Positions 1 through 64,000 of a stretch of DNA of 64,000 bases are shown here, one piece after another (the stretch's first letter is position 1; every line of letters begins with the position of its first letter). The DNA is from a bacterium. GTDB lineage: Bacteria > Vulcanimicrobiota > Vulcanimicrobiia > Vulcanimicrobiales > Vulcanimicrobiaceae. Under the pieces are notes generated by a model that was not told where the DNA came from, made no database searches, and saw only the letters and a program-made list of their open reading frames with translations. Where the stretch lies: NCBI GenBank assembly GCA_028869385.1, contig JAGWSR010000074.1, forward strand, positions 1 to 64,000, in the 5' to 3' direction. Made by a program: the position numbers and the translations under genes.

Positions 1-1
1 C

Positions 2-74
2 GCGCCTTTAGCTCAGTCGGTAGAGCAGCGGACTTTTAATCCGTTGGTCCTGGGTTCGAGTCCCAGAGGGCGCA
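2..74 (+). tRNA. tRNA-Lys (anticodon TTT)
   Basis: The sequence folds as a full cloverleaf. The 7-bp acceptor stem pairs 2-8 with 67-73 (one G-T pair), the D arm is GCTC...GAGC, the anticodon loop is CTTTTAA, and the T arm is CTGGG TTCGAGT CCCAG. The anticodon TTT reads AAA/AAG lysine codons. The discriminator base is A74 and CCA is not encoded, so a tRNA nucleotidyltransferase must add it. The second Lys tRNA starts 3 nt further on, so the two are probably cotranscribed. Confidence 0.97.
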
Positions 75-77
75 CGT

Positions 78-153
<76 letters not shown>

Positions 154-161
154 GTTTGCGG

Positions 162-195
162 AAGAGGCGGTCGAAGTTGCCGCCTCTTTCCTTTT
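162..195 (+). terminator. Rho-independent terminator of the tRNA-Lys pair
   Basis: A 9-bp stem AAGAGGCGG (162-170) / CCGCCTCTT (180-188) with a 9-nt loop is followed by TCCTTTT. It lies 10 nt after the encoded CCA of the Lys-CTT tRNA and 13 nt before the start of the next coding sequence. Confidence 0.85.
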
Positions 196-207
196 CTAAC
201 GGTGGTG

Positions 208-837
208 ATGCCGATGCTCGTTCGACGTTTCATGCCCGCCGCGATGCTTGCCGCGTGCGCAACGCTCGCGCTTCTCGGAACGACCGCTCCCCCCAAGCCC
301 ACGGCGACCGAGGCGGCCTTTGTCGCGCGGGTCGCGCAGACCCTCACTGCATCCTATCCCACGCGCGCCGCGGCGGAACGGTCGGGCTACATGGCGCTCT
401 CGACGAAGATCGGCGCCGACGGGACCTACGACCTTACGAACATGGACTTCGCGCACGTCTCGCTCGCGCATCCGAACTTCTTGTGGTACGACCGCAGCGG
501 GCGACTGGTGGGCACCGACTACGAACTGCCGACGAAGCAGTATCCGAAGCCGCCCGCGCTCTTTCCGGTGGCATCGACGCGTTGGAGCCGGATCCACGAG
601 CACGTGCACTTCGCCTACGAGCTCGGCGGCAAAGTGGTGTTGGCCGGCGCGCGTGCGAAGCCGAACCTCCGCACGGCGCACCCGAGCGCCGCGGCGCTAC
701 GCGCGGACGGCGATCTGCCCAAGGGCGCCACGCTGCGCTGGGCGATGTACCATCCGGAGGCATGGGATCTCGCGATCTGGACCGTCGCGAACCCGAACGG
801 TGCCTTCGCCGACCTCAACCCGCTCGTCAAAAAGTAG
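208..837 (+). CDS. Secreted protein of unknown function between two tRNA-Lys copies
   Basis: This 209-residue protein has an N-terminal signal sequence: basic MPMLVRRF, then a hydrophobic stretch ending near GTTAPP. The mature part is soluble-looking, with aromatic and His-rich patches (HEHVHFAY, WAMYHPEAWDLAIWTV) and no family I recognise. I start it at the ATG at 208, preceded by a G-rich stretch (GGTGG), because the longer reading frame from 145 would begin inside the tRNA and read through the terminator. It is probably exported to the periplasm or outside. The function is unknown. Its position between identical tRNA copies suggests it could be gained or lost as a cassette. Confidence 0.75.
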   Translation: MPMLVRRFMPAAMLAACATLALLGTTAPPKPTATEAAFVARVAQTLTASYPTRAAAERSGYMALSTKIGADGTYDLTNMDFAHVSLAHPNFLWYDRSGRLVGTDYELPTKQYPKPPALFPVASTRWSRIHEHVHFAYELGGKVVLAGARAKPNLRTAHPSAAALRADGDLPKGATLRWAMYHPEAWDLAIWTVANPNGAFADLNPLVKK

Positions 838-877
838 CAGGCACGCGACCCCGAATCGAGAAACAACGGTGCCGAGC

Positions 878-952
<75 letters not shown>

Positions 953-959
953 GCCTTCC

Positions 960-993
960 GAAGCCCGCGACGTCCCACCGGCTCGCGGGCTTC
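960..993 (+). terminator. Terminator-like hairpin after second tRNA-Lys
   Basis: A perfect 11-bp stem GAAGCCCGCGA (960-970) / TCGCGGGCTTC (983-993) with a 12-nt loop begins 7 nt after the CCA end of the tRNA. No clear T-tract follows (GTGCGTTT), so it may act as a processing or weak termination structure rather than a classical intrinsic terminator. Confidence 0.6.
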
Positions 994-1034
994 GTGCGTT
1001 TCGCGTGGGAAACACTGCGCGGTTTCGAACGTAC

Positions 1035-1970
1035 ATGCTCGTGATGCGACGTTGGATACTCACGCTCGGCACGCTCGGTGCGCTCCTCGCGCCCTATGCT
1101 ACGCGCTCGGATGCGAGTCCGGATCCCTATTCGATCTACGCGCAGGCGCGCTCGGCGTGGCGCGAAAATCGCTATCCGCCGCAGATTGCGTACGATGTGG
1201 CGGTCGCCGTCACCGAAGGCGGCAAGGAGCGCGTCGAGCGCTATCGCTCCGCGTACGACGCGCGGCGTGGCGTCGTGCGCGTCGATCCGGTCAGCGACTA
1301 CGAACTCGCGCATCCCGTCAAACCCACGGGCGTGAACCTCGCGCTGCTCTTTCTTCGCGTCGGTAAGCCGCTGCCGCCGGTCGATTTTCTCGGGGTTCCG
1401 CGCCTGGCGCCGACGTACTCGTTCGGCATGTCGGGCTTCGTCCCGGCGCCGAGCCCGACACCGTTCGATTCCGCGGCGCTCGTGCGCGAGATCCGTGCCG
1501 ATTTTCACGACCCGAATCCGCGCGAGCGCGCGACACCGACGCCGCGAGCGTCGGAGCTGCCGGAGATCGCCTTCGAATCCGCATCGCATCACGACTATAC
1601 GGTGACGCTCCTCGGCAGCGACGAAGTCGCCGGACACGCGTGCTATCACCTGCGCTTGCGCCCGATGCGCGATCCGCGGCATCTGCGCCTGCGCGAGCTT
1701 TGGGTCGACCAAGCAAGCTTTGCCACGTGGAAGATCGTCGAGGCGCTGAACTTCGCGAATGGGCCCGGAACGACGGTTCCGTGGACGATTCGCTTCGCCG
1801 ATCTCGGCGGCGCGCATTACATCGCGCGCGAGGATGCCGACGCGCCGATTCGGGCGGGCGGGGAGATCTACGAGCGCGCGGAGGTGCGATTCGAGCACGT
1901 GCGCGAGGTCGTGCGCATGCCGCTGCGTGCGCCGCTCGGACAGAGCGGAACCTTTCTCGACGAACCGTGA
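1035..1970 (+). CDS. Secreted protein with LolA-like features
   Basis: The 311-residue product starts with a signal peptide (MRRWILTLGTLGALLAPYA). Its mature region is predicted beta-rich. The C-terminal half (YTVTLLGSDEVAG..CYHLRLRP, then a stretch describing a strand-rich sheet with RELWVDQASFATWKI) resembles outer-membrane lipoprotein-sorting (LolA/LolB fold) and related periplasmic lipid-carrier proteins. That resemblance is a pattern judgement; the function is inferred only as periplasmic. Starts at 1035 (ATG) and 1044 (ATG) are both possible; the long frame back to 945 would begin inside the tRNA. It is a single gene followed by 76 bp and then tRNA-Leu. Confidence 0.65.
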   Translation: MLVMRRWILTLGTLGALLAPYATRSDASPDPYSIYAQARSAWRENRYPPQIAYDVAVAVTEGGKERVERYRSAYDARRGVVRVDPVSDYELAHPVKPTGVNLALLFLRVGKPLPPVDFLGVPRLAPTYSFGMSGFVPAPSPTPFDSAALVREIRADFHDPNPRERATPTPRASELPEIAFESASHHDYTVTLLGSDEVAGHACYHLRLRPMRDPRHLRLRELWVDQASFATWKIVEALNFANGPGTTVPWTIRFADLGGAHYIAREDADAPIRAGGEIYERAEVRFEHVREVVRMPLRAPLGQSGTFLDEP

Positions 1971-2046
1971 GGTCAGGAGGAAATGGACGGGCCGCGTGCT
2001 ATTTATCGTGGTCGCTCGGCCGCCTTGCGCGGAGAACCGGCTACGC

Positions 2047-2128
2047 GGGCATGTGGCGGAACTGGTAGACGCGCTGGATTTAGGTTCCAGTGGGGCAACC
2101 CGTCAGAGTTCGAGTCTCTGCTTGCCCA
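2047..2128 (+). tRNA. tRNA-Leu (anticodon TAG)
   Basis: A class II tRNA with a long variable arm (TGGGGCAACCCGT). The anticodon loop TTTAGGT gives TAG, reading CUN leucine codons. The T arm is CAGAG TTCGAGT CTCTG. The acceptor stem pairs 2047-2053 with 2121-2127 but has a T-T opposition at the sixth pair (2052/2122). The discriminator is A2128 and CCA is not encoded. Confidence 0.94.
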
Positions 2129-2193
2129 GGTCTCCGGCGACATTTGCGGTAGCCCGACGCGTTCGGGACCCGTATAAATCGGTGAGTGGTTAC

Positions 2194-2268
2194 GCGGAAG
2201 TAGCTCAGTGGTAGAGCATCGCCTTGCCAAGGCGAGGGTCGCGAGTTCGAATCTCGTCTTCCGCTCCA
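2194..2268 (+). tRNA. tRNA-Gly (anticodon GCC)
   Basis: The acceptor stem GCGGAAG (2194-2200) pairs perfectly with CTTCCGC (2258-2264). The anticodon loop TTGCCAA gives GCC, the major glycine decoder of GGC/GGT. The discriminator is T2265 and CCA is encoded at 2266-2268. It ends the tRNA cluster and is followed by a strong terminator. Confidence 0.96.
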
Positions 2269-2277
2269 TGTCTGGTG

Positions 2278-2323
2278 AGGGGCGCCGGCGCGACAGCGCC
2301 GAAGCGCCCCTTGTCATTTTTTG
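2278..2323 (+). terminator. Rho-independent terminator after tRNA-Gly
   Basis: A two-part stem, AGGGGCGC (2278-2285) / GCGCCCCT (2304-2311) with an inner CGGCGC / GCGCCG, is followed by TTGTCATTTTTT. It separates the tRNA cluster from the trigger factor gene. Confidence 0.88.
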
Positions 2324-2353
2324 TCTCCCCGCGCCCCGTAAGGAAGCTGTTCC

Positions 2354-3652
2354 GTGAGCACCTCGACGCTGAATCGCCTCGCGCCCACGCAGGTCGAACT
2401 CGTCATCCCCATCTCCGCCGACGAACTCGCCGCCGCCGAGGATCGTGCGTTCCGGCGCCTCTCGAAGAACGTGAAGCTGCCGGGCTTCCGCGCGGGCAAA
2501 GTGCCGCGCAAGGTCTTCGAGCAGACCTACGGCTCGGCCGCCATCACCAACGAGGCGATGGACGATGTCGTGCCCGACGTCTACGCCAAGGCGTGCCGCG
2601 AGCACGACCTGGACCCGGTGGACCGCCCGAAGATGGAACTGCTCCCCGAAGAAGACGGCCAGCCGACGCGCCTCAAGGCGACGGTCGAGGTGCGCCCCGA
2701 GTTCACGCTCGCCGCGTACAAGGGCGTTGAGGTCGAGGTCGAGCCGGTCGCGATCGGCGACGAAGACGTGGAGCGCAGCCTCGAAGCGCTCGCGAAGGAG
2801 CGAGCGACGCTCGTTCCCGTGGAGCGCGCTGCCGCCCTCGGTGATGTGGTTACCATGGACTTCGCGGGCAAGATCGACGGCGTCGCGTTCGACGGCGGCA
2901 CCGCCGAGGGCCAGATGGCCGAGCTCGACGAGAACCGCTTCATCCCGGGCTTCGCGAGCGGAATCGTCGGCATGGTGCCGGGCGAGACGCGCGACGTCGA
3001 GGCGGTCTTTCCGCAGGAGTACGGCCAGCAAGAGCTCGCCGGCAAGACCGCAGTCTTCACGATCACGCTGCACGACGTCAAGAGCTACGAGCTCCCGGCG
3101 ATCGACGACGAATTCGCCAAGGCGATCTCGGAGAACGAGACCGTCGAGGCCCTGCGCGCGGACGTGCGCGCGCGTCTCGAGGCGATCGCAACCGGCCGAC
3201 GCCGCCGCGCCATCAGCGACGCGGTGATGCAGAAGCTCGTCGACGCGCACGAGATTCCGCTGCCCGAAACGATGGTCGCGCGCGAAGTCGATCACATGGT
3301 GAACGACGCGACCTCGCAGGTCGCGCGCGCGGGCATCAGCTTCGAAGATTACCTCAAAGAGAGCGGCAAGACCGAAGACGAGTTGCGCGCGGAGTACCGC
3401 GCCGACGCCGAGATCCGCGTGAAGGGCACGCTCGTCATCGAGGCGATCGCCAAGCTCGAGAATATCGTCGCGACGCCCGCCGACGTCACCGCGGAGCTCG
3501 AGTCGCTCGCGCGCCAGTACGGTCAGCCGGTCGAACGTATCCGCCAAGCCCTCGGCAACAACGTCCTCTCGATGATGAGCGGCATCGTCCGGAACAAGAC
3601 GCTCGACTTCCTGGTGGATAACGCCAAGGTCGCCGACGCGAAGGCAAAGTAG
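2354..3652 (+). CDS. tig: Trigger factor (ribosome-associated chaperone and PPIase)
   Basis: This 432-residue protein has the usual trigger-factor length and three parts. The N-terminal ribosome-binding domain carries the signature GFRAGKVP at residues 44-51. The FKBP-type prolyl isomerase domain lies at about 160-245 (GDVVTMDFAGKIDG, FIPGFASGIVGM). A helical C-terminal chaperone domain follows. It binds the ribosomal exit tunnel and shields nascent chains. The start is GTG at 2354, with AGGAAG 7 nt upstream. The gene precedes clpP and clpX in the order common to many bacteria. No clear promoter is visible between the preceding terminator and the start. Confidence 0.97.
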   Translation: MSTSTLNRLAPTQVELVIPISADELAAAEDRAFRRLSKNVKLPGFRAGKVPRKVFEQTYGSAAITNEAMDDVVPDVYAKACREHDLDPVDRPKMELLPEEDGQPTRLKATVEVRPEFTLAAYKGVEVEVEPVAIGDEDVERSLEALAKERATLVPVERAAALGDVVTMDFAGKIDGVAFDGGTAEGQMAELDENRFIPGFASGIVGMVPGETRDVEAVFPQEYGQQELAGKTAVFTITLHDVKSYELPAIDDEFAKAISENETVEALRADVRARLEAIATGRRRRAISDAVMQKLVDAHEIPLPETMVAREVDHMVNDATSQVARAGISFEDYLKESGKTEDELRAEYRADAEIRVKGTLVIEAIAKLENIVATPADVTAELESLARQYGQPVERIRQALGNNVLSMMSGIVRNKTLDFLVDNAKVADAKAK

Positions 3653-3734
3653 GAGCGGCGCGAAGCAACTCCGTACCTTCGACCGTAGTTAACGCATATA
3701 CGAACGTCGGCACACGTCTGGAGAGCAAGAACAC

Positions 3735-4343
3735 ATGGGTCATCTGGTTCCAATGGTGGTCGAGCAGAGCGCACGCGGCGAACGCGCGTACGACATCTAC
3801 TCGCGCCTGTTGAAAGACCGTATCGTTTTCGTCGGCGGTCCGATCGACGATCACTTGGCGAACCTCGTGATCGCCCAGCTGCTCTTCCTCGAAAAGGAAG
3901 ATCCCGACAAAGACATCGACATGTACATCAACTCGCCGGGCGGCAGCGTTACGGCCGGGCTCGCGATCTACGACGCCATGCGCTTTATCAAGCCGGACGT
4001 CGCCACGATCTGCATGGGCATGGCTGCTTCGATGGGCTCGGTTCTGCTCACCGGCGGAGCCGCCGGTAAGCGCTACTCCCTGCCCCACTCCAAGATCCTG
4101 ATCCACCAGCCCTGGGTCTCCCAGATCGGCGGCCAGGCGACCGACGTGGAGATCGCGGCCCGCGACTTGATCGCGACCCGGCAGACGATCGCCCACATCT
4201 ACGAAAACACGACCAAAAAGTCGCTCGAGCAGATCCTCAAGGATATCGACCGCGATTACTATATGACCTCGCAAGAGGCCAAGGACTACGGGATTATCGA
4301 TCACGTCATCGAAGACCGTGGAGCCTTGCCGACGCCGGCTTAA
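3735..4343 (+). CDS. clpP: ATP-dependent Clp protease proteolytic subunit ClpP
   Basis: The 202-residue product is a serine peptidase of family S14 that forms the tetradecameric proteolytic chamber used with ClpX (next gene). The catalytic triad is visible as Ser99 (MGMAASMGS), His124 (ILIHQP) and Asp174 (DIDRDYYM), matching the spacing in E. coli ClpP. The N-terminal segment resembles the LVPMVIEQ propeptide region, so it may be processed. It is separated from tig by 82 bp, enough for its own promoter, although none is obvious. clpX follows after 24 bp. Confidence 0.98.
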
Positions 4344-4367
4344 AGCCGAGGAGGACGCCCGCGACTC

Positions 4368-5624
4368 ATGTTCCGTTTCGGAGACGAGAAGGGTCAACTA
4401 AAGTGCAGCTTCTGCGGCAAATCGCAGGAGCAGGTGCGCAAGTTGATCGCCGGTCCGGGCGTATACATCTGCGACGAATGCATCGAGCTCTGCAACGAGA
4501 TCATCGAAGAAGAGCTCTATAAGAACGTCGACGAGAACCTCCGCCTACGCAATATCCCAAAACCGAAAGAGATCAATCACATCCTCAACCAGTATGTGAT
4601 CGGTCAAGAGCGCGCCAAAAAGTCGCTCGCGGTCGCGGTATATAACCACTACAAGCGCATCAACGCCGGCGGCACGGCCGACGACGTCGAGCTGCAGAAA
4701 TCCAACATCCTGCTCGTGGGTCCGACCGGATCGGGCAAGACCTACCTCGCGCAGACGTTGGCGAAGATTCTCGACGTACCGCTCGCCATGGCCGATGCCA
4801 CCTCGCTCACCGAGGCGGGCTACGTCGGCGAAGACGTCGAGAACATTCTGCTCAAGCTGATTCAAGCCGCGGATTACGACGTCAAGCGCGCCGAAAAGGG
4901 CATCGTCTACATCGACGAGATCGATAAGATCGCGCGTAAGAGCGAGAATCCGTCGATCACGCGCGACGTCTCGGGCGAGGGCGTGCAGCAAGCGCTGCTC
5001 AAGATTCTCGAAGGAACGACCGCAAACGTTCCGCCGCAGGGCGGGCGCAAGCATCCGCACCAAGAGTTCATCCAGATCGACACGACCAACGTGCTCTTTA
5101 TCTGCGGTGGTGCCTTCGACGGCCTCGAGCGGATCATCGAGTCGCGCGTGAGCGCGAACAACATGGGCTTCCGCGCGACGCCGGAGGGTAAGCAGGACGG
5201 CCGTTCGAGCAAGTTGCTGCAGGCGCTCATGCCCGAGGATCTGCTGAAGTTCGGCCTGATCCCTGAGTTCATCGGACGCCTGCCGATCGTGGTGACGCTC
5301 GACGCGCTCGACGAACTCGCGCTGCGCCGCATCCTCACCGAGCCGCGCAACGCGCTCGTGCGCCAATTCCAGAAGATCATGAACATGGACGGCGTGGATC
5401 TGCAGTTCACCAAGGACGCGCTCGTCGCGATCGCGACCAAGGCGCAGAGCCGAAAGACCGGCGCGCGCGGTCTGCGCTCGATCCTCGAAGAGACGATGCT
5501 CGACGTGATGTACGATTTGCCGTCGCTGCAAGGCGTCAAGAAGTGCATCATCAACAAAGACGTCATCGAGAAGAAAGATCCGCCGACGCTGATCTATCAG
5601 GAGCAGAAGAAGGAACCCGCCTAG
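4368..5624 (+). CDS. clpX: ATP-dependent Clp protease ATP-binding subunit ClpX
   Basis: This 418-residue AAA+ unfoldase feeds substrates to ClpP. The N-terminal zinc-binding domain has Cys13, Cys16, Cys35 and Cys38. Walker A is GPTGSGKT at 118-125 and Walker B has DEID at 183-186. A pore-type GYVGEDVE loop follows Walker A at about 151-158. The C-terminal small AAA domain includes the sensor-2 GARGLRSI motif. The start at 4368 has a strong GAGGAGG ribosome-binding site 14 nt upstream. An intrinsic terminator closes the unit at 5652-5688. Confidence 0.98.
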
Positions 5625-5651
5625 CGCGCCTTCGCTCCCAAACCAGATGAG

Positions 5652-5688
5652 AACCGGCCGCGAGCACCAGCTTGCGGCCGGTTTTTTT
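5652..5688 (+). terminator. Rho-independent terminator after clpX
   Basis: A perfect 10-bp stem AACCGGCCGC (5652-5661) / GCGGCCGGTT (5674-5683) with a 12-nt loop runs directly into a seven-T tract. It isolates the tig-clpP-clpX unit from the polysaccharide locus. Confidence 0.95.
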
Positions 5689-5718
5689 GCCTCTCTCACG
5701 GGGGCCGTCCGCCCCAAC

Positions 5719-5724
5719 TATGAT
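5719..5724 (+). promoter_or_regulatory. Candidate -10 element (TATGAT) upstream of the polysaccharide locus
   Basis: TATGAT, one base from the sigma-70 -10 consensus, stands out in this GC-rich DNA, 55 bp before the first polysaccharide gene. No good TTGACA-like -35 box is present at the expected distance (TCACGG at 5696-5701). This is a candidate only. Confidence 0.25.
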
Positions 5725-5778
5725 TGAGCGTCGTGAATCTCGCCCTCCGGCAAGCGTGCCTCGTACGATGAGTACGGA

Positions 5779-7704
5779 ATGAAGCCGATCTCGGGCGCTC
5801 GCGGCATACGGCCGCTCCTACGAGGCGTGTTGTTCGCGACCGACTGCGTCCTGGTCGCGGCGGCCGTGGCGCTCGCACCGGCGATCGGGAACCTGCATAC
5901 GACCTCGCCGCGCGAACTCGCCATCATCGGCGCGCTCTTGCTGCTGGCGGGAAGCTACGCGCAGATTCGGTATGAAAGCGCTCGCACGTTCGATTTCCAC
6001 GACGTCGTACGGCTCTTCGTCGGGACTCTCGCGGGCGCGCTCCTCGCGCTCGTCTTCGAACAGATTCCCACGCCGCTGACGCACGCTTCGGGGCGAATCG
6101 TCGCGATCGCCGCGATGAGCGCGTTCGTGCTGCGCATGATTCCGCGCATCGCGCTCGTGCAATTGCGCACCTGGTGGATCGGTCGCCGTCAGAACGCCAA
6201 ACGCGTGCTGATCGTCGGCCACGGATTCGCCGCGCACAGCGTTGCGAAGGCGATCCTGGAGGATCGCACGATGCCGTTCGTCGTCGTGGGGTGCGTAGAC
6301 GACGGCCATTCCGAGCGGCGGGTCGCCGGGGTGCGCGTGCTCGGCCACGTGGCGCAGTTGCCGGAGCTCGTCGAGCGTCACGGCGTCGAACTCGTGGTCG
6401 TCGCCATCTCGGCCGCTCCGCTGCCGCTCATCAATCAGATCAAGGAGCGCTGCCTCGCGCTCCCCGAGACGACGCGGCCGCACGTCATCGTCGTTCCCGA
6501 AGCCTCCGATCTGCTGAGCGAGCGCGTGCGCGTCGCGCGCGCGCAGGATCTGCGCTTGGAAGACGTGCTCGAACGCGAGCCCGTCGTGATCGATACCGCG
6601 GGTATCCGCCCGCATTTGGAAGATCAGGTCGTGCTGGTGACCGGGGCGGGCGGATCCATCGGGAGCGAGATCTGTCGGCAGATCGCGACTTTCGAACCGA
6701 AGATGCTGCTGCTGCTCGGACACGGCGAGAACAGCCTCTTTACGATCGAACGCGAGTTACGCGAACGCTACCACTTCGACCACACGCGCATCGTGCTCGC
6801 CGACGTCGCCGACGCGAGCGCGATTCGCGCCGTATTCACCGCGTATCATCCGCGCGTCGTCCTGCACGCGGCCGCGCACAAGCACGTGCCGATCGTCGAA
6901 GAGAACGTCTGCGAGGCCATACGCAACAACGTCCTCGGCACCAAGGTCGTGGCCCTCGCCGCAGCCGCCGCGGGAGCCGCCAAGTTCGTCCTGCTCTCGA
7001 GCGATAAAGCGGTCAACCCGACGAGCGTCATGGGCGCGACCAAGCGTATGGCCGAGCTGATCTGTCAATCGTTCGCAGGCGGCTCCGCGACGGAGTTCGT
7101 GTCGGTTCGCTTTGGAAACGTGCTGGGGAGCCGCGGCAGCGTCGTGCCGATCTTCAAAGCGCAGGTCCAAGCCGGCGGGCCGCTCACGATCACCCATCGC
7201 GAAATGGTGCGCTACTTCATGACCATTCCCGAGGCGGTCTCGCTCGTGCTGCAGGCGATGTCCATGGGCCTCGATGGCGAGGTGTTCGTGCTCGACATGG
7301 GCTCGCCCGTACGCATCGTGGACCTCGCCGAACAGGTGATTCGACTCTCGGGATACGAGCCGCATCGCGATATCGCGATCGTGGAATCGGGAATACGTCC
7401 CGGCGAAAAACTGTTCGAAGAGATCCTGACCAGCGGCGAAGGCTTCACGCGAACGAGCCACGAGCGCCTCTTCATCGCCAAGCAAGAGCGACGCGACTAC
7501 GCCAAGCTCTGCGATGCCGTCGAGGCACTCCGCGTCGCGATACGCGCGAGCGACGTCGCGGCCTGCATCGCGATCCTGCGCGCTTTCGTGCCCGAATATA
7601 CACCGGCTCTGGCGAGCGAACCGGCTCCGAGCGTTCCGACCGCTCCCGTCGAGCGCGGAACGATCGCACGCTACACACTCACCCCAATCGAGGCGAATTC
7701 GTGA
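5779..7704 (+). CDS. WbpM/CapD-type membrane-bound nucleotide-sugar 4,6-dehydratase
   Basis: The 641-residue protein has about four N-terminal membrane segments (residues 15-135), a Rossmann-like middle domain (KRVLIVGHG at 141-149) and a C-terminal extended SDR domain with the NAD motif GAGGSIG at 289-295. The active site has SSDKA (407-411) and a Met-x3-Lys pair (Met418, Lys422) in place of Tyr-x3-Lys. That Met is characteristic of the large WbpM/FlaA1/PglF group, which converts UDP-GlcNAc to a UDP-4-keto-6-deoxy sugar. It is first in the polysaccharide locus, followed after 1 bp by the sugar dehydrogenase. It probably supplies a 4-keto-6-deoxy precursor for an N-acetylated deoxy sugar such as QuiNAc or FucNAc. 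The exact product cannot be read from sequence. Confidence 0.88.
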   Translation: MKPISGARGIRPLLRGVLFATDCVLVAAAVALAPAIGNLHTTSPRELAIIGALLLLAGSYAQIRYESARTFDFHDVVRLFVGTLAGALLALVFEQIPTPLTHASGRIVAIAAMSAFVLRMIPRIALVQLRTWWIGRRQNAKRVLIVGHGFAAHSVAKAILEDRTMPFVVVGCVDDGHSERRVAGVRVLGHVAQLPELVERHGVELVVVAISAAPLPLINQIKERCLALPETTRPHVIVVPEASDLLSERVRVARAQDLRLEDVLEREPVVIDTAGIRPHLEDQVVLVTGAGGSIGSEICRQIATFEPKMLLLLGHGENSLFTIERELRERYHFDHTRIVLADVADASAIRAVFTAYHPRVVLHAAAHKHVPIVEENVCEAIRNNVLGTKVVALAAAAAGAAKFVLLSSDKAVNPTSVMGATKRMAELICQSFAGGSATEFVSVRFGNVLGSRGSVVPIFKAQVQAGGPLTITHREMVRYFMTIPEAVSLVLQAMSMGLDGEVFVLDMGSPVRIVDLAEQVIRLSGYEPHRDIAIVESGIRPGEKLFEEILTSGEGFTRTSHERLFIAKQERRDYAKLCDAVEALRVAIRASDVAACIAILRAFVPEYTPALASEPAPSVPTAPVERGTIARYTLTPIEANS

Positions 7705-7705
7705 C

Positions 7706-9043
7706 GTGAAACTACTCGAAGCATCCTCGCTGCGCGCGAGCGCGCTAAAGAAGAAGATCCACGACAAGAGCGCCCTCGTCGGCGTCATCGGTATCGGCTA
7801 CGTCGGCCTCCCGCTCGCGGTAGAGAAGGCGAAGGTAGGCTTTCACGTCACCGGCTACGACCGCAATCCGATCCGCGTGGATCAGATTCGTCAGGGCCTG
7901 AACTATATTCGCGATGTCGACGATCGCGAACTCGCCGCGTGCGTCGAAGAAGGACGCTTGGATGCATCGAGCGATTTTTCGAGCCTCGGAAGCTGCGACT
8001 GCATCGTGATCTGCGTGCCTACGCCGCTTACGGCGAACAAAGAGCCGGATATCTCGTTCATCCGCGCCGTCGCCGGCGAGGTCGCTCAGGCGTTGCGGCC
8101 CGGGCAACTGATCTGTCTCGAGAGCACGACCTACCCCGGGACCACCGAGGACGTCTTGCTCGGCGTCCTCGCGCGTTCGGGCCTGGAGGTCGGTGAAGAT
8201 TTTTTTCTCGCGTTCTCGCCGGAGCGCGTGGATCCGGGCAACGCGCGCTACACGACGAAGAACACGAGCAAGGTCGTCGGCGGCGTAACCGCGGCGTGTC
8301 TGGACGTCGCGACGACGTTCTACGCGCAGACCATCGCGCAGGTGATTCCGGTCACGTCGCCACGGGTTGCCGAGATGACGAAGGTCTTCGAAAACACCTT
8401 TCGCGCGGTCAATATCGCGCTCGTCAACGAGATGGCGCTGCTCTGCGACCGGCTTGGCATCAGCGTGTGGGACGTGCTCGACGCGGCGGCGACCAAGCCC
8501 TTCGGCATCATGCGCTTCGATCCGGGTCCGGGTGTCGGTGGGCACTGCATTCCGCTCGATCCGTTCTATCTCGCCTGGAAGGCGCGCGAGTACGACATGA
8601 ACGTGCGCTTCATCGAACTCGCCGGTGAGATCAATTGGAACATGCCGTATTTCGTACGCGAAAAGTTGATCCGAGCGCTCAACGAAAACGGACGAGCGCT
8701 GAAGGGAAGCGGCGTCTTCGTCCTCGGCGTCGCCTACAAGCGCGACATCGAAGACTGGCGCGAGTCGCCCGCGCTCAAGGTGATCGAGCTGCTCGCGCGC
8801 GACGGCGTGCGCGTCGATTACCACGACCCTCACGTGCCGAGCTTCACCGACGAACGGGGGGCGCTCTGGCATTCGATCCCGCTCTCGCGTGAGGTGCTCG
8901 AACGTGCCGATGCGGTGCTGATCTTGACCGATCACCGCGCGATCGACTACGCGCGCGTCTGTGACGCGGCCCGGTTGGTCATCGATACGCGCAACGCCAC
9001 CCGCGACGTACGCGAGGGGCGCGGGAACGTCGTGCTGCTGTGA
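7706..9043 (+). CDS. wbpA: UDP-N-acetylglucosamine 6-dehydrogenase (WbpA-like)
   Basis: The 445-residue nucleotide-sugar dehydrogenase oxidises the C6 hydroxyl to a carboxylate with NAD. The N-terminal NAD motif is GIGYVGLP (29-36). The catalytic cysteine is Cys281 in GVGGHCIPLDPFY. The C-terminal nucleotide-binding domain (VFVLGVAYKRDIEDWRESPA) is intact. The GTG start at 7706 follows the preceding stop by 1 nt; the much longer frame from 7514 lies inside that upstream gene. The following genes complete the WbpA-B-D-E-I pathway, so UDP-GlcNAc is the likely substrate rather than UDP-ManNAc. Confidence 0.85.
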   Translation: MKLLEASSLRASALKKKIHDKSALVGVIGIGYVGLPLAVEKAKVGFHVTGYDRNPIRVDQIRQGLNYIRDVDDRELAACVEEGRLDASSDFSSLGSCDCIVICVPTPLTANKEPDISFIRAVAGEVAQALRPGQLICLESTTYPGTTEDVLLGVLARSGLEVGEDFFLAFSPERVDPGNARYTTKNTSKVVGGVTAACLDVATTFYAQTIAQVIPVTSPRVAEMTKVFENTFRAVNIALVNEMALLCDRLGISVWDVLDAAATKPFGIMRFDPGPGVGGHCIPLDPFYLAWKAREYDMNVRFIELAGEINWNMPYFVREKLIRALNENGRALKGSGVFVLGVAYKRDIEDWRESPALKVIELLARDGVRVDYHDPHVPSFTDERGALWHSIPLSREVLERADAVLILTDHRAIDYARVCDAARLVIDTRNATRDVREGRGNVVLL

Positions 9044-10044
9044 AACGCACGAAGGTTCCGCGCATCGGCGTCATCGGCGCGGGGTACTGGGGAGCGAAGG
9101 TCGTGCGCGTCTGCGCCGAGCTCGGCATGCTCGCGTGCGTGTGCGAGAGCGACGCCGGCGCTCGCGAGCGGGTCGCCACGCAGTACCCGCACGTGCCGAT
9201 CGTGCGCGATCCGGCGGCGATCTTCGCCTCGGATATCGACGGCGTGGCAATCGCGACGCCGCCGGCGACGCACGTCGAGCTGGCGCTCGAGGCGATCGCC
9301 GCGGGAAAGCACGTGTTCGTCGAAAAGCCCCTCGCGCTGCACGTCGAGGACGCCTGGACGGTCACTCATGCCGCACGCGCGGGTGGCCGAATGCTCGTCA
9401 CCGGGCATCTCTTGCGATACCATCCGGCGGTCGTACGCGCGCACGCGTTGATCGCGTCGGGAGCCATCGGCACGTTGCGTCACGTGCGGGCGCAGCGCGT
9501 GGCGTTCGGGCGCCTTCGTGCGAACGAGAACGTCTGGTGGAGCCTCGCACCGCACGCGATCGCGCTCGTGCTCGCGTTTCTCGGCGACGACCCGGCGGCA
9601 GTGAGCGGTACGATGCATGCCTTCGTGCGTCCCGAGATCGCCGACATCGCCTACGCCGATCTGGCGTTCGAGGGAGGCCGCAGCGCGCACGTCGAGGTGA
9701 ATTGGCTCGACCCGAACAAGCGCGCGGTCCTCGATCTTTTCGGCTCGACCGGCGTGCTGCGCTTCAGCGACGCGCCGGGGGAGGCCACGCTCACGATCAC
9801 GCCGTGCGGGAGCGCCCTCGACGCCCACGGCACCCCGGAGCTGTGGCGAGAAGAAGCGCATCCGATCGCGTTCGAGGCGATCGAACCCTTGCGCGCGGAG
9901 TTTGCCGCGTTCGGCCGCGCGCTCGCAACCGGAGAGCCGCCGCCGACCGAGGGCGATGAAGGCGCGCGCGTCGTCGCCGTGCTCGCGGCGCTCGAGCGCG
10001 CGAACGCGAGCCGTCACGTGATCCCCGCGGAGGCCTTGTTATGA
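9040..10044 (+). CDS. wbpB: Gfo/Idh/MocA oxidoreductase (WbpB-like, 3-oxidation of UDP-GlcNAcA)
   Basis: The 334-residue protein has an N-terminal Rossmann fold ([13 protein letters not shown], residues 9-21), the family motif EKPLAL and an alpha/beta C-terminal domain. By family and context it would oxidise UDP-GlcNAc uronic acid at C3, preparing it for transamination. It starts at GTG 9040 with a 4-bp GTGA overlap with the dehydrogenase and ends with a 4-bp overlap into the acetyltransferase gene, so translation is probably coupled. Other sugar oxidoreductases share this fold; the pathway assignment rests on its neighbours. Confidence 0.8.
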
Positions 10045-10640
10045 GCGTTCTCGAGCATCGGCAAACGGCCGCATTCGTGCATCCGTCCTCGTACGTGGAC
10101 GACGGCGCACAGATCGGAGCGGGCACCAAGATCTGGCACTTCTCGCACGTGATGGCGGGCGCTCGCATCGGAAGCGACTGCACCATCGGTCAGAACGTCG
10201 TGATCGCCGCCAACGTTCGTATCGGCGATCGCGTCAAAGTGCAGAACAACGTCTCGATCTACGAAGGCGTCACGCTCGAAGATGAGGTTTTCTGCGGTCC
10301 GAGCATGGTCTTTACGAACGTGGGTACGCCGCGTTCGGGTACGCCGCGCCGCGGAGCCTCGTACTATCAGCCGACGCTGGTTCGCCACGGCGCGACGATC
10401 GGTGCGAACGCGACGATCGTCTGCGGGAACGAGCTCGGTGCCTACTGCTTCGTCGGGGCAGGCTCGGTCGTCACGCGCGACGTGCCGGACTACGCGATGG
10501 TGTACGGCAATCCGGCCCGGATTAAGGGATATGCCTGCGAATGCGGCGTGAAGCTCGCGTTCGCCGAGGAGGACGCTGAGTGTGCCCCATGCGGGCGGCG
10601 CTACCGGCGCGTCGACGGCGTGGTCCGGAGGTTCGCATGA
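10041..10640 (+). CDS. wbpD: UDP-amino-sugar N-acetyltransferase, left-handed beta-helix (WbpD-like)
   Basis: The 199-residue protein is built of hexapeptide repeats ([30 protein letters not shown]) typical of trimeric left-handed beta-helix acyltransferases. The IWHFSHV segment is characteristic of WbpD-type enzymes that acetylate the 3-amino group of UDP-GlcNAc3NA. It carries an extra C-terminal Cys cluster (Cys166, Cys168, Cys181, Cys184; ACECG...CAPCG) that looks like a small zinc ribbon. It overlaps both neighbours by 4 bp. Confidence 0.86.
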
Positions 10641-11743
10641 TCCCGATCTGTGACGTAACCGAGCAGTATCGCTTCTTAAAGCGCCGGATCGATGCCGCCG
10701 TCTGCGACGTCTTCGCGCACGGCCAATACATCAACGGACCGAACGTTCACGCGCTCGAGAACGAAGTGGCAGCCTATCTTGGCGCGCGCTACGCCGTCGG
10801 CGTCAACTCGGGAACCGACGCGCTGCACCTCGCTTTGCGCGCGCTCGATATCGGGCCCGGCGATGAGGTCATCACCTCGCCGTTCACCTTCATCGCGAGC
10901 AGCGAAGCGATCGGTCTCGTCGGCGCAAAACCGGTCTTTGCCGACATCGATCCGCAGCGTTTTACCATCTCGCCCGAGGCGATCGAGAACGCGATCGGCC
11001 CGCGCACGCGAGCGATCCTTCCCGTGCACCTCTACGGATTGCCGGCGCCGATGCCGGAGATCTGCCGCATCGCCGAACGGTATGGGCTCGCGGTCGTGGA
11101 GGATTGCGCGCAGGCGATCGGCGCCTCGATCGACGGGCGCAGAGTCGGAACGTTCGGGGAGTTCGGAGCACTGAGCTTCTTTCCGTCCAAGAACTTGGGC
11201 GCGTACGGAGACGGCGGTATGATCGTGACGTCGCGGCCCGATCTCGCCGATCGCGTACGCAGCCTGCGCGCGCACGGCGGCCGCGTCAAGTATCACCACG
11301 AAGAACTCGGCGTCAACAGTCGCCTCGACGAAGTGCAGGCCGCCATCCTTCGCGTCAAGCTGCCCCACCTCGAATCGTGGCTCGATCTTCGACGCCTGCA
11401 TGCGCGGGGGTACGACGCCGCGCTGCGGGATGCGCTCGTGACGCCGTTCGAACCCGAGCGCTATCGGCACGTCTATCATCAGTACACGGTCCGTCTTCCC
11501 GACCGCGACGCCGTTCAACGCAGGCTCGGCGAGCATGGGATCCAGAGTATGGTGTATTATCCCGTGCCGTTGCATCTGCAGCGCGTGCACGCGGCCCTCG
11601 GCCATCGCGCGGGCGACTTCCCGCATGCGGAGTTCGCCGCACGCGAGGTGCTGTCGTTGCCGATGTATCCGGAGTTGAGCGACGAGCAGCGGCGCCGGGT
11701 GAGCGAACTCTTGCGCGCGTCGTTGGCGCTCGTCGCACTGTGA
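10637..11743 (+). CDS. wbpE: DegT/DnrJ/EryC1 aminotransferase (WbpE-like)
   Basis: A 368-residue PLP-dependent sugar aminotransferase. Lys185 in [14 protein letters not shown] is the Schiff-base lysine, and the GTDALHLAL and EDCAQAIGA blocks are conserved family features. In this pathway it would transfer an amino group to C3 of the 3-keto-UDP-GlcNAcA made by the WbpB-like enzyme. I use the ATG at 10637, which gives a 4-bp ATGA overlap, rather than an upstream start at 10580 inside the acetyltransferase gene. Confidence 0.87.
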
Positions 11744-11745
11744 CG

Positions 11746-12837
11746 ATGCGCGTCGTCAGTATCGTCGGCGCGCGACCGCAGTTCGTCAAGGCGGCCTTGC
11801 TCTCGCGGGCCTTTGCCGCCCGTGGGATCGTGGAATCGCTCGTGCACACGGGCCAACATCACGACAACGCCATGAGCGCCTCGTTCTTCGCCGAATTCGG
11901 GCTGCCGCAGCCGTATGCGAATCTCGGCGTCGGCTCATCGTCGCCCCTGCACCAATTGGGTGAGATGCTCTTGCGACTCGAACCGGTGCTGCACGAACTC
12001 TCGCCGAGCTTCGTGCTCGTGTACGGCGATACCACGAGCACGCTCGCCGGGGCACTCGCCGCCGCAAAGCTCGAGCTTCCGCTCGCGCACGTCGAGGCGG
12101 GGCTGCGCTGCTTCGATCTGCGGATGCCCGAGGAGCAAAACCGTCTCGTCGCCGATCGCGTCGCCGATCTCTTGCTCGCCCCGACCGCGCGCGCCGCGGC
12201 TCAACTACGCAGCGAGGGCATCGAGCAGACGGTTGAGGTCGTCGGCGATCTCATGGTCGACCTCGCGATCGCGACCCTACGCGAACTGCCGTTGCGTCCG
12301 GCCGTGCTCGAGCGCTTCGGCCTGCGCCCTCGCGGCTACGTCCTCGCGACGATTCATCGAGCGGCAAACACGGCGGACGCGGCTCGCTTCGCGCTCCTGC
12401 TCGATGGTCTCCGGCGCATCGGTCTGCCGATCGTTTTTCCGGTGCATCCGCGCACGCGGCCGCTCGCGGAGATGCTCGGCGTCGGACGCGGTGACCGCAT
12501 CGTTACGTGCGAACCGCTCGGCTACCGCGACTGCCTCGCGCTGCAGCGCGACGCCAGGGCGGTCGTCACCGACTCGGGCGGCATGCAAAAAGAGGCGCTC
12601 GCCGTCGGCACGCCGTGCGTGACGCTGCGCGATCGCACCGAGTGGCCCGAGACGCTGGAGCACGACTGGAACGTGCTCGTCGACGGCGACCCGGGACGGA
12701 TCGCGAGAGCAGCGCTGCGGGCGCGCCCGTTGCACGCGATCTCGCCGTTCGGCACGGGTGCGAGCGCGCATCGGATCGTGGAAGCGCTCCTGCGATGTGA
12801 CGCGTCCGAGCGAGTCCTGCAGTCGTGCGGCTCCTGA
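11746..12837 (+). CDS. wbpI: Non-hydrolysing UDP-GlcNAc-type 2-epimerase (WbpI/WecB family)
   Basis: The 363-residue GT-B-fold epimerase has the opening VVSIVGARPQFVKAA, the HTGQHHD motif, GDTTSTLAGA, HVEAGLR and DSGGMQKEA, all typical of the WecB/WbpI family. After the WbpA-B-D-E enzymes its likely role is C2 epimerisation of UDP-GlcNAc(3NAc)A to UDP-ManNAc(3NAc)A. Use of UDP-GlcNAc to give UDP-ManNAc is the alternative. The start is 2 nt after the aminotransferase stop. Upstream in-frame starts lie within that gene. Confidence 0.85.
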   Translation: MRVVSIVGARPQFVKAALLSRAFAARGIVESLVHTGQHHDNAMSASFFAEFGLPQPYANLGVGSSSPLHQLGEMLLRLEPVLHELSPSFVLVYGDTTSTLAGALAAAKLELPLAHVEAGLRCFDLRMPEEQNRLVADRVADLLLAPTARAAAQLRSEGIEQTVEVVGDLMVDLAIATLRELPLRPAVLERFGLRPRGYVLATIHRAANTADAARFALLLDGLRRIGLPIVFPVHPRTRPLAEMLGVGRGDRIVTCEPLGYRDCLALQRDARAVVTDSGGMQKEALAVGTPCVTLRDRTEWPETLEHDWNVLVDGDPGRIARAALRARPLHAISPFGTGASAHRIVEALLRCDASERVLQSCGS

Positions 12838-14048
12838 TCCTCACACAGTACTTCGCGCCGGAGATCGGGGCTCCACAGGCGCGTCTCGCGGCGATCGCAC
12901 GCGAGTTGCGCGTTCGAGGGCATGCGGTCGAAGTGGTCACGGCGATGCCGCACCATCTCGCCGAGCGCACCTTTCCGGGGTATCGCGGGCGCCTCTACGT
13001 GCGCGAGTCGATGGACGGTATCACGGTTCACCGGTCGTGGGTCTTCGCCGCTACCGGAACGGGCGTGCGCCGCATGGCGAGCTATCTTTCGTTCACGCTC
13101 TCGTGCCTCATCGGGTTGATGCGCGCGAAGCGCCCGGACGCGATTTTCGTCGAGTCGCCGCCGCTCTTTCTCAGCCTTCCCGGATGGATCTTCGCCCGTC
13201 TCTTCGGTGCGCGGCTAATCTTCAACGTCGCCGATCTTTGGCCGGATTCGGTGCGCGAACTGGGCGTGCTGCGTGGCGGCCCGTTGTTGCGCGCGGCGGA
13301 GTTGCTGGAGCGTTGGACGTACGCGCGTGCCGCGGTCGTCAATGCCGCGACCGACGGCATCGCGAGCGTTCTGCGTGAGCGCAAGGGCGTGCATCCGCGC
13401 AAGATCGTGCCGCTTCCGAACGGTATCGACGTCGCGCGCTTCACGCCGCGCCCGCCCGACGAAGTGCTCGTGCGCGATCTCGGGCTCGAGGGACGTCCCG
13501 TCGTGCTCTACGCGGGTACGCACGGCATCGCGCAGGGTCTGCTCGGCGTCCTCGAAGCGGCCGAAGAGCTCGGTGACGACGCATTGCTGCTCTGTATCGG
13601 CGCGGGCCCGGTGAAGGCGGCGATGCAAGCGTTTGCAACGCAGCGTGGGCTTCACAACGTGCGATTCCTCGCTCCCGTTCCGCTCGACGAGATGCCGCGC
13701 TATCTCTCGCTCGCGCGAGCGTCGATCGTCCCGCTCGTGCGTACGCCGTTGATGGCGAGCGCGCGGCCATCGAAGATCTTTCCTTCACTCGCTTGCGGCG
13801 TTCCCGTCATCTACAGTGGTGAAGGCGAGAGCGCCGCATTGATCGAGCGCGCGCAGGCAGGCCTTGTGGTACCGCCGGAGGATCCGCCCGCGCTCGCGCA
13901 AGCGATCCGTCGCATCGTGCGTGACGACGCGCTGCGCGCACGACTTGCGATGAACGCGCGCAACCTCGCCGTGGAGCGGTTTGCGTGGAGCGCGATCGTC
14001 GGAACGTGGCTCGCCGCGCTCGCAAACGGCAGCCCGGGGCTCGTTTGA
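12825..14048 (+). CDS. Glycosyltransferase family 4 (WbuB-like)
   Basis: The 407-residue GT-B glycosyltransferase has the N-terminal LILTQYFAPEIGAPQ motif seen in WbuB/WcaI-like enzymes, a nucleotide-sugar domain with VLYAGTHGIAQG, and the acidic region near SLACGVPVIYSGEGESA. It probably adds one sugar to the polyprenyl-linked repeat unit at the inner face of the membrane. The GTG start at 12825 overlaps the epimerase gene by 13 bp. It is the last gene of the first coupled block; 140 bp follow before the next start. Confidence 0.8.
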   Translation: MRLLILTQYFAPEIGAPQARLAAIARELRVRGHAVEVVTAMPHHLAERTFPGYRGRLYVRESMDGITVHRSWVFAATGTGVRRMASYLSFTLSCLIGLMRAKRPDAIFVESPPLFLSLPGWIFARLFGARLIFNVADLWPDSVRELGVLRGGPLLRAAELLERWTYARAAVVNAATDGIASVLRERKGVHPRKIVPLPNGIDVARFTPRPPDEVLVRDLGLEGRPVVLYAGTHGIAQGLLGVLEAAEELGDDALLLCIGAGPVKAAMQAFATQRGLHNVRFLAPVPLDEMPRYLSLARASIVPLVRTPLMASARPSKIFPSLACGVPVIYSGEGESAALIERAQAGLVVPPEDPPALAQAIRRIVRDDALRARLAMNARNLAVERFAWSAIVGTWLAALANGSPGLV

Positions 14049-14079
14049 TCGCTCACGAAGCAACGAAGCACGTGCGCGC

Positions 14080-14097
14080 ATTCGTCAATGAACGAAT
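14080..14097. promoter_or_regulatory. Small inverted repeat in the 140-bp gap 14049-14188
   Basis: The gap between the glycosyltransferase and the lipoprotein gene holds ATTCGT (14080-14085) and its complement ACGAAT (14092-14097) separated by 6 bp. There is no T-tract, so it is not a terminator. It could be a regulator site or chance. I see no convincing promoter in the gap. The ribosome-binding sequence GGGAAGG lies just before the TTG start at 14189. Confidence 0.25.
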
Positions 14098-14188
14098 CGT
14101 AAAGCACCGGTAAAACTCATCTCAAGATCGCTCCCCAGGCACGATTCCTAACCTACAGCACCTCACCGTCATGTAGGGAAGGATCCGC

Positions 14189-15634
14189 TTGAGCGTTCGA
14201 CTCTTCGCCCACCTCAGCGCACTCGCGCTACTCGCCTGTTCGCTTGCCGCCTGCGGGGGCGGCGGCAGCAACGCATCGGCCGTACTCCCGGTCTCCTCGC
14301 TGCCGGATCCCGGCGCAGCATCGCCCCCGCCGCTTATTCCGGCATCGACCGCGATTGTCCCAACCCACATTCCCGTGTGGGCCTTCGATGAGTACAACTC
14401 GATGGGATCGGTCGCGTCGAGCTCTGCGGTGCAGAAGTACGTCACCTACGCGGGCGGCGGACTGAACAACACGAAAGCGCTGAGCGATTGCAACACCTCG
14501 CCGAAGAGTTGCTACGCGGTGTTCTACGTGGATCCAAACCTCATCTATACGACCTGTCCGGGTACGACGCAGCCGCCATTCGTGACCGCCGCGAGCGAGT
14601 CGTGGTACGTCCATGAGTCCGGGTATAGCGACTTCAACCATCGCCTGCGAAACTCGTACCCGCGCACCTGCGGCGGCGTCGCCACGACGACACCCGTGTA
14701 CCTTGCAAACGACGCGAACTCAGCCGTCCAATCGTTCATGCGCAACTATCTGCAGACGTACGGTGACGCATGGGACTACTATTGGATGGACGACACCAAA
14801 GGGCGCGTGCTCACGCAAGGGTACGGGCCGAGCGGCGGCATGTGCCTCGACGCCTCAAACCACTACTGCTGGAACACGCAAGAGTACGCCACCGATAGTA
14901 CCGTCGTCAGCGCGCACGGCTCGTACGCGACGGCCATGGTCCATAAGAACGGCTCCGGCATGAAGTTCTTTTTCAACGGCGTCGGCGTGCAGACCAGCGC
15001 GATCAGCAACCTCAATATCTTCGCGTCGAGCCCGAACTATTCCGGAGCGATCTGCGAGAATTGCGTCGTGGCGAATAACGTGATCCGCACCTCGCTCTTC
15101 GGTCAGGTGTTGACCTCGATGGCCCAAACGAACGCGATTCCGAATGCCAAGTTCATTCTGCTCGGGCGCGGCAGCGCGAGCGCGGGCAGCGCGGCACAAA
15201 TCGCGCAGCGTCTCGTCTCCACCGCGATTGCGTGGATCGGCTTCGCTGATGGACGAACGATCGTCTTCCCCGACTTCGAAGACAACACGCGCAACCTCGC
15301 CGCGTGGCCCGAGGATATGCTCTATCCGACGGCCCCCAAGGAGAGCATGCGGAGCTCGGCGAGCGACGTTGCGGTCGCGGCGGGCGTGTGGCGCCGCGAG
15401 TTTGGAGCCTGCTACCAAAACGGGGCGCCGGTCGGCCAGTGCGCGGCCCTCGTCAATAGCACCGGATCCGCGGTCACCGTGAGCTCCGCGTGGCTCACGC
15501 AGCCGTACGGACACGTGGTGACGATCTCGGGTGGCGATATCCTAAGCGGCGGTACGGTGAAGCTCACGACCACGAGCTTTGTCGCGAATCGCACGACGAT
15601 CCCGGCGGGCTCGGCACTCCTGCTCGTACGGTAG
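14189..15634 (+). CDS. Secreted lipoprotein of unknown function, paralogue of 17821-19134
   Basis: The 481-residue protein begins with a lipoprotein signal (LLACSLAAC, lipidation at Cys22). After a low-complexity linker comes a large domain with many aromatic residues and conserved blocks: IPVWAFDEY, KALSDC, YVDPNLIY, YYWMDDTKG, GAICENC, AIAWIGFADGRTIVFPDFED and NLAAWPEDMLYPT. All of these recur in the minus-strand paralogue. The Asp pair in MDDTKG and the FPDFED block could be catalytic acids of a TIM-barrel glycoside hydrolase, but I do not recognise a named family. The TTG start at 14189 has GGGAAGG upstream. Its place among polysaccharide genes suggests a role in processing or anchoring the polymer outside the inner membrane. 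Confidence 0.75.
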   Translation: MSVRLFAHLSALALLACSLAACGGGGSNASAVLPVSSLPDPGAASPPPLIPASTAIVPTHIPVWAFDEYNSMGSVASSSAVQKYVTYAGGGLNNTKALSDCNTSPKSCYAVFYVDPNLIYTTCPGTTQPPFVTAASESWYVHESGYSDFNHRLRNSYPRTCGGVATTTPVYLANDANSAVQSFMRNYLQTYGDAWDYYWMDDTKGRVLTQGYGPSGGMCLDASNHYCWNTQEYATDSTVVSAHGSYATAMVHKNGSGMKFFFNGVGVQTSAISNLNIFASSPNYSGAICENCVVANNVIRTSLFGQVLTSMAQTNAIPNAKFILLGRGSASAGSAAQIAQRLVSTAIAWIGFADGRTIVFPDFEDNTRNLAAWPEDMLYPTAPKESMRSSASDVAVAAGVWRREFGACYQNGAPVGQCAALVNSTGSAVTVSSAWLTQPYGHVVTISGGDILSGGTVKLTTTSFVANRTTIPAGSALLLVR

Positions 15635-15647
15635 AGTATAGGCGCAA

Positions 15648-15685
15648 GGGGAGTGTTTGCGCGCGACGCGCGCGAATGCTCCCCC
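15648..15685 (+). promoter_or_regulatory. Long imperfect hairpin touching a start codon
   Basis: GGGGAG at 15648-15653 pairs with CTCCCC near 15679-15684, and GCGCGCG with CGCGCG around a small loop near 15666. The middle is held by A-T and G-T pairs. The structure ends at the ATG of the next gene (15686). There is no T-tract. It could hide the ribosome-binding region of the glycosyltransferase mRNA or stall the upstream transcript. Confidence 0.35.
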
Positions 15686-16951
15686 ATGCGGCGCGTTCTC
15701 TTGGTCGCGTACTACACCCCTCCGCGCAAAGGCGTGGCGACCGCGCGCACGAGCGCGCTCGCGCATTACCTGCCGGCATACGGCTGGCAACCGACCATCC
15801 TCACCGCGCCGCTCGAATACGCCGATGCGCGGACGCTCCAGACCCCGTATCTCGATCTCGCACGCTCGCTCAAACGCGCGGTCGGCATCGGCGAACGCAG
15901 TACGCACGCGCTCTTGCATACCGCCCCGGCCGAACGCGGTGCGCGCCGCACGCTGCGCCAGCGCGCGATCGCCTTCGGTTTTGGGCTCACGAGCTATCCC
16001 GACGCGCAGGTCGGTTGGCTCGCCGGAACTCGCGCACTGCGCGCCGTGCTCGCCGATGCATCGTTCGATGCGGTCATCTCCAGTTCACCGCCCTACACCG
16101 CCACACTCATGCTCGCGCTCGCGCGAACGCGCATCCCGTGGATCGCCGATTTTCGCGATCTGTGGGCCGAGAACGACCTCCGCGCGACACCGCTCGTGCG
16201 CGCGTTCGACGATCCACTCGAGCGTTGGGCCTTGCGGCGCGCTCGCGCGCTCACGACGGTTTCCGAGCCGCTCGCCGAACGTCTGCGCAAGCGCTATCCC
16301 GCTCGCCGCGTCGAATCGATTCCGAACGCCTTCGACCCGCGGGAGTGGGAGGGAATCCCATTCGATGGCGAGCGCGCGTGCACGTTGCTCTACGCTGGGC
16401 AGCTCTACCTTGGTCGACGCGATCCGCGCCCGCTCTTACGCGTGGTGCGCGCGTTGCTCGATGACGGCAGCGTGGAGAGCGAAGAACTGCGCGTGGAACT
16501 CTACGCTCCCGCCGAACCATGGCTCCACGAGCTGATCGCATCGTTCGCGCTTGAAGGTGTCGTGCGCGTGCACGGCATGGTTGCGCGCGACGACGTGCTG
16601 CGCGCCGAGCGCCGGGCGGATCGTCTCGTGGTGCTGCTCTGGGACGGCGCGAATACCGAGGGCATCCTCACCGGCAAGCTCTTCGAATACCTCGGAGCGC
16701 GGCGACGCATCGTCGTCATCGGTGGGCCGGAGTCGAGCGCCGTCGATGACGTGCTCGCCGCGACCGGTGCGGGGACTCGCGTTACGACCGACGCGGCCCT
16801 GCGCGTCGAAGTTCTCGCGGCGATCGCGGAACATCGCCGTGGAGAGACGCGGCGAATGGTCGAATCGGCGTCCGAATCATACGCTGCGCCGATGCTCGCT
16901 CATCGGTTCTCGCGGCTCTTAGACGAAGTTGCCGCGCCGTGCGAGTCGTGA
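15686..16951 (+). CDS. Glycosyltransferase, GT4-like
   Basis: The 421-residue protein starts with VLLVAYYTPPRKGVATAR, an opening typical of GT4-type GT-B enzymes. It has a central donor-binding domain (CTLLYAGQLYLGRRDPRP) and a C-terminal acidic patch (WDGANTEGILTGKLFEYLGA). It presumably builds the repeat unit of the surface polysaccharide. I use the ATG at 15686; the frame extends to 15653 but the conserved core starts here. Its last 33 bp overlap the 3' end of the convergent formyltransferase-like gene. Confidence 0.75.
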   Translation: MRRVLLVAYYTPPRKGVATARTSALAHYLPAYGWQPTILTAPLEYADARTLQTPYLDLARSLKRAVGIGERSTHALLHTAPAERGARRTLRQRAIAFGFGLTSYPDAQVGWLAGTRALRAVLADASFDAVISSSPPYTATLMLALARTRIPWIADFRDLWAENDLRATPLVRAFDDPLERWALRRARALTTVSEPLAERLRKRYPARRVESIPNAFDPREWEGIPFDGERACTLLYAGQLYLGRRDPRPLLRVVRALLDDGSVESEELRVELYAPAEPWLHELIASFALEGVVRVHGMVARDDVLRAERRADRLVVLLWDGANTEGILTGKLFEYLGARRRIVVIGGPESSAVDDVLAATGAGTRVTTDAALRVEVLAAIAEHRRGETRRMVESASESYAAPMLAHRFSRLLDEVAAPCES

Positions 16952-17743
16952 CACGCGCCAACGCTGCGCGAGATAATCGGTGAGCCCGGGATACGAATAG
17001 TACCCCTCGCGTGCATCGGGGCGTTCGATCGCCCGTGCCGAGCCGTCTTCCAACGCGCGCAGAAAGCGCCCGACGGCCGGCAAGCTCGCGAGAATCGCTC
17101 GGTGCTCGATGAGCACGTGGTTGTCGTGCCGAACGTCAACGTCGGAGATCCGACCTTGCACGTACACCGCCCCCGCGTCGAGGTCGTCGTTGACGTGAAT
17201 CAGCGAGTAGCCGAAGTTCTCCACATCGCCGTTGTAGAGCGTCCAGAACGGCGAGTAGAGGCCGCGGTATTCGGGCGTGATACCGACATGCCACATGAAG
17301 ATTCCCGTGCGGGCGCAGCGCCGTAAGCGTTGCCCGAAATACTCGTTGAGGCAGTGCGCGAAGATGACGTCCGGTGCGAGGGCCTCGAGACGTGCGAGCA
17401 CGGCGGCATCGTTGACGCTGGCCGTGACGATGCCGCAGGGCACCTCGGCGAGCGCGAGCGAGCGCTCGGCCTCGTCGACGAGCGCGTACGAAGCGCGCGT
17501 ATTGCGCGAGTTTCGGTCGGTCGCGTGGTGGAAGAGAAAGTACGCGATCTCATCGAGCGTCTTGAGCGCACCGCGCTTGCGCAGGCGGCGTTTGATGAAG
17601 CGCCATCGCCCATTCCACGATTGATGCCAGCGCGTCGAAGGGTCGATCCAGACGCACTCGACCAGATCGCACTCGCGCGCGAGCCATCCGGCAATGACCG
17701 CATTGAGACGGTTGCGGTGTCCGATAAAGACCGCACGAAGCAT
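16919..17743 (-). CDS. Formyltransferase-family protein (sugar N-formyltransferase candidate)
   Basis: The 274-residue protein has a formyltransferase core: VIFAHCLNEYF, then MWHVGITPEYRGLYSPFWTLYNGD and NDDLDAGAVYVQG. These match the HPSLLPxYRG and DxG blocks of methionyl-tRNA and sugar N-formyltransferases. The His of the usual Asn-x-His-...-Asp triad and the Asp in LDAGA are present. The Asn position is Met (FMWH), so activity may be altered. In a locus with a 4,6-dehydratase and two aminotransferases, N-formylation of an amino-deoxy sugar is plausible but inferred. It is the last gene of the minus-strand block, 77 bp after the preceding gene. No ribosome-binding site is obvious at the chosen ATG. 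Confidence 0.65.
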   Translation of the reverse strand: MLRAVFIGHRNRLNAVIAGWLARECDLVECVWIDPSTRWHQSWNGRWRFIKRRLRKRGALKTLDEIAYFLFHHATDRNSRNTRASYALVDEAERSLALAEVPCGIVTASVNDAAVLARLEALAPDVIFAHCLNEYFGQRLRRCARTGIFMWHVGITPEYRGLYSPFWTLYNGDVENFGYSLIHVNDDLDAGAVYVQGRISDVDVRHDNHVLIEHRAILASLPAVGRFLRALEDGSARAIERPDAREGYYSYPGLTDYLAQRWRVSRLARRGNFV

Positions 17744-17820
17744 ATGTTTAAGGCTACGCCTCCGATGCCGCGAGGCCTAGGGATGCTGGTCCCACCAGAG
17801 CCGGGGTCCTTCGCTCTACG

Positions 17821-19134
17821 TCAGCGTGCGATGAGCAGCGCGCCCGACGGCGGAACGAGCCATGGCGACGCGCCGAACGCCGCGCGAACGATCGTCCCGC
17901 CGCTGCCGATGTCGCCGCCGAGCAGCCGCACGCGCGCCGCATAGCGCTCGCGCAACCATCCGCGCTCGACGGTGACCGCGCGCGGATTCGCGTTCAGCAG
18001 CGCCGCGCACGGACCGATCGCGATCCCCGCCTCGTAGCAGCGTGCAAATTCACGGCGCCAAACGCCGGGGGCAACCTCCAGCTCGGGCCACGATTCGAGC
18101 GGAGATGTCGGATAGAGCGCATCTTCCGGCCAAACGGCGAGGTTGCGCGTGTCGCTCTCGAGATTCGGCCAGACGATCGTGCGGCCGGGTTCGAAACCGA
18201 GCCAGGCGACGGCGGTCGTCACGAGGCGTTGCACGATCTGCGCGTCGCTGCCGGGCGGCGAGCGCCCGGTGTTCAGTTCGACGAATGCGGCCGAGGGTAT
18301 GGCGTGTACCCTGGCCATCGCCTCGAGTACGCGCGCATACATATCCGGACGCAAGCGCCCGTCGTTGACGATACAGTTCTCGCAGATCGCGCCGACAAAC
18401 GGCGCGTTCCCGCGCAGGAGCGGAAGGTCGCGCGAGCCCGTGCCAAAGGTGAGCCCGTTGTAAAAAAAGGCCTTTGGGCTTCCGTCGGGCGTCGCGAGTA
18501 CGCGCGCGAAGCGCTGCTGCGCGCGAACGAGCGCGGCATCGTCGGAGAACTCGTTCGTGCGCGGGCAGAGCGACGAGAGCAAGGCGTCGCGGCAAAAGCC
18601 GCCGCCCGGTCCGTACATCTGCGCGATCACGGTGTCCTTGGTGTCGTCGAGTTCGACGGCCCCCCAGCCGCGCGCTTCGCGTGCGAGGTCGTCGGCGAAG
18701 AAGTCCGCGACGTCGTGGTTCGCGACATCGGCGACGTACACGCGTGCCGCGACGCTTGAACCGCGACAACCGCGCTCGTACGTCCCGCGTACGCGGTGCG
18801 CCGCGTCATCGAAACCCGGCTCGTGTACGTACCACGCCTCGGGTGCACGCGCGAGAAAGGCGGTGTAGGCTGGAAACGGGCATGCATCGCTCGCGTAGAT
18901 CAGATGCGGGTCGAAGTAGAAGACCGCGGTGCACGCACCGCCGGCGCAGTCGCTGAGCGCCTTATCGTTCCCGCGACCACCCTCGGCGTAGTTCAGCGTA
19001 TCGCGCACGAAGCGCGCGCTCGCCGTCGCACCCTCGCCGCGATACTCATCGAAGGCCCAGGTTGGAATATGCCGCGGGATTGCGGCGGTCGAGGCGCAGA
19101 CGAGCGCGACGAGCGCCATAGCCCGAAGCGTCAT
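17821..19134 (-). CDS. Secreted protein of unknown function, paralogue of 14189-15634
   Basis: The 437-residue protein shares the full domain of the lipoprotein at 14189: IPTWAFDEY, KALSDC, YFDPHLIY, LDDTKD, GAICENC, AVAWLGFEPGRTIVWPNLES and NLAVWPEDALYPT. It has a simple signal peptide (MTLRAMALVALVCASTAA) and no lipobox Cys, so it is probably released or periplasmic rather than lipid-anchored. The start at 19134 forms an ATGA overlap with the glycosyltransferase upstream. Conserved Asp pairs and Cys suggest an enzyme with disulphides. A glycoside-hydrolase-like role in polymer trimming is inference only. Confidence 0.75.
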   Translation of the reverse strand: MTLRAMALVALVCASTAAIPRHIPTWAFDEYRGEGATASARFVRDTLNYAEGGRGNDKALSDCAGGACTAVFYFDPHLIYASDACPFPAYTAFLARAPEAWYVHEPGFDDAAHRVRGTYERGCRGSSVAARVYVADVANHDVADFFADDLAREARGWGAVELDDTKDTVIAQMYGPGGGFCRDALLSSLCPRTNEFSDDAALVRAQQRFARVLATPDGSPKAFFYNGLTFGTGSRDLPLLRGNAPFVGAICENCIVNDGRLRPDMYARVLEAMARVHAIPSAAFVELNTGRSPPGSDAQIVQRLVTTAVAWLGFEPGRTIVWPNLESDTRNLAVWPEDALYPTSPLESWPELEVAPGVWRREFARCYEAGIAIGPCAALLNANPRAVTVERGWLRERYAARVRLLGGDIGSGGTIVRAAFGASPWLVPPSGALLIAR

Positions 19135-20252
19135 GCGGCGAGTCGGCCGGCTACGAGCGCCTGATAGAGCGCGCGATGGCGCTGCGCGCACGTGGTCATC
19201 GCGTACTCGCTCCCAACCGCCGTCCGCGCGGCGCGCACGCGTTGCGCCGTCGCGGTCGCATCGGCGAAGAGGTCCCGCGTGGCGCGAGCGAGCGCTTCGG
19301 GAGTCCAATCCGCCGCGAGGAGGCCACGCGAACCGTCCGCCAGGAGATCGCGCGCACCGAGCCACGGCGTCGACACGATCGGCACCTCGGCGCGCATCGC
19401 CTCGAGGAGCGCGAGGGGCATACCCTCCGTCAGGGACGGCATGACGAGCGCATCCGCTGCCGGAAGCAGTGCCGCGACGTCGCGCCGGTAGCCGAGAAAA
19501 CGCACCGCATCGTCGACGGCGAGCGCGTGCGCGCGCGCTTCGAGCATCGCACGATCGACGCCGTCGCCGACGAAGAAGAGCCGCATCGTCGCGTCTCCTT
19601 CATCGCGCAGGCGCGCGAAGGCTTCGAGCGCGAGCACTTGGTGCTTGTGGCGATGGAGGTTACCGAGCACGACGAGCGCCTTGGTCGCGTCGTCGAGATC
19701 GAGCAGCGCGCGTCCCTCGCGCCGCGCGGCCTCGCCGCGCGCGAGCGCATCCTCGACGCCGTTCGGAATGATCGCGAGCTTGCGCGCGTCGAAATGTTCG
19801 TACGCCGCGAGATACTCGCCCTGTTCGCGCGTAAACGTCACCACCGCCGCCGTCACCGCGTTGAGGAGACGGTTCGGTAGCGCGGTCCCGCGCAGACGCG
19901 CCGCGGGGTCGCACGGGAGATGTTCGGTTCGCACGATCCTGCGCACCCCGGCCACGTATGCTGCGAGTCGTCCCCAATACGTACCGTGGTGCATGTGCGT
20001 GTGAACGACGTCGGGACGCCACGCGCGAATCGCGGCGACCATGCGCCCGAGAAATGCACCGTCGTAGCGACCGCTGCGAGCGATCTGGAGGATGTCGGCG
20101 CTCGATGCGCCGAGGTACGCCGGGACCTCGGTCGGATAGACCGACATGACCGCGCAGTGCATACGCGCATCGCACAGCCGTGGCACGAGCGCGCCCACGA
20201 AGTGCTCGGCGCCACCACCGTTCAGCGCGGTCACGACGTGCAGGATTCTCAT
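19131..20252 (-). CDS. Glycosyltransferase family 4
   Basis: The 373-residue GT-B enzyme opens with ILHVVTALNGGGAEHFV, the common GT4 acceptor-domain motif. It has ALVVLGNLHRHKHQVLALEA and ends with MPSLTEGMPLALLEAMRAEVPIV, the EX7E-type donor-binding region. It probably adds a sugar to the lipid-linked repeat unit. It overlaps the upstream glycosyltransferase and the downstream secreted-protein gene by 4 bp each, so it is translationally coupled on both sides. The frame reads further upstream, but those starts fall inside the preceding gene. Confidence 0.85.
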   Translation of the reverse strand: MRILHVVTALNGGGAEHFVGALVPRLCDARMHCAVMSVYPTEVPAYLGASSADILQIARSGRYDGAFLGRMVAAIRAWRPDVVHTHMHHGTYWGRLAAYVAGVRRIVRTEHLPCDPAARLRGTALPNRLLNAVTAAVVTFTREQGEYLAAYEHFDARKLAIIPNGVEDALARGEAARREGRALLDLDDATKALVVLGNLHRHKHQVLALEAFARLRDEGDATMRLFFVGDGVDRAMLEARAHALAVDDAVRFLGYRRDVAALLPAADALVMPSLTEGMPLALLEAMRAEVPIVSTPWLGARDLLADGSRGLLAADWTPEALARATRDLFADATATAQRVRAARTAVGSEYAMTTCAQRHRALYQALVAGRLAA

Positions 20253-21460
20253 GCGGCCTCGATCGCGCGGGCTACGCGGCGGGCCGTGGCGGTAACGTCG
20301 AAGGCGCGTTCGACGGTGAGGCGCGCGGCGTCGCGCAGGCGCGCGCGCTCCCGCTCGTCGTGCGCGAGTCGCGCGATGGCGCGAGCGATGGCGGGCGCGT
20401 CGCCGACCGGAGCGAGCAGTCCGTTGCATCCGTCGACAATCGCCTCGTCGATTGCTCCCGAGCGCGTGGCGACGATCGGCACGCCCGCCGCCATGCACTC
20501 GATGGCGAAGATCGGAATCCCCTCGCACTGCGCGGGCCCCTCGTCGATACTCGTGAGGACCGCGAGATCGAAGGCACCGCCGCGCAGACGTTCGAGCAAG
20601 TCATCATGCGGGATGACGCCGACGAAGCGAACGCGATCGCACAAGTCGAGCCGTGCGACGAGGTCGTAAAGCCGAGAGCGTTCGCTGCCGTCGCCGGCGA
20701 GCGTGCATTCGAAGGCGATTCCGCGGCCCGCGCAATCGGCGAGCGCACGCAGCAGCGTTTCGTGGCCCTTCACGCGCTCGAGGTTCGCCGCGCAGATGAT
20801 TCGCAGCACGCCGTTGCGGCGTATGGGCGCGAGGCGCGTCGGCAACACGACGCCGAGATGCAGCGTGAAGATCCGGGGCTCGGGCGACGTTTCGAGCGCG
20901 CGCTCCGCGAGGGCGCGGCCGCGCTGCGAGATCAACCGAACGAAGCTCGCCGTCGAGACGAAGCCCGCGTACGGATGCGCTCCGGAGCCGATGTTGAAGT
21001 TCACCAAGTCGTAGCGATGGCCGCTCGCACTCCAGGGGATTCCGTTGAGTCGTGAGATCACGAAGGCGATCGTCGCCGGCGTCGAGAGCCAATAGGCATG
21101 CACGTGGCTCACGCGCGCGAGGCGAGCGCTCCGCGCGAGGGAGAGTGCCTTGGGGAAGATCAGCGCATTCTTGATGCGGGCATGGAGCGCGCGCGGCGCC
21201 CGCACGACGGCGAGGAACGTGCGCCACACGCGCGCGGGCGAACGCAACCACTCCGCGACCGCATCCCGCATCACGTCCGCCGCGACGAGCGCGCGCGCCT
21301 CACAGCGTCGCACGCCGGGAATCGCGCGCATCGGCGCGCGCGGATCGGCGAGCGCCGGATAGACGGCGACATCGAAGCTCCTCGCAAGTTCGGCGATCTC
21401 GGCATGGAGGAACGCTTCTTTGCTGCCGTAGGGATAGCGCGACGTGATCGCCGCGATCAT
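20249..21460 (-). CDS. Glycosyltransferase family 4
   Basis: The 403-residue protein has the N-terminal RYPYGSKEAFLHAEI segment found in GT4 enzymes of exopolysaccharide clusters. VSHVHAYWLS follows, then a donor domain with CAANLERVKGHETLLRAL and SIDEGPAQCEGIPIFAIECMAAGVPIV. The ATG at 21460 gives a 4-bp overlap with the flippase gene, and the stop overlaps the next glycosyltransferase start. The apparent 729-codon frame extending to 22438 is antisense or out-of-frame noise within the flippase gene. Confidence 0.83.
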   Translation of the reverse strand: MIAAITSRYPYGSKEAFLHAEIAELARSFDVAVYPALADPRAPMRAIPGVRRCEARALVAADVMRDAVAEWLRSPARVWRTFLAVVRAPRALHARIKNALIFPKALSLARSARLARVSHVHAYWLSTPATIAFVISRLNGIPWSASGHRYDLVNFNIGSGAHPYAGFVSTASFVRLISQRGRALAERALETSPEPRIFTLHLGVVLPTRLAPIRRNGVLRIICAANLERVKGHETLLRALADCAGRGIAFECTLAGDGSERSRLYDLVARLDLCDRVRFVGVIPHDDLLERLRGGAFDLAVLTSIDEGPAQCEGIPIFAIECMAAGVPIVATRSGAIDEAIVDGCNGLLAPVGDAPAIARAIARLAHDERERARLRDAARLTVERAFDVTATARRVARAIEAA

Positions 21461-22758
21461 ACGGCACCCCGCAACTGGCGATACAGCGCGCTTCCGGCGG
21501 CCGCATACGCGCTCACGTCGCTCCAGCGCGGTACCAGCACGCGCGCGACCGGAACGGCGGCATCGCGGGCGAAGACGGCGATGCACGCTCCCGCCGCGAC
21601 CAGATACCCGATGGTGGAGCCGAGCGCGGCCCCAACGAGACCGAGATGACGGATGGCAAGCGTACTGACGCCGACGCAGATGATTGCGGATACGGCGGCG
21701 AGCATCATCGGGATCTGCGGCTTGCCGAGACGGATCGTAAAGTAGCTCGAGATCGGACTGCCGAGCGAGAGCGCGAAGACGCCGACGAGGAGCACCCGAA
21801 ATGCGGGGATCATGGGCATGAAGGCAACCCCGTAGAGCACGCGAACCGCGAACGGCGCCACGAGCGCGAGCGTGGCGCACGCGACCGCGGCGACGAGGAT
21901 ATTGTTGCGCACGCAGCGCGCGGTAAGTTCGGCGGCCGCGCGCGAGGATTCGAGCGAGCCGATCTGCGGCGAGCTCACGACGGCGCTCACCTGCGTCGCG
22001 GCCAAGAGCATCTCGGCGGCGGTCACCGCGAGGGTGTACATACCGAGCATCGTCGGCCCGCCGAAGGCGGCCACGACGTACACGTCGGCTCGGTAATTGA
22101 GCAGTGAGATCAGCGAGACGCTTCCGACGCGGAGCGCATACCAAGCGAAACGACGCGTCTCGAGCGTGCCCGCGTCGAGACGACGAGCGTCGACGACGAG
22201 CCACAGGCCCGCGGCGAGCGCGGCGAGATCGCTCGAGACCACCCAGGCGAGAATCGCCGAACGCGGCAGCGCGCCGAAGATCGTGAGCGCCGCGAGCATC
22301 AGCCCGAGCAGCAACGTGGTGTTGAGCGCGGCGTAGCTCGTATTCATGCGTACGCGGTCGGTGCCGATCTGATAGCCGTAGAAGATCGCGAGCATGGCGG
22401 GGCCGGGAAGCGCGAGCGCCGCCGGGATCGCCGCCCACGGTGCGCCGAGACTCCGCGCGATGAGATACGTCGCCGGGATGCCGGCGAGCACGAAGAGCAG
22501 CGCGCTGATAAAGGCGGGAACCAGAACCGCGCGGCCGACGCGGTAGCGCAGCATGAAGTGCGCGGTCGCATTGTTGAGGCCCGCGTAACCCGCGCTTACG
22601 AGCGACAGGGTAACGAGCGGAATCGCGTAGATCCCGCGTCCGGCCGGTCCGAGCATCCGCGCGGTGAGGATGCCCAACACCGCGGCGATCCCCATGGTGA
22701 TCAGACGAAAGGCGAAGGTGTAGAGTCCATCGGCGAAGAGGCGATCTCGCAGCGACAT
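21457..22758 (-). CDS. Wzx-like oligosaccharide flippase
   Basis: The 433-residue protein is almost entirely hydrophobic, with about 12-14 predicted membrane segments and short loops. The N-terminal FAFRLITMGIAAVLGILTARMLGPAGRGIYA is typical of the MOP/MATE-type polysaccharide exporters (Wzx, RfbX). It would flip the polyprenyl-diphosphate-linked repeat unit across the inner membrane for the polymerase encoded at 28903. I use the ATG at 22758, 10 nt after the Wzc-like stop; an alternative ATG at 22803 would overlap that gene by 35 bp. Confidence 0.87.
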   Translation of the reverse strand: MSLRDRLFADGLYTFAFRLITMGIAAVLGILTARMLGPAGRGIYAIPLVTLSLVSAGYAGLNNATAHFMLRYRVGRAVLVPAFISALLFVLAGIPATYLIARSLGAPWAAIPAALALPGPAMLAIFYGYQIGTDRVRMNTSYAALNTTLLLGLMLAALTIFGALPRSAILAWVVSSDLAALAAGLWLVVDARRLDAGTLETRRFAWYALRVGSVSLISLLNYRADVYVVAAFGGPTMLGMYTLAVTAAEMLLAATQVSAVVSSPQIGSLESSRAAAELTARCVRNNILVAAVACATLALVAPFAVRVLYGVAFMPMIPAFRVLLVGVFALSLGSPISSYFTIRLGKPQIPMMLAAVSAIICVGVSTLAIRHLGLVGAALGSTIGYLVAAGACIAVFARDAAVPVARVLVPRWSDVSAYAAAGSALYRQLRGAV

Positions 22759-22768
22759 GCGGTGTGCT

Positions 22769-24949
22769 TCAGCCGGGCGAGGTGACGATCGGGGCGTCGT
22801 CACCGTGCGGCGGCAACGCGTCGCCGCGCAGAAACGCCATATAGTCCGAGGCGTAGTCGGCGGCCTTTGGTTCGACGCGATTGGTGACGAAGCCGAGAAC
22901 GTTGCGAACGCCGAGTCGTCCCAGCCGCCCCATCATCTCGCGCGCGGCGCGCAGATCGGTCGTACCTTGCGAGAGGACGAGCACGGTCGCACTCACCCGC
23001 CGCGCCACCGCCGCCGAGTCGACGTTTCCGACCAGCGCGGCGCCGTCGAGAACCACGGTCGCATATCGACTCTCCAAGTCGTGCAGCACCGCCTCGAATC
23101 GTGCGGACTCGAGCAGTTTGAGCGGGTTCGGCGTCGGCGTTCCGCTCGTCAGCACGTCGAGCGAGCCGCGCACGCCGCGCACGATGACACCATCCAGGTC
23201 GCTTCGGCCAACCAGCACATCGGTGAGGCCGCGTTCGTTTTCGAGACGCAACTTCGCGTGCAGCGACGGCCGACGGAGATCGCAGTCAACGAGCGCGACC
23301 GAGCCCTCCAGTTCCGCGAGCGCGAGCGCGACGTTGAGCGCGATCATCGACTTTCCGTCACCTTGGCTCGGGCTGAGCACCACGAGCGAACGCAGGGGTA
23401 CGGCGCTCGCATATTTGATGTTGGTGACGAGCGTGAGAAAAGATTCGAGCGCGAGCGACTTGACCCACGGCAGCGCGGGTTCGCCCTCGCGGAGCTCGAT
23501 CGCGGGAATCGTCCCCAACTGCGGAAGGCGAAGCTCTTCCTCGGTCTCGCGCGCGTCGCGAATCGTCGTGTCGAGGTACTCGAGCAAGAGCGCCCCGCTG
23601 ACGCCGAGGAGCGCACCGAGCACGATCGCAACGAGCAGATTGATCGTCAAACTCGGGCGGACGCTCGCTTCGCTCGGACTCGCCGGTTGCGTCACGGTCA
23701 CGTCGGAGAGCGCCGTCTCCGAAGCGACCTGAGCGTTGACCAGTTTCTGTTGCAGCGCGTTGAAGACGGCTTGGGACGACGTTGCGTCGCGTTGCAGGTC
23801 GGCCAGCGACGCGGTGAGACCGGGAAGCGCCGCGAGTTGCTTGTTCATATCCCCGCGCTGGCGGATCAATTCGGCGATCTGCGCGGTGTCGGCCGCGATC
23901 GTGTCACGGTCGGTCGCGGCCTGCGCTTCGAGCTGCTGATAGAGTGGATTCGGAATCGCGCTCCGATTCGCAATCACGGATTGCGGTTGGCCGGCGATCG
24001 TCTGTTCGAGGCGAGCCTTCTGCGCTTTGAGCGCGATCACCGTCGGATGGCGGTCGGTGTACTGCTGCTCGGCGGCATCGAGTTGCACCATCACCTGGGC
24101 GAGTTGCGATTTGAGCTGCGTCACGACCGGGTTCTCGGCGATCGTCGCGCTGCCGGTGACCGTCGCACCGACGGAGCCGAGTTGCGCGTTCGCCGCCGCG
24201 AGTTGCGCCTGCATCTGCGTGCGGTCGGCCTGAACGCTGCCGATCTTCGTATCGAGTGCGGCTAAGGCGCCCACGAGTGACTGCGTCTGCGCGTCGATGT
24301 TGACGAGTTGGTGCGCCGCTTCGAAGGACGCGAGACGATTCTGCGCGTCGCTCATGCGGGCTTGGGCCGCTGGAATCTGCGCCTTGAGCGAGGTGAGCGC
24401 GGCGTTTGCCTGGCTCGCGACCAACTCGCGCTGACGTTCCACCACGGCGGAGCCGAAGGCGTTGGCAATATTTGCGGAGGTCGTCGGATTCGACCACGTC
24501 GCCGAAATCGTGAGAATATTGGTATTCGTGATCGGAGCGACCGTTACGTGCCCGAGGAGTTGTGTCGGGCTGGTGCTGAGTTTGAGATCGTCGATCACCC
24601 GTTGGGCGACAGGTGTCTCTTTGAACAGCTCGGCGTAGGTCTCCGACGATTGCGTGGCGTTCGCAATGAGGAGCGCGTTGAGGACCGGCAGGTCGGCATT
24701 CGCGTTCGCCGCGCTCGGGTCGCTCGCGTTGCCGGCGATCACTTTGATGCTCGTCTGATACTGCTTGGGCCAAAGCAGCGTTCCGACCGCCACCAGCGCG
24801 ACGAAGGTGAAGAAGATGCGCAGCGCCGTCCAGCGGCGCCGGATGAGGCTCCGCCACAGCGATGCGTGATAGTCGGTCTCTCCGATGAGGCTCGAAAGCT
24901 CCGATGCTCCCGAAAGCGCCGGCTGCCCGGCTGCTGGAATTGCGTGCAT
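22769..24949 (-). CDS. wzc: Wzc-like polysaccharide co-polymerase with BY-kinase domain
   Basis: The protein of about 726 residues has a Wzz-type N-terminus (first membrane segment near 42-60), a long periplasmic region with Ala/Gln-rich coiled coil (about 165-415) and a second membrane segment (432-455). The cytoplasmic P-loop domain has Walker A SPSQGDGKS near 525-533 and Walker A' ALVDCDLRRPSLH near 551-563. The Walker B segment reads VVLDGAAL rather than the usual DTPP. The C-terminal tail has only two Tyr (PKAADYASDYMAF) instead of a Tyr-rich cluster. It controls chain length and export with Wza. The start at 24949 is preceded by GGAGAGAG; an ATG at 24994 is also in frame. Confidence 0.88.
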   Translation of the reverse strand: MHAIPAAGQPALSGASELSSLIGETDYHASLWRSLIRRRWTALRIFFTFVALVAVGTLLWPKQYQTSIKVIAGNASDPSAANANADLPVLNALLIANATQSSETYAELFKETPVAQRVIDDLKLSTSPTQLLGHVTVAPITNTNILTISATWSNPTTSANIANAFGSAVVERQRELVASQANAALTSLKAQIPAAQARMSDAQNRLASFEAAHQLVNIDAQTQSLVGALAALDTKIGSVQADRTQMQAQLAAANAQLGSVGATVTGSATIAENPVVTQLKSQLAQVMVQLDAAEQQYTDRHPTVIALKAQKARLEQTIAGQPQSVIANRSAIPNPLYQQLEAQAATDRDTIAADTAQIAELIRQRGDMNKQLAALPGLTASLADLQRDATSSQAVFNALQQKLVNAQVASETALSDVTVTQPASPSEASVRPSLTINLLVAIVLGALLGVSGALLLEYLDTTIRDARETEEELRLPQLGTIPAIELREGEPALPWVKSLALESFLTLVTNIKYASAVPLRSLVVLSPSQGDGKSMIALNVALALAELEGSVALVDCDLRRPSLHAKLRLENERGLTDVLVGRSDLDGVIVRGVRGSLDVLTSGTPTPNPLKLLESARFEAVLHDLESRYATVVLDGAALVGNVDSAAVARRVSATVLVLSQGTTDLRAAREMMGRLGRLGVRNVLGFVTNRVEPKAADYASDYMAFLRGDALPPHGDDAPIVTSPG

Positions 24950-25080
24950 GCTCTCTCTCCGCGCGTCGTTGCAACCATGAAACCGCGAACGCACGCGGAC
25001 TCACAAACGGCGAAAAGCCCACCGGGCGCGAGGAAATGCAGGACAGGCAAGCGAGCGCGACCTTTTGCTACGACTGTGAC
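24950..25080. promoter_or_regulatory. 131-bp divergent intergenic region of the polysaccharide locus
   Basis: This gap separates the heads of two divergent blocks: wzc to the formyltransferase on the minus strand and the tandem glycosyltransferase to DegT on the plus strand. It is the only place from which both can be transcribed, so promoters and operators for most polysaccharide genes should lie here. No consensus -35/-10 pair is clear by eye. Confidence 0.5.
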
Positions 25081-26940
25081 ATGGCGGAGCGAGTAGCGTC
25101 CAAGCGGGCGGTCGTGGTCGGATTCGAGTATTACGCGCGACGACTCGCGCGCCTCATCACGAGGGACGCGCCGGGCTGGCAGGCGCGTGCGTTCGGAGGC
25201 GGCTACATCGAGAAGCTGCGGTCGGTCGTCGCGGCCGCATCCGCCGATGCGATTATTTCCTTCGGCGGACCTGGGCCCGACGGAGCGCTCGTCGAGATCG
25301 CTCGTCGCCGCGGCATTCCGATCCTCGTCATTTGGGCGGGAAGCGATGTGGTCGCGCTCGGCGAGGATCCGGGCTTGCTGCACACGGTGCGTCAGTACGA
25401 TTTCGAACACGTTAGCGATGGCCCGTGGCTCGTCGACGAACTGCGAGCGCTCGGTCTCACGGCGCGCTATCTGCCGGTCACGGCCGTCGAAGAAGATGCC
25501 CCGCTCGAAGCGATGCCGACGACGTTCGGAGTTCTCTCGTACCTGCCCGAGCAACGTCGAGCGTTCTACGGCGAGGAAGCCGTTCACGAGATCGCGCGCG
25601 CGTTTCCGGAGACGCCGTTCACCATCGTGGGCACGTCCAGACCGGCGCCGAATGCCCCGTCGAACGTGCGCTACCTCGGACGCGTCGCATCCGAGCGGAT
25701 GCGAGCGATCGTCGATGCGTCGAGCGTCCTGCTGCGCCTCCCGAGTCACGACGGCAAATCACAACTGGTCCTGGAAACGCTCGCTCGCGGGCGTCACGTC
25801 GTGTGGACGTATCCGTTTCCGGGCGTCGTCACGGTTGCGTCGAGCGGCGAAGCGCAGGAGGCCATCGCCGCGTTGCTCGAGCGGCATCGGCAAGGGACGC
25901 TGACCTGTAACGATCTCGGGCGCGCCTACGCGATCGAGAACTTTGCGCCCCGGCGACTCGCGTGCTCGCTCGCGACGACGCTCGACGAGCTCTGCGCGCG
26001 CCCGCCGCGTCGGGCGTCGCGTTCGCGCGTCGTCGCGATCTCGGGCGTCACGCTCTTCTCGGCGCAGGTCGCGCAAGAGGTGCGCGCTTCGTCGCTCGAC
26101 TGGGAGCCGCACCTGCTTCGCGCCGGCCGCAAGAACGAACGTCTCGCATCGCTGATCGCCTTGATGGGCGCGGATGTGTGGTATACCGTCGGCTCGCCGA
26201 TCCCCGACCGGCTGCTCCATGCCGCCGCGACGCTGCTGCGAAAGCCGCGCGTCGTGCACTGGGTGGGATCCGATATTCTCTCGATAGCGGATCGGAAGGA
26301 CGTGGCGCGTCTCTGCAAACGCCGCGACGTCCTCAACCTCGCCGAGGCGCAATGGACCGTGGACGAACTGCGCGAGCGGCAGGTCCGCGCGACGATCGCG
26401 CCGCTCCCGCCGCGCGTCGCGGCCCCAAACGAGCCTCCGCCGCTCCCGCGCTATTTCACCGTGCTCGCGTACCTGCCGCGATCCCGCGACGCCTTTTACG
26501 GCCGCGACGCCTACGAGCGGCTTATCGCGACGTTCGCTCGGCGACCCGTGCGCTTTCTCATCGTCGGCGGCGGTTCGTTGTCGGTTGCCGACGGCGCCGA
26601 CGTCACGCACCTCGGATGGTCCGAGAACCTCGCGGAGGTCTATGCGCGCACCTCGGTACTCGTGCGTCTGACGGAGCACGACGGCCTCGCGCTCATGGCG
26701 CTCGAAGCGCTCGCGTTCGGGCGCTACGTCCTCTGGAGCCGTCCCTTCGCCTATGCACAGCCGGTCGAGAGCATCGACGCGTGCGTGGCGCGATTGAGCG
26801 AGCTCCTCGGCGCGCATCTCTGCGGCCAGCTCGAACCGCAGCGCGACGTCGCAAGCGCGATTCAGCACGACTTCGAGCGCGAGCGCTGCATCGCGACGAT
26901 CGCCGGGGCGTGGGAGCACGCGGCCGGGAAGCGATCGTGA
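25081..26940 (+). CDS. Tandem-duplicated glycosyltransferase-like protein
   Basis: The 619-residue protein consists of two related halves of about 310 residues. Matching blocks sit 309-310 residues apart: GSDV (87-90) with GSDI (396-399), VLSYLP (151-156) with VLAYLP (461-466), AFYG (161-164) with AFYG (471-474), and SHDG...LETLARGRHVVW (222-242) with EHDG...LEALAFGRYVLW (532-552). Each half looks like a compact GT-B glycosyltransferase with the donor-site acidic region. No signal peptide or membrane segment is seen, so it should act in the cytoplasm. I start at the ATG at 25081; it lacks a good ribosome-binding site, and an ATG at 25036 is an alternative. It overlaps the next gene by 4 bp. 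Confidence 0.78.
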   Translation: MAERVASKRAVVVGFEYYARRLARLITRDAPGWQARAFGGGYIEKLRSVVAAASADAIISFGGPGPDGALVEIARRRGIPILVIWAGSDVVALGEDPGLLHTVRQYDFEHVSDGPWLVDELRALGLTARYLPVTAVEEDAPLEAMPTTFGVLSYLPEQRRAFYGEEAVHEIARAFPETPFTIVGTSRPAPNAPSNVRYLGRVASERMRAIVDASSVLLRLPSHDGKSQLVLETLARGRHVVWTYPFPGVVTVASSGEAQEAIAALLERHRQGTLTCNDLGRAYAIENFAPRRLACSLATTLDELCARPPRRASRSRVVAISGVTLFSAQVAQEVRASSLDWEPHLLRAGRKNERLASLIALMGADVWYTVGSPIPDRLLHAAATLLRKPRVVHWVGSDILSIADRKDVARLCKRRDVLNLAEAQWTVDELRERQVRATIAPLPPRVAAPNEPPPLPRYFTVLAYLPRSRDAFYGRDAYERLIATFARRPVRFLIVGGGSLSVADGADVTHLGWSENLAEVYARTSVLVRLTEHDGLALMALEALAFGRYVLWSRPFAYAQPVESIDACVARLSELLGAHLCGQLEPQRDVASAIQHDFERERCIATIAGAWEHAAGKRS

Positions 26941-27896
26941 GCACGATGGAGCGGTGGGATGCATTCGATCGCGCGCATCCCGCGCCGACGTTTTTTGCCC
27001 GCCCGGCATTCGCTCGAGCCCTGGCGGCCGCGTTTCCCAACGTTCGCGCCGAGCCGTTCTGGATCGAGGACGACGGCGCGACCACGTGCATTCCGCTCGT
27101 GCAGGCGCGTAACCGCCTCGGCCTGCGCGTCGCGACGACGTTCCCTCTCGGCGCTTACGGATGCGTGCTCGACGAACGAGGCGAGGCACTCGAAGGCGAC
27201 CGCGCCGCGCATGCGTTACGCCGGGCGTCGCGCGCGTTCGATCGTTTCACCTTCGTCGCATGGCCGCTCGCGCAAGCGCCAAATGCGCTCGGTGTCGACA
27301 CGCGCCTATCGGTTGCGGCGGTTATCGATTGCATGGCCGACGCGCAGCGCACCCTCGCGGCGATGCCCGGACGCGCGCGCCGCACGGCGGCAACGGCTCG
27401 GCGCCGCGGCGTCGTGTGCGAGCGTGCTCGGGCCGATGACCACGACCTTTCGCGCTACTATGCCATGCTGGAGGAGACGAGCGCGCGCTTCGGCCTTCGG
27501 GCGCCGACGATCTCGCGTCGGTTGCTCGATGCGGTCTTCGCGTTCGGCAAGGACGATGCGGAGCTCTGGTTTGCACGCGTCGACGGCGAGAGCGTCGCGG
27601 GGGGCGTGGTGCTCTTCGGACGCGACGAACTCTTTTTTTGGAGCGCCGCGATGCGACGCGAGTTCTCCGCGTATCGTCCGAGCAACGCGCTCAATGCGCG
27701 GCTGCTCGAGCGCGCGTGCGAGCGCGGAATGCGCTGGTATAACCTCGGCGCGAGCGACGGATCGCCGGGTAGCGCGCAGTTCAAGCAGAGCCTCGGTGCC
27801 CGGGCGGTTCCCTATCGGACGTTCGATTTCCAAAACGCCAAGTTTCGGCTGTATGCCGCCCTGCGCGGCGCGCGGCACGCGGATCGCAGCGCATGA
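26937..27896 (+). CDS. GNAT/FemAB-like acyltransferase
   Basis: The 319-residue protein resembles the double-GNAT (FemAB, CelD/BcsL-type acetyltransferase_6) proteins common in polysaccharide clusters. The first half ends near FVAWPLAQAP. The second half holds SRYYAMLEETSARFG, FGKDDAELWFARVDGESVAGGVVLFG and the C-terminal WYNLGASDGSPGSAQFKQSLGA block, with the Gly and Phe-Lys pattern seen in this group. It may add an acyl or aminoacyl group to the polymer or its precursor. The substrate is unknown. The GTG start at 26937 overlaps the previous gene by 4 bp; ATG 26946 is an alternative. Confidence 0.7.
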   Translation: MSTMERWDAFDRAHPAPTFFARPAFARALAAAFPNVRAEPFWIEDDGATTCIPLVQARNRLGLRVATTFPLGAYGCVLDERGEALEGDRAAHALRRASRAFDRFTFVAWPLAQAPNALGVDTRLSVAAVIDCMADAQRTLAAMPGRARRTAATARRRGVVCERARADDHDLSRYYAMLEETSARFGLRAPTISRRLLDAVFAFGKDDAELWFARVDGESVAGGVVLFGRDELFFWSAAMRREFSAYRPSNALNARLLERACERGMRWYNLGASDGSPGSAQFKQSLGARAVPYRTFDFQNAKFRLYAALRGARHADRSA

Positions 27897-28906
27897 CGGT
27901 CGAATCCGCGCGCCTTCCGGAGCCGCTCGGGAGCAGCGCCCTACTCCTCGGCGCCGTGGACCTCGGCGGCGTCGTGCTCGGCGTGGCGCTCGGAGCCGCC
28001 GCAGGCGATCCGCGCAGTTCGCTCCTGGCGCTAGCCATCGTCGCATCGTTCGCCTACGCGAGCGGACGCTATCGGCGAAGCTTTGCGGCGGAGCCGCGCG
28101 ACGAGATCTTCGCCACGCTCGTGCCCGCGCTCGAAGCCGCGGCGCTCTTCTTGCTCGTGGTGCCAATGTTCGCGGCATCGTGGTGGGTCGCGTACGCAAC
28201 GCTCGCCCTCTGGAGTATCGTCGCGTCGCTCGGTGCGTCCGCGGTAACCGCCGCCCGTCGCGGCACCGTCCGGCAACGAAGCGGCACGTGCGCCTACCTC
28301 GACCTTCCCACGCGAACGCGCGCGCTCGATCCCGGGCGAAGCGCGCTCGTAGCCGCGATCGATCGCGTCGTCGCGGCCGGTGCGCTCCTGCTGCTCGCAC
28401 CGCTGCTCGTCGCCTGCGCCATTGCGGTCTTCGTCGAGAGCGGATCGCCCGTGCTCTTTCGGCAGCAACGCGTCGGCGTGCGCGATCGGCCCTTCGCGAT
28501 GTATAAACTGCGAACGATGCGTACCGACGCGGATGCGAGCTGGGCGCGAGATGGAGACGCGCGCGTGACCCGCGTGGGCGCGTGGCTGCGTCGAACGAGC
28601 CTCGACGAGCTTCCGCAACTCTGGAACGTGCTCAGGGGCGAGATGTCGCTCGTCGGGCCCCGGCCCGAGATGCGCGAGTATGCGGAGCGTTTTGCGCGGG
28701 AGATCGGCGCGTACGAGCAGCGTCATCTCGTACCGCCGGGGATCAGCGGCTGGGCGCAATTGCATTACGAGCGCACGTACCGTCCCGAGCAGATCGCGGA
28801 TGTGCTGCCCTACGATCTCTTCTTCGTGGCGCAGCGAAGCGTGACGCTGCACCTCTACTGTGCGATCAAGACGGTCTTCGACGTTTTGGGACATCGCGCG
28901 GTATGA
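27893..28906 (+). CDS. Initiating polyprenyl-phosphate sugar-phosphate transferase
   Basis: The 337-residue protein has hydrophobic N-terminal segments (about 18-115), then a membrane helix (161-185) and the bacterial sugar transferase (PF02397-type) catalytic domain. Diagnostic blocks are SGSPVLFRQQRVG, AMYKLRTM, SLDELPQLWNVLRGEMSLVGPRPE and PPGISGWAQ. Such enzymes transfer the first sugar phosphate from a UDP-sugar to undecaprenyl phosphate, starting each repeat unit. It overlaps both neighbours by 4 bp. The sugar used is unknown. Confidence 0.92.
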   Translation: MTVESARLPEPLGSSALLLGAVDLGGVVLGVALGAAAGDPRSSLLALAIVASFAYASGRYRRSFAAEPRDEIFATLVPALEAAALFLLVVPMFAASWWVAYATLALWSIVASLGASAVTAARRGTVRQRSGTCAYLDLPTRTRALDPGRSALVAAIDRVVAAGALLLLAPLLVACAIAVFVESGSPVLFRQQRVGVRDRPFAMYKLRTMRTDADASWARDGDARVTRVGAWLRRTSLDELPQLWNVLRGEMSLVGPRPEMREYAERFAREIGAYEQRHLVPPGISGWAQLHYERTYRPEQIADVLPYDLFFVAQRSVTLHLYCAIKTVFDVLGHRAV

Positions 28907-30279
28907 TCGGCGCCCGCTTTCACCGTGCGATGTCGCCGGCACGCCTCGCGACCCTCGCGCTCTCGCCGCTCGCGGCGATCGCGGCGTGGGCCACGATCGC
29001 CCTCTCGGGCACGCGATTCGGCACCGCGCTCGCGATCGGAGCGGTGCTCGGTCCGCTCGCACTCTACGCGATGCTTGCCGCGCCGTTGATCGTGCCCTTC
29101 GCCGTCTTCGCGATGTCCATTCCGTTCGAAAATCTGCTCGCCTTTGCGTCGTTCGGAACGATGACCAAGGCGCTCGGAGCGCTCTCCGGTCTCGCGATTG
29201 GATTTCGTCTGCTTCGTACGAGGCGATACGTCGCTCCCGATCGCGCGGTCGCGGCGTGGATCCCGTTCGTCGCGCTCGCGCTCGCGTCGTTCACGTGGGC
29301 GCGCGATCCGGGGCGCGGGGTGCTCGAAGCCGGCACCATCGCCGAGCTCTTTCTGCTCTATGCGATCGTCGCGTATATGCCGGTGGATCGCCGAACGCTC
29401 TGGTACGTCCTCGGAGCCGTCGTCCTCGGCGCGGATCTCGCGGGCGCCTACGGCGCCTATCTCTTTCATCGCGGCATCGACGTAGCGGCTGGCCGCTTGA
29501 TCGTCGGCAGCGGCGGCGAGGGCAGCATCATCGATCCAAACCACTTCGCAGCGGCGTTGCTCGTGCCGGTCGTCCTCGCGCTCGTCGGTCTCGTCGAAGC
29601 GCGCGCGCGATCGCTGCGCATCGTCGCGTTCGCGACGCTCTTCATCGCCGGCGTCGGCATCGCCGTCTCGGGCTCGCGCGGAGCGATCCTCGCATTCGGA
29701 GCGGCCTTTCTCTACGCCGTGATCCGCTCGCGCAAGCGTATGCTCTTGCTCGCGATCGCCGTCGCCGCGGTCGGCCTCGGGCTCGTGGAGTTCGGCTCCA
29801 TCGTGGATCGGTTCAACGAAGCGGCGGCGACGGGCGGGGCCGGAAGGCTGGGCATCTGGCGCGTTGCGCTCGCCGCGTTCGGATCGCATCCACTCCTCGG
29901 CTCGGGCGTCGGAAACTTCGCGCTCGCCTACAACGATGCGTACTTGAGCGTACCGGCCTTCGCGCAGATGAAGATCGTCGAGGGAGCGCGGTGGAGCATC
30001 GCTCCACATAACGATCTCGTCTGGATCGGCGTCGAGCTCGGAGCGCTCGGGCTCGCCGCGTTTCTCTTCGCCTTTTGGCAACAATTTCGCGCGCTTCGCG
30101 ACGTCGATCGCGAAGGCGAGTTCGGATGGCTGCGCCTCGCGCTCGAAGCGGGCCTCATCGCGCAATTCGTCGCCGGGCTCTTCTTAGGAACGCTGACGTA
30201 CAAGTATCTTTGGCTCTGCTTCATGCTCGCGGCGATCGTCCGAAACGCATCGATCGGCGCACGGAGAAGGACACCATGA
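28903..30279 (+). CDS. Wzy/WaaL-like O-antigen polymerase or ligase
   Basis: The 458-residue protein has about 11-12 membrane segments and a large loop near the C-terminal third (HPLLGSGVGNFALAYNDAYLS...SIAPHNDLVWIGVELGALG). That loop carries the His and Asn of the Wzy_C/O-antigen ligase family. Given the Wzx-like flippase and Wzc-like co-polymerase, a polymerase role is more likely than LPS ligation. The ATG at 28903 overlaps the sugar transferase gene by 4 bp. The frame extends to 28582 only inside that gene. Confidence 0.87.
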   Translation: MIGARFHRAMSPARLATLALSPLAAIAAWATIALSGTRFGTALAIGAVLGPLALYAMLAAPLIVPFAVFAMSIPFENLLAFASFGTMTKALGALSGLAIGFRLLRTRRYVAPDRAVAAWIPFVALALASFTWARDPGRGVLEAGTIAELFLLYAIVAYMPVDRRTLWYVLGAVVLGADLAGAYGAYLFHRGIDVAAGRLIVGSGGEGSIIDPNHFAAALLVPVVLALVGLVEARARSLRIVAFATLFIAGVGIAVSGSRGAILAFGAAFLYAVIRSRKRMLLLAIAVAAVGLGLVEFGSIVDRFNEAAATGGAGRLGIWRVALAAFGSHPLLGSGVGNFALAYNDAYLSVPAFAQMKIVEGARWSIAPHNDLVWIGVELGALGLAAFLFAFWQQFRALRDVDREGEFGWLRLALEAGLIAQFVAGLFLGTLTYKYLWLCFMLAAIVRNASIGARRRTP

Positions 30280-31442
30280 GAAGCACGCACCTCGCCTACT
30301 GCCGCAGCGAACTCGACGACGGAGAGATCGCCGCGGTAGAGGATGCGCTACGCGCCGGCTGGCTCACGAGCGGGCCGCAAGTCACCGCGTTCGAAGCGGC
30401 CTTTGCCGCGCGCGCGCGGATCGCGCATGCGGTCGCACTCAATAGCTGCACGGCGGCCTTGCACGTCGCGCTCGCCGCGTTCGACGTGGGCCCGGGCGAC
30501 GAGGTGGTGATGCCGTCGCTCACCTTCGCTGCGGGCGCCCAGTGCGCGATGGAGCTCGGCGCGCGCCCGGTCTTCGCCGACGTCGATCCGCAGACGCTCT
30601 CGGTCACCCGCGATACGATCGCGGCGGTGACCACGCGCCGTACGAAGGCGATCGTCACGATGCCGTACGCCGGTCGCCCACTCGGGATCGCCGAGATCGC
30701 AGCCTTCGCGCGCGAGCGCAGCATCCGCGTACTCGAGGACGCAGCGCACGGCTGCGGGATGCTCGATGACGGCACGTGGGCGGGTACGCATAGCGATGCG
30801 GCGGCGTACAGTTTCTACGCGACGAAGAACCTCACGACGGCCGAAGGCGGCATGCTGCTCACGCGCGACGCGGCGCTCGCCGAACGCGCGCGTCGGCTCG
30901 CGCTCCACGGAATGAGCAAAGATGCATGGCGGCGCTACGAAGCCGGTGGAACCTGGCGGTATGACGTGAGCGAGCCGGGCTTCAAGTACAACATGCCCGA
31001 TCCGCTCGCCGCGCTCGGTGTGGCCGGCCTCGCACGACTCGATGCACGCCAAACCCGCCGCGCCGAGCTCGCCGCGCGCTACGGCGAACGCATCACCGCG
31101 ATCCGCGGGCTACGACTCCCGGCTCCTCCGGCGCGCACCGCCGACCGGCATGCCTGGTGTATGTACGCCGTCCTCGTCGATGAACGGGAGTTGCGCATCT
31201 CGCGCGATGAGCTCATCGACGCTCTCGCAGCGCGCAAGATCGGGACGTCGGTCCACTATATTCCGACGCACCGCTTCACCGCGTATCGCGGGCTCGAGCG
31301 GGCTCCATTACCGAATACCGAGCAATTGGCGGCCTCGGTCGTCTCGCTCCCGCTCTATCCGGCGATGCAAGATCGCGACGTCGACGACGTGCTCGACGCG
31401 CTCGAATTCATCGCCCTTCCTCGCGTTCACGCGGTCGGATGA
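30276..31442 (+). CDS. Second DegT/DnrJ/EryC1 sugar aminotransferase
   Basis: The 388-residue PLP enzyme has Lys184 as the Schiff-base lysine in SFYATKNLTTAEGG, plus the NSCTAALHVAL and EDAAHGCG blocks. The SFYATKN form is common in enzymes acting on 4-keto-6-deoxy nucleotide sugars. It therefore pairs logically with the 4,6-dehydratase at 5779, giving a 4-amino-4,6-dideoxy sugar, while the WbpE-like enzyme serves the uronic-acid branch. That division is inference. The ATG overlaps the polymerase gene by 4 bp. It ends the third polysaccharide block. Confidence 0.85.
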   Translation: MRSTHLAYCRSELDDGEIAAVEDALRAGWLTSGPQVTAFEAAFAARARIAHAVALNSCTAALHVALAAFDVGPGDEVVMPSLTFAAGAQCAMELGARPVFADVDPQTLSVTRDTIAAVTTRRTKAIVTMPYAGRPLGIAEIAAFARERSIRVLEDAAHGCGMLDDGTWAGTHSDAAAYSFYATKNLTTAEGGMLLTRDAALAERARRLALHGMSKDAWRRYEAGGTWRYDVSEPGFKYNMPDPLAALGVAGLARLDARQTRRAELAARYGERITAIRGLRLPAPPARTADRHAWCMYAVLVDERELRISRDELIDALAARKIGTSVHYIPTHRFTAYRGLERAPLPNTEQLAASVVSLPLYPAMQDRDVDDVLDALEFIALPRVHAVG

Positions 31443-31457
31443 CCCATGACGGCTAGG

Positions 31458-31484
31458 GTCGATCCGCTCAATCGACGTCGTTTT
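31458..31484 (+). terminator. Possible weak terminator at the end of the polysaccharide locus
   Basis: A 6-bp stem GTCGAT (31458-31463) / ATCGAC (31471-31476) with a 7-nt loop is followed four bases later by TTTT. It is short but correctly placed, 16 bp after the last stop codon. Confidence 0.35.
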
Positions 31485-31491
31485 CCTTAGG

Positions 31492-31524
31492 AATACCCCA
31501 AGAAATACCCCGTTTGGGGGGTAT
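31492..31524 (+). promoter_or_regulatory. ATACCCC repeats, possible response-regulator operator
   Basis: Three copies of ATACCCC occur within 32 bp: direct copies at 31493-31499 and 31505-31511, 12 bp apart, and an inverted copy (GGGGTAT) at 31518-31524. The last two form a 7-bp hairpin with a 6-nt loop. They lie 137 bp before the start of a NarL/FixJ-type regulator, whose family often binds TACYYMT-like heptamers. An autoregulatory operator is a reasonable inference. Confidence 0.45.
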
Positions 31525-31660
31525 GACGTGGCCCGGGCGCGTTGTATCCTGCGCGTATGTTCCCGACCTTTTCACGACTGCCGTGTATTCTGCGGCAACC
31601 GTCCTCGTCGCGGTCGGCTGCCTACGGGGAGGGAGCATTGCCAGGAAAGGAACGTCACCC

Positions 31661-32299
31661 GTGCTAACGACTACCGCGATTCGACTCTATGTCGTCGAGG
31701 GGCAGGTGCTGTTTGCGAAGGCGCTCTGCTCGGTCTTCACGCAGGATCGCAGCATCGAGGTCGTGGGGGATGCACAGAGCATCAACGAGTCAGTGCTGGC
31801 CAAGGCCCGTCCGAATGTCGTGATCATCGACATCGACGGGACGCAGAATGGCCTCGTCGATGCATTCGAACGCTGCCGTGCCGCGGCGCCCGAGGCGCGG
31901 ATGTGCGCGCTAACGATGCACTCGACTCCCGAACTCATGCAGCGTGCCCTCTCCGCCGGGGCGGATGGATACATCATCAAAGACGTCATGCCGCCCGAGT
32001 TCATCAACGCGGTGAAGCTCGTTGCGAGCGGCGAAACCTACGTGGATCCGCGCGTTGCCGGTGGGTGGCTACGGCGCCGTTCGAACGGCTCGCGCCGCGC
32101 GGATTTGAACGAACTCTCGGTTCGCGAGACCGAAGTGATTCGGCTCATCGCCGAAGGGCTCTCAAACAAGGAGATCAGCGCGCGTCTGCACCTCTCCGAA
32201 AAGACCATCAAGAATCACATCAGCCGGATATTTTCCAAACTGAATATCTACGCGCGAACGCAAGCCGCCGTGCACGCGATCAAACTGGGCCTGCTCTAG
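31661..32299 (+). CDS. NarL/FixJ-family DNA-binding response regulator
   Basis: The 212-residue protein has an N-terminal receiver domain and a C-terminal LuxR-type helix-turn-helix (LSVRETEVIRLIAEGLSNKEISARLHLSEKTIKNH, given here in parts: LSVRETEVIRLIAEGL, SNKEISARLHLSEKTI). The phosphoacceptor is Asp57 (VVIIDIDG), with Thr in ALTMHST and Lys in YIIKDV. The usual acidic pair near the N-terminus (VDD) reads VEG, so one metal ligand is missing. The GTG start at 31661 has AGGAAAGGAA upstream; an ATG at 31514 is in frame but would add an unrelated hydrophobic extension. No sensor kinase is adjacent. It overlaps the next convergent gene by 4 bp. Confidence 0.86.
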   Translation: MLTTTAIRLYVVEGQVLFAKALCSVFTQDRSIEVVGDAQSINESVLAKARPNVVIIDIDGTQNGLVDAFERCRAAAPEARMCALTMHSTPELMQRALSAGADGYIIKDVMPPEFINAVKLVASGETYVDPRVAGGWLRRRSNGSRRADLNELSVRETEVIRLIAEGLSNKEISARLHLSEKTIKNHISRIFSKLNIYARTQAAVHAIKLGLL

Positions 32300-32805
32300 C
32301 GAGCGGGCCCACTCCATCGCTCGAGTTCCGAGGCAGAGACCGCTCCGCGTAGGATTCGCAGCACGATGCCGTCGCGTACGATGACGGTGGTCGGAACCAT
32401 GCTCGCGGCGAGAACCGTCGCGCTGCGACCGGAGGCGTCGAGGAGAACCGGATACCCGATGTGTTCTCGCGCAACGAAGGCTGCAACGGCGGGTGCCGGT
32501 TCGCCTTGATCCACGGCAATCAACCTCACGCCCCGCGCGCGTAGCAGCGGATCGGCGTGCCGAAGATGTGCCACCTCCGCGCGACACTCCTCACACCAGG
32601 TAGTGAAGACCGTATAGACGATCGTCCCGTTGCGCGCGGGCACGCGTTGCGTCTCGCCGTTCAACGTCGCGACCTCGAAGGGCGAAAGGGCCCTGCCGAC
32701 CCGAGCGATCGCATCGCGCCGATGGATATCTCCGCGCGCGAGGAACGCCGCCATGCCGAGCCCGGCGAGGGCGAGCACCACGCGAATCGCCGCGAAACGC
32801 TTCAT
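32296..32805 (-). CDS. Membrane-anchored thioredoxin-like protein (TlpA/ResA type)
   Basis: The 169-residue protein has an N-terminal hydrophobic anchor (VVLALAGLGMAAFLA) and a thioredoxin fold with active-site WCEEC in VYTVFTTWCEECRAEV. The cis-Pro region is MVPTTVIV. Such proteins reduce periplasmic disulphides or serve cytochrome c maturation; no such partner lies nearby. The start at 32805 is chosen because the long frame to 33057 lacks a signal and is basic and repetitive. The 137 bp to the divergent lipoprotein gene begin with a short palindrome (ACGAATCTTCGT, 32806-32817). Confidence 0.8.
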   Translation of the reverse strand: MKRFAAIRVVLALAGLGMAAFLARGDIHRRDAIARVGRALSPFEVATLNGETQRVPARNGTIVYTVFTTWCEECRAEVAHLRHADPLLRARGVRLIAVDQGEPAPAVAAFVAREHIGYPVLLDASGRSATVLAASMVPTTVIVRDGIVLRILRGAVSASELERWSGPAR

Positions 32806-32942
32806 ACGAATCTTCGTAACAGATCGCGTCGCACGCTTACCTGCTCTGCAATTCCCGCGCGGCAACGGTCTTTTCGCTGCTGCCCGCGACCGCTCGGCAG
32901 CGTACTCTTCGAGCAGAAGCGTCAACGACGAGGAGATATTCG

Positions 32943-33743
32943 ATGATTCGTATCGCGCGCACGCCGCTCGCAGGCGCCCTGCCCTTCGTGTTAGCCTCGA
33001 TCCTCGCGGCCTGCGGTGGTGGAGGCGGCGGCGGTTCGACGAACGGATTACCGGCAACCGGATCCGGTTCCGGATCGCAGACGCCCGCGCCGACCTACGG
33101 CATTGCGGGAACCACGCTTGCCGATGCGACTGTCATCTTTACGTGCGGCTGCTCGCAACAGGCGGGGATGACGACCTCGGATGCAAGCGGCACCTACGCG
33201 ATTAGCGCGACGGCGACCGCGGTTCCCGCCTCGCCATCGCCCATCTACACGACGGTTCCCGGGCGCAATTACCTGATCGTGGCGTTCGCCAATCACGCGC
33301 AGGCATGGACGATGGAATTTCTCGGCAAGAGCCAGCAAGCAAACTTGAATCTCTCGCCGACGGCGGGCGATCCGAACGCCAACCGTCCGGACGCCGCGAC
33401 CGCCGCCGCGGCGCTCTACGTGTTCTACGAATCCGACAACCAACAGAACGAATCGTTCGACGACTGGAACTTCGTCACGATCGCGCAGTGGGCGGGTCAC
33501 CTGCGATCCGGCACGGTGTCGCCGCATGAGGCGCAATTCTTGAGCGACATTCAGGCGGCCCAGAGCAACTCGCAGAGCCTCTATCCGGCGATCCCACCGT
33601 GGAATCCGGATCCCGCCGACGGCGTCAATCTGCAGATACGTGCCGACATCGATACGCTGCATGCCGACGCGCTCGCCGATCCGACGCTCCCGATTCCGAC
33701 ACCCTGCCCGAACGGGCAATGCACCGGTACGCCGACGCCCTAG
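32943..33743 (+). CDS. Lipoprotein of unknown function
   Basis: The 266-residue protein starts with a lipoprotein signal ending LASILAAC, with lipidation at Cys24, followed by a Gly-rich and Ser/Thr/Pro-rich linker. A region at about 50-95 (YGIAGTTLADATVIFTCGC...TTSDASGTYAIS) looks like a carboxypeptidase-regulatory or Ig-like beta-sandwich module. The rest holds no family I recognise. Ribosome-binding site GAGGAGA precedes the ATG by 7 nt. It lies 70 bp before the Wza-like exporter and may share its transcript. Confidence 0.72.
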   Translation: MIRIARTPLAGALPFVLASILAACGGGGGGGSTNGLPATGSGSGSQTPAPTYGIAGTTLADATVIFTCGCSQQAGMTTSDASGTYAISATATAVPASPSPIYTTVPGRNYLIVAFANHAQAWTMEFLGKSQQANLNLSPTAGDPNANRPDAATAAAALYVFYESDNQQNESFDDWNFVTIAQWAGHLRSGTVSPHEAQFLSDIQAAQSNSQSLYPAIPPWNPDPADGVNLQIRADIDTLHADALADPTLPIPTPCPNGQCTGTPTP

Positions 33744-33813
33744 GAGAAGAAGCCGATGCCGATTGAGCCGCCTGGGTCTCGGAACGCCGCAGGCTCGCGC
33801 GTAGGATAGCTGC

Positions 33814-34683
33814 ATGCGGTACTCACGCTCCGGTTTCGCGCTCGCGATCCTCTTTGCCGCCACGGCCGCAAGCGCGCAGCAGACGATCTCGCCGGGCGAC
33901 CAGTTGAACGTTCAAGTGTACGGTCAGCAAGCGCTCTCCGAGAACGTGACGGTGCTGCCCGACGGCACCGTGCAGTATCCGCTCGTCGGCAACGTACGCG
34001 TCGGCGGGCTCACCGTGAACGCCGCAACGTCGCTCTTCGCGGCAAGGCTGGCAAAGTACGTGCGCGATCCGTACGTGACGATCGCGATCGCGCAGCTCGG
34101 CAAACCCTCCGTGCTGGTGCTCGGCAACGTCAAGAGTCCCGGCAAATACGACCTGCGCTCGGGTGCGCGCCTGACCGATGCAATCGCGGCGGCGGGCGGC
34201 CTCGCGGTCGTTGACGGTCCGCTGCCCGATGCACGCGTGAGCGATGGCAACGACGCACGCACCGTCTCGCTGCAGCGCCTCTTGCAGCAGGGCGATCTCT
34301 CGCAAGACGTCTCGCTCGCCGAAGGTGACGTCGTCTACGTGCCGGGCCCGGTGCTGATGGACGTCGTCGTGACCGGCGCGGTGGATCATCCGGGCGACAT
34401 CCAGGTGTCGGAGGGCGACCGCCTCTCGATGGCGATTGCAAAAGCCGGTAACAGCGCCGGCGCGAACGCGGATCTCAATCACGTTCGCGTGCTGCGCACC
34501 GAGGCGGACGGGCACACGAAGCAGTTCACCGTCGATCTCTATCGAGCCCTCGAACATGGTGACGAGGGCGCCGACATCACCCTGCATAAGGGCGACGTCG
34601 TCTTCGTTCCGCAGGCGCGCCGGCACACCGATGCGTTCGCCTCGCCTCTGCTCTACCTGCTCGGCCGCCTCTTCATCCCGTAG
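33814..34683 (+). CDS. wza: Wza-like polysaccharide export protein with SLBB domains
   Basis: The 289-residue protein has a signal peptide (ILFAATAASAQQ), a Poly_export (PES) domain (ISPGDQLNVQVYGQ..., VLPDGTVQYPLVGNVRVGGLT) and two SLBB domains (VLVLGNVKSPGKYDLRSGARLTDAIAAAGG and VVVTGAVDHPGDIQVSEGDRLSMAIAKAG, each shown in part). It would form the outer-membrane exit for the polymer made by the locus upstream. No lipobox Cys is present, unlike E. coli Wza, so membrane attachment must differ. It sits 2.4 kb outside the main locus, after the regulator and lipoprotein. Confidence 0.87.
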   Translation: MRYSRSGFALAILFAATAASAQQTISPGDQLNVQVYGQQALSENVTVLPDGTVQYPLVGNVRVGGLTVNAATSLFAARLAKYVRDPYVTIAIAQLGKPSVLVLGNVKSPGKYDLRSGARLTDAIAAAGGLAVVDGPLPDARVSDGNDARTVSLQRLLQQGDLSQDVSLAEGDVVYVPGPVLMDVVVTGAVDHPGDIQVSEGDRLSMAIAKAGNSAGANADLNHVRVLRTEADGHTKQFTVDLYRALEHGDEGADITLHKGDVVFVPQARRHTDAFASPLLYLLGRLFIP

Positions 34684-34710
34684 TCGAAAGCGTCGAAGCG
34701 GCAGGCGCAG

Positions 34711-35100
34711 ATGCTCGAAGGGACGGGTCGCACGATCGCCCATCTGATCGAACCGCAGCACCTCTTCGTGCCCGCGCTCGTCGACGTCTTCGCCGAGGCC
34801 GGACTCTTCGTCTCGTACGTCGGCGCGGTGCTCGATCCGCGTCGCCTGCTCGACGATCAGCCCGATCTCGTGTTCGTCGACACCGATTTCGTCGCGGAGC
34901 CGCTCGATGTGGTTCGCCTCGCTCGCGTCCTCGCTCCGGGCACGCAGGTGTACGTGTATGCGAGCGCTCCGAGCGACGCGGTGCTACGAGCGTTCTCCGT
35001 GGCCGGCGCGGACCGCGTGCTGGAAAAGTCGTCGGATCGGCGCGAGATCGTACAGGGGCTACGCGAGGTGGATCGGCTGCGGCGTCAGCGGCGAGAGTGA
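34711..35100 (+). CDS. Stand-alone receiver-like protein
   Basis: The 129-residue single-domain protein has the alternating beta/alpha pattern of response-regulator receivers. Asp57 in LVFVDTDF is the likely phosphoacceptor, Ser is at the beta-4 position (YVYASAP) and Lys in VLEKSSD. The N-terminal acidic pocket is reduced to IEPQ. There is no output domain. It lies 27 bp after the Wza gene and probably shares its transcript, so a link to polysaccharide control is possible. Alternatively it is a degenerate receiver that no longer accepts phosphate. Confidence 0.65.
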   Translation: MLEGTGRTIAHLIEPQHLFVPALVDVFAEAGLFVSYVGAVLDPRRLLDDQPDLVFVDTDFVAEPLDVVRLARVLAPGTQVYVYASAPSDAVLRAFSVAGADRVLEKSSDRREIVQGLREVDRLRRQRRE

Positions 35101-35146
35101 GGCGGCTAGGGCTGCCGGTGCGCAGCCTTGAATCCCCCTTGCTCGC

Positions 35147-37768
35147 ATGAGCTCCCCGCACGCTTCCACCGAACTGCCGAAGACCTACGATCCCAAAGCC
35201 GTCGAGCCGCGGCTCTATCGCCATTGGGAAGAGAGCGGCTTCTTTCACGAAGAGCCCGATCCGGCGAGGCCGCCCTTCATCATCGCGATGCCGCCGCCCA
35301 ACGTCACGGGGCGAGCGCACCTCGGCCACGGTTCCACCTATACGCCGATGGACGTGCTCACGCGCTACCATCGCATGCGCGGCGACAACGCGGATTGGCT
35401 GCCCGGGCTCGATCACGCCGCGATCGCGACCGAAGCCGTGCTCGTGCGCGAGCTGGCGAAAGAGGGGATCACCCGCGACTCGCTCGGACGCGAAGGCTTC
35501 ATCGAGCGCGCGTGGGAGTGGTCGCGCACGTACGGCGGCACGATCAACTCGCAGTTTCGCACGCTCGGCTTCGGGCCGGATTGGCAGCGCGAACGCTTCA
35601 CGATGGACGACGGTCTCTCGGCCGCCGTGCGCAAAGTCTTCGTCGAACTCTATCGCGAGGGCCTGATCTATCGCGGAAAACGCCTGATCAACTGGGATCC
35701 AAAAGGCAAAACGACCGTCTCCGACGCCGAGGTCGATCACGTCGAGCGCGACGCGCACCTCTGGCACGTGCGCTATCCGGCGAAGGACGGCACGTACGCG
35801 ATCACCGTCGCGACGACGCGCCCCGAGACGATGCTCGGCGACGTCGCCATCGCCGTGCATCCGGACGACGAACGCTACGCCGCGCTCGTCGGAAAGCACG
35901 TCTGCATGCCGCTGACGATGCGCGAGATTCCGATCGTCGCCGACGCGTCGGTCGAGGCCGCGTTCGGCACCGGTGCGGTGAAGGTGACGCCCGCGCACGA
36001 TCCGACCGATTACGAGATCGGCCTGCGCCACGAACTCTCGATGCCTTCGATCATGGACTTCGACGCGCGGATCACGGGGGCGGAGATCGAGGTCGGTCGC
36101 TACGCGGGACTCGAGCGTTACGAAGCACGCCGCGCCATCGTCGAGGACCTTCGCGCGAGCGGGCACCTCGTCAAAGAAGAGGCTTACCGCCACGCGGTCG
36201 CGATCAGCGAACGTTCGGGCGAGGTCATCGAGCCGCTGCTCTCGCTGCAATGGTTCGTGAAGATGAAGCCGCTCGCGGAGCCCGCGCTCCAAGCCTATCG
36301 CGACGGTCGCCTGCGCTTCGTTCCCGAGCGCTACGGCCGGACGTACGAGACGTGGCTCGAGAACATCCGCGACTGGAATATCTCGCGACAAGTGTGGTGG
36401 GGTCATCAGCTTCCCGTGTGGTACACGCCCGGGGGCGATGTCGTCGTCGCCGAGACCGAAGACGAGGCACGGGAGATTGCGCAGCGCCGCTTCGCGACGA
36501 GCGAACTCGTGCGCGATCCCGACACGCTCGACACCTGGTTCTCCTCGGGGCTTTGGCCGTTCTCGATTCTCGGCTGGCCCGAGAAGACGCCCGAACTCGA
36601 GTGTTGGTATCCCTCGCAAGTGCTCGTCACCGGCTGGGAGATCATCTTTCTCTGGGTCGCGCGCATGGTGATGCTCGGCCTGCATTTCGTCGGCCAGGTG
36701 CCGTTCCCGACCGTCTTTATCTCGCCGCTCGTTTTCGACGCGCAGGGACGCAAGATGTCGAAGTCGCTCGGCAACGCGATCGATCCGATGGATCTCGTCG
36801 AGAGCTACGGCGCCGACGCGTTTCGCATGGGCATGTTGCGTCAGATGCGCCTCGAAGGACAGGAGATTCGCTTCCAAGAGTCGCGCTGCGAAGAGGCGCG
36901 TAACTTCAACAACAAGATCTGGAATGCGACGCGCTACATCCTGTCGCTGCCCGACGGCCTGCCGAACGCGATGACCTTGCCGAACGTCGCGGACCTCACG
37001 CTTGCCGACGCGTGGATCCTGAACCGATTGCACGACACGATCGAGGAGATGAGCCGTCTCCTCGATGCCTTCGACTTCGGGAACGCCGCCGAGACGATCT
37101 GGCGCTTCGTATGGTACGAGTTCTGCGACTGGTACGTGGAGGCCACGAAGGCGCCGGAGAATCGCGCGACGCGCGCGGCGGTGCTCTCGTTCGTCTGGAA
37201 TAACGCGATGCGCCTGCTCCATCCGATCGCACCCTTCATCACCGAAGAGGTCTGGCTCGCGCTCCCGCACGACGGCGCGACGATCATGACCGCGACGTGG
37301 CCGGATCACTTCGAAGTGCCGGTGGATCGCGACGCCGCTCGCTCGTTCGAAGCGCTGCAGCGCGCGACCGAACGCATCCGCAATCTGCGTTCGGAGATGG
37401 GACTCGCGCCGCGGCAGACGCTCGCGCTCGAGACGCCGGAGAACGTCCCCGACGCCGTCGCGTCGCTGCTCGCGCTCTACACCATGGGCGACGTCGAGCG
37501 CGTGGCCGCGCGCGGGACGACGCTCGATGAAGCGCTCGCCGCGATCGAAGGCCGCGCGCCGCAGGCGCTGCTGCTCGAGCGCAATCGGAAGGAGCTCGCG
37601 CGGCTGCGCAGCGAGGTGGAGCGCGGGGAGAAGAAGCTCGGCAACGCGCAGTTCACCGCCAAGGCGGCCCCCGAGGTCGTTGCGAAGGAGCGCGAAAAGC
37701 TCGACGCTTACAAGAACGAACTACGCAACGTGGAAGCGGCGCTTGCCGCGATGGGAGAACCGGTATGA
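35147..37768 (+). CDS. valS: Valyl-tRNA synthetase
   Basis: The 873-residue class I aminoacyl-tRNA synthetase charges tRNA-Val. The HIGH-type motif is HLGHG at 58-62, the editing (CP1) domain lies at about 190-330 (TRPETMLGD, HPDDERY), and KMSKS occurs in GRKMSKSLGN near 535-544. The anticodon-binding domain and a C-terminal coiled-coil arm (about 805-865) are present, so the enzyme is complete. The ATG at 35147 follows a 46-bp gap containing a small GGCTGC/GCAGCC hairpin (35110-35127). No T-box leader is visible. Its stop overlaps the pyrR start by 4 bp. Confidence 0.97.
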   Translation: MSSPHASTELPKTYDPKAVEPRLYRHWEESGFFHEEPDPARPPFIIAMPPPNVTGRAHLGHGSTYTPMDVLTRYHRMRGDNADWLPGLDHAAIATEAVLVRELAKEGITRDSLGREGFIERAWEWSRTYGGTINSQFRTLGFGPDWQRERFTMDDGLSAAVRKVFVELYREGLIYRGKRLINWDPKGKTTVSDAEVDHVERDAHLWHVRYPAKDGTYAITVATTRPETMLGDVAIAVHPDDERYAALVGKHVCMPLTMREIPIVADASVEAAFGTGAVKVTPAHDPTDYEIGLRHELSMPSIMDFDARITGAEIEVGRYAGLERYEARRAIVEDLRASGHLVKEEAYRHAVAISERSGEVIEPLLSLQWFVKMKPLAEPALQAYRDGRLRFVPERYGRTYETWLENIRDWNISRQVWWGHQLPVWYTPGGDVVVAETEDEAREIAQRRFATSELVRDPDTLDTWFSSGLWPFSILGWPEKTPELECWYPSQVLVTGWEIIFLWVARMVMLGLHFVGQVPFPTVFISPLVFDAQGRKMSKSLGNAIDPMDLVESYGADAFRMGMLRQMRLEGQEIRFQESRCEEARNFNNKIWNATRYILSLPDGLPNAMTLPNVADLTLADAWILNRLHDTIEEMSRLLDAFDFGNAAETIWRFVWYEFCDWYVEATKAPENRATRAAVLSFVWNNAMRLLHPIAPFITEEVWLALPHDGATIMTATWPDHFEVPVDRDAARSFEALQRATERIRNLRSEMGLAPRQTLALETPENVPDAVASLLALYTMGDVERVAARGTTLDEALAAIEGRAPQALLLERNRKELARLRSEVERGEKKLGNAQFTAKAAPEVVAKEREKLDAYKNELRNVEAALAAMGEPV

Positions 37769-38307
37769 CAACGGCGCACGATGGACGCGTACTCGTCGCG
37801 GACGCGGAGATCACCCGCGTGATCGCGCGCCTCGCGCATCAGATCCTCGAGCCCGACGACGCGCAGGACGGCGTGGTGCTCATCGGCATCCGTCGCGGCG
37901 GGGAAGCGCTCGCGCAGCGCCTCGCGGCCGAGATCGCGGGCATCAGCGGTAAGGCGCCGGCGCTCGGCTTCCTCAATATCAACCTCTACCGCGACGACCG
38001 CGTCACGCACGAGATGCCGGAGTCGCAGATACCGGTGGATATCAACGGCCGGGTCGTCGTGGTGGTTGACGACGTGCTCTTTACCGGACGCACGATCCGC
38101 GCGGCGCTCGATGCGGTGACCGATCTCGGCCGCCCGGCGGCGATCCGGCTCTGCGTCCTCGTCGATCGCGGCCTGCGCGAGCTTCCCGTACAGGCCGATT
38201 ACGTCGGCCGCGCGATCCCGACGAGCCGTCGCGAACGCGTCAACGTCTCGCTCGGCGCGCAGCCGTCGGCGAGCGACCGAGTGGTGATCCATGCGGGCAC
38301 GCCGTAG
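37765..38307 (+). CDS. pyrR: Bifunctional pyr operon regulator and uracil phosphoribosyltransferase PyrR
   Basis: The 180-residue protein has the PRPP-binding motif VVVVDDVLFTGRT (about 97-109) and the PyrR-type LIGIRRGGEALAQRL block. PyrR proteins bind pyr mRNA to control attenuation in response to UMP and also convert uracil to UMP. The gene follows valS with a 4-bp overlap and overlaps pyrB by 17 bp. No PyrR-binding loop or attenuator is recognisable upstream of valS or between these genes, so the regulatory target may lie elsewhere or the protein may act only as an enzyme. Confidence 0.93.
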   Translation: MTTAHDGRVLVADAEITRVIARLAHQILEPDDAQDGVVLIGIRRGGEALAQRLAAEIAGISGKAPALGFLNINLYRDDRVTHEMPESQIPVDINGRVVVVVDDVLFTGRTIRAALDAVTDLGRPAAIRLCVLVDRGLRELPVQADYVGRAIPTSRRERVNVSLGAQPSASDRVVIHAGTP

Positions 38308-39196
38308 CCTCATCGACCTCGACGACCTCTCCGGCGACGAACTCAACGATATCCTCGACCGCGCGGCCGACTTCGAGGATACGGAGCCGGCGCCGCTGCT
38401 CAAAGGCGTCGCGACGGTCAATCTCTTTTTCGAGCAGAGCACGCGCACGTTCGCGTCGTTCAACTTCGCCGAACTGCGTCTCGGAGCGCACGTCGTCAAC
38501 CTCACCCCGGGTGACATGAGCCTCGCGACCAAGGGCGAGACGATCGAAGATACCGCGCTCACGCTCGCGGCGATGGGCGTGCGCGTCCTCGTCGTGCGCC
38601 ACCCCGAGGTCGGGTTCGCGCAGCGCGTGGCACAGGCGTTCGACGGGCACGTCGTCAACGCGGGCGACGGCGCGCACGCCCACCCGACGCAAGGTCTGCT
38701 CGATGTCTTTACCCTGCGCGAAGAGTTCGGCTCGCTCGAGGGGCGCACGATCGCGTTCGTCGGCGACATCCTGCACTCGCGCGTCGCGCATTCGACGATC
38801 GCCGGGCTCCAACGTCTCGGCGCGAAGATCGTGCTCGTCGGTCCGGAGGTCTTTCTGCCCTCCGAGTACGCGAAGCCGGGCATCGCCCTCGAACGCGATT
38901 TCGACGCCGTGTTACCGGCGGTCGATGCGATCGTGCTCTTGCGCATCCAACGCGAACGCTTTGCCGCGATGCCGCTCTCGGATGCGGAGTACGTCGCGCG
39001 TTATCAGCTCAACGCCGCGCGCGTCGCGCGGCTGCACGAGCGTACGATCGTCATGCATCCCGGTCCGTACAATCGTGGGATGGAACTCGACGACACCGTC
39101 CTCGAATTCGCCGGTTGGCGCTACGCAAAGCAGGTGCGCAACGGCGTCTTCGTGCGTATGGCGGTGCTCGATTTCTTGGTCAACGGATCTCCGTAG
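38291..39196 (+). CDS. pyrB: Aspartate carbamoyltransferase catalytic subunit
   Basis: The 301-residue enzyme makes N-carbamoyl-aspartate, the committed step of pyrimidine synthesis. The carbamoyl-phosphate loop is STRTF (50-54), where the common fifth residue Arg is Phe. The catalytic-loop Lys in LATKGET, HPTQGLLD at 131-138 and HPGPYNRGME are conserved. No regulatory subunit gene (pyrI) is nearby. The ATG at 38291 overlaps pyrR by 17 bp. pyrC follows with a start 4 nt after the stop. Confidence 0.95.
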   Translation: MRARRSLIDLDDLSGDELNDILDRAADFEDTEPAPLLKGVATVNLFFEQSTRTFASFNFAELRLGAHVVNLTPGDMSLATKGETIEDTALTLAAMGVRVLVVRHPEVGFAQRVAQAFDGHVVNAGDGAHAHPTQGLLDVFTLREEFGSLEGRTIAFVGDILHSRVAHSTIAGLQRLGAKIVLVGPEVFLPSEYAKPGIALERDFDAVLPAVDAIVLLRIQRERFAAMPLSDAEYVARYQLNAARVARLHERTIVMHPGPYNRGMELDDTVLEFAGWRYAKQVRNGVFVRMAVLDFLVNGSP

Positions 39197-39200
39197 CGAC

Positions 39201-40472
39201 GTGCTCGTACGCGGCGGAAGAGTCGTCGATCCCACGCAGCCGCTCGATGCGATGCGCGACGTACGCATTTCGAACGGCGTGGTCGTCGAGATCGGCGAGC
39301 ATCTCGACGCGCGCGACGGCGAGCCGGTCGTCGATGCCGTGGGCGCGATCGTGGCGCCGGGCTTCATCGACATGCACGTGCACCTGCGCGAACCGGGTTT
39401 TCCAGAAAAAGAGACCATCGCGACGGGCACGCTCGCGGCGCTGCGCGGCGGATTCACCGCGGTCGCCTGCATGCCGAACACCAATCCCGCGCTCGACGCA
39501 CCCGAGGTGCTCGCGCGGCTCGCCGAGATCGTCGCGCGCGACGCGCGTTGCCGGGTCTATCCGGTCGGTGCGATCACCCGCGAGCGTAAGGGCGCGGAAC
39601 CGACGGATTTCGCGGCGCTCGCGCGCGCGGGCGCCGTCGCGTTCTCGGATGACGGCAACACGGTGATGAACGCGCGCGTGCTGCGCGATGCGGCGCTGCG
39701 CGCGGCCGACGTTCCCGGCGTCTTTATTTCGCACGCGGAGGACGAGCACCTCAAGGGCGATGCGGTCATGCACGAGGGCGCGGTCTCGCGCGCGCTTGGG
39801 CTTCCGGGGAGCCCCGCCGTCGCCGAGGATGTGATCGTGGCGCGAGACCTGTTGATCGGCGCCGAGACCGGTAAACGCTGGCATATCGCCCATCTCTCGA
39901 CGCGCGGCGCGCTCGAGGCGCTGCAGCATGCGCGCGCGCACGGCGGCGCCGCGACCTGCGAGGTGACGCCGCATCATCTGCTGCTCACCGACGAGACGAT
40001 CCGAAGCGCCGGCGCCGCGGGCAAGGTGAATCCGCCGTTGCGCGCCGAGGACGATGCGCGAGCGCTGCGCGACGCGGTGCGCGACGGGACGATCGACGTC
40101 TTCGCCACCGATCATGCGCCGCACACGGCGGCGGAGAAGTCCGGCGATATGTATCGCGCCGCGGTCGGCTTCACCGGTCTCGAAGTCGCCGTCGGAGCCT
40201 ACGCCCTCGCACTCCCCGACCTCCCGCTCCTGCGTTTCGTGGATCTGCTCTCGTGCGCTCCGGCGCGCGTGCTGGGCGTCGCGGGGGGAACGCTGCGGGT
40301 CGGTTCGCCCGCCGACGTGACGATCTTCGCCGAGCACGTGTGGACGGTCGATCCGGCGGAGTTCGCGTCGAAGGGTCGCGCGACGCCGTTTTCCGGGATG
40401 CGCGTCCCGCGGCGCGTGCTCGCGACGATCGTGGGCGGCGAACTCTACCGCGTCGCGCCCGCGCTCACTTGA
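39201..40472 (+). CDS. pyrC: Dihydroorotase (class I)
   Basis: The 423-residue amidohydrolase closes carbamoyl-aspartate to dihydroorotate. Zinc ligands are visible as His59 and His61 (DMHVHLREPG), with further His in FISHAEDEH and IAHLSTRG and the catalytic Asp in FATDHAPHT. The VFSDDG-type segment (AFSDDGNT) is typical of class I enzymes. I use the GTG at 39201, 4 nt after the pyrB stop; the frame upstream is noncoding over pyrB. The 3' end overlaps the convergent methyltransferase gene by 8 bp. Confidence 0.95.
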   Translation: MLVRGGRVVDPTQPLDAMRDVRISNGVVVEIGEHLDARDGEPVVDAVGAIVAPGFIDMHVHLREPGFPEKETIATGTLAALRGGFTAVACMPNTNPALDAPEVLARLAEIVARDARCRVYPVGAITRERKGAEPTDFAALARAGAVAFSDDGNTVMNARVLRDAALRAADVPGVFISHAEDEHLKGDAVMHEGAVSRALGLPGSPAVAEDVIVARDLLIGAETGKRWHIAHLSTRGALEALQHARAHGGAATCEVTPHHLLLTDETIRSAGAAGKVNPPLRAEDDARALRDAVRDGTIDVFATDHAPHTAAEKSGDMYRAAVGFTGLEVAVGAYALALPDLPLLRFVDLLSCAPARVLGVAGGTLRVGSPADVTIFAEHVWTVDPAEFASKGRATPFSGMRVPRRVLATIVGGELYRVAPALT

Positions 40473-41145
40473 TCGCGACGCCGTAGGCGATATACCGCCA
40501 CGACGGCGGAACGAGCGCGCGACCAATCCGGTCGAGCGATCCGAGCGCGCGACGTTGCTTTTCGCTGCGGCCGAAGGCGCCGAGAAAGCCGCCCGTCTCG
40601 TAGGCCACGCACGAGAACGGAGCGAGCATCGTCCGCAATTCGTCGAGCGTCACGTAGCGCCAATGCGTACCCCAGCGCACGAAGCGCGCCCGCATGAAGC
40701 GATGGAGCGCGCAGCCGACCAAATTCTCGGCGAAGAGCAACCGACCGCCGGGTTTGAGGGCGCGGTGCATCGCGCGCACCGCGGCATGCTGTCGCTCGAT
40801 CGCTCCGTCGCGCCCCACGCCGCCCAAGAGCGACTTGAACACGACGACGTCGAAGCGCTCCTCGTACGGGATCGCCGTCGCATCGATATCCTCGAAGCGC
40901 ACGTGGGAGAGCAGCCCGTGACGTGCGATGAGCGGCGTAGCGAGCTCTTCACTCCGCGCGAGATCGGAGCAGAGGACGCGATGACCCGCGCGTGCGAGCC
41001 AGAGCGAGAGCCCGCCGTGGTGCGCGCCGACCTCCAAGCAGTCGAGGGGCGCTGCGTCGAGGCCGCCGCGCGCGCGCCAGAACGCGAGCGCGGCCGACCA
41101 GTTGCGCGCGTCCCACTCGACGATCTCCTCGATCTCTGCGAGCAC
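40465..41145 (-). CDS. Class I SAM-dependent methyltransferase
   Basis: The 226-residue protein has motif I CLEVGAHHGGLSLWLA, an acidic residue after strand 2 (CSDLARSEE), and the post-motif blocks RFDVVVFKSLLGGVG and LKPGGRLLFAENL typical of methyltransferase type 11 proteins. The substrate is unknown. The GTG start at 41145 has no longer alternative. It is oriented against the pyr genes and lies downstream of the MarC gene on the same strand. Confidence 0.8.
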   Translation of the reverse strand: MLAEIEEIVEWDARNWSAALAFWRARGGLDAAPLDCLEVGAHHGGLSLWLARAGHRVLCSDLARSEELATPLIARHGLLSHVRFEDIDATAIPYEERFDVVVFKSLLGGVGRDGAIERQHAAVRAMHRALKPGGRLLFAENLVGCALHRFMRARFVRWGTHWRYVTLDELRTMLAPFSCVAYETGGFLGAFGRSEKQRRALGSLDRIGRALVPPSWRYIAYGVAIK

Positions 41146-41225
41146 TCGTCTATGCTAACGCGATGCACGCGCGTCGGCCGAGCGGCGTAAGCACCGGCGG
41201 AAGGGGCCGAGCGGCCCAGTCGCCG

Positions 41226-41852
41226 CTAGTGATGTACGAGCGGCGTTTGCAGGATGCCGTTGATGACGAACTGCACGGCGAGCGCGGCAAGGATGATGCC
41301 GAGCACGCGCGTCACGACGTGCACGCCCGTGGTGCCGATGCGATGCATGTAACGGGCCGCGCCGCGCATGAAGAGCCACGTGATCGCGAGCGCGGCTCCG
41401 TAGGCGAGCGCGAGCATCGCGTCCTTCGCGACGTCACCGTGAGCGAGGTTCACGAGCAGCATCACGGTCGCAAGGGTGCCGGGTCCGGCGATCATCGGGA
41501 TCGCGAGCGGGAAGACGGCGGGATTCTCGCCGACGTCGCGCTCCTCGTCGCTCGTGGCGCGCGCGCCCGTCTGCCGAGCGAAGAGCATATCGATCGCGAT
41601 CAAGAAGAGCAGAATGCCGCCCGCGATGCCGAAGGCGGGCAGGGTGATACCTAAGTAGCCGAGCAGCGCGGACCCGACGAAGCCCATCGCGAGCATGACC
41701 GCCGCGGCGACCGCGATCGCCTGATCCACGACCCGCGCACGCTTGGCGGGCGCGCAATTCGTCGTCGTGGTGACGGTGAGCGGGATCATCCCGATCGGAT
41801 CGATGATCGTGATCGCCGTTGCGAATGCGGTCGCCGCGAAGTGCCAATCCAT
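41226..41852 (-). CDS. MarC-family (UPF0056) membrane protein
   Basis: The 208-residue protein has six predicted membrane segments and both family half-motifs: IIDPIGMIPL near the N-terminus and FPLAIPMIAGPG in the centre. MarC proteins are inner-membrane proteins with no proven transport substrate. It is transcribed away from carA; the 59 bp between them must hold both start regions. The methyltransferase start is 80 bp downstream, with a GC-rich hairpin (GGGCC/GGCCC near 41206-41219) in between. Confidence 0.88.
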   Translation of the reverse strand: MDWHFAATAFATAITIIDPIGMIPLTVTTTTNCAPAKRARVVDQAIAVAAAVMLAMGFVGSALLGYLGITLPAFGIAGGILLFLIAIDMLFARQTGARATSDEERDVGENPAVFPLAIPMIAGPGTLATVMLLVNLAHGDVAKDAMLALAYGAALAITWLFMRGAARYMHRIGTTGVHVVTRVLGIILAALAVQFVINGILQTPLVHH

Positions 41853-41911
41853 AACTTGCGCGTTTATCCCAGGTGCACGCGACCCCTTCGCCTAACCGTG
41901 GAGCCTTCAGG

Positions 41912-42988
41912 ATGACCACGCCTGCAGCGCTCTTTCTCGCCGACGGTTCCCGCTTCGATGGAACCGGCCTCGACCACCACGGACTCGCCTTCGGAGAGGC
42001 GGTCTTTTACACCGGGATGACCGGGTACGAAGAGGCGCTGACCGACCCGTCGTACGCGGGTCAGATTCTCACCTTCACCTATCCGATGATCGGGAATTAC
42101 GGCATCTCGGGCGAGGCCGCGCAGTATCCGCGCGCGTGCGTCGCCGGCGCCGTGATCAAAGAGATCTCGCACCACCCCTCGCATCACCTCGCAAAGACCG
42201 ACCTCCCGTCGTGGCTCGACGCGCAGCGCATTCCGACGCTCGTCGGCGCCGACACGCGCGCGATCACGATCGCGCTGCGCGAGCACGGCACGATCTGGGC
42301 CGCGCTCGCCGTCGGTCACGAAGCGCTCGAACGCGCGGAACGCGACCTCGCCGCGTTCGTGCGAACGGCGAGCACCAAGGCGCTCGTGCCGGGTGTCGCG
42401 ACGCGCGAACGACGCGTCGAGGGTTCGCCCGGCGGCCCTCGCGTCACGCTCGTGGATTGCGGCGTCAAGCGCGCCATTCTGCGCGAACTCATCGCGCTCG
42501 GCAGCGAAGTGACGGTCGTACCATACGACACGACGGCGGACGCGCTGCTCGCCGACGATCCCGACGCAATCTTTATCTCGCCGGGCCCCGGTGATCCGAC
42601 CGATCTTCCGGAGACGATCGAGACCCTGCGCGCGTTGCTCGGTCGCAAACCGCTCTTCGGCGTTTGCCTCGGTCACCAGTTGCTCGCGCTCGCGTGCGGT
42701 GCAAAGACGTACAAGCTTCCGTACGGTCATCGTGGCGGCAATCAGCCGGTGAAGGATCTCGTGCACGACGAGGTGCTCGTCACCGCGCACAATCACGGGT
42801 ACGCGGTCGACGCCCACTCGTTGCCGAGCGAGCTCGAGCCGACGATGACCAACCTCAACGACGGCACGAACGAAGGCTTCCGTCATCGCCGTCTGCCGAT
42901 CGCCGCGGTGCAGTTTCATCCCGAGGCCTCGCCCGGCCCGTTCGACGCTCGTCGTCTCTTCGCAGAGTGGCTCGGCTCCGTGCGCTGA
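41912..42988 (+). CDS. carA: Carbamoyl-phosphate synthase small (glutamine amidotransferase) subunit
   Basis: The 358-residue subunit hydrolyses glutamine and channels ammonia to CarB. The N-terminal CarA domain has GEAVFYTGMTGYEE. The class I amidotransferase domain has Cys252 in FGVCLGHQL and His336 with Glu338 in QFHPEASPG, a complete catalytic triad. I use the ATG at 41912, since the frame from 41873 adds only a short non-conserved extension. It overlaps the next gene by 22 bp. Its partner carB is 4.8 kb away, beyond six genes. Confidence 0.96.
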   Translation: MTTPAALFLADGSRFDGTGLDHHGLAFGEAVFYTGMTGYEEALTDPSYAGQILTFTYPMIGNYGISGEAAQYPRACVAGAVIKEISHHPSHHLAKTDLPSWLDAQRIPTLVGADTRAITIALREHGTIWAALAVGHEALERAERDLAAFVRTASTKALVPGVATRERRVEGSPGGPRVTLVDCGVKRAILRELIALGSEVTVVPYDTTADALLADDPDAIFISPGPGDPTDLPETIETLRALLGRKPLFGVCLGHQLLALACGAKTYKLPYGHRGGNQPVKDLVHDEVLVTAHNHGYAVDAHSLPSELEPTMTNLNDGTNEGFRHRRLPIAAVQFHPEASPGPFDARRLFAEWLGSVR

Positions 42989-43830
42989 TCCTCGCCCTCG
43001 CCGCGTGCGTCGCCGCGTCGGCGCCGCTGCGCGCGCAGGATCTCCAGCGTCTCACGGTCACGCAACTGAGCCTCGCGGCCGACACGACCTCGCCGCGCGT
43101 CGAAGTTCCGTTTCACCTGATCGTCACCGCACGCGTGCGCCAGCGCGTCGCGCGCCTCGAGAACATCGACCTTCCGATCCTTGCCGAACTCGAACTCCTC
43201 GGCGACGCGCAGAGCACGCGCAGCGATGCGTCCGGCACGATCTATCGAGAAACGATCACCGTCGTCGCCCACCATGCGGGCGACACGACCATCGCTCCGG
43301 TCACGCTCGATGCGATCGACGCGCGCGACGGTCGCGCTAAGCGCTACTTTTCAAACGCGCTCACGCTGCACGTACGCGGCGACTTCGCACGGCGAGCGGG
43401 CGACGCACTCGCCGCGTTCGCGCGAGGGCTTCTGGCGTTGCTGCTCGTGGCAGCGGGGATCGGCTCGCTCGGCCTCGTCGTCGTGCTCCTCGCGCGTCGC
43501 CCACGCCCGGCACCGCCGGTCGCGCCCCCGCCGCAGCCCACGCCGATTCCGCCGACGCCGCCCAGCGCCGGCGAACGGCTGCGGGAGATCGCCGAAGCGT
43601 TGCGCGCCGATCCCACGCGCTCCGGCGCGCTGCAGGCGCGCCACGCCGTTCGGCGCATGGTCGGCGCGTCGGATGCCGAAACGCTCGACGATGTGCTGCA
43701 CGCGCTCGCACCCGACGATCCGATGCGCCGTCCGCTTCGCGCGCTCGAACGCGCCGCGTTCACGCGCGAAGACGACCTTCGCGAAGCGCTCGCGGATGCG
43801 CTCGCAGCATTGGATGTGCTGAGCCGATGA
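42967..43830 (+). CDS. BatD-like membrane protein
   Basis: The 287-residue protein has a signal peptide (LRALILALAACVAASAPLRA), a periplasmic Ig-like domain (VEVPFHLIVTARVRQRVARL...), one membrane segment near 158-178 and a cytoplasmic tail. Proteins of this form (BatD and relatives) occur with MoxR, DUF58 and VWA proteins, as here. This one is shorter than typical BatD proteins and seems to have a single Ig-like domain. The GTG start at 42967 overlaps carA by 22 bp. Confidence 0.65.
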   Translation: MARLRALILALAACVAASAPLRAQDLQRLTVTQLSLAADTTSPRVEVPFHLIVTARVRQRVARLENIDLPILAELELLGDAQSTRSDASGTIYRETITVVAHHAGDTTIAPVTLDAIDARDGRAKRYFSNALTLHVRGDFARRAGDALAAFARGLLALLLVAAGIGSLGLVVVLLARRPRPAPPVAPPPQPTPIPPTPPSAGERLREIAEALRADPTRSGALQARHAVRRMVGASDAETLDDVLHALAPDDPMRRPLRALERAAFTREDDLREALADALAALDVLSR

Positions 43831-44753
43831 ACGCCACGCCGCAGACGCTGCTCGCAGCCCTCGGACGCACCGTCGTCGGACAGCGCTCCGTTACCGAAGC
43901 GTTGGTCCTCGGCTTGCTCGCGAACGGTCACGTTTTGCTCGAGGGACCGCCCGGTCTCGCGAAGACGCTCGCCTGCCGTGCGCTCGCCGCGGCGCTCGGC
44001 GGCGACTTCAAGCGCATACAATTCACGCCGGATCTCCTCCCGAGCGACATCGTCGGCACGCGCATCTTCGACCAGCACGAGCGCGCCTTCGCGACCGTGC
44101 GCGGACCGATCTTCGCGAACATCGTCCTCGCCGACGAGATCAACCGGGCCCCGGCGAAGGTGCAGTCCGCGCTTCTTGAAGCGATGCAGGAGCGTCAGGT
44201 GACGATCGGGCCCCAGACGCACGGCCTGCCCGATCCATTCCTCGTGATGGCGACGATGAACCCACTCGACTCCGAAGGCACCTACGCGCTGCCGATCGCG
44301 CAGATGGATCGGTTTCTGATCAAGGTGGATGTCGGGTATCCGACGCGCGAGGAAGAGTTGGAGATTCTCGAACGCTTCGCGATGCACGAAACGCTGCCGC
44401 AGCGCGCGGTCGCGACGCTCGACGACGTCACGGCGTGGCGCGCGCAGGCGCACGCGATCCACGTCGAGGAGAAGATCAAGCGCTACGTCGTCGAGTTGGT
44501 CGCGGCGACGCGCGAGCGCGAGGACACCTATATCGATTGCGGCGCGAGTCCGCGCGCGACGCTCGCCCTCGTGCACCTCGCGCGCGGCAAGGCGTTGCTC
44601 GCCGAGCGCGACTATGTCGTTCCCGATGACGTTCGCGCGGTCGCTCCGCTCGCGCTGCGACATCGCATCTCGTTCAACTTCCGCACCGAGACCGACGGCA
44701 TCGGGCACGGCGCGGTGCTCGAGCGCGTGATCGCCGCCGTTCCGACCCCGTGA
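43827..44753 (+). CDS. MoxR-family AAA+ ATPase
   Basis: The 308-residue protein has Walker A EGPPGLAKT (about 39-47), Walker B VLADEINRAP and the sensor ATMNPLDSEGTY segment characteristic of MoxR ATPases. Such ATPases act with VWA-domain partners as chaperone-like machines for maturation or stress functions, for example cell-envelope stress. It overlaps its neighbours by 4 bp on both sides, consistent with a fixed module. Confidence 0.94.
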   Translation: MNATPQTLLAALGRTVVGQRSVTEALVLGLLANGHVLLEGPPGLAKTLACRALAAALGGDFKRIQFTPDLLPSDIVGTRIFDQHERAFATVRGPIFANIVLADEINRAPAKVQSALLEAMQERQVTIGPQTHGLPDPFLVMATMNPLDSEGTYALPIAQMDRFLIKVDVGYPTREEELEILERFAMHETLPQRAVATLDDVTAWRAQAHAIHVEEKIKRYVVELVAATREREDTYIDCGASPRATLALVHLARGKALLAERDYVVPDDVRAVAPLALRHRISFNFRTETDGIGHGAVLERVIAAVPTP

Positions 44754-45541
44754 CGCTGCGCGAAGCGCTCCTGCGGGGCCGGCGTCGGCCGCGCCGTTTC
44801 GGCGCCGGCTCGCCGACGAGCTATCGGGGCGACGGCTACGAATTCGTGGAACTTCGCGCATACGTTCCCGGCGACGACGTGCGCCGGATCGACTGGGCCG
44901 CGACCGCGCGCGCGGGCGACCTGCAGACGCGAGTGGTGCTCGAAGACGTCGCGCTCACGCTCGCGGCCGTGCTCGACGATTCACCCTCGATGCGTGTCGG
45001 GCGCGCGCGCGCCCTGATCGATGCCGCGCGAGAAGCGTGCGAGACATGGTTCGCCGCCGCGAGCGCGGGCGACCGCTGCCTTCGCGTCGCTCCCGACCAC
45101 GCGAGTCCCCCATACGCGCCGGTGACCGCCGCCTTCGATCTGCGCCGCTCGCTGCAGACGGCACGCGCGGCGCTGCCGCGCGGTTGCGCGCTGCTGGTCG
45201 CGAGCGACTGGTTCGCGTTGCACGACGACGACGACGCGCTCCTCGTCTCGCTCGCACGCGCCTTCGATTGCACCGCCCTCGTGGCCCGCGATCCCTGGTA
45301 CGACGGGCTGCCGCTGCAGGGCATCGTGCGCCTACGCGGCGCCGACGGCGGTTCGCTGCGCGCGTACATCGGCCGCCGCGAGCGAGCCGCATTCGCCGCC
45401 GCCGTGCGCGAGCGCGACGCGAAGACGCACGCCATGCTCCAGCGCTGCGGCTGGCGCACCGGCACGTTGCGCGAGGAGGACGGGACCGCGGCCCTCGCCG
45501 GGACGTTCGGCCTACACGCCATCGAGGCGCGACGCGGATGA
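44750..45541 (+). CDS. DUF58 domain protein
   Basis: The 263-residue protein carries the DUF58 signature YVPGDDVRRIDWAATARAGD near residues 38-57 and a VWA-like fold following it (VLDDSPSMRVG). DUF58 proteins regularly sit between MoxR and VWA genes. The GTG start overlaps the MoxR gene by 4 bp, and its stop overlaps the VWA gene by 4 bp. The biochemical role is not established; a scaffold for the MoxR module is likely. Confidence 0.9.
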   Translation: MTLREALLRGRRRPRRFGAGSPTSYRGDGYEFVELRAYVPGDDVRRIDWAATARAGDLQTRVVLEDVALTLAAVLDDSPSMRVGRARALIDAAREACETWFAAASAGDRCLRVAPDHASPPYAPVTAAFDLRRSLQTARAALPRGCALLVASDWFALHDDDDALLVSLARAFDCTALVARDPWYDGLPLQGIVRLRGADGGSLRAYIGRRERAAFAAAVRERDAKTHAMLQRCGWRTGTLREEDGTAALAGTFGLHAIEARRG

Positions 45542-46452
45542 GTTTCGAGCGTCCGTGGCTCCTCGCGCTGGGAATCCTCGGCGCGATCGTCGTGACGATG
45601 CTCTTTCAGCGCGCCGAGCGCGCGCGCGACGCCCAGTCGCTCGAGTATTCGAGCCTGCAGTTTTTCGCGCAGGCCGTGCGGCCGCGCACGTGGCCCGTCG
45701 CCGCGCTGCGCCTCGCCTTCGTGGCCGCGCTCGCGTGCTTTGCATTCGCCCTCGGCGGCGCGCGCTTGAGCCTGCCCATGCCGGTGCGCGACGGCACGGT
45801 GTTCATCTGCATCGATACCTCGGGCTCGATGGCCTCGACCGACGTGCAACCCACGCGCGCGCAGGCGGCGCAAGAGGCCGCGCGCGCCTTCGTCGCCGAG
45901 ACCGTGCGCGGAACGCGCGTCGGCATTATCGCCTTCGCGACGAGCGCCGAGGTCGTGCTCGCTCCGAGCGCGGACCGCGACGCGGTGCGCGCGGCGCTCG
46001 ACGCGCTGCCGAGCCCGAACGGCGCGACCGCCATCGGCGACGCGCTGCAGTTGGCCGAGCGCGGGCTCCCGGCGACGGGCCATCGCGTGGTCGTCTTGGT
46101 GACCGACGGCGTCAATAACGCCGGAGTCGATCCCCAGCAGGTCGCGGCCGAACTCGGTGCGCTTCACGTGCCGATCTATACGATCGGCATCGGCACGCCG
46201 AGCGGCGACATCATCGGCGGTACGCAAGCGACGATCGACGAGGCCGCGCTACAAGCCTACGCGCGCGTCAGCGGCGGAGCGTACGCGCACGTCGAAGATG
46301 CTCGAGCGTTACGCGACGCGCTCGCGCGGCTCGGGCGCGTCACGTCGTTCGCGCGGCAACCCGTGGACGGCACGACCGGTTTCTTAGCTCTCGGCGCGGT
46401 GCTCGTCGTTGTGACGCTCCTCGCCGGACTCGCCCGTGGGAGTGTACCGTGA
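45538..46452 (+). CDS. VWA-domain membrane protein (BatA-like)
   Basis: The 304-residue protein has two N-terminal membrane segments (about 5-22 and 54-75), a von Willebrand A domain with an intact MIDAS motif DTSGS at 93-97, a later VTDGVNNAG metal-site segment, and a C-terminal membrane helix (FLALGAVLVVVTLLAGLA). It matches BatA proteins. It completes a four-gene BatD-MoxR-DUF58-BatA module in fully coupled order and overlaps pdxH by 4 bp. Confidence 0.9.
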   Translation: MSFERPWLLALGILGAIVVTMLFQRAERARDAQSLEYSSLQFFAQAVRPRTWPVAALRLAFVAALACFAFALGGARLSLPMPVRDGTVFICIDTSGSMASTDVQPTRAQAAQEAARAFVAETVRGTRVGIIAFATSAEVVLAPSADRDAVRAALDALPSPNGATAIGDALQLAERGLPATGHRVVVLVTDGVNNAGVDPQQVAAELGALHVPIYTIGIGTPSGDIIGGTQATIDEAALQAYARVSGGAYAHVEDARALRDALARLGRVTSFARQPVDGTTGFLALGAVLVVVTLLAGLARGSVP

Positions 46453-47087
46453 ATATCGAAACGAGCCGCGACCGTTACGACAGCGCACCGCTGCTCGAGG
46501 GGGAGGTTGCCGCCGAACCGCTCGACCAACTGCGACGGTGGCTCGACGCCGCGTACGCCGTGCCGGAGATACGCGAGCCGAACGCGATGTGTCTCTCGAC
46601 CGTCGACCGCGACGGTCGCGTCTCGTCGCGCATGGTGCTGCTACGCGGGCTCGACACACGCGGTCTCGTGTTCTACACCTCGTACTTCAGCCGTAAAGCG
46701 CGCGCGATCGACGAGCATCCGCGCGTCGCGCTCACATTCTATTGGGCCGCGCTGCATCGTCAGGTGCGCATCGAAGGGCGCGCCGCGCAGGTGCCGGAGG
46801 ACGAGTCCGACGCGTACTTCGCGTCGCGCCCACGCGGGCATCAACTCGGTGCCTGGGCGTCGGAACAGAGTGAGGCGATCGCCGACCGCGCCACGCTCGC
46901 CGAGCGCGTGGCGCACTTCGACGCGCGGTTCGAGGGAGAAGAGGTTCCGCGCCCGCACTCCTGGGGTGGGTACGTCGTAACGCCGGAGTACGTTGAGTTC
47001 TGGCAAGGGCAGCCCAATCGACTGCACGATCGGCTCGCGTACGAGCGCGATGGACGCGCCTGGCGGATCGAGCGCCTGCAGCCCTGA
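46449..47087 (+). CDS. pdxH: Pyridoxamine 5'-phosphate oxidase
   Basis: The 212-residue flavoprotein makes pyridoxal 5'-phosphate from PNP or PMP with FMN and oxygen. FMN/PLP-binding blocks are MCLSTVDRDGRVSSRMVLLRG, FYTSYFSRKA, VRIEGRA and the C-terminal EFWQGQPNRLHDR with WRIERLQP, all hallmarks of the family (shown in parts). The length is normal. The GTG start at 46449 gives a 4-bp overlap with the VWA gene. Its stop overlaps the next ATG. Confidence 0.95.
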   Translation: MNIETSRDRYDSAPLLEGEVAAEPLDQLRRWLDAAYAVPEIREPNAMCLSTVDRDGRVSSRMVLLRGLDTRGLVFYTSYFSRKARAIDEHPRVALTFYWAALHRQVRIEGRAAQVPEDESDAYFASRPRGHQLGAWASEQSEAIADRATLAERVAHFDARFEGEEVPRPHSWGGYVVTPEYVEFWQGQPNRLHDRLAYERDGRAWRIERLQP

Positions 47088-47743
47088 TGAAGCTGCCGCG
47101 CATCCATATCGAACTCGGCGACGTGATCGTCGAGATGCTCTCGATCGTAGTTGCAATCTTGCTCGCGCTCGCCGTCAACAACTGGCAGGAGCGCGTGCAT
47201 CGGGAGCACCAGTTGCGCGAGAACGTCGCCAATATCGTGCGCGAGCTCGAAGTGAACGAAAACGCGATCGCGCGGGTCGAGCCACAGCATCGGCGCGAGG
47301 CGGCGGCGATCGCGCGCGAGGTCGCGCGGTTGCACACGCGCGGCGAACGCATGAACTACGACGAGTTCGCGGCGTTCTTCGCGCGGATCGCTCCGCGCGG
47401 GCTCGGTGGTCTCACGGTGCAGGACGTCGCATGGAGCGTCGCACAGGCGGATCGGTCGCTTGCGAGCATGCCGTCGAACGATCGGCTCGAACTCGCCGAG
47501 ACCTACGCCGAGCAACACGACCTTCAGGTGTTCTACGAACGGTTGATCGCGAACATCGAGTCCTATAGCGCTCCCAATCGCTTCGCGCTCCTCGCGAACG
47601 CGCAGCCGCAGTTCGGCGATGTTCTCGCCGCCGAGAGCGATCTGCTGAACGTCTATCAGAAGCTGATCCCGCAACTGCGAGCGCGATACCGGTTGGGACA
47701 GGACGACTTTTCTCGTCCAGGACAAGGGGGCCCGGCGGGCTAA
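47087..47743 (+). CDS. Anchored protein of unknown function
   Basis: The 218-residue protein has one N-terminal membrane helix (MLSIVVAILLALAVNNW) followed by a long helical, charged region (about 35-110) likely to form coiled coil on the outer side of the membrane. I recognise no named family. Its start overlaps the pdxH stop (TGATG), so it is the last gene of the carA-pdxH transcript. Only 15 bp separate it from carB. Confidence 0.6.
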   Translation: MKLPRIHIELGDVIVEMLSIVVAILLALAVNNWQERVHREHQLRENVANIVRELEVNENAIARVEPQHRREAAAIAREVARLHTRGERMNYDEFAAFFARIAPRGLGGLTVQDVAWSVAQADRSLASMPSNDRLELAETYAEQHDLQVFYERLIANIESYSAPNRFALLANAQPQFGDVLAAESDLLNVYQKLIPQLRARYRLGQDDFSRPGQGGPAG

Positions 47744-47758
47744 TCCCTAGGCCTCAGC

Positions 47759-50700
47759 ATGCCCCGCCGTAACATCATGGTCATCGGCTCTGGACCGATC
47801 ATTATCGGTCAGGCCGCCGAATTCGATTACGCGGGCGTTCAAGCGTGCCGCGCGCTCCGCGAGGAAGGCCACCGGGTCGTCCTCGTGAACTCCAACCCCG
47901 CGACGATCATGACCGACCCCGAGGTGGCCGACGCGGTCTACCTCGAGCCGCTCACCGTCGCGTCGGTCGAGGCGATCGTCGCGCGCGAGCGGCCGGACGC
48001 CCTCTTGCCCACGCTCGGAGGCCAGACCGGCCTCAACCTCGCCGTCGAGCTCGCCGAGGCCGGCGTCCTCGAACGCTATGGGGTCGAGTTGCTGGGTACG
48101 CCGGTGGACACGATCAAGCTCGCCGAAGACCGCGAGCGCTTCAAAACCAAGATGCTCGAAATCGGCGAGCCGGTCGCGGAGTCGGAGATCGTCACCGAGG
48201 TCGAGCAAGGCGTCGCCTTCGCGGCGCGCGTCGGCTACCCGCTCGTCGTGCGCCCCGCGTACACGCTCGGCGGCACCGGCGGCGGCGTCGTGTACGACGA
48301 AGAAGAGCTGCGCGAGCGCCTCGACGCCGGGCTCAACGCGTCGCTGATCCAGCAGGCACTGCTCGAGACCTCGCTGCTCGGCTGGAAAGAGATCGAGTAC
48401 GAAGTGCTGCGCGACGGTGCGAACAATTGCATCATCGTCTGCAACATGGAGAACATCGACCCGGTCGGCGTGCACACCGGCGACTCGATCGTCGTCGCGC
48501 CGTCGCAGACGCTCTCGGACCGCGAGTATCAGATGTTGCGCACGTCCTCGCTGAACGTGATTCGCGCGCTCAACGTGCAGGGCGGCTGCAACATTCAGTT
48601 CGCGCTGCACCCAACCAAGAGCGAGTACGCGATCATCGAGGTCAATCCGCGCGTCTCGCGCAGTTCGGCGCTCGCCTCGAAAGCGACGGGCTATCCGATC
48701 GCCAAGATCTCGACGCGCATCGCGCTCGGCCAGACGCTCGACGAAATTCCCAATCCGGTTACCGGCGTCACGAAGGCCGCCTACGAACCGACCCTCGATT
48801 ACGTCGTCGTCAAGTTTCCGCGCTGGCCGTTCGACAAATTTCCGCTCGCCGACACGCTGCTCGGCACGCAGATGAAGTCCACCGGCGAAGCCATGGGCAT
48901 CGGACGCACGTTCCGCAGCGCGCTGATGAAGACGGTACGCGGACTCGATCTCAAACGCGAGATGCTGACCGGCGGTCCGTACACGGAGTGGAGCGAGAGC
49001 GAACTCGAGACCATTATCGCGCGCCCGACGCACGACCGTCTCTTCGCCGTCGCGGAGGTGCTGCGGCGCGCGGGACCGGGCGGGCGTGACGCCGCGATCG
49101 AGCGCATCCACGCGACGAGCATGATCGACCGCTTCTGGCTCTACGAGATCGCGGCGATCGTCGACGCCGAAGGCTCGGGCGACGCGCGCGCGGCGCGCGA
49201 GGCCATCGAACCCGGCGAGCCGTCGTTCCGCATGGTGGACACGGCCGCCGCCGAGTTTCCGGCGAAGTCGCCCTATTATTACCTCTCGCACGGCGAGATG
49301 AACGAAATGCGCGCGACGCCGAGCGACGCCGTCGTCGTGGTCGGCAGCGGACCGATTCGCATCGGTCAGGGCATCGAATTCGACTATAGTTGCGTGCACG
49401 CGGCGTGGGCCCTCAAGGCCGCGGGTGCGTCGCCCGTCGTCATCAATAACAATCCCGAGACGGTCTCGACCGATTTCGACATCTCGGATGCGCTCGTGTT
49501 CGAGCCGCCCGGCGCCGACGAAGTCGAGGCGACCTACCGTGCGACGAACGCGAAGGGCGTGATGCTCGCGTTCGGCGGACAAACCGCGATCAATCTCGCG
49601 AGCGAATTGAGCCGGCGCGACGTGCGCATCATCGGCAGCGATCGCGCGAGCCTCGACATGGCCGAAGATCGCGCGCAGTTCGAAGCCGCGCTCGCGCGTC
49701 TCGGCGTCGCGCGGCCCGAGGGCAAGGCGGCGACGAGCTTCCGCGAAGCACGCGCCTTTGCGCGCGAGCTCGGATTCCCCGTCCTCGTGCGGCCGAGCTT
49801 CGTGCTGGGCGGACGCGCGATGGAGATCATCTACAACGAGGGGCAACTCGCGTCGTACGCGGAGTCGGCGCCGCCGATTCTTCCCGGTGCGCCGCTCCTC
49901 GTGGATAAGTACCTCAAGGGTCTCGAGGTCGAGGTCGATGCGGTTTTCGACGGCGACGACATCTTGATTCCCGGCATCTTCGAACACGTCGAACGCGCGG
50001 GCATCCATTCGGGCGATTCGATCAGCGTCTATCCGACGCAGACGGTCAGCGACGAGATGACGCAGCGCATCGTCGAGGTCACGACCGCGATCGCGACCGA
50101 ACTGCGCATCCGCGGACTGATCAACATTCAATTCGTGATTCATGAGGGCGCGCTCTACATCATCGAGGCGAACCCGCGTGCGAGCCGCACGGTTCCCATC
50201 ATTCAGAAGGCGACGGGCGTCAACATGGTCGCCGCGGCGACGCGCATCGCGCTCGGCGAGAAGCTGCGCGACATGGAGTACGGCATCGGTCTCCATCCGC
50301 GAACCCCCTACGTCGTCGTTAAAGTCCCCGTGTTCTCGTTCTCGAAGATGCGCGGCGTCGAGACGATCCTCGGCCCCGAGATGAAGTCAACGGGCGAGGT
50401 GCTCGGGATCGACGAGAGCTATGCGGGCGCGTTGCGCAAGGGCTTCATCGGCGCCGGCGTCCGGTTGCCGGGCAGCGGCGGACGCATTCTCGTTTCGATC
50501 GCGGACGAGGAGAAGAGCGACGCGATTCCCGTCCTGCGTCGCTACGCGGATCTCGGACACACGCTCGTTGCGACACCCGGAACGCTCGCCGCGCTCGAAG
50601 CGGCGGGCATTCCCTGCGAAGCGATCAACAAGATCGCGGCGGGATCGCCGCACGTGCTCGACGTGATCCACCAACGCAAGGTCGATCTCGTGATCAACGA

Positions 50701-50875
50701 CGCGAAAGGCCCGCGCGAAATCTCCGACAACTACCGCATCCGCCGCGCCGCGGTGGAGAGCGGCATCGCGTGCCTCACCTCGCTCGACACGGCAAAAGCC
50801 TTCGTCACCGCGCTCGAGACCGTTCCCGGTCCGCCGCGCAGCCTCCAGGAGTATCGCAGCAGTGTACGGGCGTAA
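47759..50875 (+). CDS. carB: Carbamoyl-phosphate synthase large subunit
   Basis: The 1038-residue enzyme contains both ATP-grasp halves. The first (about 1-400) includes GSGPIIIGQAAEFDYAG and RPAYTLGGTGGG. The second (about 520-900) includes GSGPIRIGQGIEFDYS and RPSFVLGGRAMEIIY. A C-terminal MGS-like allosteric domain (about 905-1038) is also present. It makes carbamoyl phosphate for pyrimidines and arginine with the ammonia from CarA. It is slightly shorter than typical (about 1070) but has no missing block. The start at 47759 fits the conserved N-terminus. It overlaps the next gene by 14 bp. Confidence 0.97.
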   Translation: MPRRNIMVIGSGPIIIGQAAEFDYAGVQACRALREEGHRVVLVNSNPATIMTDPEVADAVYLEPLTVASVEAIVARERPDALLPTLGGQTGLNLAVELAEAGVLERYGVELLGTPVDTIKLAEDRERFKTKMLEIGEPVAESEIVTEVEQGVAFAARVGYPLVVRPAYTLGGTGGGVVYDEEELRERLDAGLNASLIQQALLETSLLGWKEIEYEVLRDGANNCIIVCNMENIDPVGVHTGDSIVVAPSQTLSDREYQMLRTSSLNVIRALNVQGGCNIQFALHPTKSEYAIIEVNPRVSRSSALASKATGYPIAKISTRIALGQTLDEIPNPVTGVTKAAYEPTLDYVVVKFPRWPFDKFPLADTLLGTQMKSTGEAMGIGRTFRSALMKTVRGLDLKREMLTGGPYTEWSESELETIIARPTHDRLFAVAEVLRRAGPGGRDAAIERIHATSMIDRFWLYEIAAIVDAEGSGDARAAREAIEPGEPSFRMVDTAAAEFPAKSPYYYLSHGEMNEMRATPSDAVVVVGSGPIRIGQGIEFDYSCVHAAWALKAAGASPVVINNNPETVSTDFDISDALVFEPPGADEVEATYRATNAKGVMLAFGGQTAINLASELSRRDVRIIGSDRASLDMAEDRAQFEAALARLGVARPEGKAATSFREARAFARELGFPVLVRPSFVLGGRAMEIIYNEGQLASYAESAPPILPGAPLLVDKYLKGLEVEVDAVFDGDDILIPGIFEHVERAGIHSGDSISVYPTQTVSDEMTQRIVEVTTAIATELRIRGLINIQFVIHEGALYIIEANPRASRTVPIIQKATGVNMVAAATRIALGEKLRDMEYGIGLHPRTPYVVVKVPVFSFSKMRGVETILGPEMKSTGEVLGIDESYAGALRKGFIGAGVRLPGSGGRILVSIADEEKSDAIPVLRRYADLGHTLVATPGTLAALEAAGIPCEAINKIAAGSPHVLDVIHQRKVDLVINDAKGPREISDNYRIRRAAVESGIACLTSLDTAKAFVTALETVPGPPRSLQEYRSSVRA

Positions 50876-51623
50876 GGGCGGCGAGAAACACGAGCGCCTC
50901 CTCGAACTGGCCGACGCGCCGCGCGTCTTCGTGCTCGGTGGCAGCGGCAGCACGCTCGGATTCATCAATAGCTTTCGCGCCGAAGGGGGCGTGGTCACCG
51001 CGCGCCTCGTGCCGCTCGCGTGGACGCCGCTCGGCGTCGTGATCGGCGATACGTGGCAGAACGTCGGGATCGCGCTCGCAAACTTGCCCGACTGGGTGGA
51101 TCGCACGTTTCCGCCGGAGGACGAGCACGCCTTCGTCGCGCCGATGCGCGACATCGAATTGCTTGCGCGCGTGCAGTGGCACGCCGAACTCCCCGAATCG
51201 CTCGGCGACGAGAGCGTGCTCAATATCGAAGACGTTCCCGAAGAGATCGCCGACGCGCTCGCGCATGCGCCGTCGCCCATCGTGCAGTGCGCGGCGTGCC
51301 GCCGCCTCTGCGTGCGTGACGATTTCGTGTGGAAAGAGAAGCAGCTCTGTGCGTGGGATTTTCACGCGCAAGTCTTCGGCAAACGCGGCCCGTGGCGTAA
51401 CGGCCCGTACGAACCCCACCACTTCGAGACGCTCCCGCAGTGCGGCTACGTCGCGCCGGAGATTCTCGGCGGACTCGACGTCGAGGTCGTCTTCGCGACC
51501 AACGCGATCGACGAGACGCTCGCGCAGCGGATGATCGAGCTCGTGCTCGCGGCCGAGCCGGAACGGCCGCACATGGCCGTGCGCTCGGGCGACGGATTCA
51601 CGGTACTGCGCGAACGCTCGTGA
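50862..51623 (+). CDS. Cys-containing protein of unknown function
   Basis: The 253-residue protein begins with an alpha/beta-like region (RVFVLGGSGSTLGFINSF) and has a Cys cluster in its second half: Cys143-x2-Cys146-x3-Cys150, then Cys163 and Cys194, with His168 nearby. It resembles a zinc ribbon. No signal peptide or membrane segment is present. I do not recognise the family. It lies in a coupled run with carB (14-bp overlap) upstream and the PBP gene (4-bp overlap) downstream, so it may act in cell-wall synthesis, but that is only a positional hint. The GTG start at 50862 is the one visible in frame. Confidence 0.65.
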   Translation: MYGRKGGEKHERLLELADAPRVFVLGGSGSTLGFINSFRAEGGVVTARLVPLAWTPLGVVIGDTWQNVGIALANLPDWVDRTFPPEDEHAFVAPMRDIELLARVQWHAELPESLGDESVLNIEDVPEEIADALAHAPSPIVQCAACRRLCVRDDFVWKEKQLCAWDFHAQVFGKRGPWRNGPYEPHHFETLPQCGYVAPEILGGLDVEVVFATNAIDETLAQRMIELVLAAEPERPHMAVRSGDGFTVLRERS

Positions 51624-53026
51624 CGAATCGCGCGATCTCTCGACTCGGCGCGCTCTTCGTCATCCTGTTCGTGCTGCTCGTCGCTCGGCAGGCATGGGTC
51701 ATGCTCGTCGCGGGACCGAGCATCTCCGCCAAACCCTACAATCCCCGCCACGCGCTGCTCGACGCGCGCCGCGGTCGCATCCTCGCCTCCGACGGCACGG
51801 TGCTCGCGCAGACCGTCGACGGCAAGCGCGTCTATCCGTTCGGTGCTTCACTCGCGCAGACGGTCGGCTACGTGAGCGCCCGCTACGGCGAGAGCGGCCT
51901 CGAAGACGCCTACGACCGGGCGCTGACGCCGGGCGACACCACGGGCGACCCCGCCGCCCAGCTCGCCGAGATCGTCGCGGCGATCTCAGGCCGCTCGTCG
52001 CAAGCGCACGGGGCCGACGTCGTCACGACGATCGTCCCCGCGATCCAACGCGCGCTATGGAACCAGCTCTCGGCACACGCGCGCGGCGCGGGCGTCGTGC
52101 TCGACCCGCGTACCGGGGCGGTCCTGGCGATCGCGAGCGTCCCGAGCTTCGATCCGAATGCGTTCGACCGCATCTTTTCGCAGCTCAACGACGACGCCGA
52201 GAGTCCGCTCATCGACCGCGCGACCGACGGACTCTATCCGCCGGGTTCGACGTTCAAAATCTTCACCGCCGGCTCGGCACTCGAGGACGGCGTGGTGACG
52301 ATGCAGACGCGCTTCCAGGATCCGGGCTACCTGCAGATCGGCGATTTCACGCTGCACGACAACGAGGGTGAGGCGACCGGCAACCAAGATGTCACCGGGG
52401 CCTTCGCGCTCTCGAGCAACGTGGACTTCGCACAGATCGCCCTCAAAATGGGCGCGGACGACTTCTACCACGACCTCGCGCGCTGGGGTATCGGCGCCCC
52501 GCTCGATTTTCAGCTGCCCGCCGCACCCGGCCGCGTGCCTCCGAAGGACTCGATCGTACCGGGCGAGCTCGCCCAGATGGGCTTCGGGCAAGGGGCGCTG
52601 TTGATGTCGCCGCTGCAGATGGCACTGATCACCGCGACCGTCGCGAACGACGGCGCGATGCCCCGGCCGTACATCGTGCGCCAAATCGTGCGCGGCGGGA
52701 GCGTGGCGAGCGTGACCCCGACCGGGACCCTCGCCACGCCGATCTCGGCGGACACGGCGGCCGAGGTGAAGAAGATGATGATCGCCGTCGTGCAGCGCGG
52801 CACGGGCACGACCGCGCGCCTCTCGGGCGTCACGGTCGCCGGCAAGACCGGCACCGCGACCAACCCGCACGGCGCGGCGCACTCGTGGTTCGTCTGCTTC
52901 GCACCGGCCGAACATCCGCGCATCGCGATCGCCATCGTGGTGGAGAACGCGGGCTACGGCGCGACGGTCGCGGCACCGATCGCGCGAACGGTGATGCGCA
53001 CCGCTCTGGACGTCGTCAAGGATTGA
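51620..53026 (+). CDS. Class B penicillin-binding protein (PbpA-like DD-transpeptidase)
   Basis: The 468-residue protein has one N-terminal membrane anchor (LGALFVILFVLLVARQAW) and a transpeptidase domain with all three catalytic motifs: Ser210-x2-Lys213 (PPGSTFKIF), SSN (265-267) and KTG (409-411, AGKTGTA). It lacks the long N-terminal dimerisation module of PBP2/PBP3 and resembles compact actinobacterial PbpA proteins. The GTG start at 51620 overlaps the preceding gene by 4 bp. The PASTA kinase follows 10 bp later, the same pairing as in Actinobacteria. No FtsW/RodA gene is adjacent. Confidence 0.9.
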   Translation: MTNRAISRLGALFVILFVLLVARQAWVMLVAGPSISAKPYNPRHALLDARRGRILASDGTVLAQTVDGKRVYPFGASLAQTVGYVSARYGESGLEDAYDRALTPGDTTGDPAAQLAEIVAAISGRSSQAHGADVVTTIVPAIQRALWNQLSAHARGAGVVLDPRTGAVLAIASVPSFDPNAFDRIFSQLNDDAESPLIDRATDGLYPPGSTFKIFTAGSALEDGVVTMQTRFQDPGYLQIGDFTLHDNEGEATGNQDVTGAFALSSNVDFAQIALKMGADDFYHDLARWGIGAPLDFQLPAAPGRVPPKDSIVPGELAQMGFGQGALLMSPLQMALITATVANDGAMPRPYIVRQIVRGGSVASVTPTGTLATPISADTAAEVKKMMIAVVQRGTGTTARLSGVTVAGKTGTATNPHGAAHSWFVCFAPAEHPRIAIAIVVENAGYGATVAAPIARTVMRTALDVVKD

Positions 53027-53036
53027 TTGCAGCCTC

Positions 53037-55106
53037 GTGATCGAGCAAGAAACCTTCAACAATCGGTACCGCCTCGATCGCAAGCTCGGCGAGGGCGGCA
53101 TGGCGACGGTCTATTGCGGCACCGACACGGTGCTGCGTCGACGCGTCGCGATCAAAGTACTGCGCCCGCAGTACGCCGCCGACGACGAGTTCGTTCGCCG
53201 TTTCTACCAGGAGGCCGAGTCGGCCGCGCGCCTCTCGCATCCCAACATCGTCAACACCTACGATGTCGGGCGCGAGGGCGACACGTACTACATCGTGATG
53301 GAGCTCGTGGACGGGCCTTCGCTCGCCGAGATCATCGCCGCCGACGGCAAGCTCCCCGAACCGGTCGCGATCGATTACGCCGCGCAGATCTGCAACGGCC
53401 TCGCCTACGCGCACCGCGCCGGCCTACTGCACCGCGACATCAAACCCGCGAATATTCTCGTCACCAAAGACGACGTGTGCAAACTCTCCGATTTCGGCAT
53501 CGCGCGCGCCGTCTCTCAGCAGACGATGACGCTCACCAAGCCCGGCCTCGTGATGGGCAGCGTCTTTTACATCTCGCCCGAACAGGCGCAAGGACACGAA
53601 CTGCACGAGACGAGCGACCTCTACAGCGTCGGCGTCGTGCTCTATCAGATGCTCACCGGGGAGTTGCCGTTCACCGGCGAGTCGCCCGTGACGGTCGCGC
53701 TCAAGCACATCGGTGACCCCGTGCCGACGATCGACACGCAGACGCTCGGCGTTTCGCCCGCGCTCGCCGCGATCGTCAACAAACTCTTGCAGAAGCAGCC
53801 GCACAACCGCTTTCGTTCGGCGAGCGAGGTCGCGTCGGCACTACGCGAGGCGCGCGAGCGGCCGAGCGTCGCCGCGTTCGCGATCGCGAACGACGCACCG
53901 ACGCAGGCCTTTCGTACGCCGCCGCCGCGCCGCTCGCCGATGCCCGATCGCACCTTCACGTCGATCGGCGAAGACGAGGAGCGCCGCGCGCGTTTCGGCA
54001 CCGGGCTGATCGCGACGCTCGTCGTCCTCGCGCTGCTCGCGACCGGCATCGGCTACGTGATCTTCGGACGCTCGATCCCGCTGCCGCAGTTCGGCGCGAC
54101 GGTCGGCGTGGGCGACTACACGGGAATGACCGCGACGCAGGCGCAAGCCGCCGTCGTCAACGCCGGACTCGTCGCGCGCTTCATCAAGAGTCCGAGCGAC
54201 AGCGTGCCGGCCGATCACGTGATACGCCAAAACCCCATCGCCGGAACCGACGTCGCCAAGAACTCCCTCGTCGAGCTCGTCGTGAGCAACGGCCTCCCGC
54301 TGGTCGGGCTACGCGACGTGCGCGGCTACAACGCCGCCGATGCGAAACGCACGCTCGAGGGCGACGGCTTCAGGGTGAAGGTCGCGCAACGCTACGACAA
54401 CGCCGCGAAAGACAGCGTGATCGATCAGAAGCCCAAGCCGAGCGCGCAGGTGCGCAAGGGTGCGACGATCACGCTCGTCGTCTCGAACGGTCCGCAGCAG
54501 ATCGGCGCGCCGAACTTCGTCGGCATGAACGTCGCCGACGCGCTCGGACTCGCCAAGCGCAGCAATCTCACCGTCGATGCCACGCAGCACGCCGCCTATC
54601 CGGGCGTCGCGAACGGCGTCGTGGCTTCGCAGGACGTCGCGCCCGGCGCACCCGTCGATCGCACGACGCCGATTCACCTGGTCGTCTCGACCGGCTCGCC
54701 GCCCGGCGCCGCCGCGGTGACCGCGCCGAACGTCGTCAATATGAAGTACGGCGACGCTATCGGTCAGCTCAACGGCGCCGGGTTGACCGCCGCCGTCAAA
54801 TTCGTGGTCCAGGCCGACCGCAACGGCTTGATCGTGGATCAGGATCCCGCTCCGGGCGCGAGCATCGCCGCCGGCTCCACGGTGACCGTAACGCTCTCGG
54901 TCTCGGGCGAGGTTCCCGATACGGAGGGTATGTCGCTCAGCGAAGCGCAGGCGACGTTGCTGCAGTACGGCTATCGCGTGGATCGCATCACCTATACGAC
55001 GAGCGAAGGCGCCGACGGCAAGGTGGTGCGCACCGATCCGGGCGCCGGAACCTCGCTCGACCCGGGCTCCAGCCTCACGCTGATCGTCAACGGTGCCGCG
55101 CGCTAG
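53037..55106 (+). CDS. PASTA-domain Ser/Thr protein kinase (PknB/PrkC-like)
   Basis: The 689-residue kinase has a complete Hanks-type catalytic domain: GEGGMATVY loop (18-26), Lys40, HRDIKPAN (132-139) and DFG (152-154), with a Thr-rich activation loop (QQTMTLTKPG). A single membrane helix lies at about 321-343. The extracellular part has five PASTA repeats of about 65 residues (from about 355 to the end), which bind peptidoglycan or muropeptides. The GTG start at 53037 follows the PBP gene by 10 bp, suggesting a shared role in cell-wall growth. It overlaps ruvC by 14 bp. Confidence 0.95.
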   Translation: MIEQETFNNRYRLDRKLGEGGMATVYCGTDTVLRRRVAIKVLRPQYAADDEFVRRFYQEAESAARLSHPNIVNTYDVGREGDTYYIVMELVDGPSLAEIIAADGKLPEPVAIDYAAQICNGLAYAHRAGLLHRDIKPANILVTKDDVCKLSDFGIARAVSQQTMTLTKPGLVMGSVFYISPEQAQGHELHETSDLYSVGVVLYQMLTGELPFTGESPVTVALKHIGDPVPTIDTQTLGVSPALAAIVNKLLQKQPHNRFRSASEVASALREARERPSVAAFAIANDAPTQAFRTPPPRRSPMPDRTFTSIGEDEERRARFGTGLIATLVVLALLATGIGYVIFGRSIPLPQFGATVGVGDYTGMTATQAQAAVVNAGLVARFIKSPSDSVPADHVIRQNPIAGTDVAKNSLVELVVSNGLPLVGLRDVRGYNAADAKRTLEGDGFRVKVAQRYDNAAKDSVIDQKPKPSAQVRKGATITLVVSNGPQQIGAPNFVGMNVADALGLAKRSNLTVDATQHAAYPGVANGVVASQDVAPGAPVDRTTPIHLVVSTGSPPGAAAVTAPNVVNMKYGDAIGQLNGAGLTAAVKFVVQADRNGLIVDQDPAPGASIAAGSTVTVTLSVSGEVPDTEGMSLSEAQATLLQYGYRVDRITYTTSEGADGKVVRTDPGAGTSLDPGSSLTLIVNGAAR

Positions 55107-55605
55107 CGATGCGCCGCGGCGCATCCTCGGCATCGATCCCGCGCTGCGCGTCACCGGATACGGCGTGATCGACTGCGCCGGACGCACGGTGCGCCTGGTG
55201 GAAGCCGGCATCGTGAATCCGCGGACCGATCGAGCGCTCGAGGATCGCCTGCTCGACATCCATCGCGGCATCGCGGAGATCATCGAGCAGACCAAGCCCG
55301 ACGTGGTCGTCATCGAAGAACTCTATACGACGTACAAGAATCCGATGACCGCGATCCTCATGGGACACGCGCGCGGCGTGATGTGCCTCGCGAGCGCTCA
55401 GGCCGGCGTTCCCGTGCATACGCTCGGCCACGCGCACGTCAAGCGTGCCCTCGTGGGGTCTGGAGCCGCTCGTAAAGAACAGATCAATGCGATGGTCACG
55501 CGCCTGCTGAAACTCACCTCCGCGCCCAAACCGAACGACGTCTCCGACGCGCTCGCGATCGCGCTCGCCTTCGCGAATATGACGGATCATGTTCTCCCGT
55601 ATTAG
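55093..55605 (+). CDS. ruvC: Holliday junction resolvase RuvC
   Basis: The 170-residue endonuclease cuts Holliday junctions made by recombination. All four acidic active-site residues are visible: Asp15 (GIDPALRVTG), Glu75 (VVIEELYT), Asp149 and Asp152 (NDVSDALA). The GTG start at 55093 overlaps the kinase gene by 14 bp. RuvC acts with the RuvAB branch-migration motor encoded next, in the conserved ruvC-ruvA-ruvB order. Confidence 0.97.
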   Translation: MPRASDAPRRILGIDPALRVTGYGVIDCAGRTVRLVEAGIVNPRTDRALEDRLLDIHRGIAEIIEQTKPDVVVIEELYTTYKNPMTAILMGHARGVMCLASAQAGVPVHTLGHAHVKRALVGSGAARKEQINAMVTRLLKLTSAPKPNDVSDALAIALAFANMTDHVLPY

Positions 55606-56212
55606 CGGCGCGCTGATCGAGCGCGCGGCCGAGAGCGTCGTACTCGACGTCAACGGTCTCGGGTACGCCGTGATCCTGCCGCCGTGCGTCGCCGAGAAGA
55701 TCACCGCAGCCGACGGCGAGCGCGTCACGCTCGAAGTGCATGCGGTGCTGAACATGGACGGCAACGCCGGACACTTCACGTTCTACGGATTCACCAACGC
55801 CGTCGAGCGCGAGTTCTTCGAGTCGCTCTGCTCGGTCGCATCGATCGGTCCGCGCTCCGCGGCGCGCGCCTTTTCGCAGCCGATGTCCGCGATCGCGAGC
55901 GCGATCGACCGCGGCGATCACGCCTATCTCAAGACGTTGCCCGGCATCGGACAGCAGAAGGCGCGCGACATCGTCGCCAAGCTGCAGGGGAAGGTCGCGA
56001 AGTTCTTGTTGATTCAGGATGCGCGTCCCGCGGCCGCGCACGCGATGCCGGACTTCGCCGACGAAGCGCTCGCCGTGCTGCTGCAACTCGAGTACAAGCG
56101 CCCCGAGGCCGAAGCGATGATCCGCGAAACGCTCGAAGCGGTGCCCGCGCTGCGCGATGCGGAGTCGCTGCTCGGTGAGATCTACCGTCGCAAAGCCGAG
56201 GCGCGGACGTGA
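55589..56212 (+). CDS. ruvA: Holliday junction branch migration protein RuvA
   Basis: The 207-residue DNA-binding tetramer subunit begins with the OB-fold domain ([21 protein letters not shown], in part) and has helix-hairpin-helix motifs ([18 protein letters not shown] near 122-139). The C-terminal domain III ([14 protein letters not shown]) contacts RuvB. The ATG at 55589 overlaps ruvC by 17 bp, and the stop overlaps ruvB by 4 bp. Confidence 0.96.
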
Positions 56213-57285
56213 GCGAGACACCGCGCAAACGTCTGCTCGGTCCCGAGGATGCGCGCGACCTGCCCGAGCGCATCGTGAGTGCCGAAGATACGCTCGAAGA
56301 CGAAGTCTACGGCGCGAGCCTGCGTCCGCGCCGATTCGACGAGTACGTCGGGCAGGAGCGCGTCGTGGAGAATCTGCGCATCGCGATCGACGCCGCCGCA
56401 CGACGCGGCGAACCGATCGAGCACGTCCTCTTTTACGGGCCGCCGGGTCTCGGGAAGACGACGCTCGCCGCGTTGATCGCTCGCGAACTCGGCGCGAACT
56501 TTCGACCGACGAGCGGACCGACGCTCGAGAAGCCCAAAGATCTGGTCGGAATCCTCACCTCGCTCGAAGACGGAGACGTGCTCTTCATCGACGAGATCCA
56601 TCGCCTCGGCCGCGTCGTCGAAGAGTTTCTCTATCCGGCGATGGAGGATTTTCAGATCGACTTCGTCGTGGATCGCGGCGCGTACGCCAAGACGATCAAA
56701 CTGCCGCTCAAGCGCTTCACGCTCGTCGGAGCGACGACGCGTGCCGGCATGCTCACCGCGCCGCTGCGCGAGCGATTCGGCATCGTCCACCACCTCGACT
56801 ACTATGCCGTCGAAGAGCTCGAACGCATCGTGACGCGCTCGGCCGGCGTGCTCGGCGTCCCCATCGATCCCGACGGCGCGCGTACGATCGCGCGGCGCAG
56901 CCGCGGAACGCCGCGCATCGCCAATCGCCTGCTGCGTCGCGTACGCGACTTCGCCGAGGTGCGCGCCGACGGCACGATCACCGCCGACGTCGCGGCGCAA
57001 GCGCTCGCGCGCGAAGGCGTGGACGAACTCGGTCTCGACCGTCTCGATCGAGCATTTTTGCGCACGATCATCGAGCAGTACGGCGGCGGTCCCGTCGGCA
57101 TCGCGGCGATCGCCGCGACGCTCACCGAGGATGCCGAGACGCTCGAAGACGTCGTCGAACCCTACCTGCTCAAGACCGGATTCGTCGTGCGCACGGCGAG
57201 CGGTCGTAAGGCGACCTCCGATGCGTATCGCCATCTCGCGCTCGAACCGGGCGCCGTCCGCGCGCGCCAGGAGCCGCTGCTCTGA
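56209..57285 (+). CDS. ruvB: Holliday junction branch migration helicase RuvB
   Basis: The 358-residue AAA+ motor has Walker A GPPGLGKT at 77-84 and Walker B with the unusual DEIH (128-131) typical of RuvB. Sensor segment [10 protein letters not shown] and the winged-helix C-terminal domain ([15 protein letters not shown]) are intact. It drives branch migration on RuvA-bound junctions. The GTG start at 56209 overlaps ruvA by 4 bp. The next gene starts within its stop codon (TGATG). Confidence 0.97.
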
Positions 57286-58280
57286 TGCGCCGTTCCGCGT
57301 TCATCGCGTCGTTCGCGGCCGCCGCACTCGTCCCGGCGGCGCGCGCGCGCGCGCAGGATGACTTCGATCCCGCGAGCAGCGCCCAAACGCAATCGCTTCG
57401 CGTGCTGCTCGGCACCGGCGATGCCCAGCCGCTCTCGGGCGGCGGATTCACGTTCGGCGGTCGCAGCTATCGCGGCACCTTCACGCGCACGCCACAGGGT
57501 GAGATCGTCAACCTCGTCTCGCTCGAGGAGTACCTCTACAGCGTCGTCGCCCGCGAGATGTCGCCGTCTTGGCCGTCGAGCGCGCTCGGTGCCCAGGCGA
57601 TCTGCGCGCGCACGTACGTGCTCCAACGGAGTAACCCGCGCCGCGCCTACGACGTGGTACCCTCCGAACTCGACCAGGTGTACTCCGGAACGAGCACCGA
57701 GTCTCCGGCCGGGCGCGCGGCCGTCGATGCGACCGTCGGCGCCGTGCTTCGCTACGGCAACGCGTTTGCGCAGATCGCCTACTCGTCGTGCTGCGGCGGC
57801 CACACCGAAGCCTCGAGCGATGCGTGGGGCGGAGCGCCGATCCCGTACCTGAACGGCGTATCGTGTCCGCATTGCACGGCATCGCCGAATTATCGTTGGG
57901 AGCGTTCGCTGAACCTCGGTGACGTCGCCCAACGCTTCGCGCGCGAACTATCGGCATACGGCGCGCTCACGACGCTCGCGCTCGGGGCGAGCGACGCGAG
58001 CGGGCGCGCGACGACGGTCGAACTGCGCTGCGAGCGCGGATCCGCGTTCGTCAAGGGCAGCACGTTTCGACTGCGCGTGGGCCCACGCGCGGTGCCGAGC
58101 CTGCTGATCTCGCGGATCGATACCCCTTCGGGCGCCGCGCAGGCGACGCTCGCCGGCGGAGGTCTCGGGCACGGCGTCGGACTCTGCCAATGGGGTGCGC
58201 GCGGCATGGCACTCGAAGGCGCAACGGCCGCCGACATCCTCGGTTTCTACTTTCCGGGTACGACCATCGGACATGACTGA
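57285..58280 (+). CDS. SpoIID/LytB-domain protein (peptidoglycan lytic transglycosylase-like)
   Basis: The 331-residue protein has a signal peptide (FIASFAAAALVPAARARAQ) and the SpoIID domain: LEEYLYSVVAREMSPSWP with the proposed catalytic Glu91, ALGAQAICARTYV, SSCCGGHTE and the C-terminal GLGHGVGLCQWGARGMA block. SpoIID-type enzymes cleave denuded glycan strands; relatives occur in many non-sporulating bacteria. Placement after ruvB and before queA is seen in several phyla. It overlaps the PilZ gene by 8 bp. Confidence 0.9.
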   Translation: MRRSAFIASFAAAALVPAARARAQDDFDPASSAQTQSLRVLLGTGDAQPLSGGGFTFGGRSYRGTFTRTPQGEIVNLVSLEEYLYSVVAREMSPSWPSSALGAQAICARTYVLQRSNPRRAYDVVPSELDQVYSGTSTESPAGRAAVDATVGAVLRYGNAFAQIAYSSCCGGHTEASSDAWGGAPIPYLNGVSCPHCTASPNYRWERSLNLGDVAQRFARELSAYGALTTLALGASDASGRATTVELRCERGSAFVKGSTFRLRVGPRAVPSLLISRIDTPSGAAQATLAGGGLGHGVGLCQWGARGMALEGATAADILGFYFPGTTIGHD

Positions 58281-58644
58281 TCAACGACAATCCGCGTCCG
58301 ACCAGGCGAGCGATAAGCGTTTCGCGCTACGGCTGCGTAAATATATCGACATCGTGATCGAGGATCCGCTCGCATCGATGCTGATTCGCGGCGCCGTGGC
58401 CGACATCTCGCCGACCGGCATGCGCATCATCGTCGATCAGTATCTCCCCGTGAGAACCAAGTACACACTCACGATGAAGCGCAGCCCCTTTCTCAAGCTG
58501 CGCGGGCAGGTGCGCTGGATTCGTGCCTTCACCGGCGACACGTTCCAGGTCGGAATCCTCATCATCGAAGCGACCGACGATGACAACAAACGTCTGACGA
58601 ATTTTCTCGAACTTGAACATCAGCGACTCTCCGGCAACGCCTGA
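58273..58644 (+). CDS. PilZ-domain protein (c-di-GMP receptor candidate)
   Basis: The 123-residue protein carries the two c-di-GMP-binding motifs of PilZ domains: an RxxxR-type segment (RFALR, near residue 16-20) and DISPTG (D/NxSxxG). The domain fills the protein; there is no output partner domain. The ATG at 58273 gives an 8-bp overlap with the SpoIID gene; a longer in-frame start at 58195 is inside that gene. With the EAL protein at 61498 it shows c-di-GMP signalling in this strain. A target such as the polysaccharide machinery is not shown by sequence. Confidence 0.82.
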   Translation: MTDQRQSASDQASDKRFALRLRKYIDIVIEDPLASMLIRGAVADISPTGMRIIVDQYLPVRTKYTLTMKRSPFLKLRGQVRWIRAFTGDTFQVGILIIEATDDDNKRLTNFLELEHQRLSGNA

Positions 58645-59731
58645 CGCGCTCGAACGCGCCGACGCGTATCGCTTCGAACTCCCCGACGACTTGATCGCTC
58701 AGGCTCCCGCCGCGCGCCGCGACGAGAGTCGCCTCCTCGTGCTCGAAGGCGAACGCGGCGAGGACCGCATCTTCCGCGACCTCCCCGAGCTGCTGCAGCC
58801 CGGCGATCTTCTCGTCCTCAACGATACGCGCGTGATCGCGGCGCGCGTCCACGGTACGCGCGATCCGAGCGGCGGCGCGGTCGAACTGTTGCTGCTCCAT
58901 CCCGCCGATGCATCGCGCTACGATGCGAACGCGACCGTTTGGAACGCGCTCGCCAAGCCCGCCCGACGCCTCGCACCGGGCGCGCGGATCGCCTTCGGCG
59001 AGCTCGGCAGCGCGGAGGTCGTGCGCGCGTACGACGACGGCTTACGCGACGTACGCTTCGACCTGCACGTGCCGTTCGAAACCTTTCTCGGTCGCGCCGG
59101 CACGCTGCCGCTGCCGCCGTACATCCACAACGACTCCGCGGACGCGCAGGAGCGCTATCAAACCGTCTTCGCGCGCGTACCCGGGAGCGTCGCGGCGCCG
59201 ACCGCCTCGCTGCACTTCACCGAGGAGGTGCTCGCGCGCATTCGCGAACGCGGCGTCGAGATCGCCTACGTGACGCTCGACGTCGGCCTCGGAACCTTTC
59301 GTCCGATGACCGCCGAGCGGCTCGACGAGCATCGCATGCACGCGGAGACCTACGACGTTCCCGAAGCGACCGCCGCCGCGATCGAAACGGCGCGCGCGCA
59401 GGGGCGTCGCGTGATCGCCGCGGGCACGACGGTCGTGCGAACGCTCGAGGGATGCGCGCAGGCCCACGGCCGCGTCGTCGCGGGCGAGGGGAGCACCGAT
59501 CTCTTCATCCGTCCGGGTTTCGCGTTTCGCATCGTCGATGCCATGATCACCAATTTTCACCTACCGCAGTCAACGTTGCTGGTGCTCGTATGCACCTTCG
59601 CCGGGCGCGAACGGGTCCTGCACGCGTATCGCGACGCGGTGGCGCGACGCTACCGATTCTTTTCCTTCGGCGACGCGATGTTCGTGACGCGCGAACGCGC
59701 GCGGTTACACGACGCCGCAACGGGGTACTAG
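58613..59731 (+). CDS. queA: S-adenosylmethionine:tRNA ribosyltransferase-isomerase
   Basis: The 372-residue enzyme makes epoxyqueuosine in tRNA from preQ1 and SAM. Family blocks are FELPDDLIAQAPAARRDESRLL, LVLNDTRVIAARV, VAAPTASLHFTEE, LDVGLGTFRP and TNFHLPQSTLLVLV (shown in parts). The TTG at 58613 overlaps the PilZ gene by 32 bp and has no clear ribosome-binding site, but no ATG or GTG occurs before the conserved N-terminus, so this start is chosen by elimination. No other queuosine gene lies in the window. Confidence 0.94.
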   Translation: MNISDSPATPDALERADAYRFELPDDLIAQAPAARRDESRLLVLEGERGEDRIFRDLPELLQPGDLLVLNDTRVIAARVHGTRDPSGGAVELLLLHPADASRYDANATVWNALAKPARRLAPGARIAFGELGSAEVVRAYDDGLRDVRFDLHVPFETFLGRAGTLPLPPYIHNDSADAQERYQTVFARVPGSVAAPTASLHFTEEVLARIRERGVEIAYVTLDVGLGTFRPMTAERLDEHRMHAETYDVPEATAAAIETARAQGRRVIAAGTTVVRTLEGCAQAHGRVVAGEGSTDLFIRPGFAFRIVDAMITNFHLPQSTLLVLVCTFAGRERVLHAYRDAVARRYRFFSFGDAMFVTRERARLHDAATGY

Positions 59732-59738
59732 CAGCAGC

Positions 59739-60740
59739 GTGAAGTACGTGGCTTTCGCCGAACCGGGCGGCCCGGAGGTCTTGCGCGTCGCCGATCGGCC
59801 GCGCCCCGATCCACGCCCCGGCGAGGTCCTGATCGAAGTCGAGGCGGCCGGCGTTTCGCGCGCCGATACCCTGCAGCGCAAGGGCCTCTACCCGCCGCCT
59901 CCAAACGCGTCACCACATCTCGGGCTCGAAGTCGCCGGTACCGTTTGCGCCGTGGGCTCCGACGTCGGCGGCGTGCGCCTCGGCGAGCGCGTCGTCGCGC
60001 TCTGTAACGGCGGTGGCTACGCCGAGTTCGCGTGCGTTCCCGCGGGTCACGTGCTGCCGTTGCCGGAAACCTGGTCGTTCGTCGAGGGCGCGACGCTTCC
60101 GGAGAACGCGTTTACGGTCTTCGACAATCTGATCGTGCGCGCGCGGCTCCAAGCGGGCGACGTGGTGTTGGTGCACGGCGGAACCAGCGGGATCGGGACG
60201 ACGGCCATTATGTTCGCGCGCGCGCTCGGGGCGCGCGTCATCGCGACCGCCGGCTCGCGCGAGAAGTGCGAGGCCACGATTCGGATCGGCGCCGAAGCGG
60301 CAATCGCCTATCGAGAAGAAGACTTCGTCGAGCGCGTCCTCGCGCTCACCGACGGCCGCGGCGTCGATATCGTGCTCGACATCGTCGGTGGCGAGTACGT
60401 CGCGCGCGATCTCCGGGCGGTCGCGATCGAGGGACGGATCGCCTGTATCGCGACGGCGGGAGGCACCCGCGCGGAGATCGATCTCGGGCGCCTGCTGCAA
60501 CGTCGGGCGACGATCTTCGGTTCGAGCTTACGACCGCGCTCCGACGCGGAGAAGGCCCAGATCGCGGGCGGCCTGCGCGCGCGGATGTGGCCGTTGCTGG
60601 ACGACCGGGATGCGATCGTGCCGCTGGTCGATTCGATCTATACGTTCTCCGACGCGCGCGCCGCTCACGAGCGATTGGAAGCAAGCGCGCACGTCGGGAA
60701 GATCGTGCTCGTACCCGACGCTCCAGGCAGGGATGGCTGA
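59739..60740 (+). CDS. NAD(P)H-quinone oxidoreductase, MDR zinc-independent (PIG3-like)
   Basis: The 333-residue protein has the GroES-like N-terminal half (GEVLIEVEAAGVSRADTLQRKGLYPPP) and a Rossmann half with VHGGTSGIGTTAI (about 143-155) and TDGRGVDIVLDIVGG. The zinc-ligand Cys residues of alcohol dehydrogenases are absent. The ADTLQRKGLYPPP segment is typical of the PIG3/Tp53I3-type quinone reductases. The GTG start at 59739 follows queA by 7 nt. It ends the long coupled run that began with carB. Confidence 0.85.
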   Translation: MKYVAFAEPGGPEVLRVADRPRPDPRPGEVLIEVEAAGVSRADTLQRKGLYPPPPNASPHLGLEVAGTVCAVGSDVGGVRLGERVVALCNGGGYAEFACVPAGHVLPLPETWSFVEGATLPENAFTVFDNLIVRARLQAGDVVLVHGGTSGIGTTAIMFARALGARVIATAGSREKCEATIRIGAEAAIAYREEDFVERVLALTDGRGVDIVLDIVGGEYVARDLRAVAIEGRIACIATAGGTRAEIDLGRLLQRRATIFGSSLRPRSDAEKAQIAGGLRARMWPLLDDRDAIVPLVDSIYTFSDARAAHERLEASAHVGKIVLVPDAPGRDG

Positions 60741-60792
60741 CCCCGGTTCGCTAACGCAAGAACGTCACAACCTCGAGGATGGAAGGAAACCG

Positions 60793-61380
60793 ATGAACGT
60801 GTACACACCGAAGAAGTGGGAACTCTCCGGACTGCAAGGCATCTCCGACGAGACGCTGCAGATCCACTTCGGTCTCTACGAAGGCTACGTCAAGAACACC
60901 AATCTGCTGAACGAGCACATCGCCGCGATGCGTGCGGCCGGAAAGAATGCCGGCGCCGATCCCGCGTACGCCGAGCTCGTGCGCCGCTTGGGCTGGGAGT
61001 TCAACGGCATGCGCCTCCACGAGTACTACTTCGACAACCTCACCGCGTCGCCGAAGGAGCTCGGCAGCGGCAAGCTGCACGACCTGATCGGCTCGTCGTT
61101 CGGTTCGCTCGAGAACTTCAAGAAAGATTTCGCGGCCATCGGCGGCATGCGCGGCGTCGGCTGGGCGATCGCGTTCCACGACAAGCACGCCGACGCGCTC
61201 GTGAACGTTTGGATCGGCGATCATAACATCAACGAGCTCGCGGGCTGCGAGCCGGTCCTCGTCATGGATCTCTGGGAGCATGCGTTCCTCCGCGACTACA
61301 AGCCCGCGGAGAAGGGCAAGTACATCGAGTCGTTCATGGCGCACGTCGACTGGAACGTCTGCGCGTCTCGCCTCAAGTAG
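60793..61380 (+). CDS. Divergent Fe/Mn-family superoxide dismutase
   Basis: The 195-residue protein keeps the four metal ligands expected for Fe/Mn superoxide dismutase: His25 (LQIHFG), His76 (LHEYYF), Asp159 and His163 (MDLWEHAF). It lacks the usual second-shell His-His-x-x-Tyr segment after the first ligand (here GLYEGYVKNTN) and the W in the Q-x-W-N-H region, so activity or metal preference may differ. The start at 60793 has GGAAGG upstream; the long frame back to 60388 lies in the oxidoreductase gene. A terminator follows at 61403. Confidence 0.86.
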   Translation: MNVYTPKKWELSGLQGISDETLQIHFGLYEGYVKNTNLLNEHIAAMRAAGKNAGADPAYAELVRRLGWEFNGMRLHEYYFDNLTASPKELGSGKLHDLIGSSFGSLENFKKDFAAIGGMRGVGWAIAFHDKHADALVNVWIGDHNINELAGCEPVLVMDLWEHAFLRDYKPAEKGKYIESFMAHVDWNVCASRLK

Positions 61381-61402
61381 CGCGCGAGCGCGAATCGCCT
61401 CG

Positions 61403-61434
61403 AAGGACCGGTCGCCGTGCGGCCGGTCCTTTTA
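61403..61434 (+). terminator. Rho-independent terminator after the superoxide dismutase gene
   Basis: A 9-bp stem AAGGACCGG (61403-61411) / CCGGTCCTT (61423-61431) with an 11-nt loop is followed by a short T-tract (TTTT at 61430-61433). It lies 22 bp after the stop codon. Confidence 0.85.
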
Positions 61435-61497
61435 CGTGTGCAAAGCCTTGGTACGAGTGAGAGGAAGCGTGACGAGCGCGTTGGTATTGTGCTTGGA

Positions 61498-62538
61498 ATG
61501 TCCTGTGCTTGCGAGCGGCTTCCCGCATTTCCGTCGCGCGACCGCGTTCGTGTCGTACTCTCGATTCGCTTCGACCATACCCGCGCGAAGCTCATGGCGC
61601 TGCTGCGCGACGCCGGAATCGCCTACGAGCATACGGGCGAACTCGTGAGCCTCGAGCTCGCCGACGCGAGCCTTCGCGAGGTGCTCGAGCGCATCGAAGT
61701 CGGCCTGACCTCGGCGGAGTGCGACGCGGCGCGAGCGGTACTCCTCGACGCGGGCGAGACGCCGTCGCTTTCGGATTATTTGCGTGCCGACGCGCTGACC
61801 CGAGTCATCTCCATGGTGCGCAGTCGCTGGCTGCTCGATGCGCTCGGCGAGCAGACCCCGGTCTCGTTCTTTCAACCGATCTTCGATGTCGCGACGGGTG
61901 CGATCTTCGCACGCGAGGCGCTGCTCCGCGTCGAGCGCGACGGGGCGTACGTCGGTCCGGGCGAAGCGTTCCGGGCGGCGAGCGACCACGACATGACGCA
62001 GTACTTAGATCGTGTAGCGCGCGAGACCGCGATCGCGAGCGCCGCGCGGGGCGGCGTGCGCGAGAATATTTTCGTCAATTTTCTTCCCTCGGCGATCTAC
62101 GATCCCCGCACCTGCCTCGCGACGACGGTGCGCGCGCTCGCCGAGCACAATATCGCCTCCGACCGCATCGTCTTCGAGGTCGTGGAGAGCGATCGGATCC
62201 ACGATCCGAACCATCTGAGCCGCATCATCGATTCTTACCGCGCGCAAGGCTTTCGCGTCGCGCTCGACGATCTCGGCGCCGGATACTCCTCGTTCACGCT
62301 ACTCAACCACTTGCGTCCGGACTTCGTAAAGCTCGACATGGAATTGATTCGCGACGTTGATCGCGACCCGTTCAAATCGGTTCTCGCATCCAAACTGATC
62401 GACGCCGCGACGGATCTCGGCATCGCGATCATCGCCGAAGGGATCGAGCGAGAAGAAGAACTCGCGTGGGTGCGCGAGCGAAAGGTCGGCTACGTCCAAG
62501 GCTACCTGCTCGGACGCCCGGAGTTGCTCGCGGGCTAA
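61498..62538 (+). CDS. EAL-domain c-di-GMP phosphodiesterase with a novel N-terminal region
   Basis: The 346-residue protein has an EAL domain from about 120 to the end. The catalytic set looks complete: Glu140 in EALLR, Asn194, Glu227, Asp257-Asp258 (ALDDLGAGYSS), Lys278, Glu314 (AEGIE) and the QGYLLGRP end motif. It should hydrolyse c-di-GMP to pGpG. The first 115 residues (rich in charged helices, RFDHTRAKLMALLRDAGIAYEHTG) match no sensor I know. I use the ATG at 61498; the frame extends to 61417 within the preceding terminator. It overlaps the next convergent gene by 4 bp. Confidence 0.88.
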   Translation: MSCACERLPAFPSRDRVRVVLSIRFDHTRAKLMALLRDAGIAYEHTGELVSLELADASLREVLERIEVGLTSAECDAARAVLLDAGETPSLSDYLRADALTRVISMVRSRWLLDALGEQTPVSFFQPIFDVATGAIFAREALLRVERDGAYVGPGEAFRAASDHDMTQYLDRVARETAIASAARGGVRENIFVNFLPSAIYDPRTCLATTVRALAEHNIASDRIVFEVVESDRIHDPNHLSRIIDSYRAQGFRVALDDLGAGYSSFTLLNHLRPDFVKLDMELIRDVDRDPFKSVLASKLIDAATDLGIAIIAEGIEREEELAWVRERKVGYVQGYLLGRPELLAG

Positions 62539-64000
62539 TCGCTCCCGCGCGGCGCGACGACGAGCGTGCGCGGATGGGTGTACCACACGAGACCCGGCGG
62601 CGCGCTGCGCTGCGCGCGCACGAACTTGCGCTCGGTGAAATCGATCGGCACCTTCGTACTCGCCTTCGCTTTGGAATAGAACGCCGCAAGTTCGGCCGCG
62701 CGTTCGAGATCCGCTTCGGGTGGTTCGGACCGGTCGTCGCGCTGCAGGATGACGTGCGCGCCCGGAATGTTCTGCGCGTGGAACCACAGATCGTGCGGAC
62801 GCGCGACGTGAAAGGTGAGTTCGGCGTTCTCGACCGGAGAGCGCCCAACCAAGATCCGCGACCCGTGCGCGGTCCGCACCTCGAGCGGCGCGCGCTTGCG
62901 TCGTTTCACGCCATCGCGCCGGGCGCGCGTTTGGCGCGTTTCAAGCGTTTCCAACGCGCTCTCCACGTCGTCGAGATCAGCGTCCTCGGCGCGCTCGGCC
63001 TCCCAACGCAACTCCTCGACCGCGTGCAGCGCCGTGCGCAGCGTCGCCTCGCGTTCGTCGAGATGCGCGCGCGAAGCGCCGAGCTTCTTGTAGCGCGCGA
63101 AGAGCTTCGCGGCGCGATCCTTCGCCTCGTCACGAGCCGCGTCGTCGGGCAACTCATAGAGCGTCGCGAAGATGGCGTCACCCTCGACACGCAGCGTTTC
63201 GCGTGCGTCGGCCTCGCGGCGCTTCGCCGCGATGGATGCGAGTTCGCCGCGCACCTTGCGTTCGCGCTCGTCGAGGCGTTTGACGAACGCACGACGGCGC
63301 TGCTCCGCGCGCCGATGCGCGGCGCCGCCGACCTGCGCGGCGCGCACCTCACCGAGCAGCGCGAGCAGCGACGGTTCGCGCGTGAGGTCGCCATCGTCGA
63401 ACCCGGCGAGCGGTGACGGATAGACCTGGAGGATGGCGCCGTCGCGCCGGTAGGCGTAGAGCGGTTCGCGCATCGCCGCCTCGCTCTCGGCGAGCACTTC
63501 GGCTTCTGCGCCGCCGAGCGACGGGCGCGCCGCGAGCGGCGGAAGCTGGTAGGCAAGCCCGGCCGCAACGGCGCGCGTGCCGTTCTCGGCGAGCGAGAAC
63601 TCCTTGGCGGCAGCGACGACCGTGTCGCGCTTGACGAGCACGGCGTTGCCGAATCGCGGCACGAGTTCGAGAAAGAGATCGACTTCATCGCCGACGCCGA
63701 AGCGCGAGCGCACGCCGAAGGTCAGCCGCAGCAATCGGTCGCCCTTGCGCGCGCGCACCGCGAGCAGCGCCATGCCGCGCAGCGCGGCGCCGGTCGCGCG
63801 CACGAAGCCGGGCTCCGCCGCGATCGGCAACTCGCCGTCCTCGACGCTGACGAGCGGCGGTGTTCCGAAGAGATCGATGCACAGGAGCGACGTCTGGCCG
63901 CGCGACCAGAGCGCGATCGCCGTGCGCCCGTCGGGCAGCACGCCGACGTCGCGCACCTTCGCCCCGCGAAATCGCGTATCGAGCTCGAAGGCGAGCCGCC
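62535..64000 (-). CDS. NFACT-family protein (RqcH/FbpA-like), 5' end beyond window
   Basis: At least 487 codons of this gene are in the window; it continues past 64000. Reading through the edge gives LAFELDTRFRGAKVRDVG, which fits the NFACT-N domain, so the GTG at 63956 is not the true start. The middle has long coiled-coil segments (about 210-340 of the visible part). The C-terminal NFACT-R domain has VGRSPVENAELTFHVARPHDLWFHAQNIPGAHVIL and WYTHPRTLVV (shown in parts). Such proteins bind stalled 50S-peptidyl-tRNA and extend nascent chains with Ala tails in ribosome quality control; some were first described as fibronectin-binding. Confidence 0.85.
   Translation of the reverse strand, partial: RLAFELDTRFRGAKVRDVGVLPDGRTAIALWSRGQTSLLCIDLFGTPPLVSVEDGELPIAAEPGFVRATGAALRGMALLAVRARKGDRLLRLTFGVRSRFGVGDEVDLFLELVPRFGNAVLVKRDTVVAAAKEFSLAENGTRAVAAGLAYQLPPLAARPSLGGAEAEVLAESEAAMREPLYAYRRDGAILQVYPSPLAGFDDGDLTREPSLLALLGEVRAAQVGGAAHRRAEQRRRAFVKRLDERERKVRGELASIAAKRREADARETLRVEGDAIFATLYELPDDAARDEAKDRAAKLFARYKKLGASRAHLDEREATLRTALHAVEELRWEAERAEDADLDDVESALETLETRQTRARRDGVKRRKRAPLEVRTAHGSRILVGRSPVENAELTFHVARPHDLWFHAQNIPGAHVILQRDDRSEPPEADLERAAELAAFYSKAKASTKVPIDFTERKFVRAQRSAPPGLVWYTHPRTLVVAPRGSD

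Follow-up and report, generated by a model that had tools for sequence, protein, structure and literature searches.

Why does a polysaccharide locus in Eremiobacterota, a little-studied phylum almost without cultured members, carry two paralogous and probably secreted proteins, one apparently anchored to a membrane and the other apparently free, and what might they do to the polymer? We addressed this question for a stretch of 64,000 nucleotides (the window), in which the two proteins, P0001 and P0002, are the sole two copies of their family in the host genome.

Two probably secreted paralogues in a Wzx/Wzy polysaccharide locus

P0001 (14189..15634, + strand; 481 amino acids) and P0002 (17821..19134, − strand; 437 amino acids) both have a predicted TIM-barrel, GHL15/GH168-like glycosidase domain and a C-terminal beta domain. 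The two proteins align from end to end with 196 identities in 436 positions (45%; 374 bits; E 6e-131), and therefore, their common domain is the entire mature protein, far beyond what chance would give. They appear to differ in their N termini. Signal peptides and lipoboxes were called by eye and with a simple pattern, here as well as in the relatives. P0001, which starts with a TTG codon, has a predicted lipoprotein signal peptide (14189..14254, +) that ends in the lipobox SLAAC and is followed by four glycines (LACSLAAC-GGGG). P0002 begins with MTLRAMALVALVCASTAA, which reads as a plain signal peptide without a lipobox. A GTG at 19365 could open the P0002 reading frame further upstream. The likely start, however, is the ATG at 19134, because it shares 4 bp (ATGA) with the stop of the upstream glycosyltransferase gene and because the signal peptide follows it.

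The surrounding genes make up a complete Wzx/Wzy polysaccharide system, with Wzx, Wzy, Wzz/kinase, Wza, an initiating transferase, and several glycosyltransferases. On the plus strand, a nucleotide-sugar cassette (UDP-sugar dehydrogenase, GFO/IDH oxidoreductase, hexapeptide acetyltransferase, DegT aminotransferase, and WecB epimerase; 7514..12837, +) and a GT4 glycosyltransferase (12825..14048, +) precede P0001, and a further GT4 glycosyltransferase (15653..16951, +) starts 19 bp downstream of it. The nucleotide-sugar genes predict a diacetamido-uronic acid in the polymer. The block that contains P0002 runs in the opposite direction, from a Wzz/tyrosine-kinase-like chain-length regulator (22769..24994, −) and a Wzx-type flippase with 11 predicted transmembrane segments (PF01943; 21457..22803, −) through two GT4 glycosyltransferases (20249..21460, −, which belongs to the P0002 operon, and 19131..20252, −) to P0002 and, downstream of it, a formyltransferase-like protein (16919..17743, −). 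The stop of the second of these GT4 genes overlaps the start of P0002 by 4 bp, and translational coupling of the two genes is likely from this arrangement. Further away are the initiating sugar-phosphate transferase (Bac_transf; 27893..28906, +), a Wzy-like polymerase (PF04932, about 10 transmembrane segments; 28582..30279, + as the open reading frame is listed, with the true start probably further in), and a Wza-type export protein (Poly_export/SLBB; 33814..34683, +).

A sequence-only reading of this DNA had described two paralogous secreted proteins, one lipid-anchored and one not, in different transcription blocks of one polysaccharide locus. Its coordinates and strands were right, the two blocks are convergent, and all of the common motifs that it quoted (IPxWAFDEY, KALSDC, F/YxDPxLIY, DDTK, GAICENC, AWxGFxxGRTIV, and NLAxWPEDxLYPT) were found. 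The difference in anchoring is borne out by our reading of the signal peptides, and it recurs in other clusters.

Predicted fold, candidate catalytic acids, and family relations

Neither protein has a sequence match in Pfam or NCBIfam, and we regard a hit to SixA phosphatase (E 0.61) as random. The AlphaFold2 models of both proteins are confident (pLDDT 93, pTM 0.92) and predict a TIM barrel followed by a C-terminal antiparallel beta motif, which is the architecture of the GH168 endo-fucanases (FunA/Fun168A, Fun168D/E, PbFucA, and 9nhf). For each model, the 14 top-ranking solved structures belong without exception to GH168 or are GH168-like (Z 21.6-24.4; rmsd 3.5-4.0 over about 310 residues). 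After a gap in Z, both models match GH191 (about 17), GH36 (16), and GH66 and PelA (15); a BFVD search gave a single, weak match with a low TM. The TIM-barrel hydrolase suggested earlier is thus backed by confident models whose closest solved structures are endo-acting glycosidases, although sequence identity to the structural neighbors is just 10 to 15%.

Two acids stand out as candidates for catalysis. The Asp at the end of beta 4 (D201 of P0001, 14789..14791, +; D163 of P0002, 18646..18648, −) would act as the nucleophile and is Asp in 65 of 65 family members. At the end of beta 6, the putative general acid/base (E290 of P0001, 15056..15058, +; E252 of P0002, 18379..18381, −) is Glu in 60 members and Asp in the other 5. 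The beta-4 Asp and an acid on beta 6 are kept down to about 20% identity. Besides conservation, the assignment of D201, D163, and E252 draws on their position in the models and on the alignment with GH168, and that of E290 on the alignment to the Glu of the GH168-like structure 9f9v; when the family profile is aligned to 9f9v, its D, N, and E each coincide with the like residue of that structure. The corresponding D206 and E264 are essential in the GH168 enzyme FunA, whose transglycosylation indicates a retaining mechanism (PMC7401878), and GH191, GH114, and PelA have a D/E pair of the same kind (PMC12054363). Of the acid blocks proposed from the sequence alone, MDDTKG contains the invariant carboxylate of beta 4, but FPDFED (WPNLESD in P0002) was rejected as a catalytic block because it is not conserved; the Glu of GAICENC, at the end of beta 6, is our second catalytic candidate in its place.

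By fold, as modeled, and by the Asp/Glu pair, the two proteins resemble GH168; by sequence, they do not. P0001, the single window protein queried in the PDB sequence search, had no accepted match there, to GH168 or otherwise, nor did one of our profiles (A4) match GH168, and only the broad family profile (A2) reaches 9f9v (E 3.4e-4; other GH168 chains, 0.2-0.6). Moreover, GH168 is found in a context of fucoidan degradation, whereas the window pair lies among polysaccharide-synthesis genes, and its family has about ten conserved cysteines and includes predicted lipoproteins. The other relative is the Pfam family GHL15 (PF14885), hypothetical glycosyl hydrolase family 15. Neither P0001 nor P0002 matches this Pfam family at its gathering cutoff of 27 bits. 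Matches were obtained for 5 of 36 relatives, one of them above the cutoff (L059:5337-6719, 29.8 bits), and most members are below it. In a profile-profile comparison, A2 aligns with a GHL15 protein profile (A5) over 298 columns (probability 90.5%, P 1.4e-6), which places both in one superfamily. The narrow subfamily profile (A3) alone does not reach GHL15, and therefore, the sequence link passes through distant relatives. The GH168 structure 9nhf itself bears the name GHL15 protein. In sum, the P0001/P0002 family is a new, divergent branch of the GHL15/GH168 superfamily and not a formal member of either GH168 or GHL15. The earlier remark that no family was recognized calls for a correction: profiles do reveal this distant relationship.

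Distribution of the family across the phylum

This undescribed family was found in 56 of 149 genomes of the phylum, in about 135 copies and with 1 to 9 copies per genome. A 14-row alignment proved suitable for searching, whereas one of 31 rows was too loose. The gene set is patchy: of the two genomes from the same genus as the host, one has no copy and the other has one distant copy. Among 84 copies in 28 genomes, 53 lie at most 25 kb from a Bac_transf or Poly_export gene, compared to an expected 3.6 (about 15-fold enrichment), and such copies are present in 25 of the 28 genomes. Only these two markers entered the enrichment; the surroundings of the remaining copies were then read individually. 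Around about 23 of the 84 copies (e.g., L034, L038, and L043), no polysaccharide-synthesis gene was recognized, and hence, some members may do something else. A universal link of the family to polysaccharide loci was rejected, since about a quarter of the copies lie outside. The expectation that relatives of the pair would be found beside Wzx/Wzy-type genes thus holds for most copies but not for these.

The gene order GT4-GT4-soluble copy-X-GT4-lipoprotein copy is kept in four genomes with three genus codes, and nine clusters combine one apparent non-lipoprotein with one or more predicted lipoproteins, the commonest form in the family. A strict rule of exactly one soluble copy per cluster is not claimed: no cluster has two, yet 9.5% of shuffles give the same result. 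Neither tblastn against plasmids and phages nor a scan of viral contigs returned family matches, and therefore, an origin from mobile elements is without support.

A possible role in polymer processing

We consider it fairly probable that P0001 and P0002 are extracytoplasmic retaining endo-glycosidases of an Eremiobacterota-centered GHL15/GH168 branch that process the polymer of their own locus. The recurrence of anchored and free copies in loci across the phylum suggests that the pair probably cuts or trims the polymer being made. Our inferences about catalysis and substrate, and about where and to what physiological end the two proteins act, can be put into a simple model. The substrate of both enzymes would be the polysaccharide assembled by their Wzx/Wzy locus. 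The lipoprotein P0001 would act at a membrane face and the soluble P0002 in the periplasm or outside, and together they may trim, size, clear, or release the polymer, comparable to the PelA hydrolase, PgaB, and AlgL. In synthase-dependent systems, PelA (PMC9894940), PgaB (PMC5933820), and the lyase AlgL (PMC8829089) control the size of the polymer, its release, and its clearance.

PelA is encoded inside an exopolysaccharide biosynthesis operon (PMC12054363, PMC9894940), and, as in the PelA/PgaB-type functional class, the window pair is encoded among the genes that make a secreted polymer. The PelA hydrolase domain (GH166) and the endo-galactosaminidases of GH191, GH114, and GH135 also share the TIM barrel and the Asp/Glu pair (Z 15-17). 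However, this match covers the barrel only, the similarity in fold is much weaker, and the sugars are different; moreover, PelA serves a synthase-dependent system and the window pair belongs to a Wzx/Wzy system. Cwp19 (GHL10) of Clostridioides difficile is likewise a secreted TIM-barrel, glycoside hydrolase-like protein of a surface-polymer locus (PMC5765458; Z 14.2), but it is of a different GHL family, acts on peptidoglycan, and has cell wall-binding domains.

The closest characterized relatives in fold, the GH168 fucanases, are catabolic (PMC7401878), and about a quarter of the family lies outside recognizable polysaccharide loci; the pair might therefore digest polysaccharides of neighbors or of the environment and be in the locus merely because such loci gather glycan genes. 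We regard this as unlikely. Sugar importers, TonB receptors, sulfatases, and kinases, as a utilization locus would have, were not recognized beside the pair; the neighbors are synthesis genes, one of them overlapping P0002, and the family is enriched near synthesis markers. It is also imaginable, although quite improbable, that the enzymes are not net hydrolases but transglycosylases, which would link one polymer chain to another or to an acceptor, as in an attachment of chains at the outer membrane. FunA transglycosylates (PMC7401878), GH66 cyclizing glucanotransferases are among the structural matches, and predicted lipid anchoring is the most frequent form in the family. However, we found no sequence feature that tells a transferase from a hydrolase, and the soluble partner is harder to explain.

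That the proteins are catalytically dead scaffolds that bind polysaccharide is very improbable. Some members are strongly divergent, with long inserts, and the 5 with Asp on beta 6 would fit such a loss, but an invariant Asp on beta 4 and an acid always kept on beta 6 are unexpected for proteins that only bind. With processing of the locus's own polymer as the preferred reading, the family comprises phylum-wide, multicopy candidates for a PelA/PgaB-type job in Wzx/Wzy loci. Through it, a superfamily known from characterized enzymes that degrade fucans of seaweed and sea cucumber gains a biosynthetic branch, and, with two defined putative catalytic residues, members of the family are possible new biofilm-cutting enzymes.

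The repeated split into lipid-anchored and soluble forms raises a testable question, namely, why a locus has both. A tentative answer, which we hold with considerable doubt, is that polysaccharide loci with this new and largely eremiobacterotal glycosidase family repeatedly evolved lipid-anchored copies plus one soluble copy, and that the placement of the same enzyme type decides how much polymer stays on the cell and how much is released. If true, Wzx/Wzy systems would in general have a two-compartment step of polymer processing, with PelA and PgaB as its counterparts in synthase systems.

Two predicted secreted paralogs in a Wzx/Wzy locus

P0001 (481 amino acids; 14189-15634, plus strand) and P0002 (437 amino acids; 17821-19134, minus strand), the two paralogous, putatively secreted proteins of the window, have the open reading frames proposed in the sequence-only reading, and the whole domain that they were said to share is borne out by 45% identity across the entire mature length. 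As also claimed, one is predicted to be lipid-anchored and the other is not, and they lie in different transcription blocks: P0001 has a lipoprotein signal ending in SLAAC-GGGG and sits in a plus-strand run, flanked by GT4 genes on both sides and with a nucleotide-sugar cassette upstream, whereas P0002 has an ordinary signal peptide and belongs to the minus-strand run Wzz/kinase-Wzx-GT4-GT4-P0002-formyltransferase, in which its start codon (ATG) overlaps the stop codon (TGA) of the GT4 gene just upstream. This genome has no third copy. With its initiating transferase (27893), Wzy_C protein (within 28582-30279), and Wza-type exporter (33814), the wider locus makes up a complete Wzx/Wzy pathway.

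Five plus-strand genes at 7514-12837 encode, in order, a UDP-sugar dehydrogenase, a GFO/IDH oxidoreductase, a hexapeptide acetyltransferase, a DegT aminotransferase, and a WecB epimerase, an order and content that we take to be the wbpA-B-D-E-I route to diacetamido-mannuronic acid. Immediately downstream of P0002, 16919-17743 (minus strand) encodes a formyltransferase-like protein (PF00551, weakly ArnA-like), possibly a sugar N-formyltransferase. A GNAT/FemAB-type acyltransferase ORF (25962-27896, plus strand) lies inside the locus, another lipoprotein lacking a Pfam family (32943-33743, plus strand; start AACGGGGGGG) adjoins the Wza-type exporter, and five tRNA genes (2-2265) precede both ClpX and the polysaccharide locus.

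Fold, superfamily, and putative catalytic residues

Searches with P0001 and P0002 gave no match in Pfam or NCBIfam, and a PDB sequence search with P0001 gave no meaningful match. The earlier remark that no family was recognized stands for direct searches, but profiles reach the GHL15/GH168 superfamily. A 31-member profile matched PDB 9f9v, a GH168-like planctomycete protein (E = 3.4e-4), with the Asp aligned on FMDA, NGL on YNGF, and the Glu on GAQIE. Pfam GHL15, whose superfamily includes GH168 and whose name the GH168 structure PDB 9nhf bears, was matched by 5 of 36 relatives, above the cut-off in one. Against three unambiguous GHL15 proteins of the phylum, a profile-profile comparison gave a probability of 90.5% (P = 1.4e-6); a narrower 14-sequence profile gave no such link to the same proteins. 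From the 9f9v, GHL15, and profile-profile results, we classify the family as a divergent branch of this superfamily that belongs to neither GHL15 nor GH168.

AlphaFold2 models of P0001 and P0002 were built from window proteins and fetched relatives. The structure prediction suggested for both proteins, compared with glycoside hydrolase structures, placed the modeled folds (pLDDT 93 each) nearest GH168 or GH168-like enzymes. The top Foldseek match was a GH168 enzyme (5e-10), and in VIA-align the first fourteen entries for both models were all GH168 or GH168-like (Z 24.4 to 21.6; rmsd 3.5-4.0, ~310 residues aligned), followed by GH191 (Z 16-17), GH36 (16), and GH66 and PelA (15). In the models, D163 of P0002 (D201 of P0001) lies right after beta 4 and E252 (E290) at the end of beta 6 or shortly before it.

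Across 65 distinct members, whose identity to P0002 has a median of ~21%, H22, Y73, D163, N226, E252, R303, P336-E337, R361, C366, C376, and N381 are strictly or nearly invariant (P0002 numbering from the A1/A3 alignments); five have Asp at the E252 position. Members of the proteins' own subfamily have about ten cysteines in common, as expected for exported proteins. Some relatives reach 700-1050 amino acids with long extra stretches (L063:7454-10597, L037:10873-13263, and L044:15101-17317), at least partly between lipobox and barrel.

The GH168 enzyme FunA loses its activity when D206 or E264 is changed, and its ability to transglycosylate implies that it works by retention (PMC7401878); in GH191, GH114, and PelA, Asp likewise serves as nucleophile and Glu as acid/base (PMC12054363). 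Retention of the equivalent acid pair at ~20% identity makes it most likely that the family would use the same double displacement.

Distribution and genomic context

Among 149 genomes of the phylum, 51 had the family at first and 56, with ~135 copies, once a profile was used; each of these genomes has between one and nine copies, which frequently stand in tandem. Among named relatives (GTDB species), 14 of 16 loci belong to Candidatus Eremiobacterota/Eremiobacteria, the remaining two records carrying no phylum name. No members were found on plasmids, phages, or viral contigs, in searches that, like the motif-based genome scan, were limited in reach, so the family may extend to other phyla.

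Co-location with polysaccharide genes, raised for relatives in the sequence-only reading, holds in part. Of the 84 copies in 28 genomes, 53 have a Bac_transf or Poly_export gene no more than 25 kb away, where genome coverage would predict 3.6, and 25 of the genomes hold at least one such copy. Inspection of the flanks brings in about eight more copies, whose neighbors include glycosyltransferase or aminotransferase genes (G111 C25, G026 C178 and C46, G033 C32, and G017 C3). Some 23 copies, however, have no recognized polysaccharide-synthesis gene nearby, although unrelated glycan genes could be missed since the window proteins served as flank queries. Examples are, in L038, a triplet adjoining phosphoesterase genes; in L043, a pair close to a SpoIIE/MASE1 signaling gene; and, in L034, a copy that lies two genes from a GHL15-like protein (L034:6910-8649, plus strand, and 10375-11859, minus strand).

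As far as the contigs reach, the window and genomes G088, G113, and G111 have in common the order GT4d-GT4c-soluble-position copy-X-GT4b-lipoprotein copy-...-GT4a. The soluble-position copies group with moderate support (all four, 80/83; three, 90/90; two, 98/98), the G111 copy missing its N-terminus; in a quick 48-row tree, the G088 copy stands apart from the other three, and therefore its strict orthology is tentative. Across widely separated clades, a single non-lipoprotein occurs together with at least one lipoprotein in nine distinct clusters, and six clusters hold lipoproteins only; none holds two non-lipoproteins, an absence that falls short of significance (chance, 9.5%). The tree has at least eight changes of anchor state, and hence the anchored/soluble split arose repeatedly.

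Probable role

Glycosidases and lyases of exopolysaccharide loci determine polymer size, produce the released form, or clear the periplasm, as exemplified by PelA (PMC9894940), PgaB (PMC5933820), and AlgL (PMC8829089). By analogy, P0001 and P0002 probably have the same class of role, a reading preferred for their operon placement. Use of the enzymes in catabolism is unlikely by comparison, transglycosylation, the activity seen in FunA, is somewhat less likely still, and binding without catalysis, in a family that keeps the acid pair, is the least probable.

Glycoside hydrolases in polysaccharide loci are already known, and so is the fold. Our literature search found no description of a phylum-wide, multi-copy set from the GHL15/GH168 superfamily in Wzx/Wzy loci with repeated anchored/soluble sets. 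With the classes assigned by simple pattern reading, the repeated split supports the view that anchored and free copies have separate roles.
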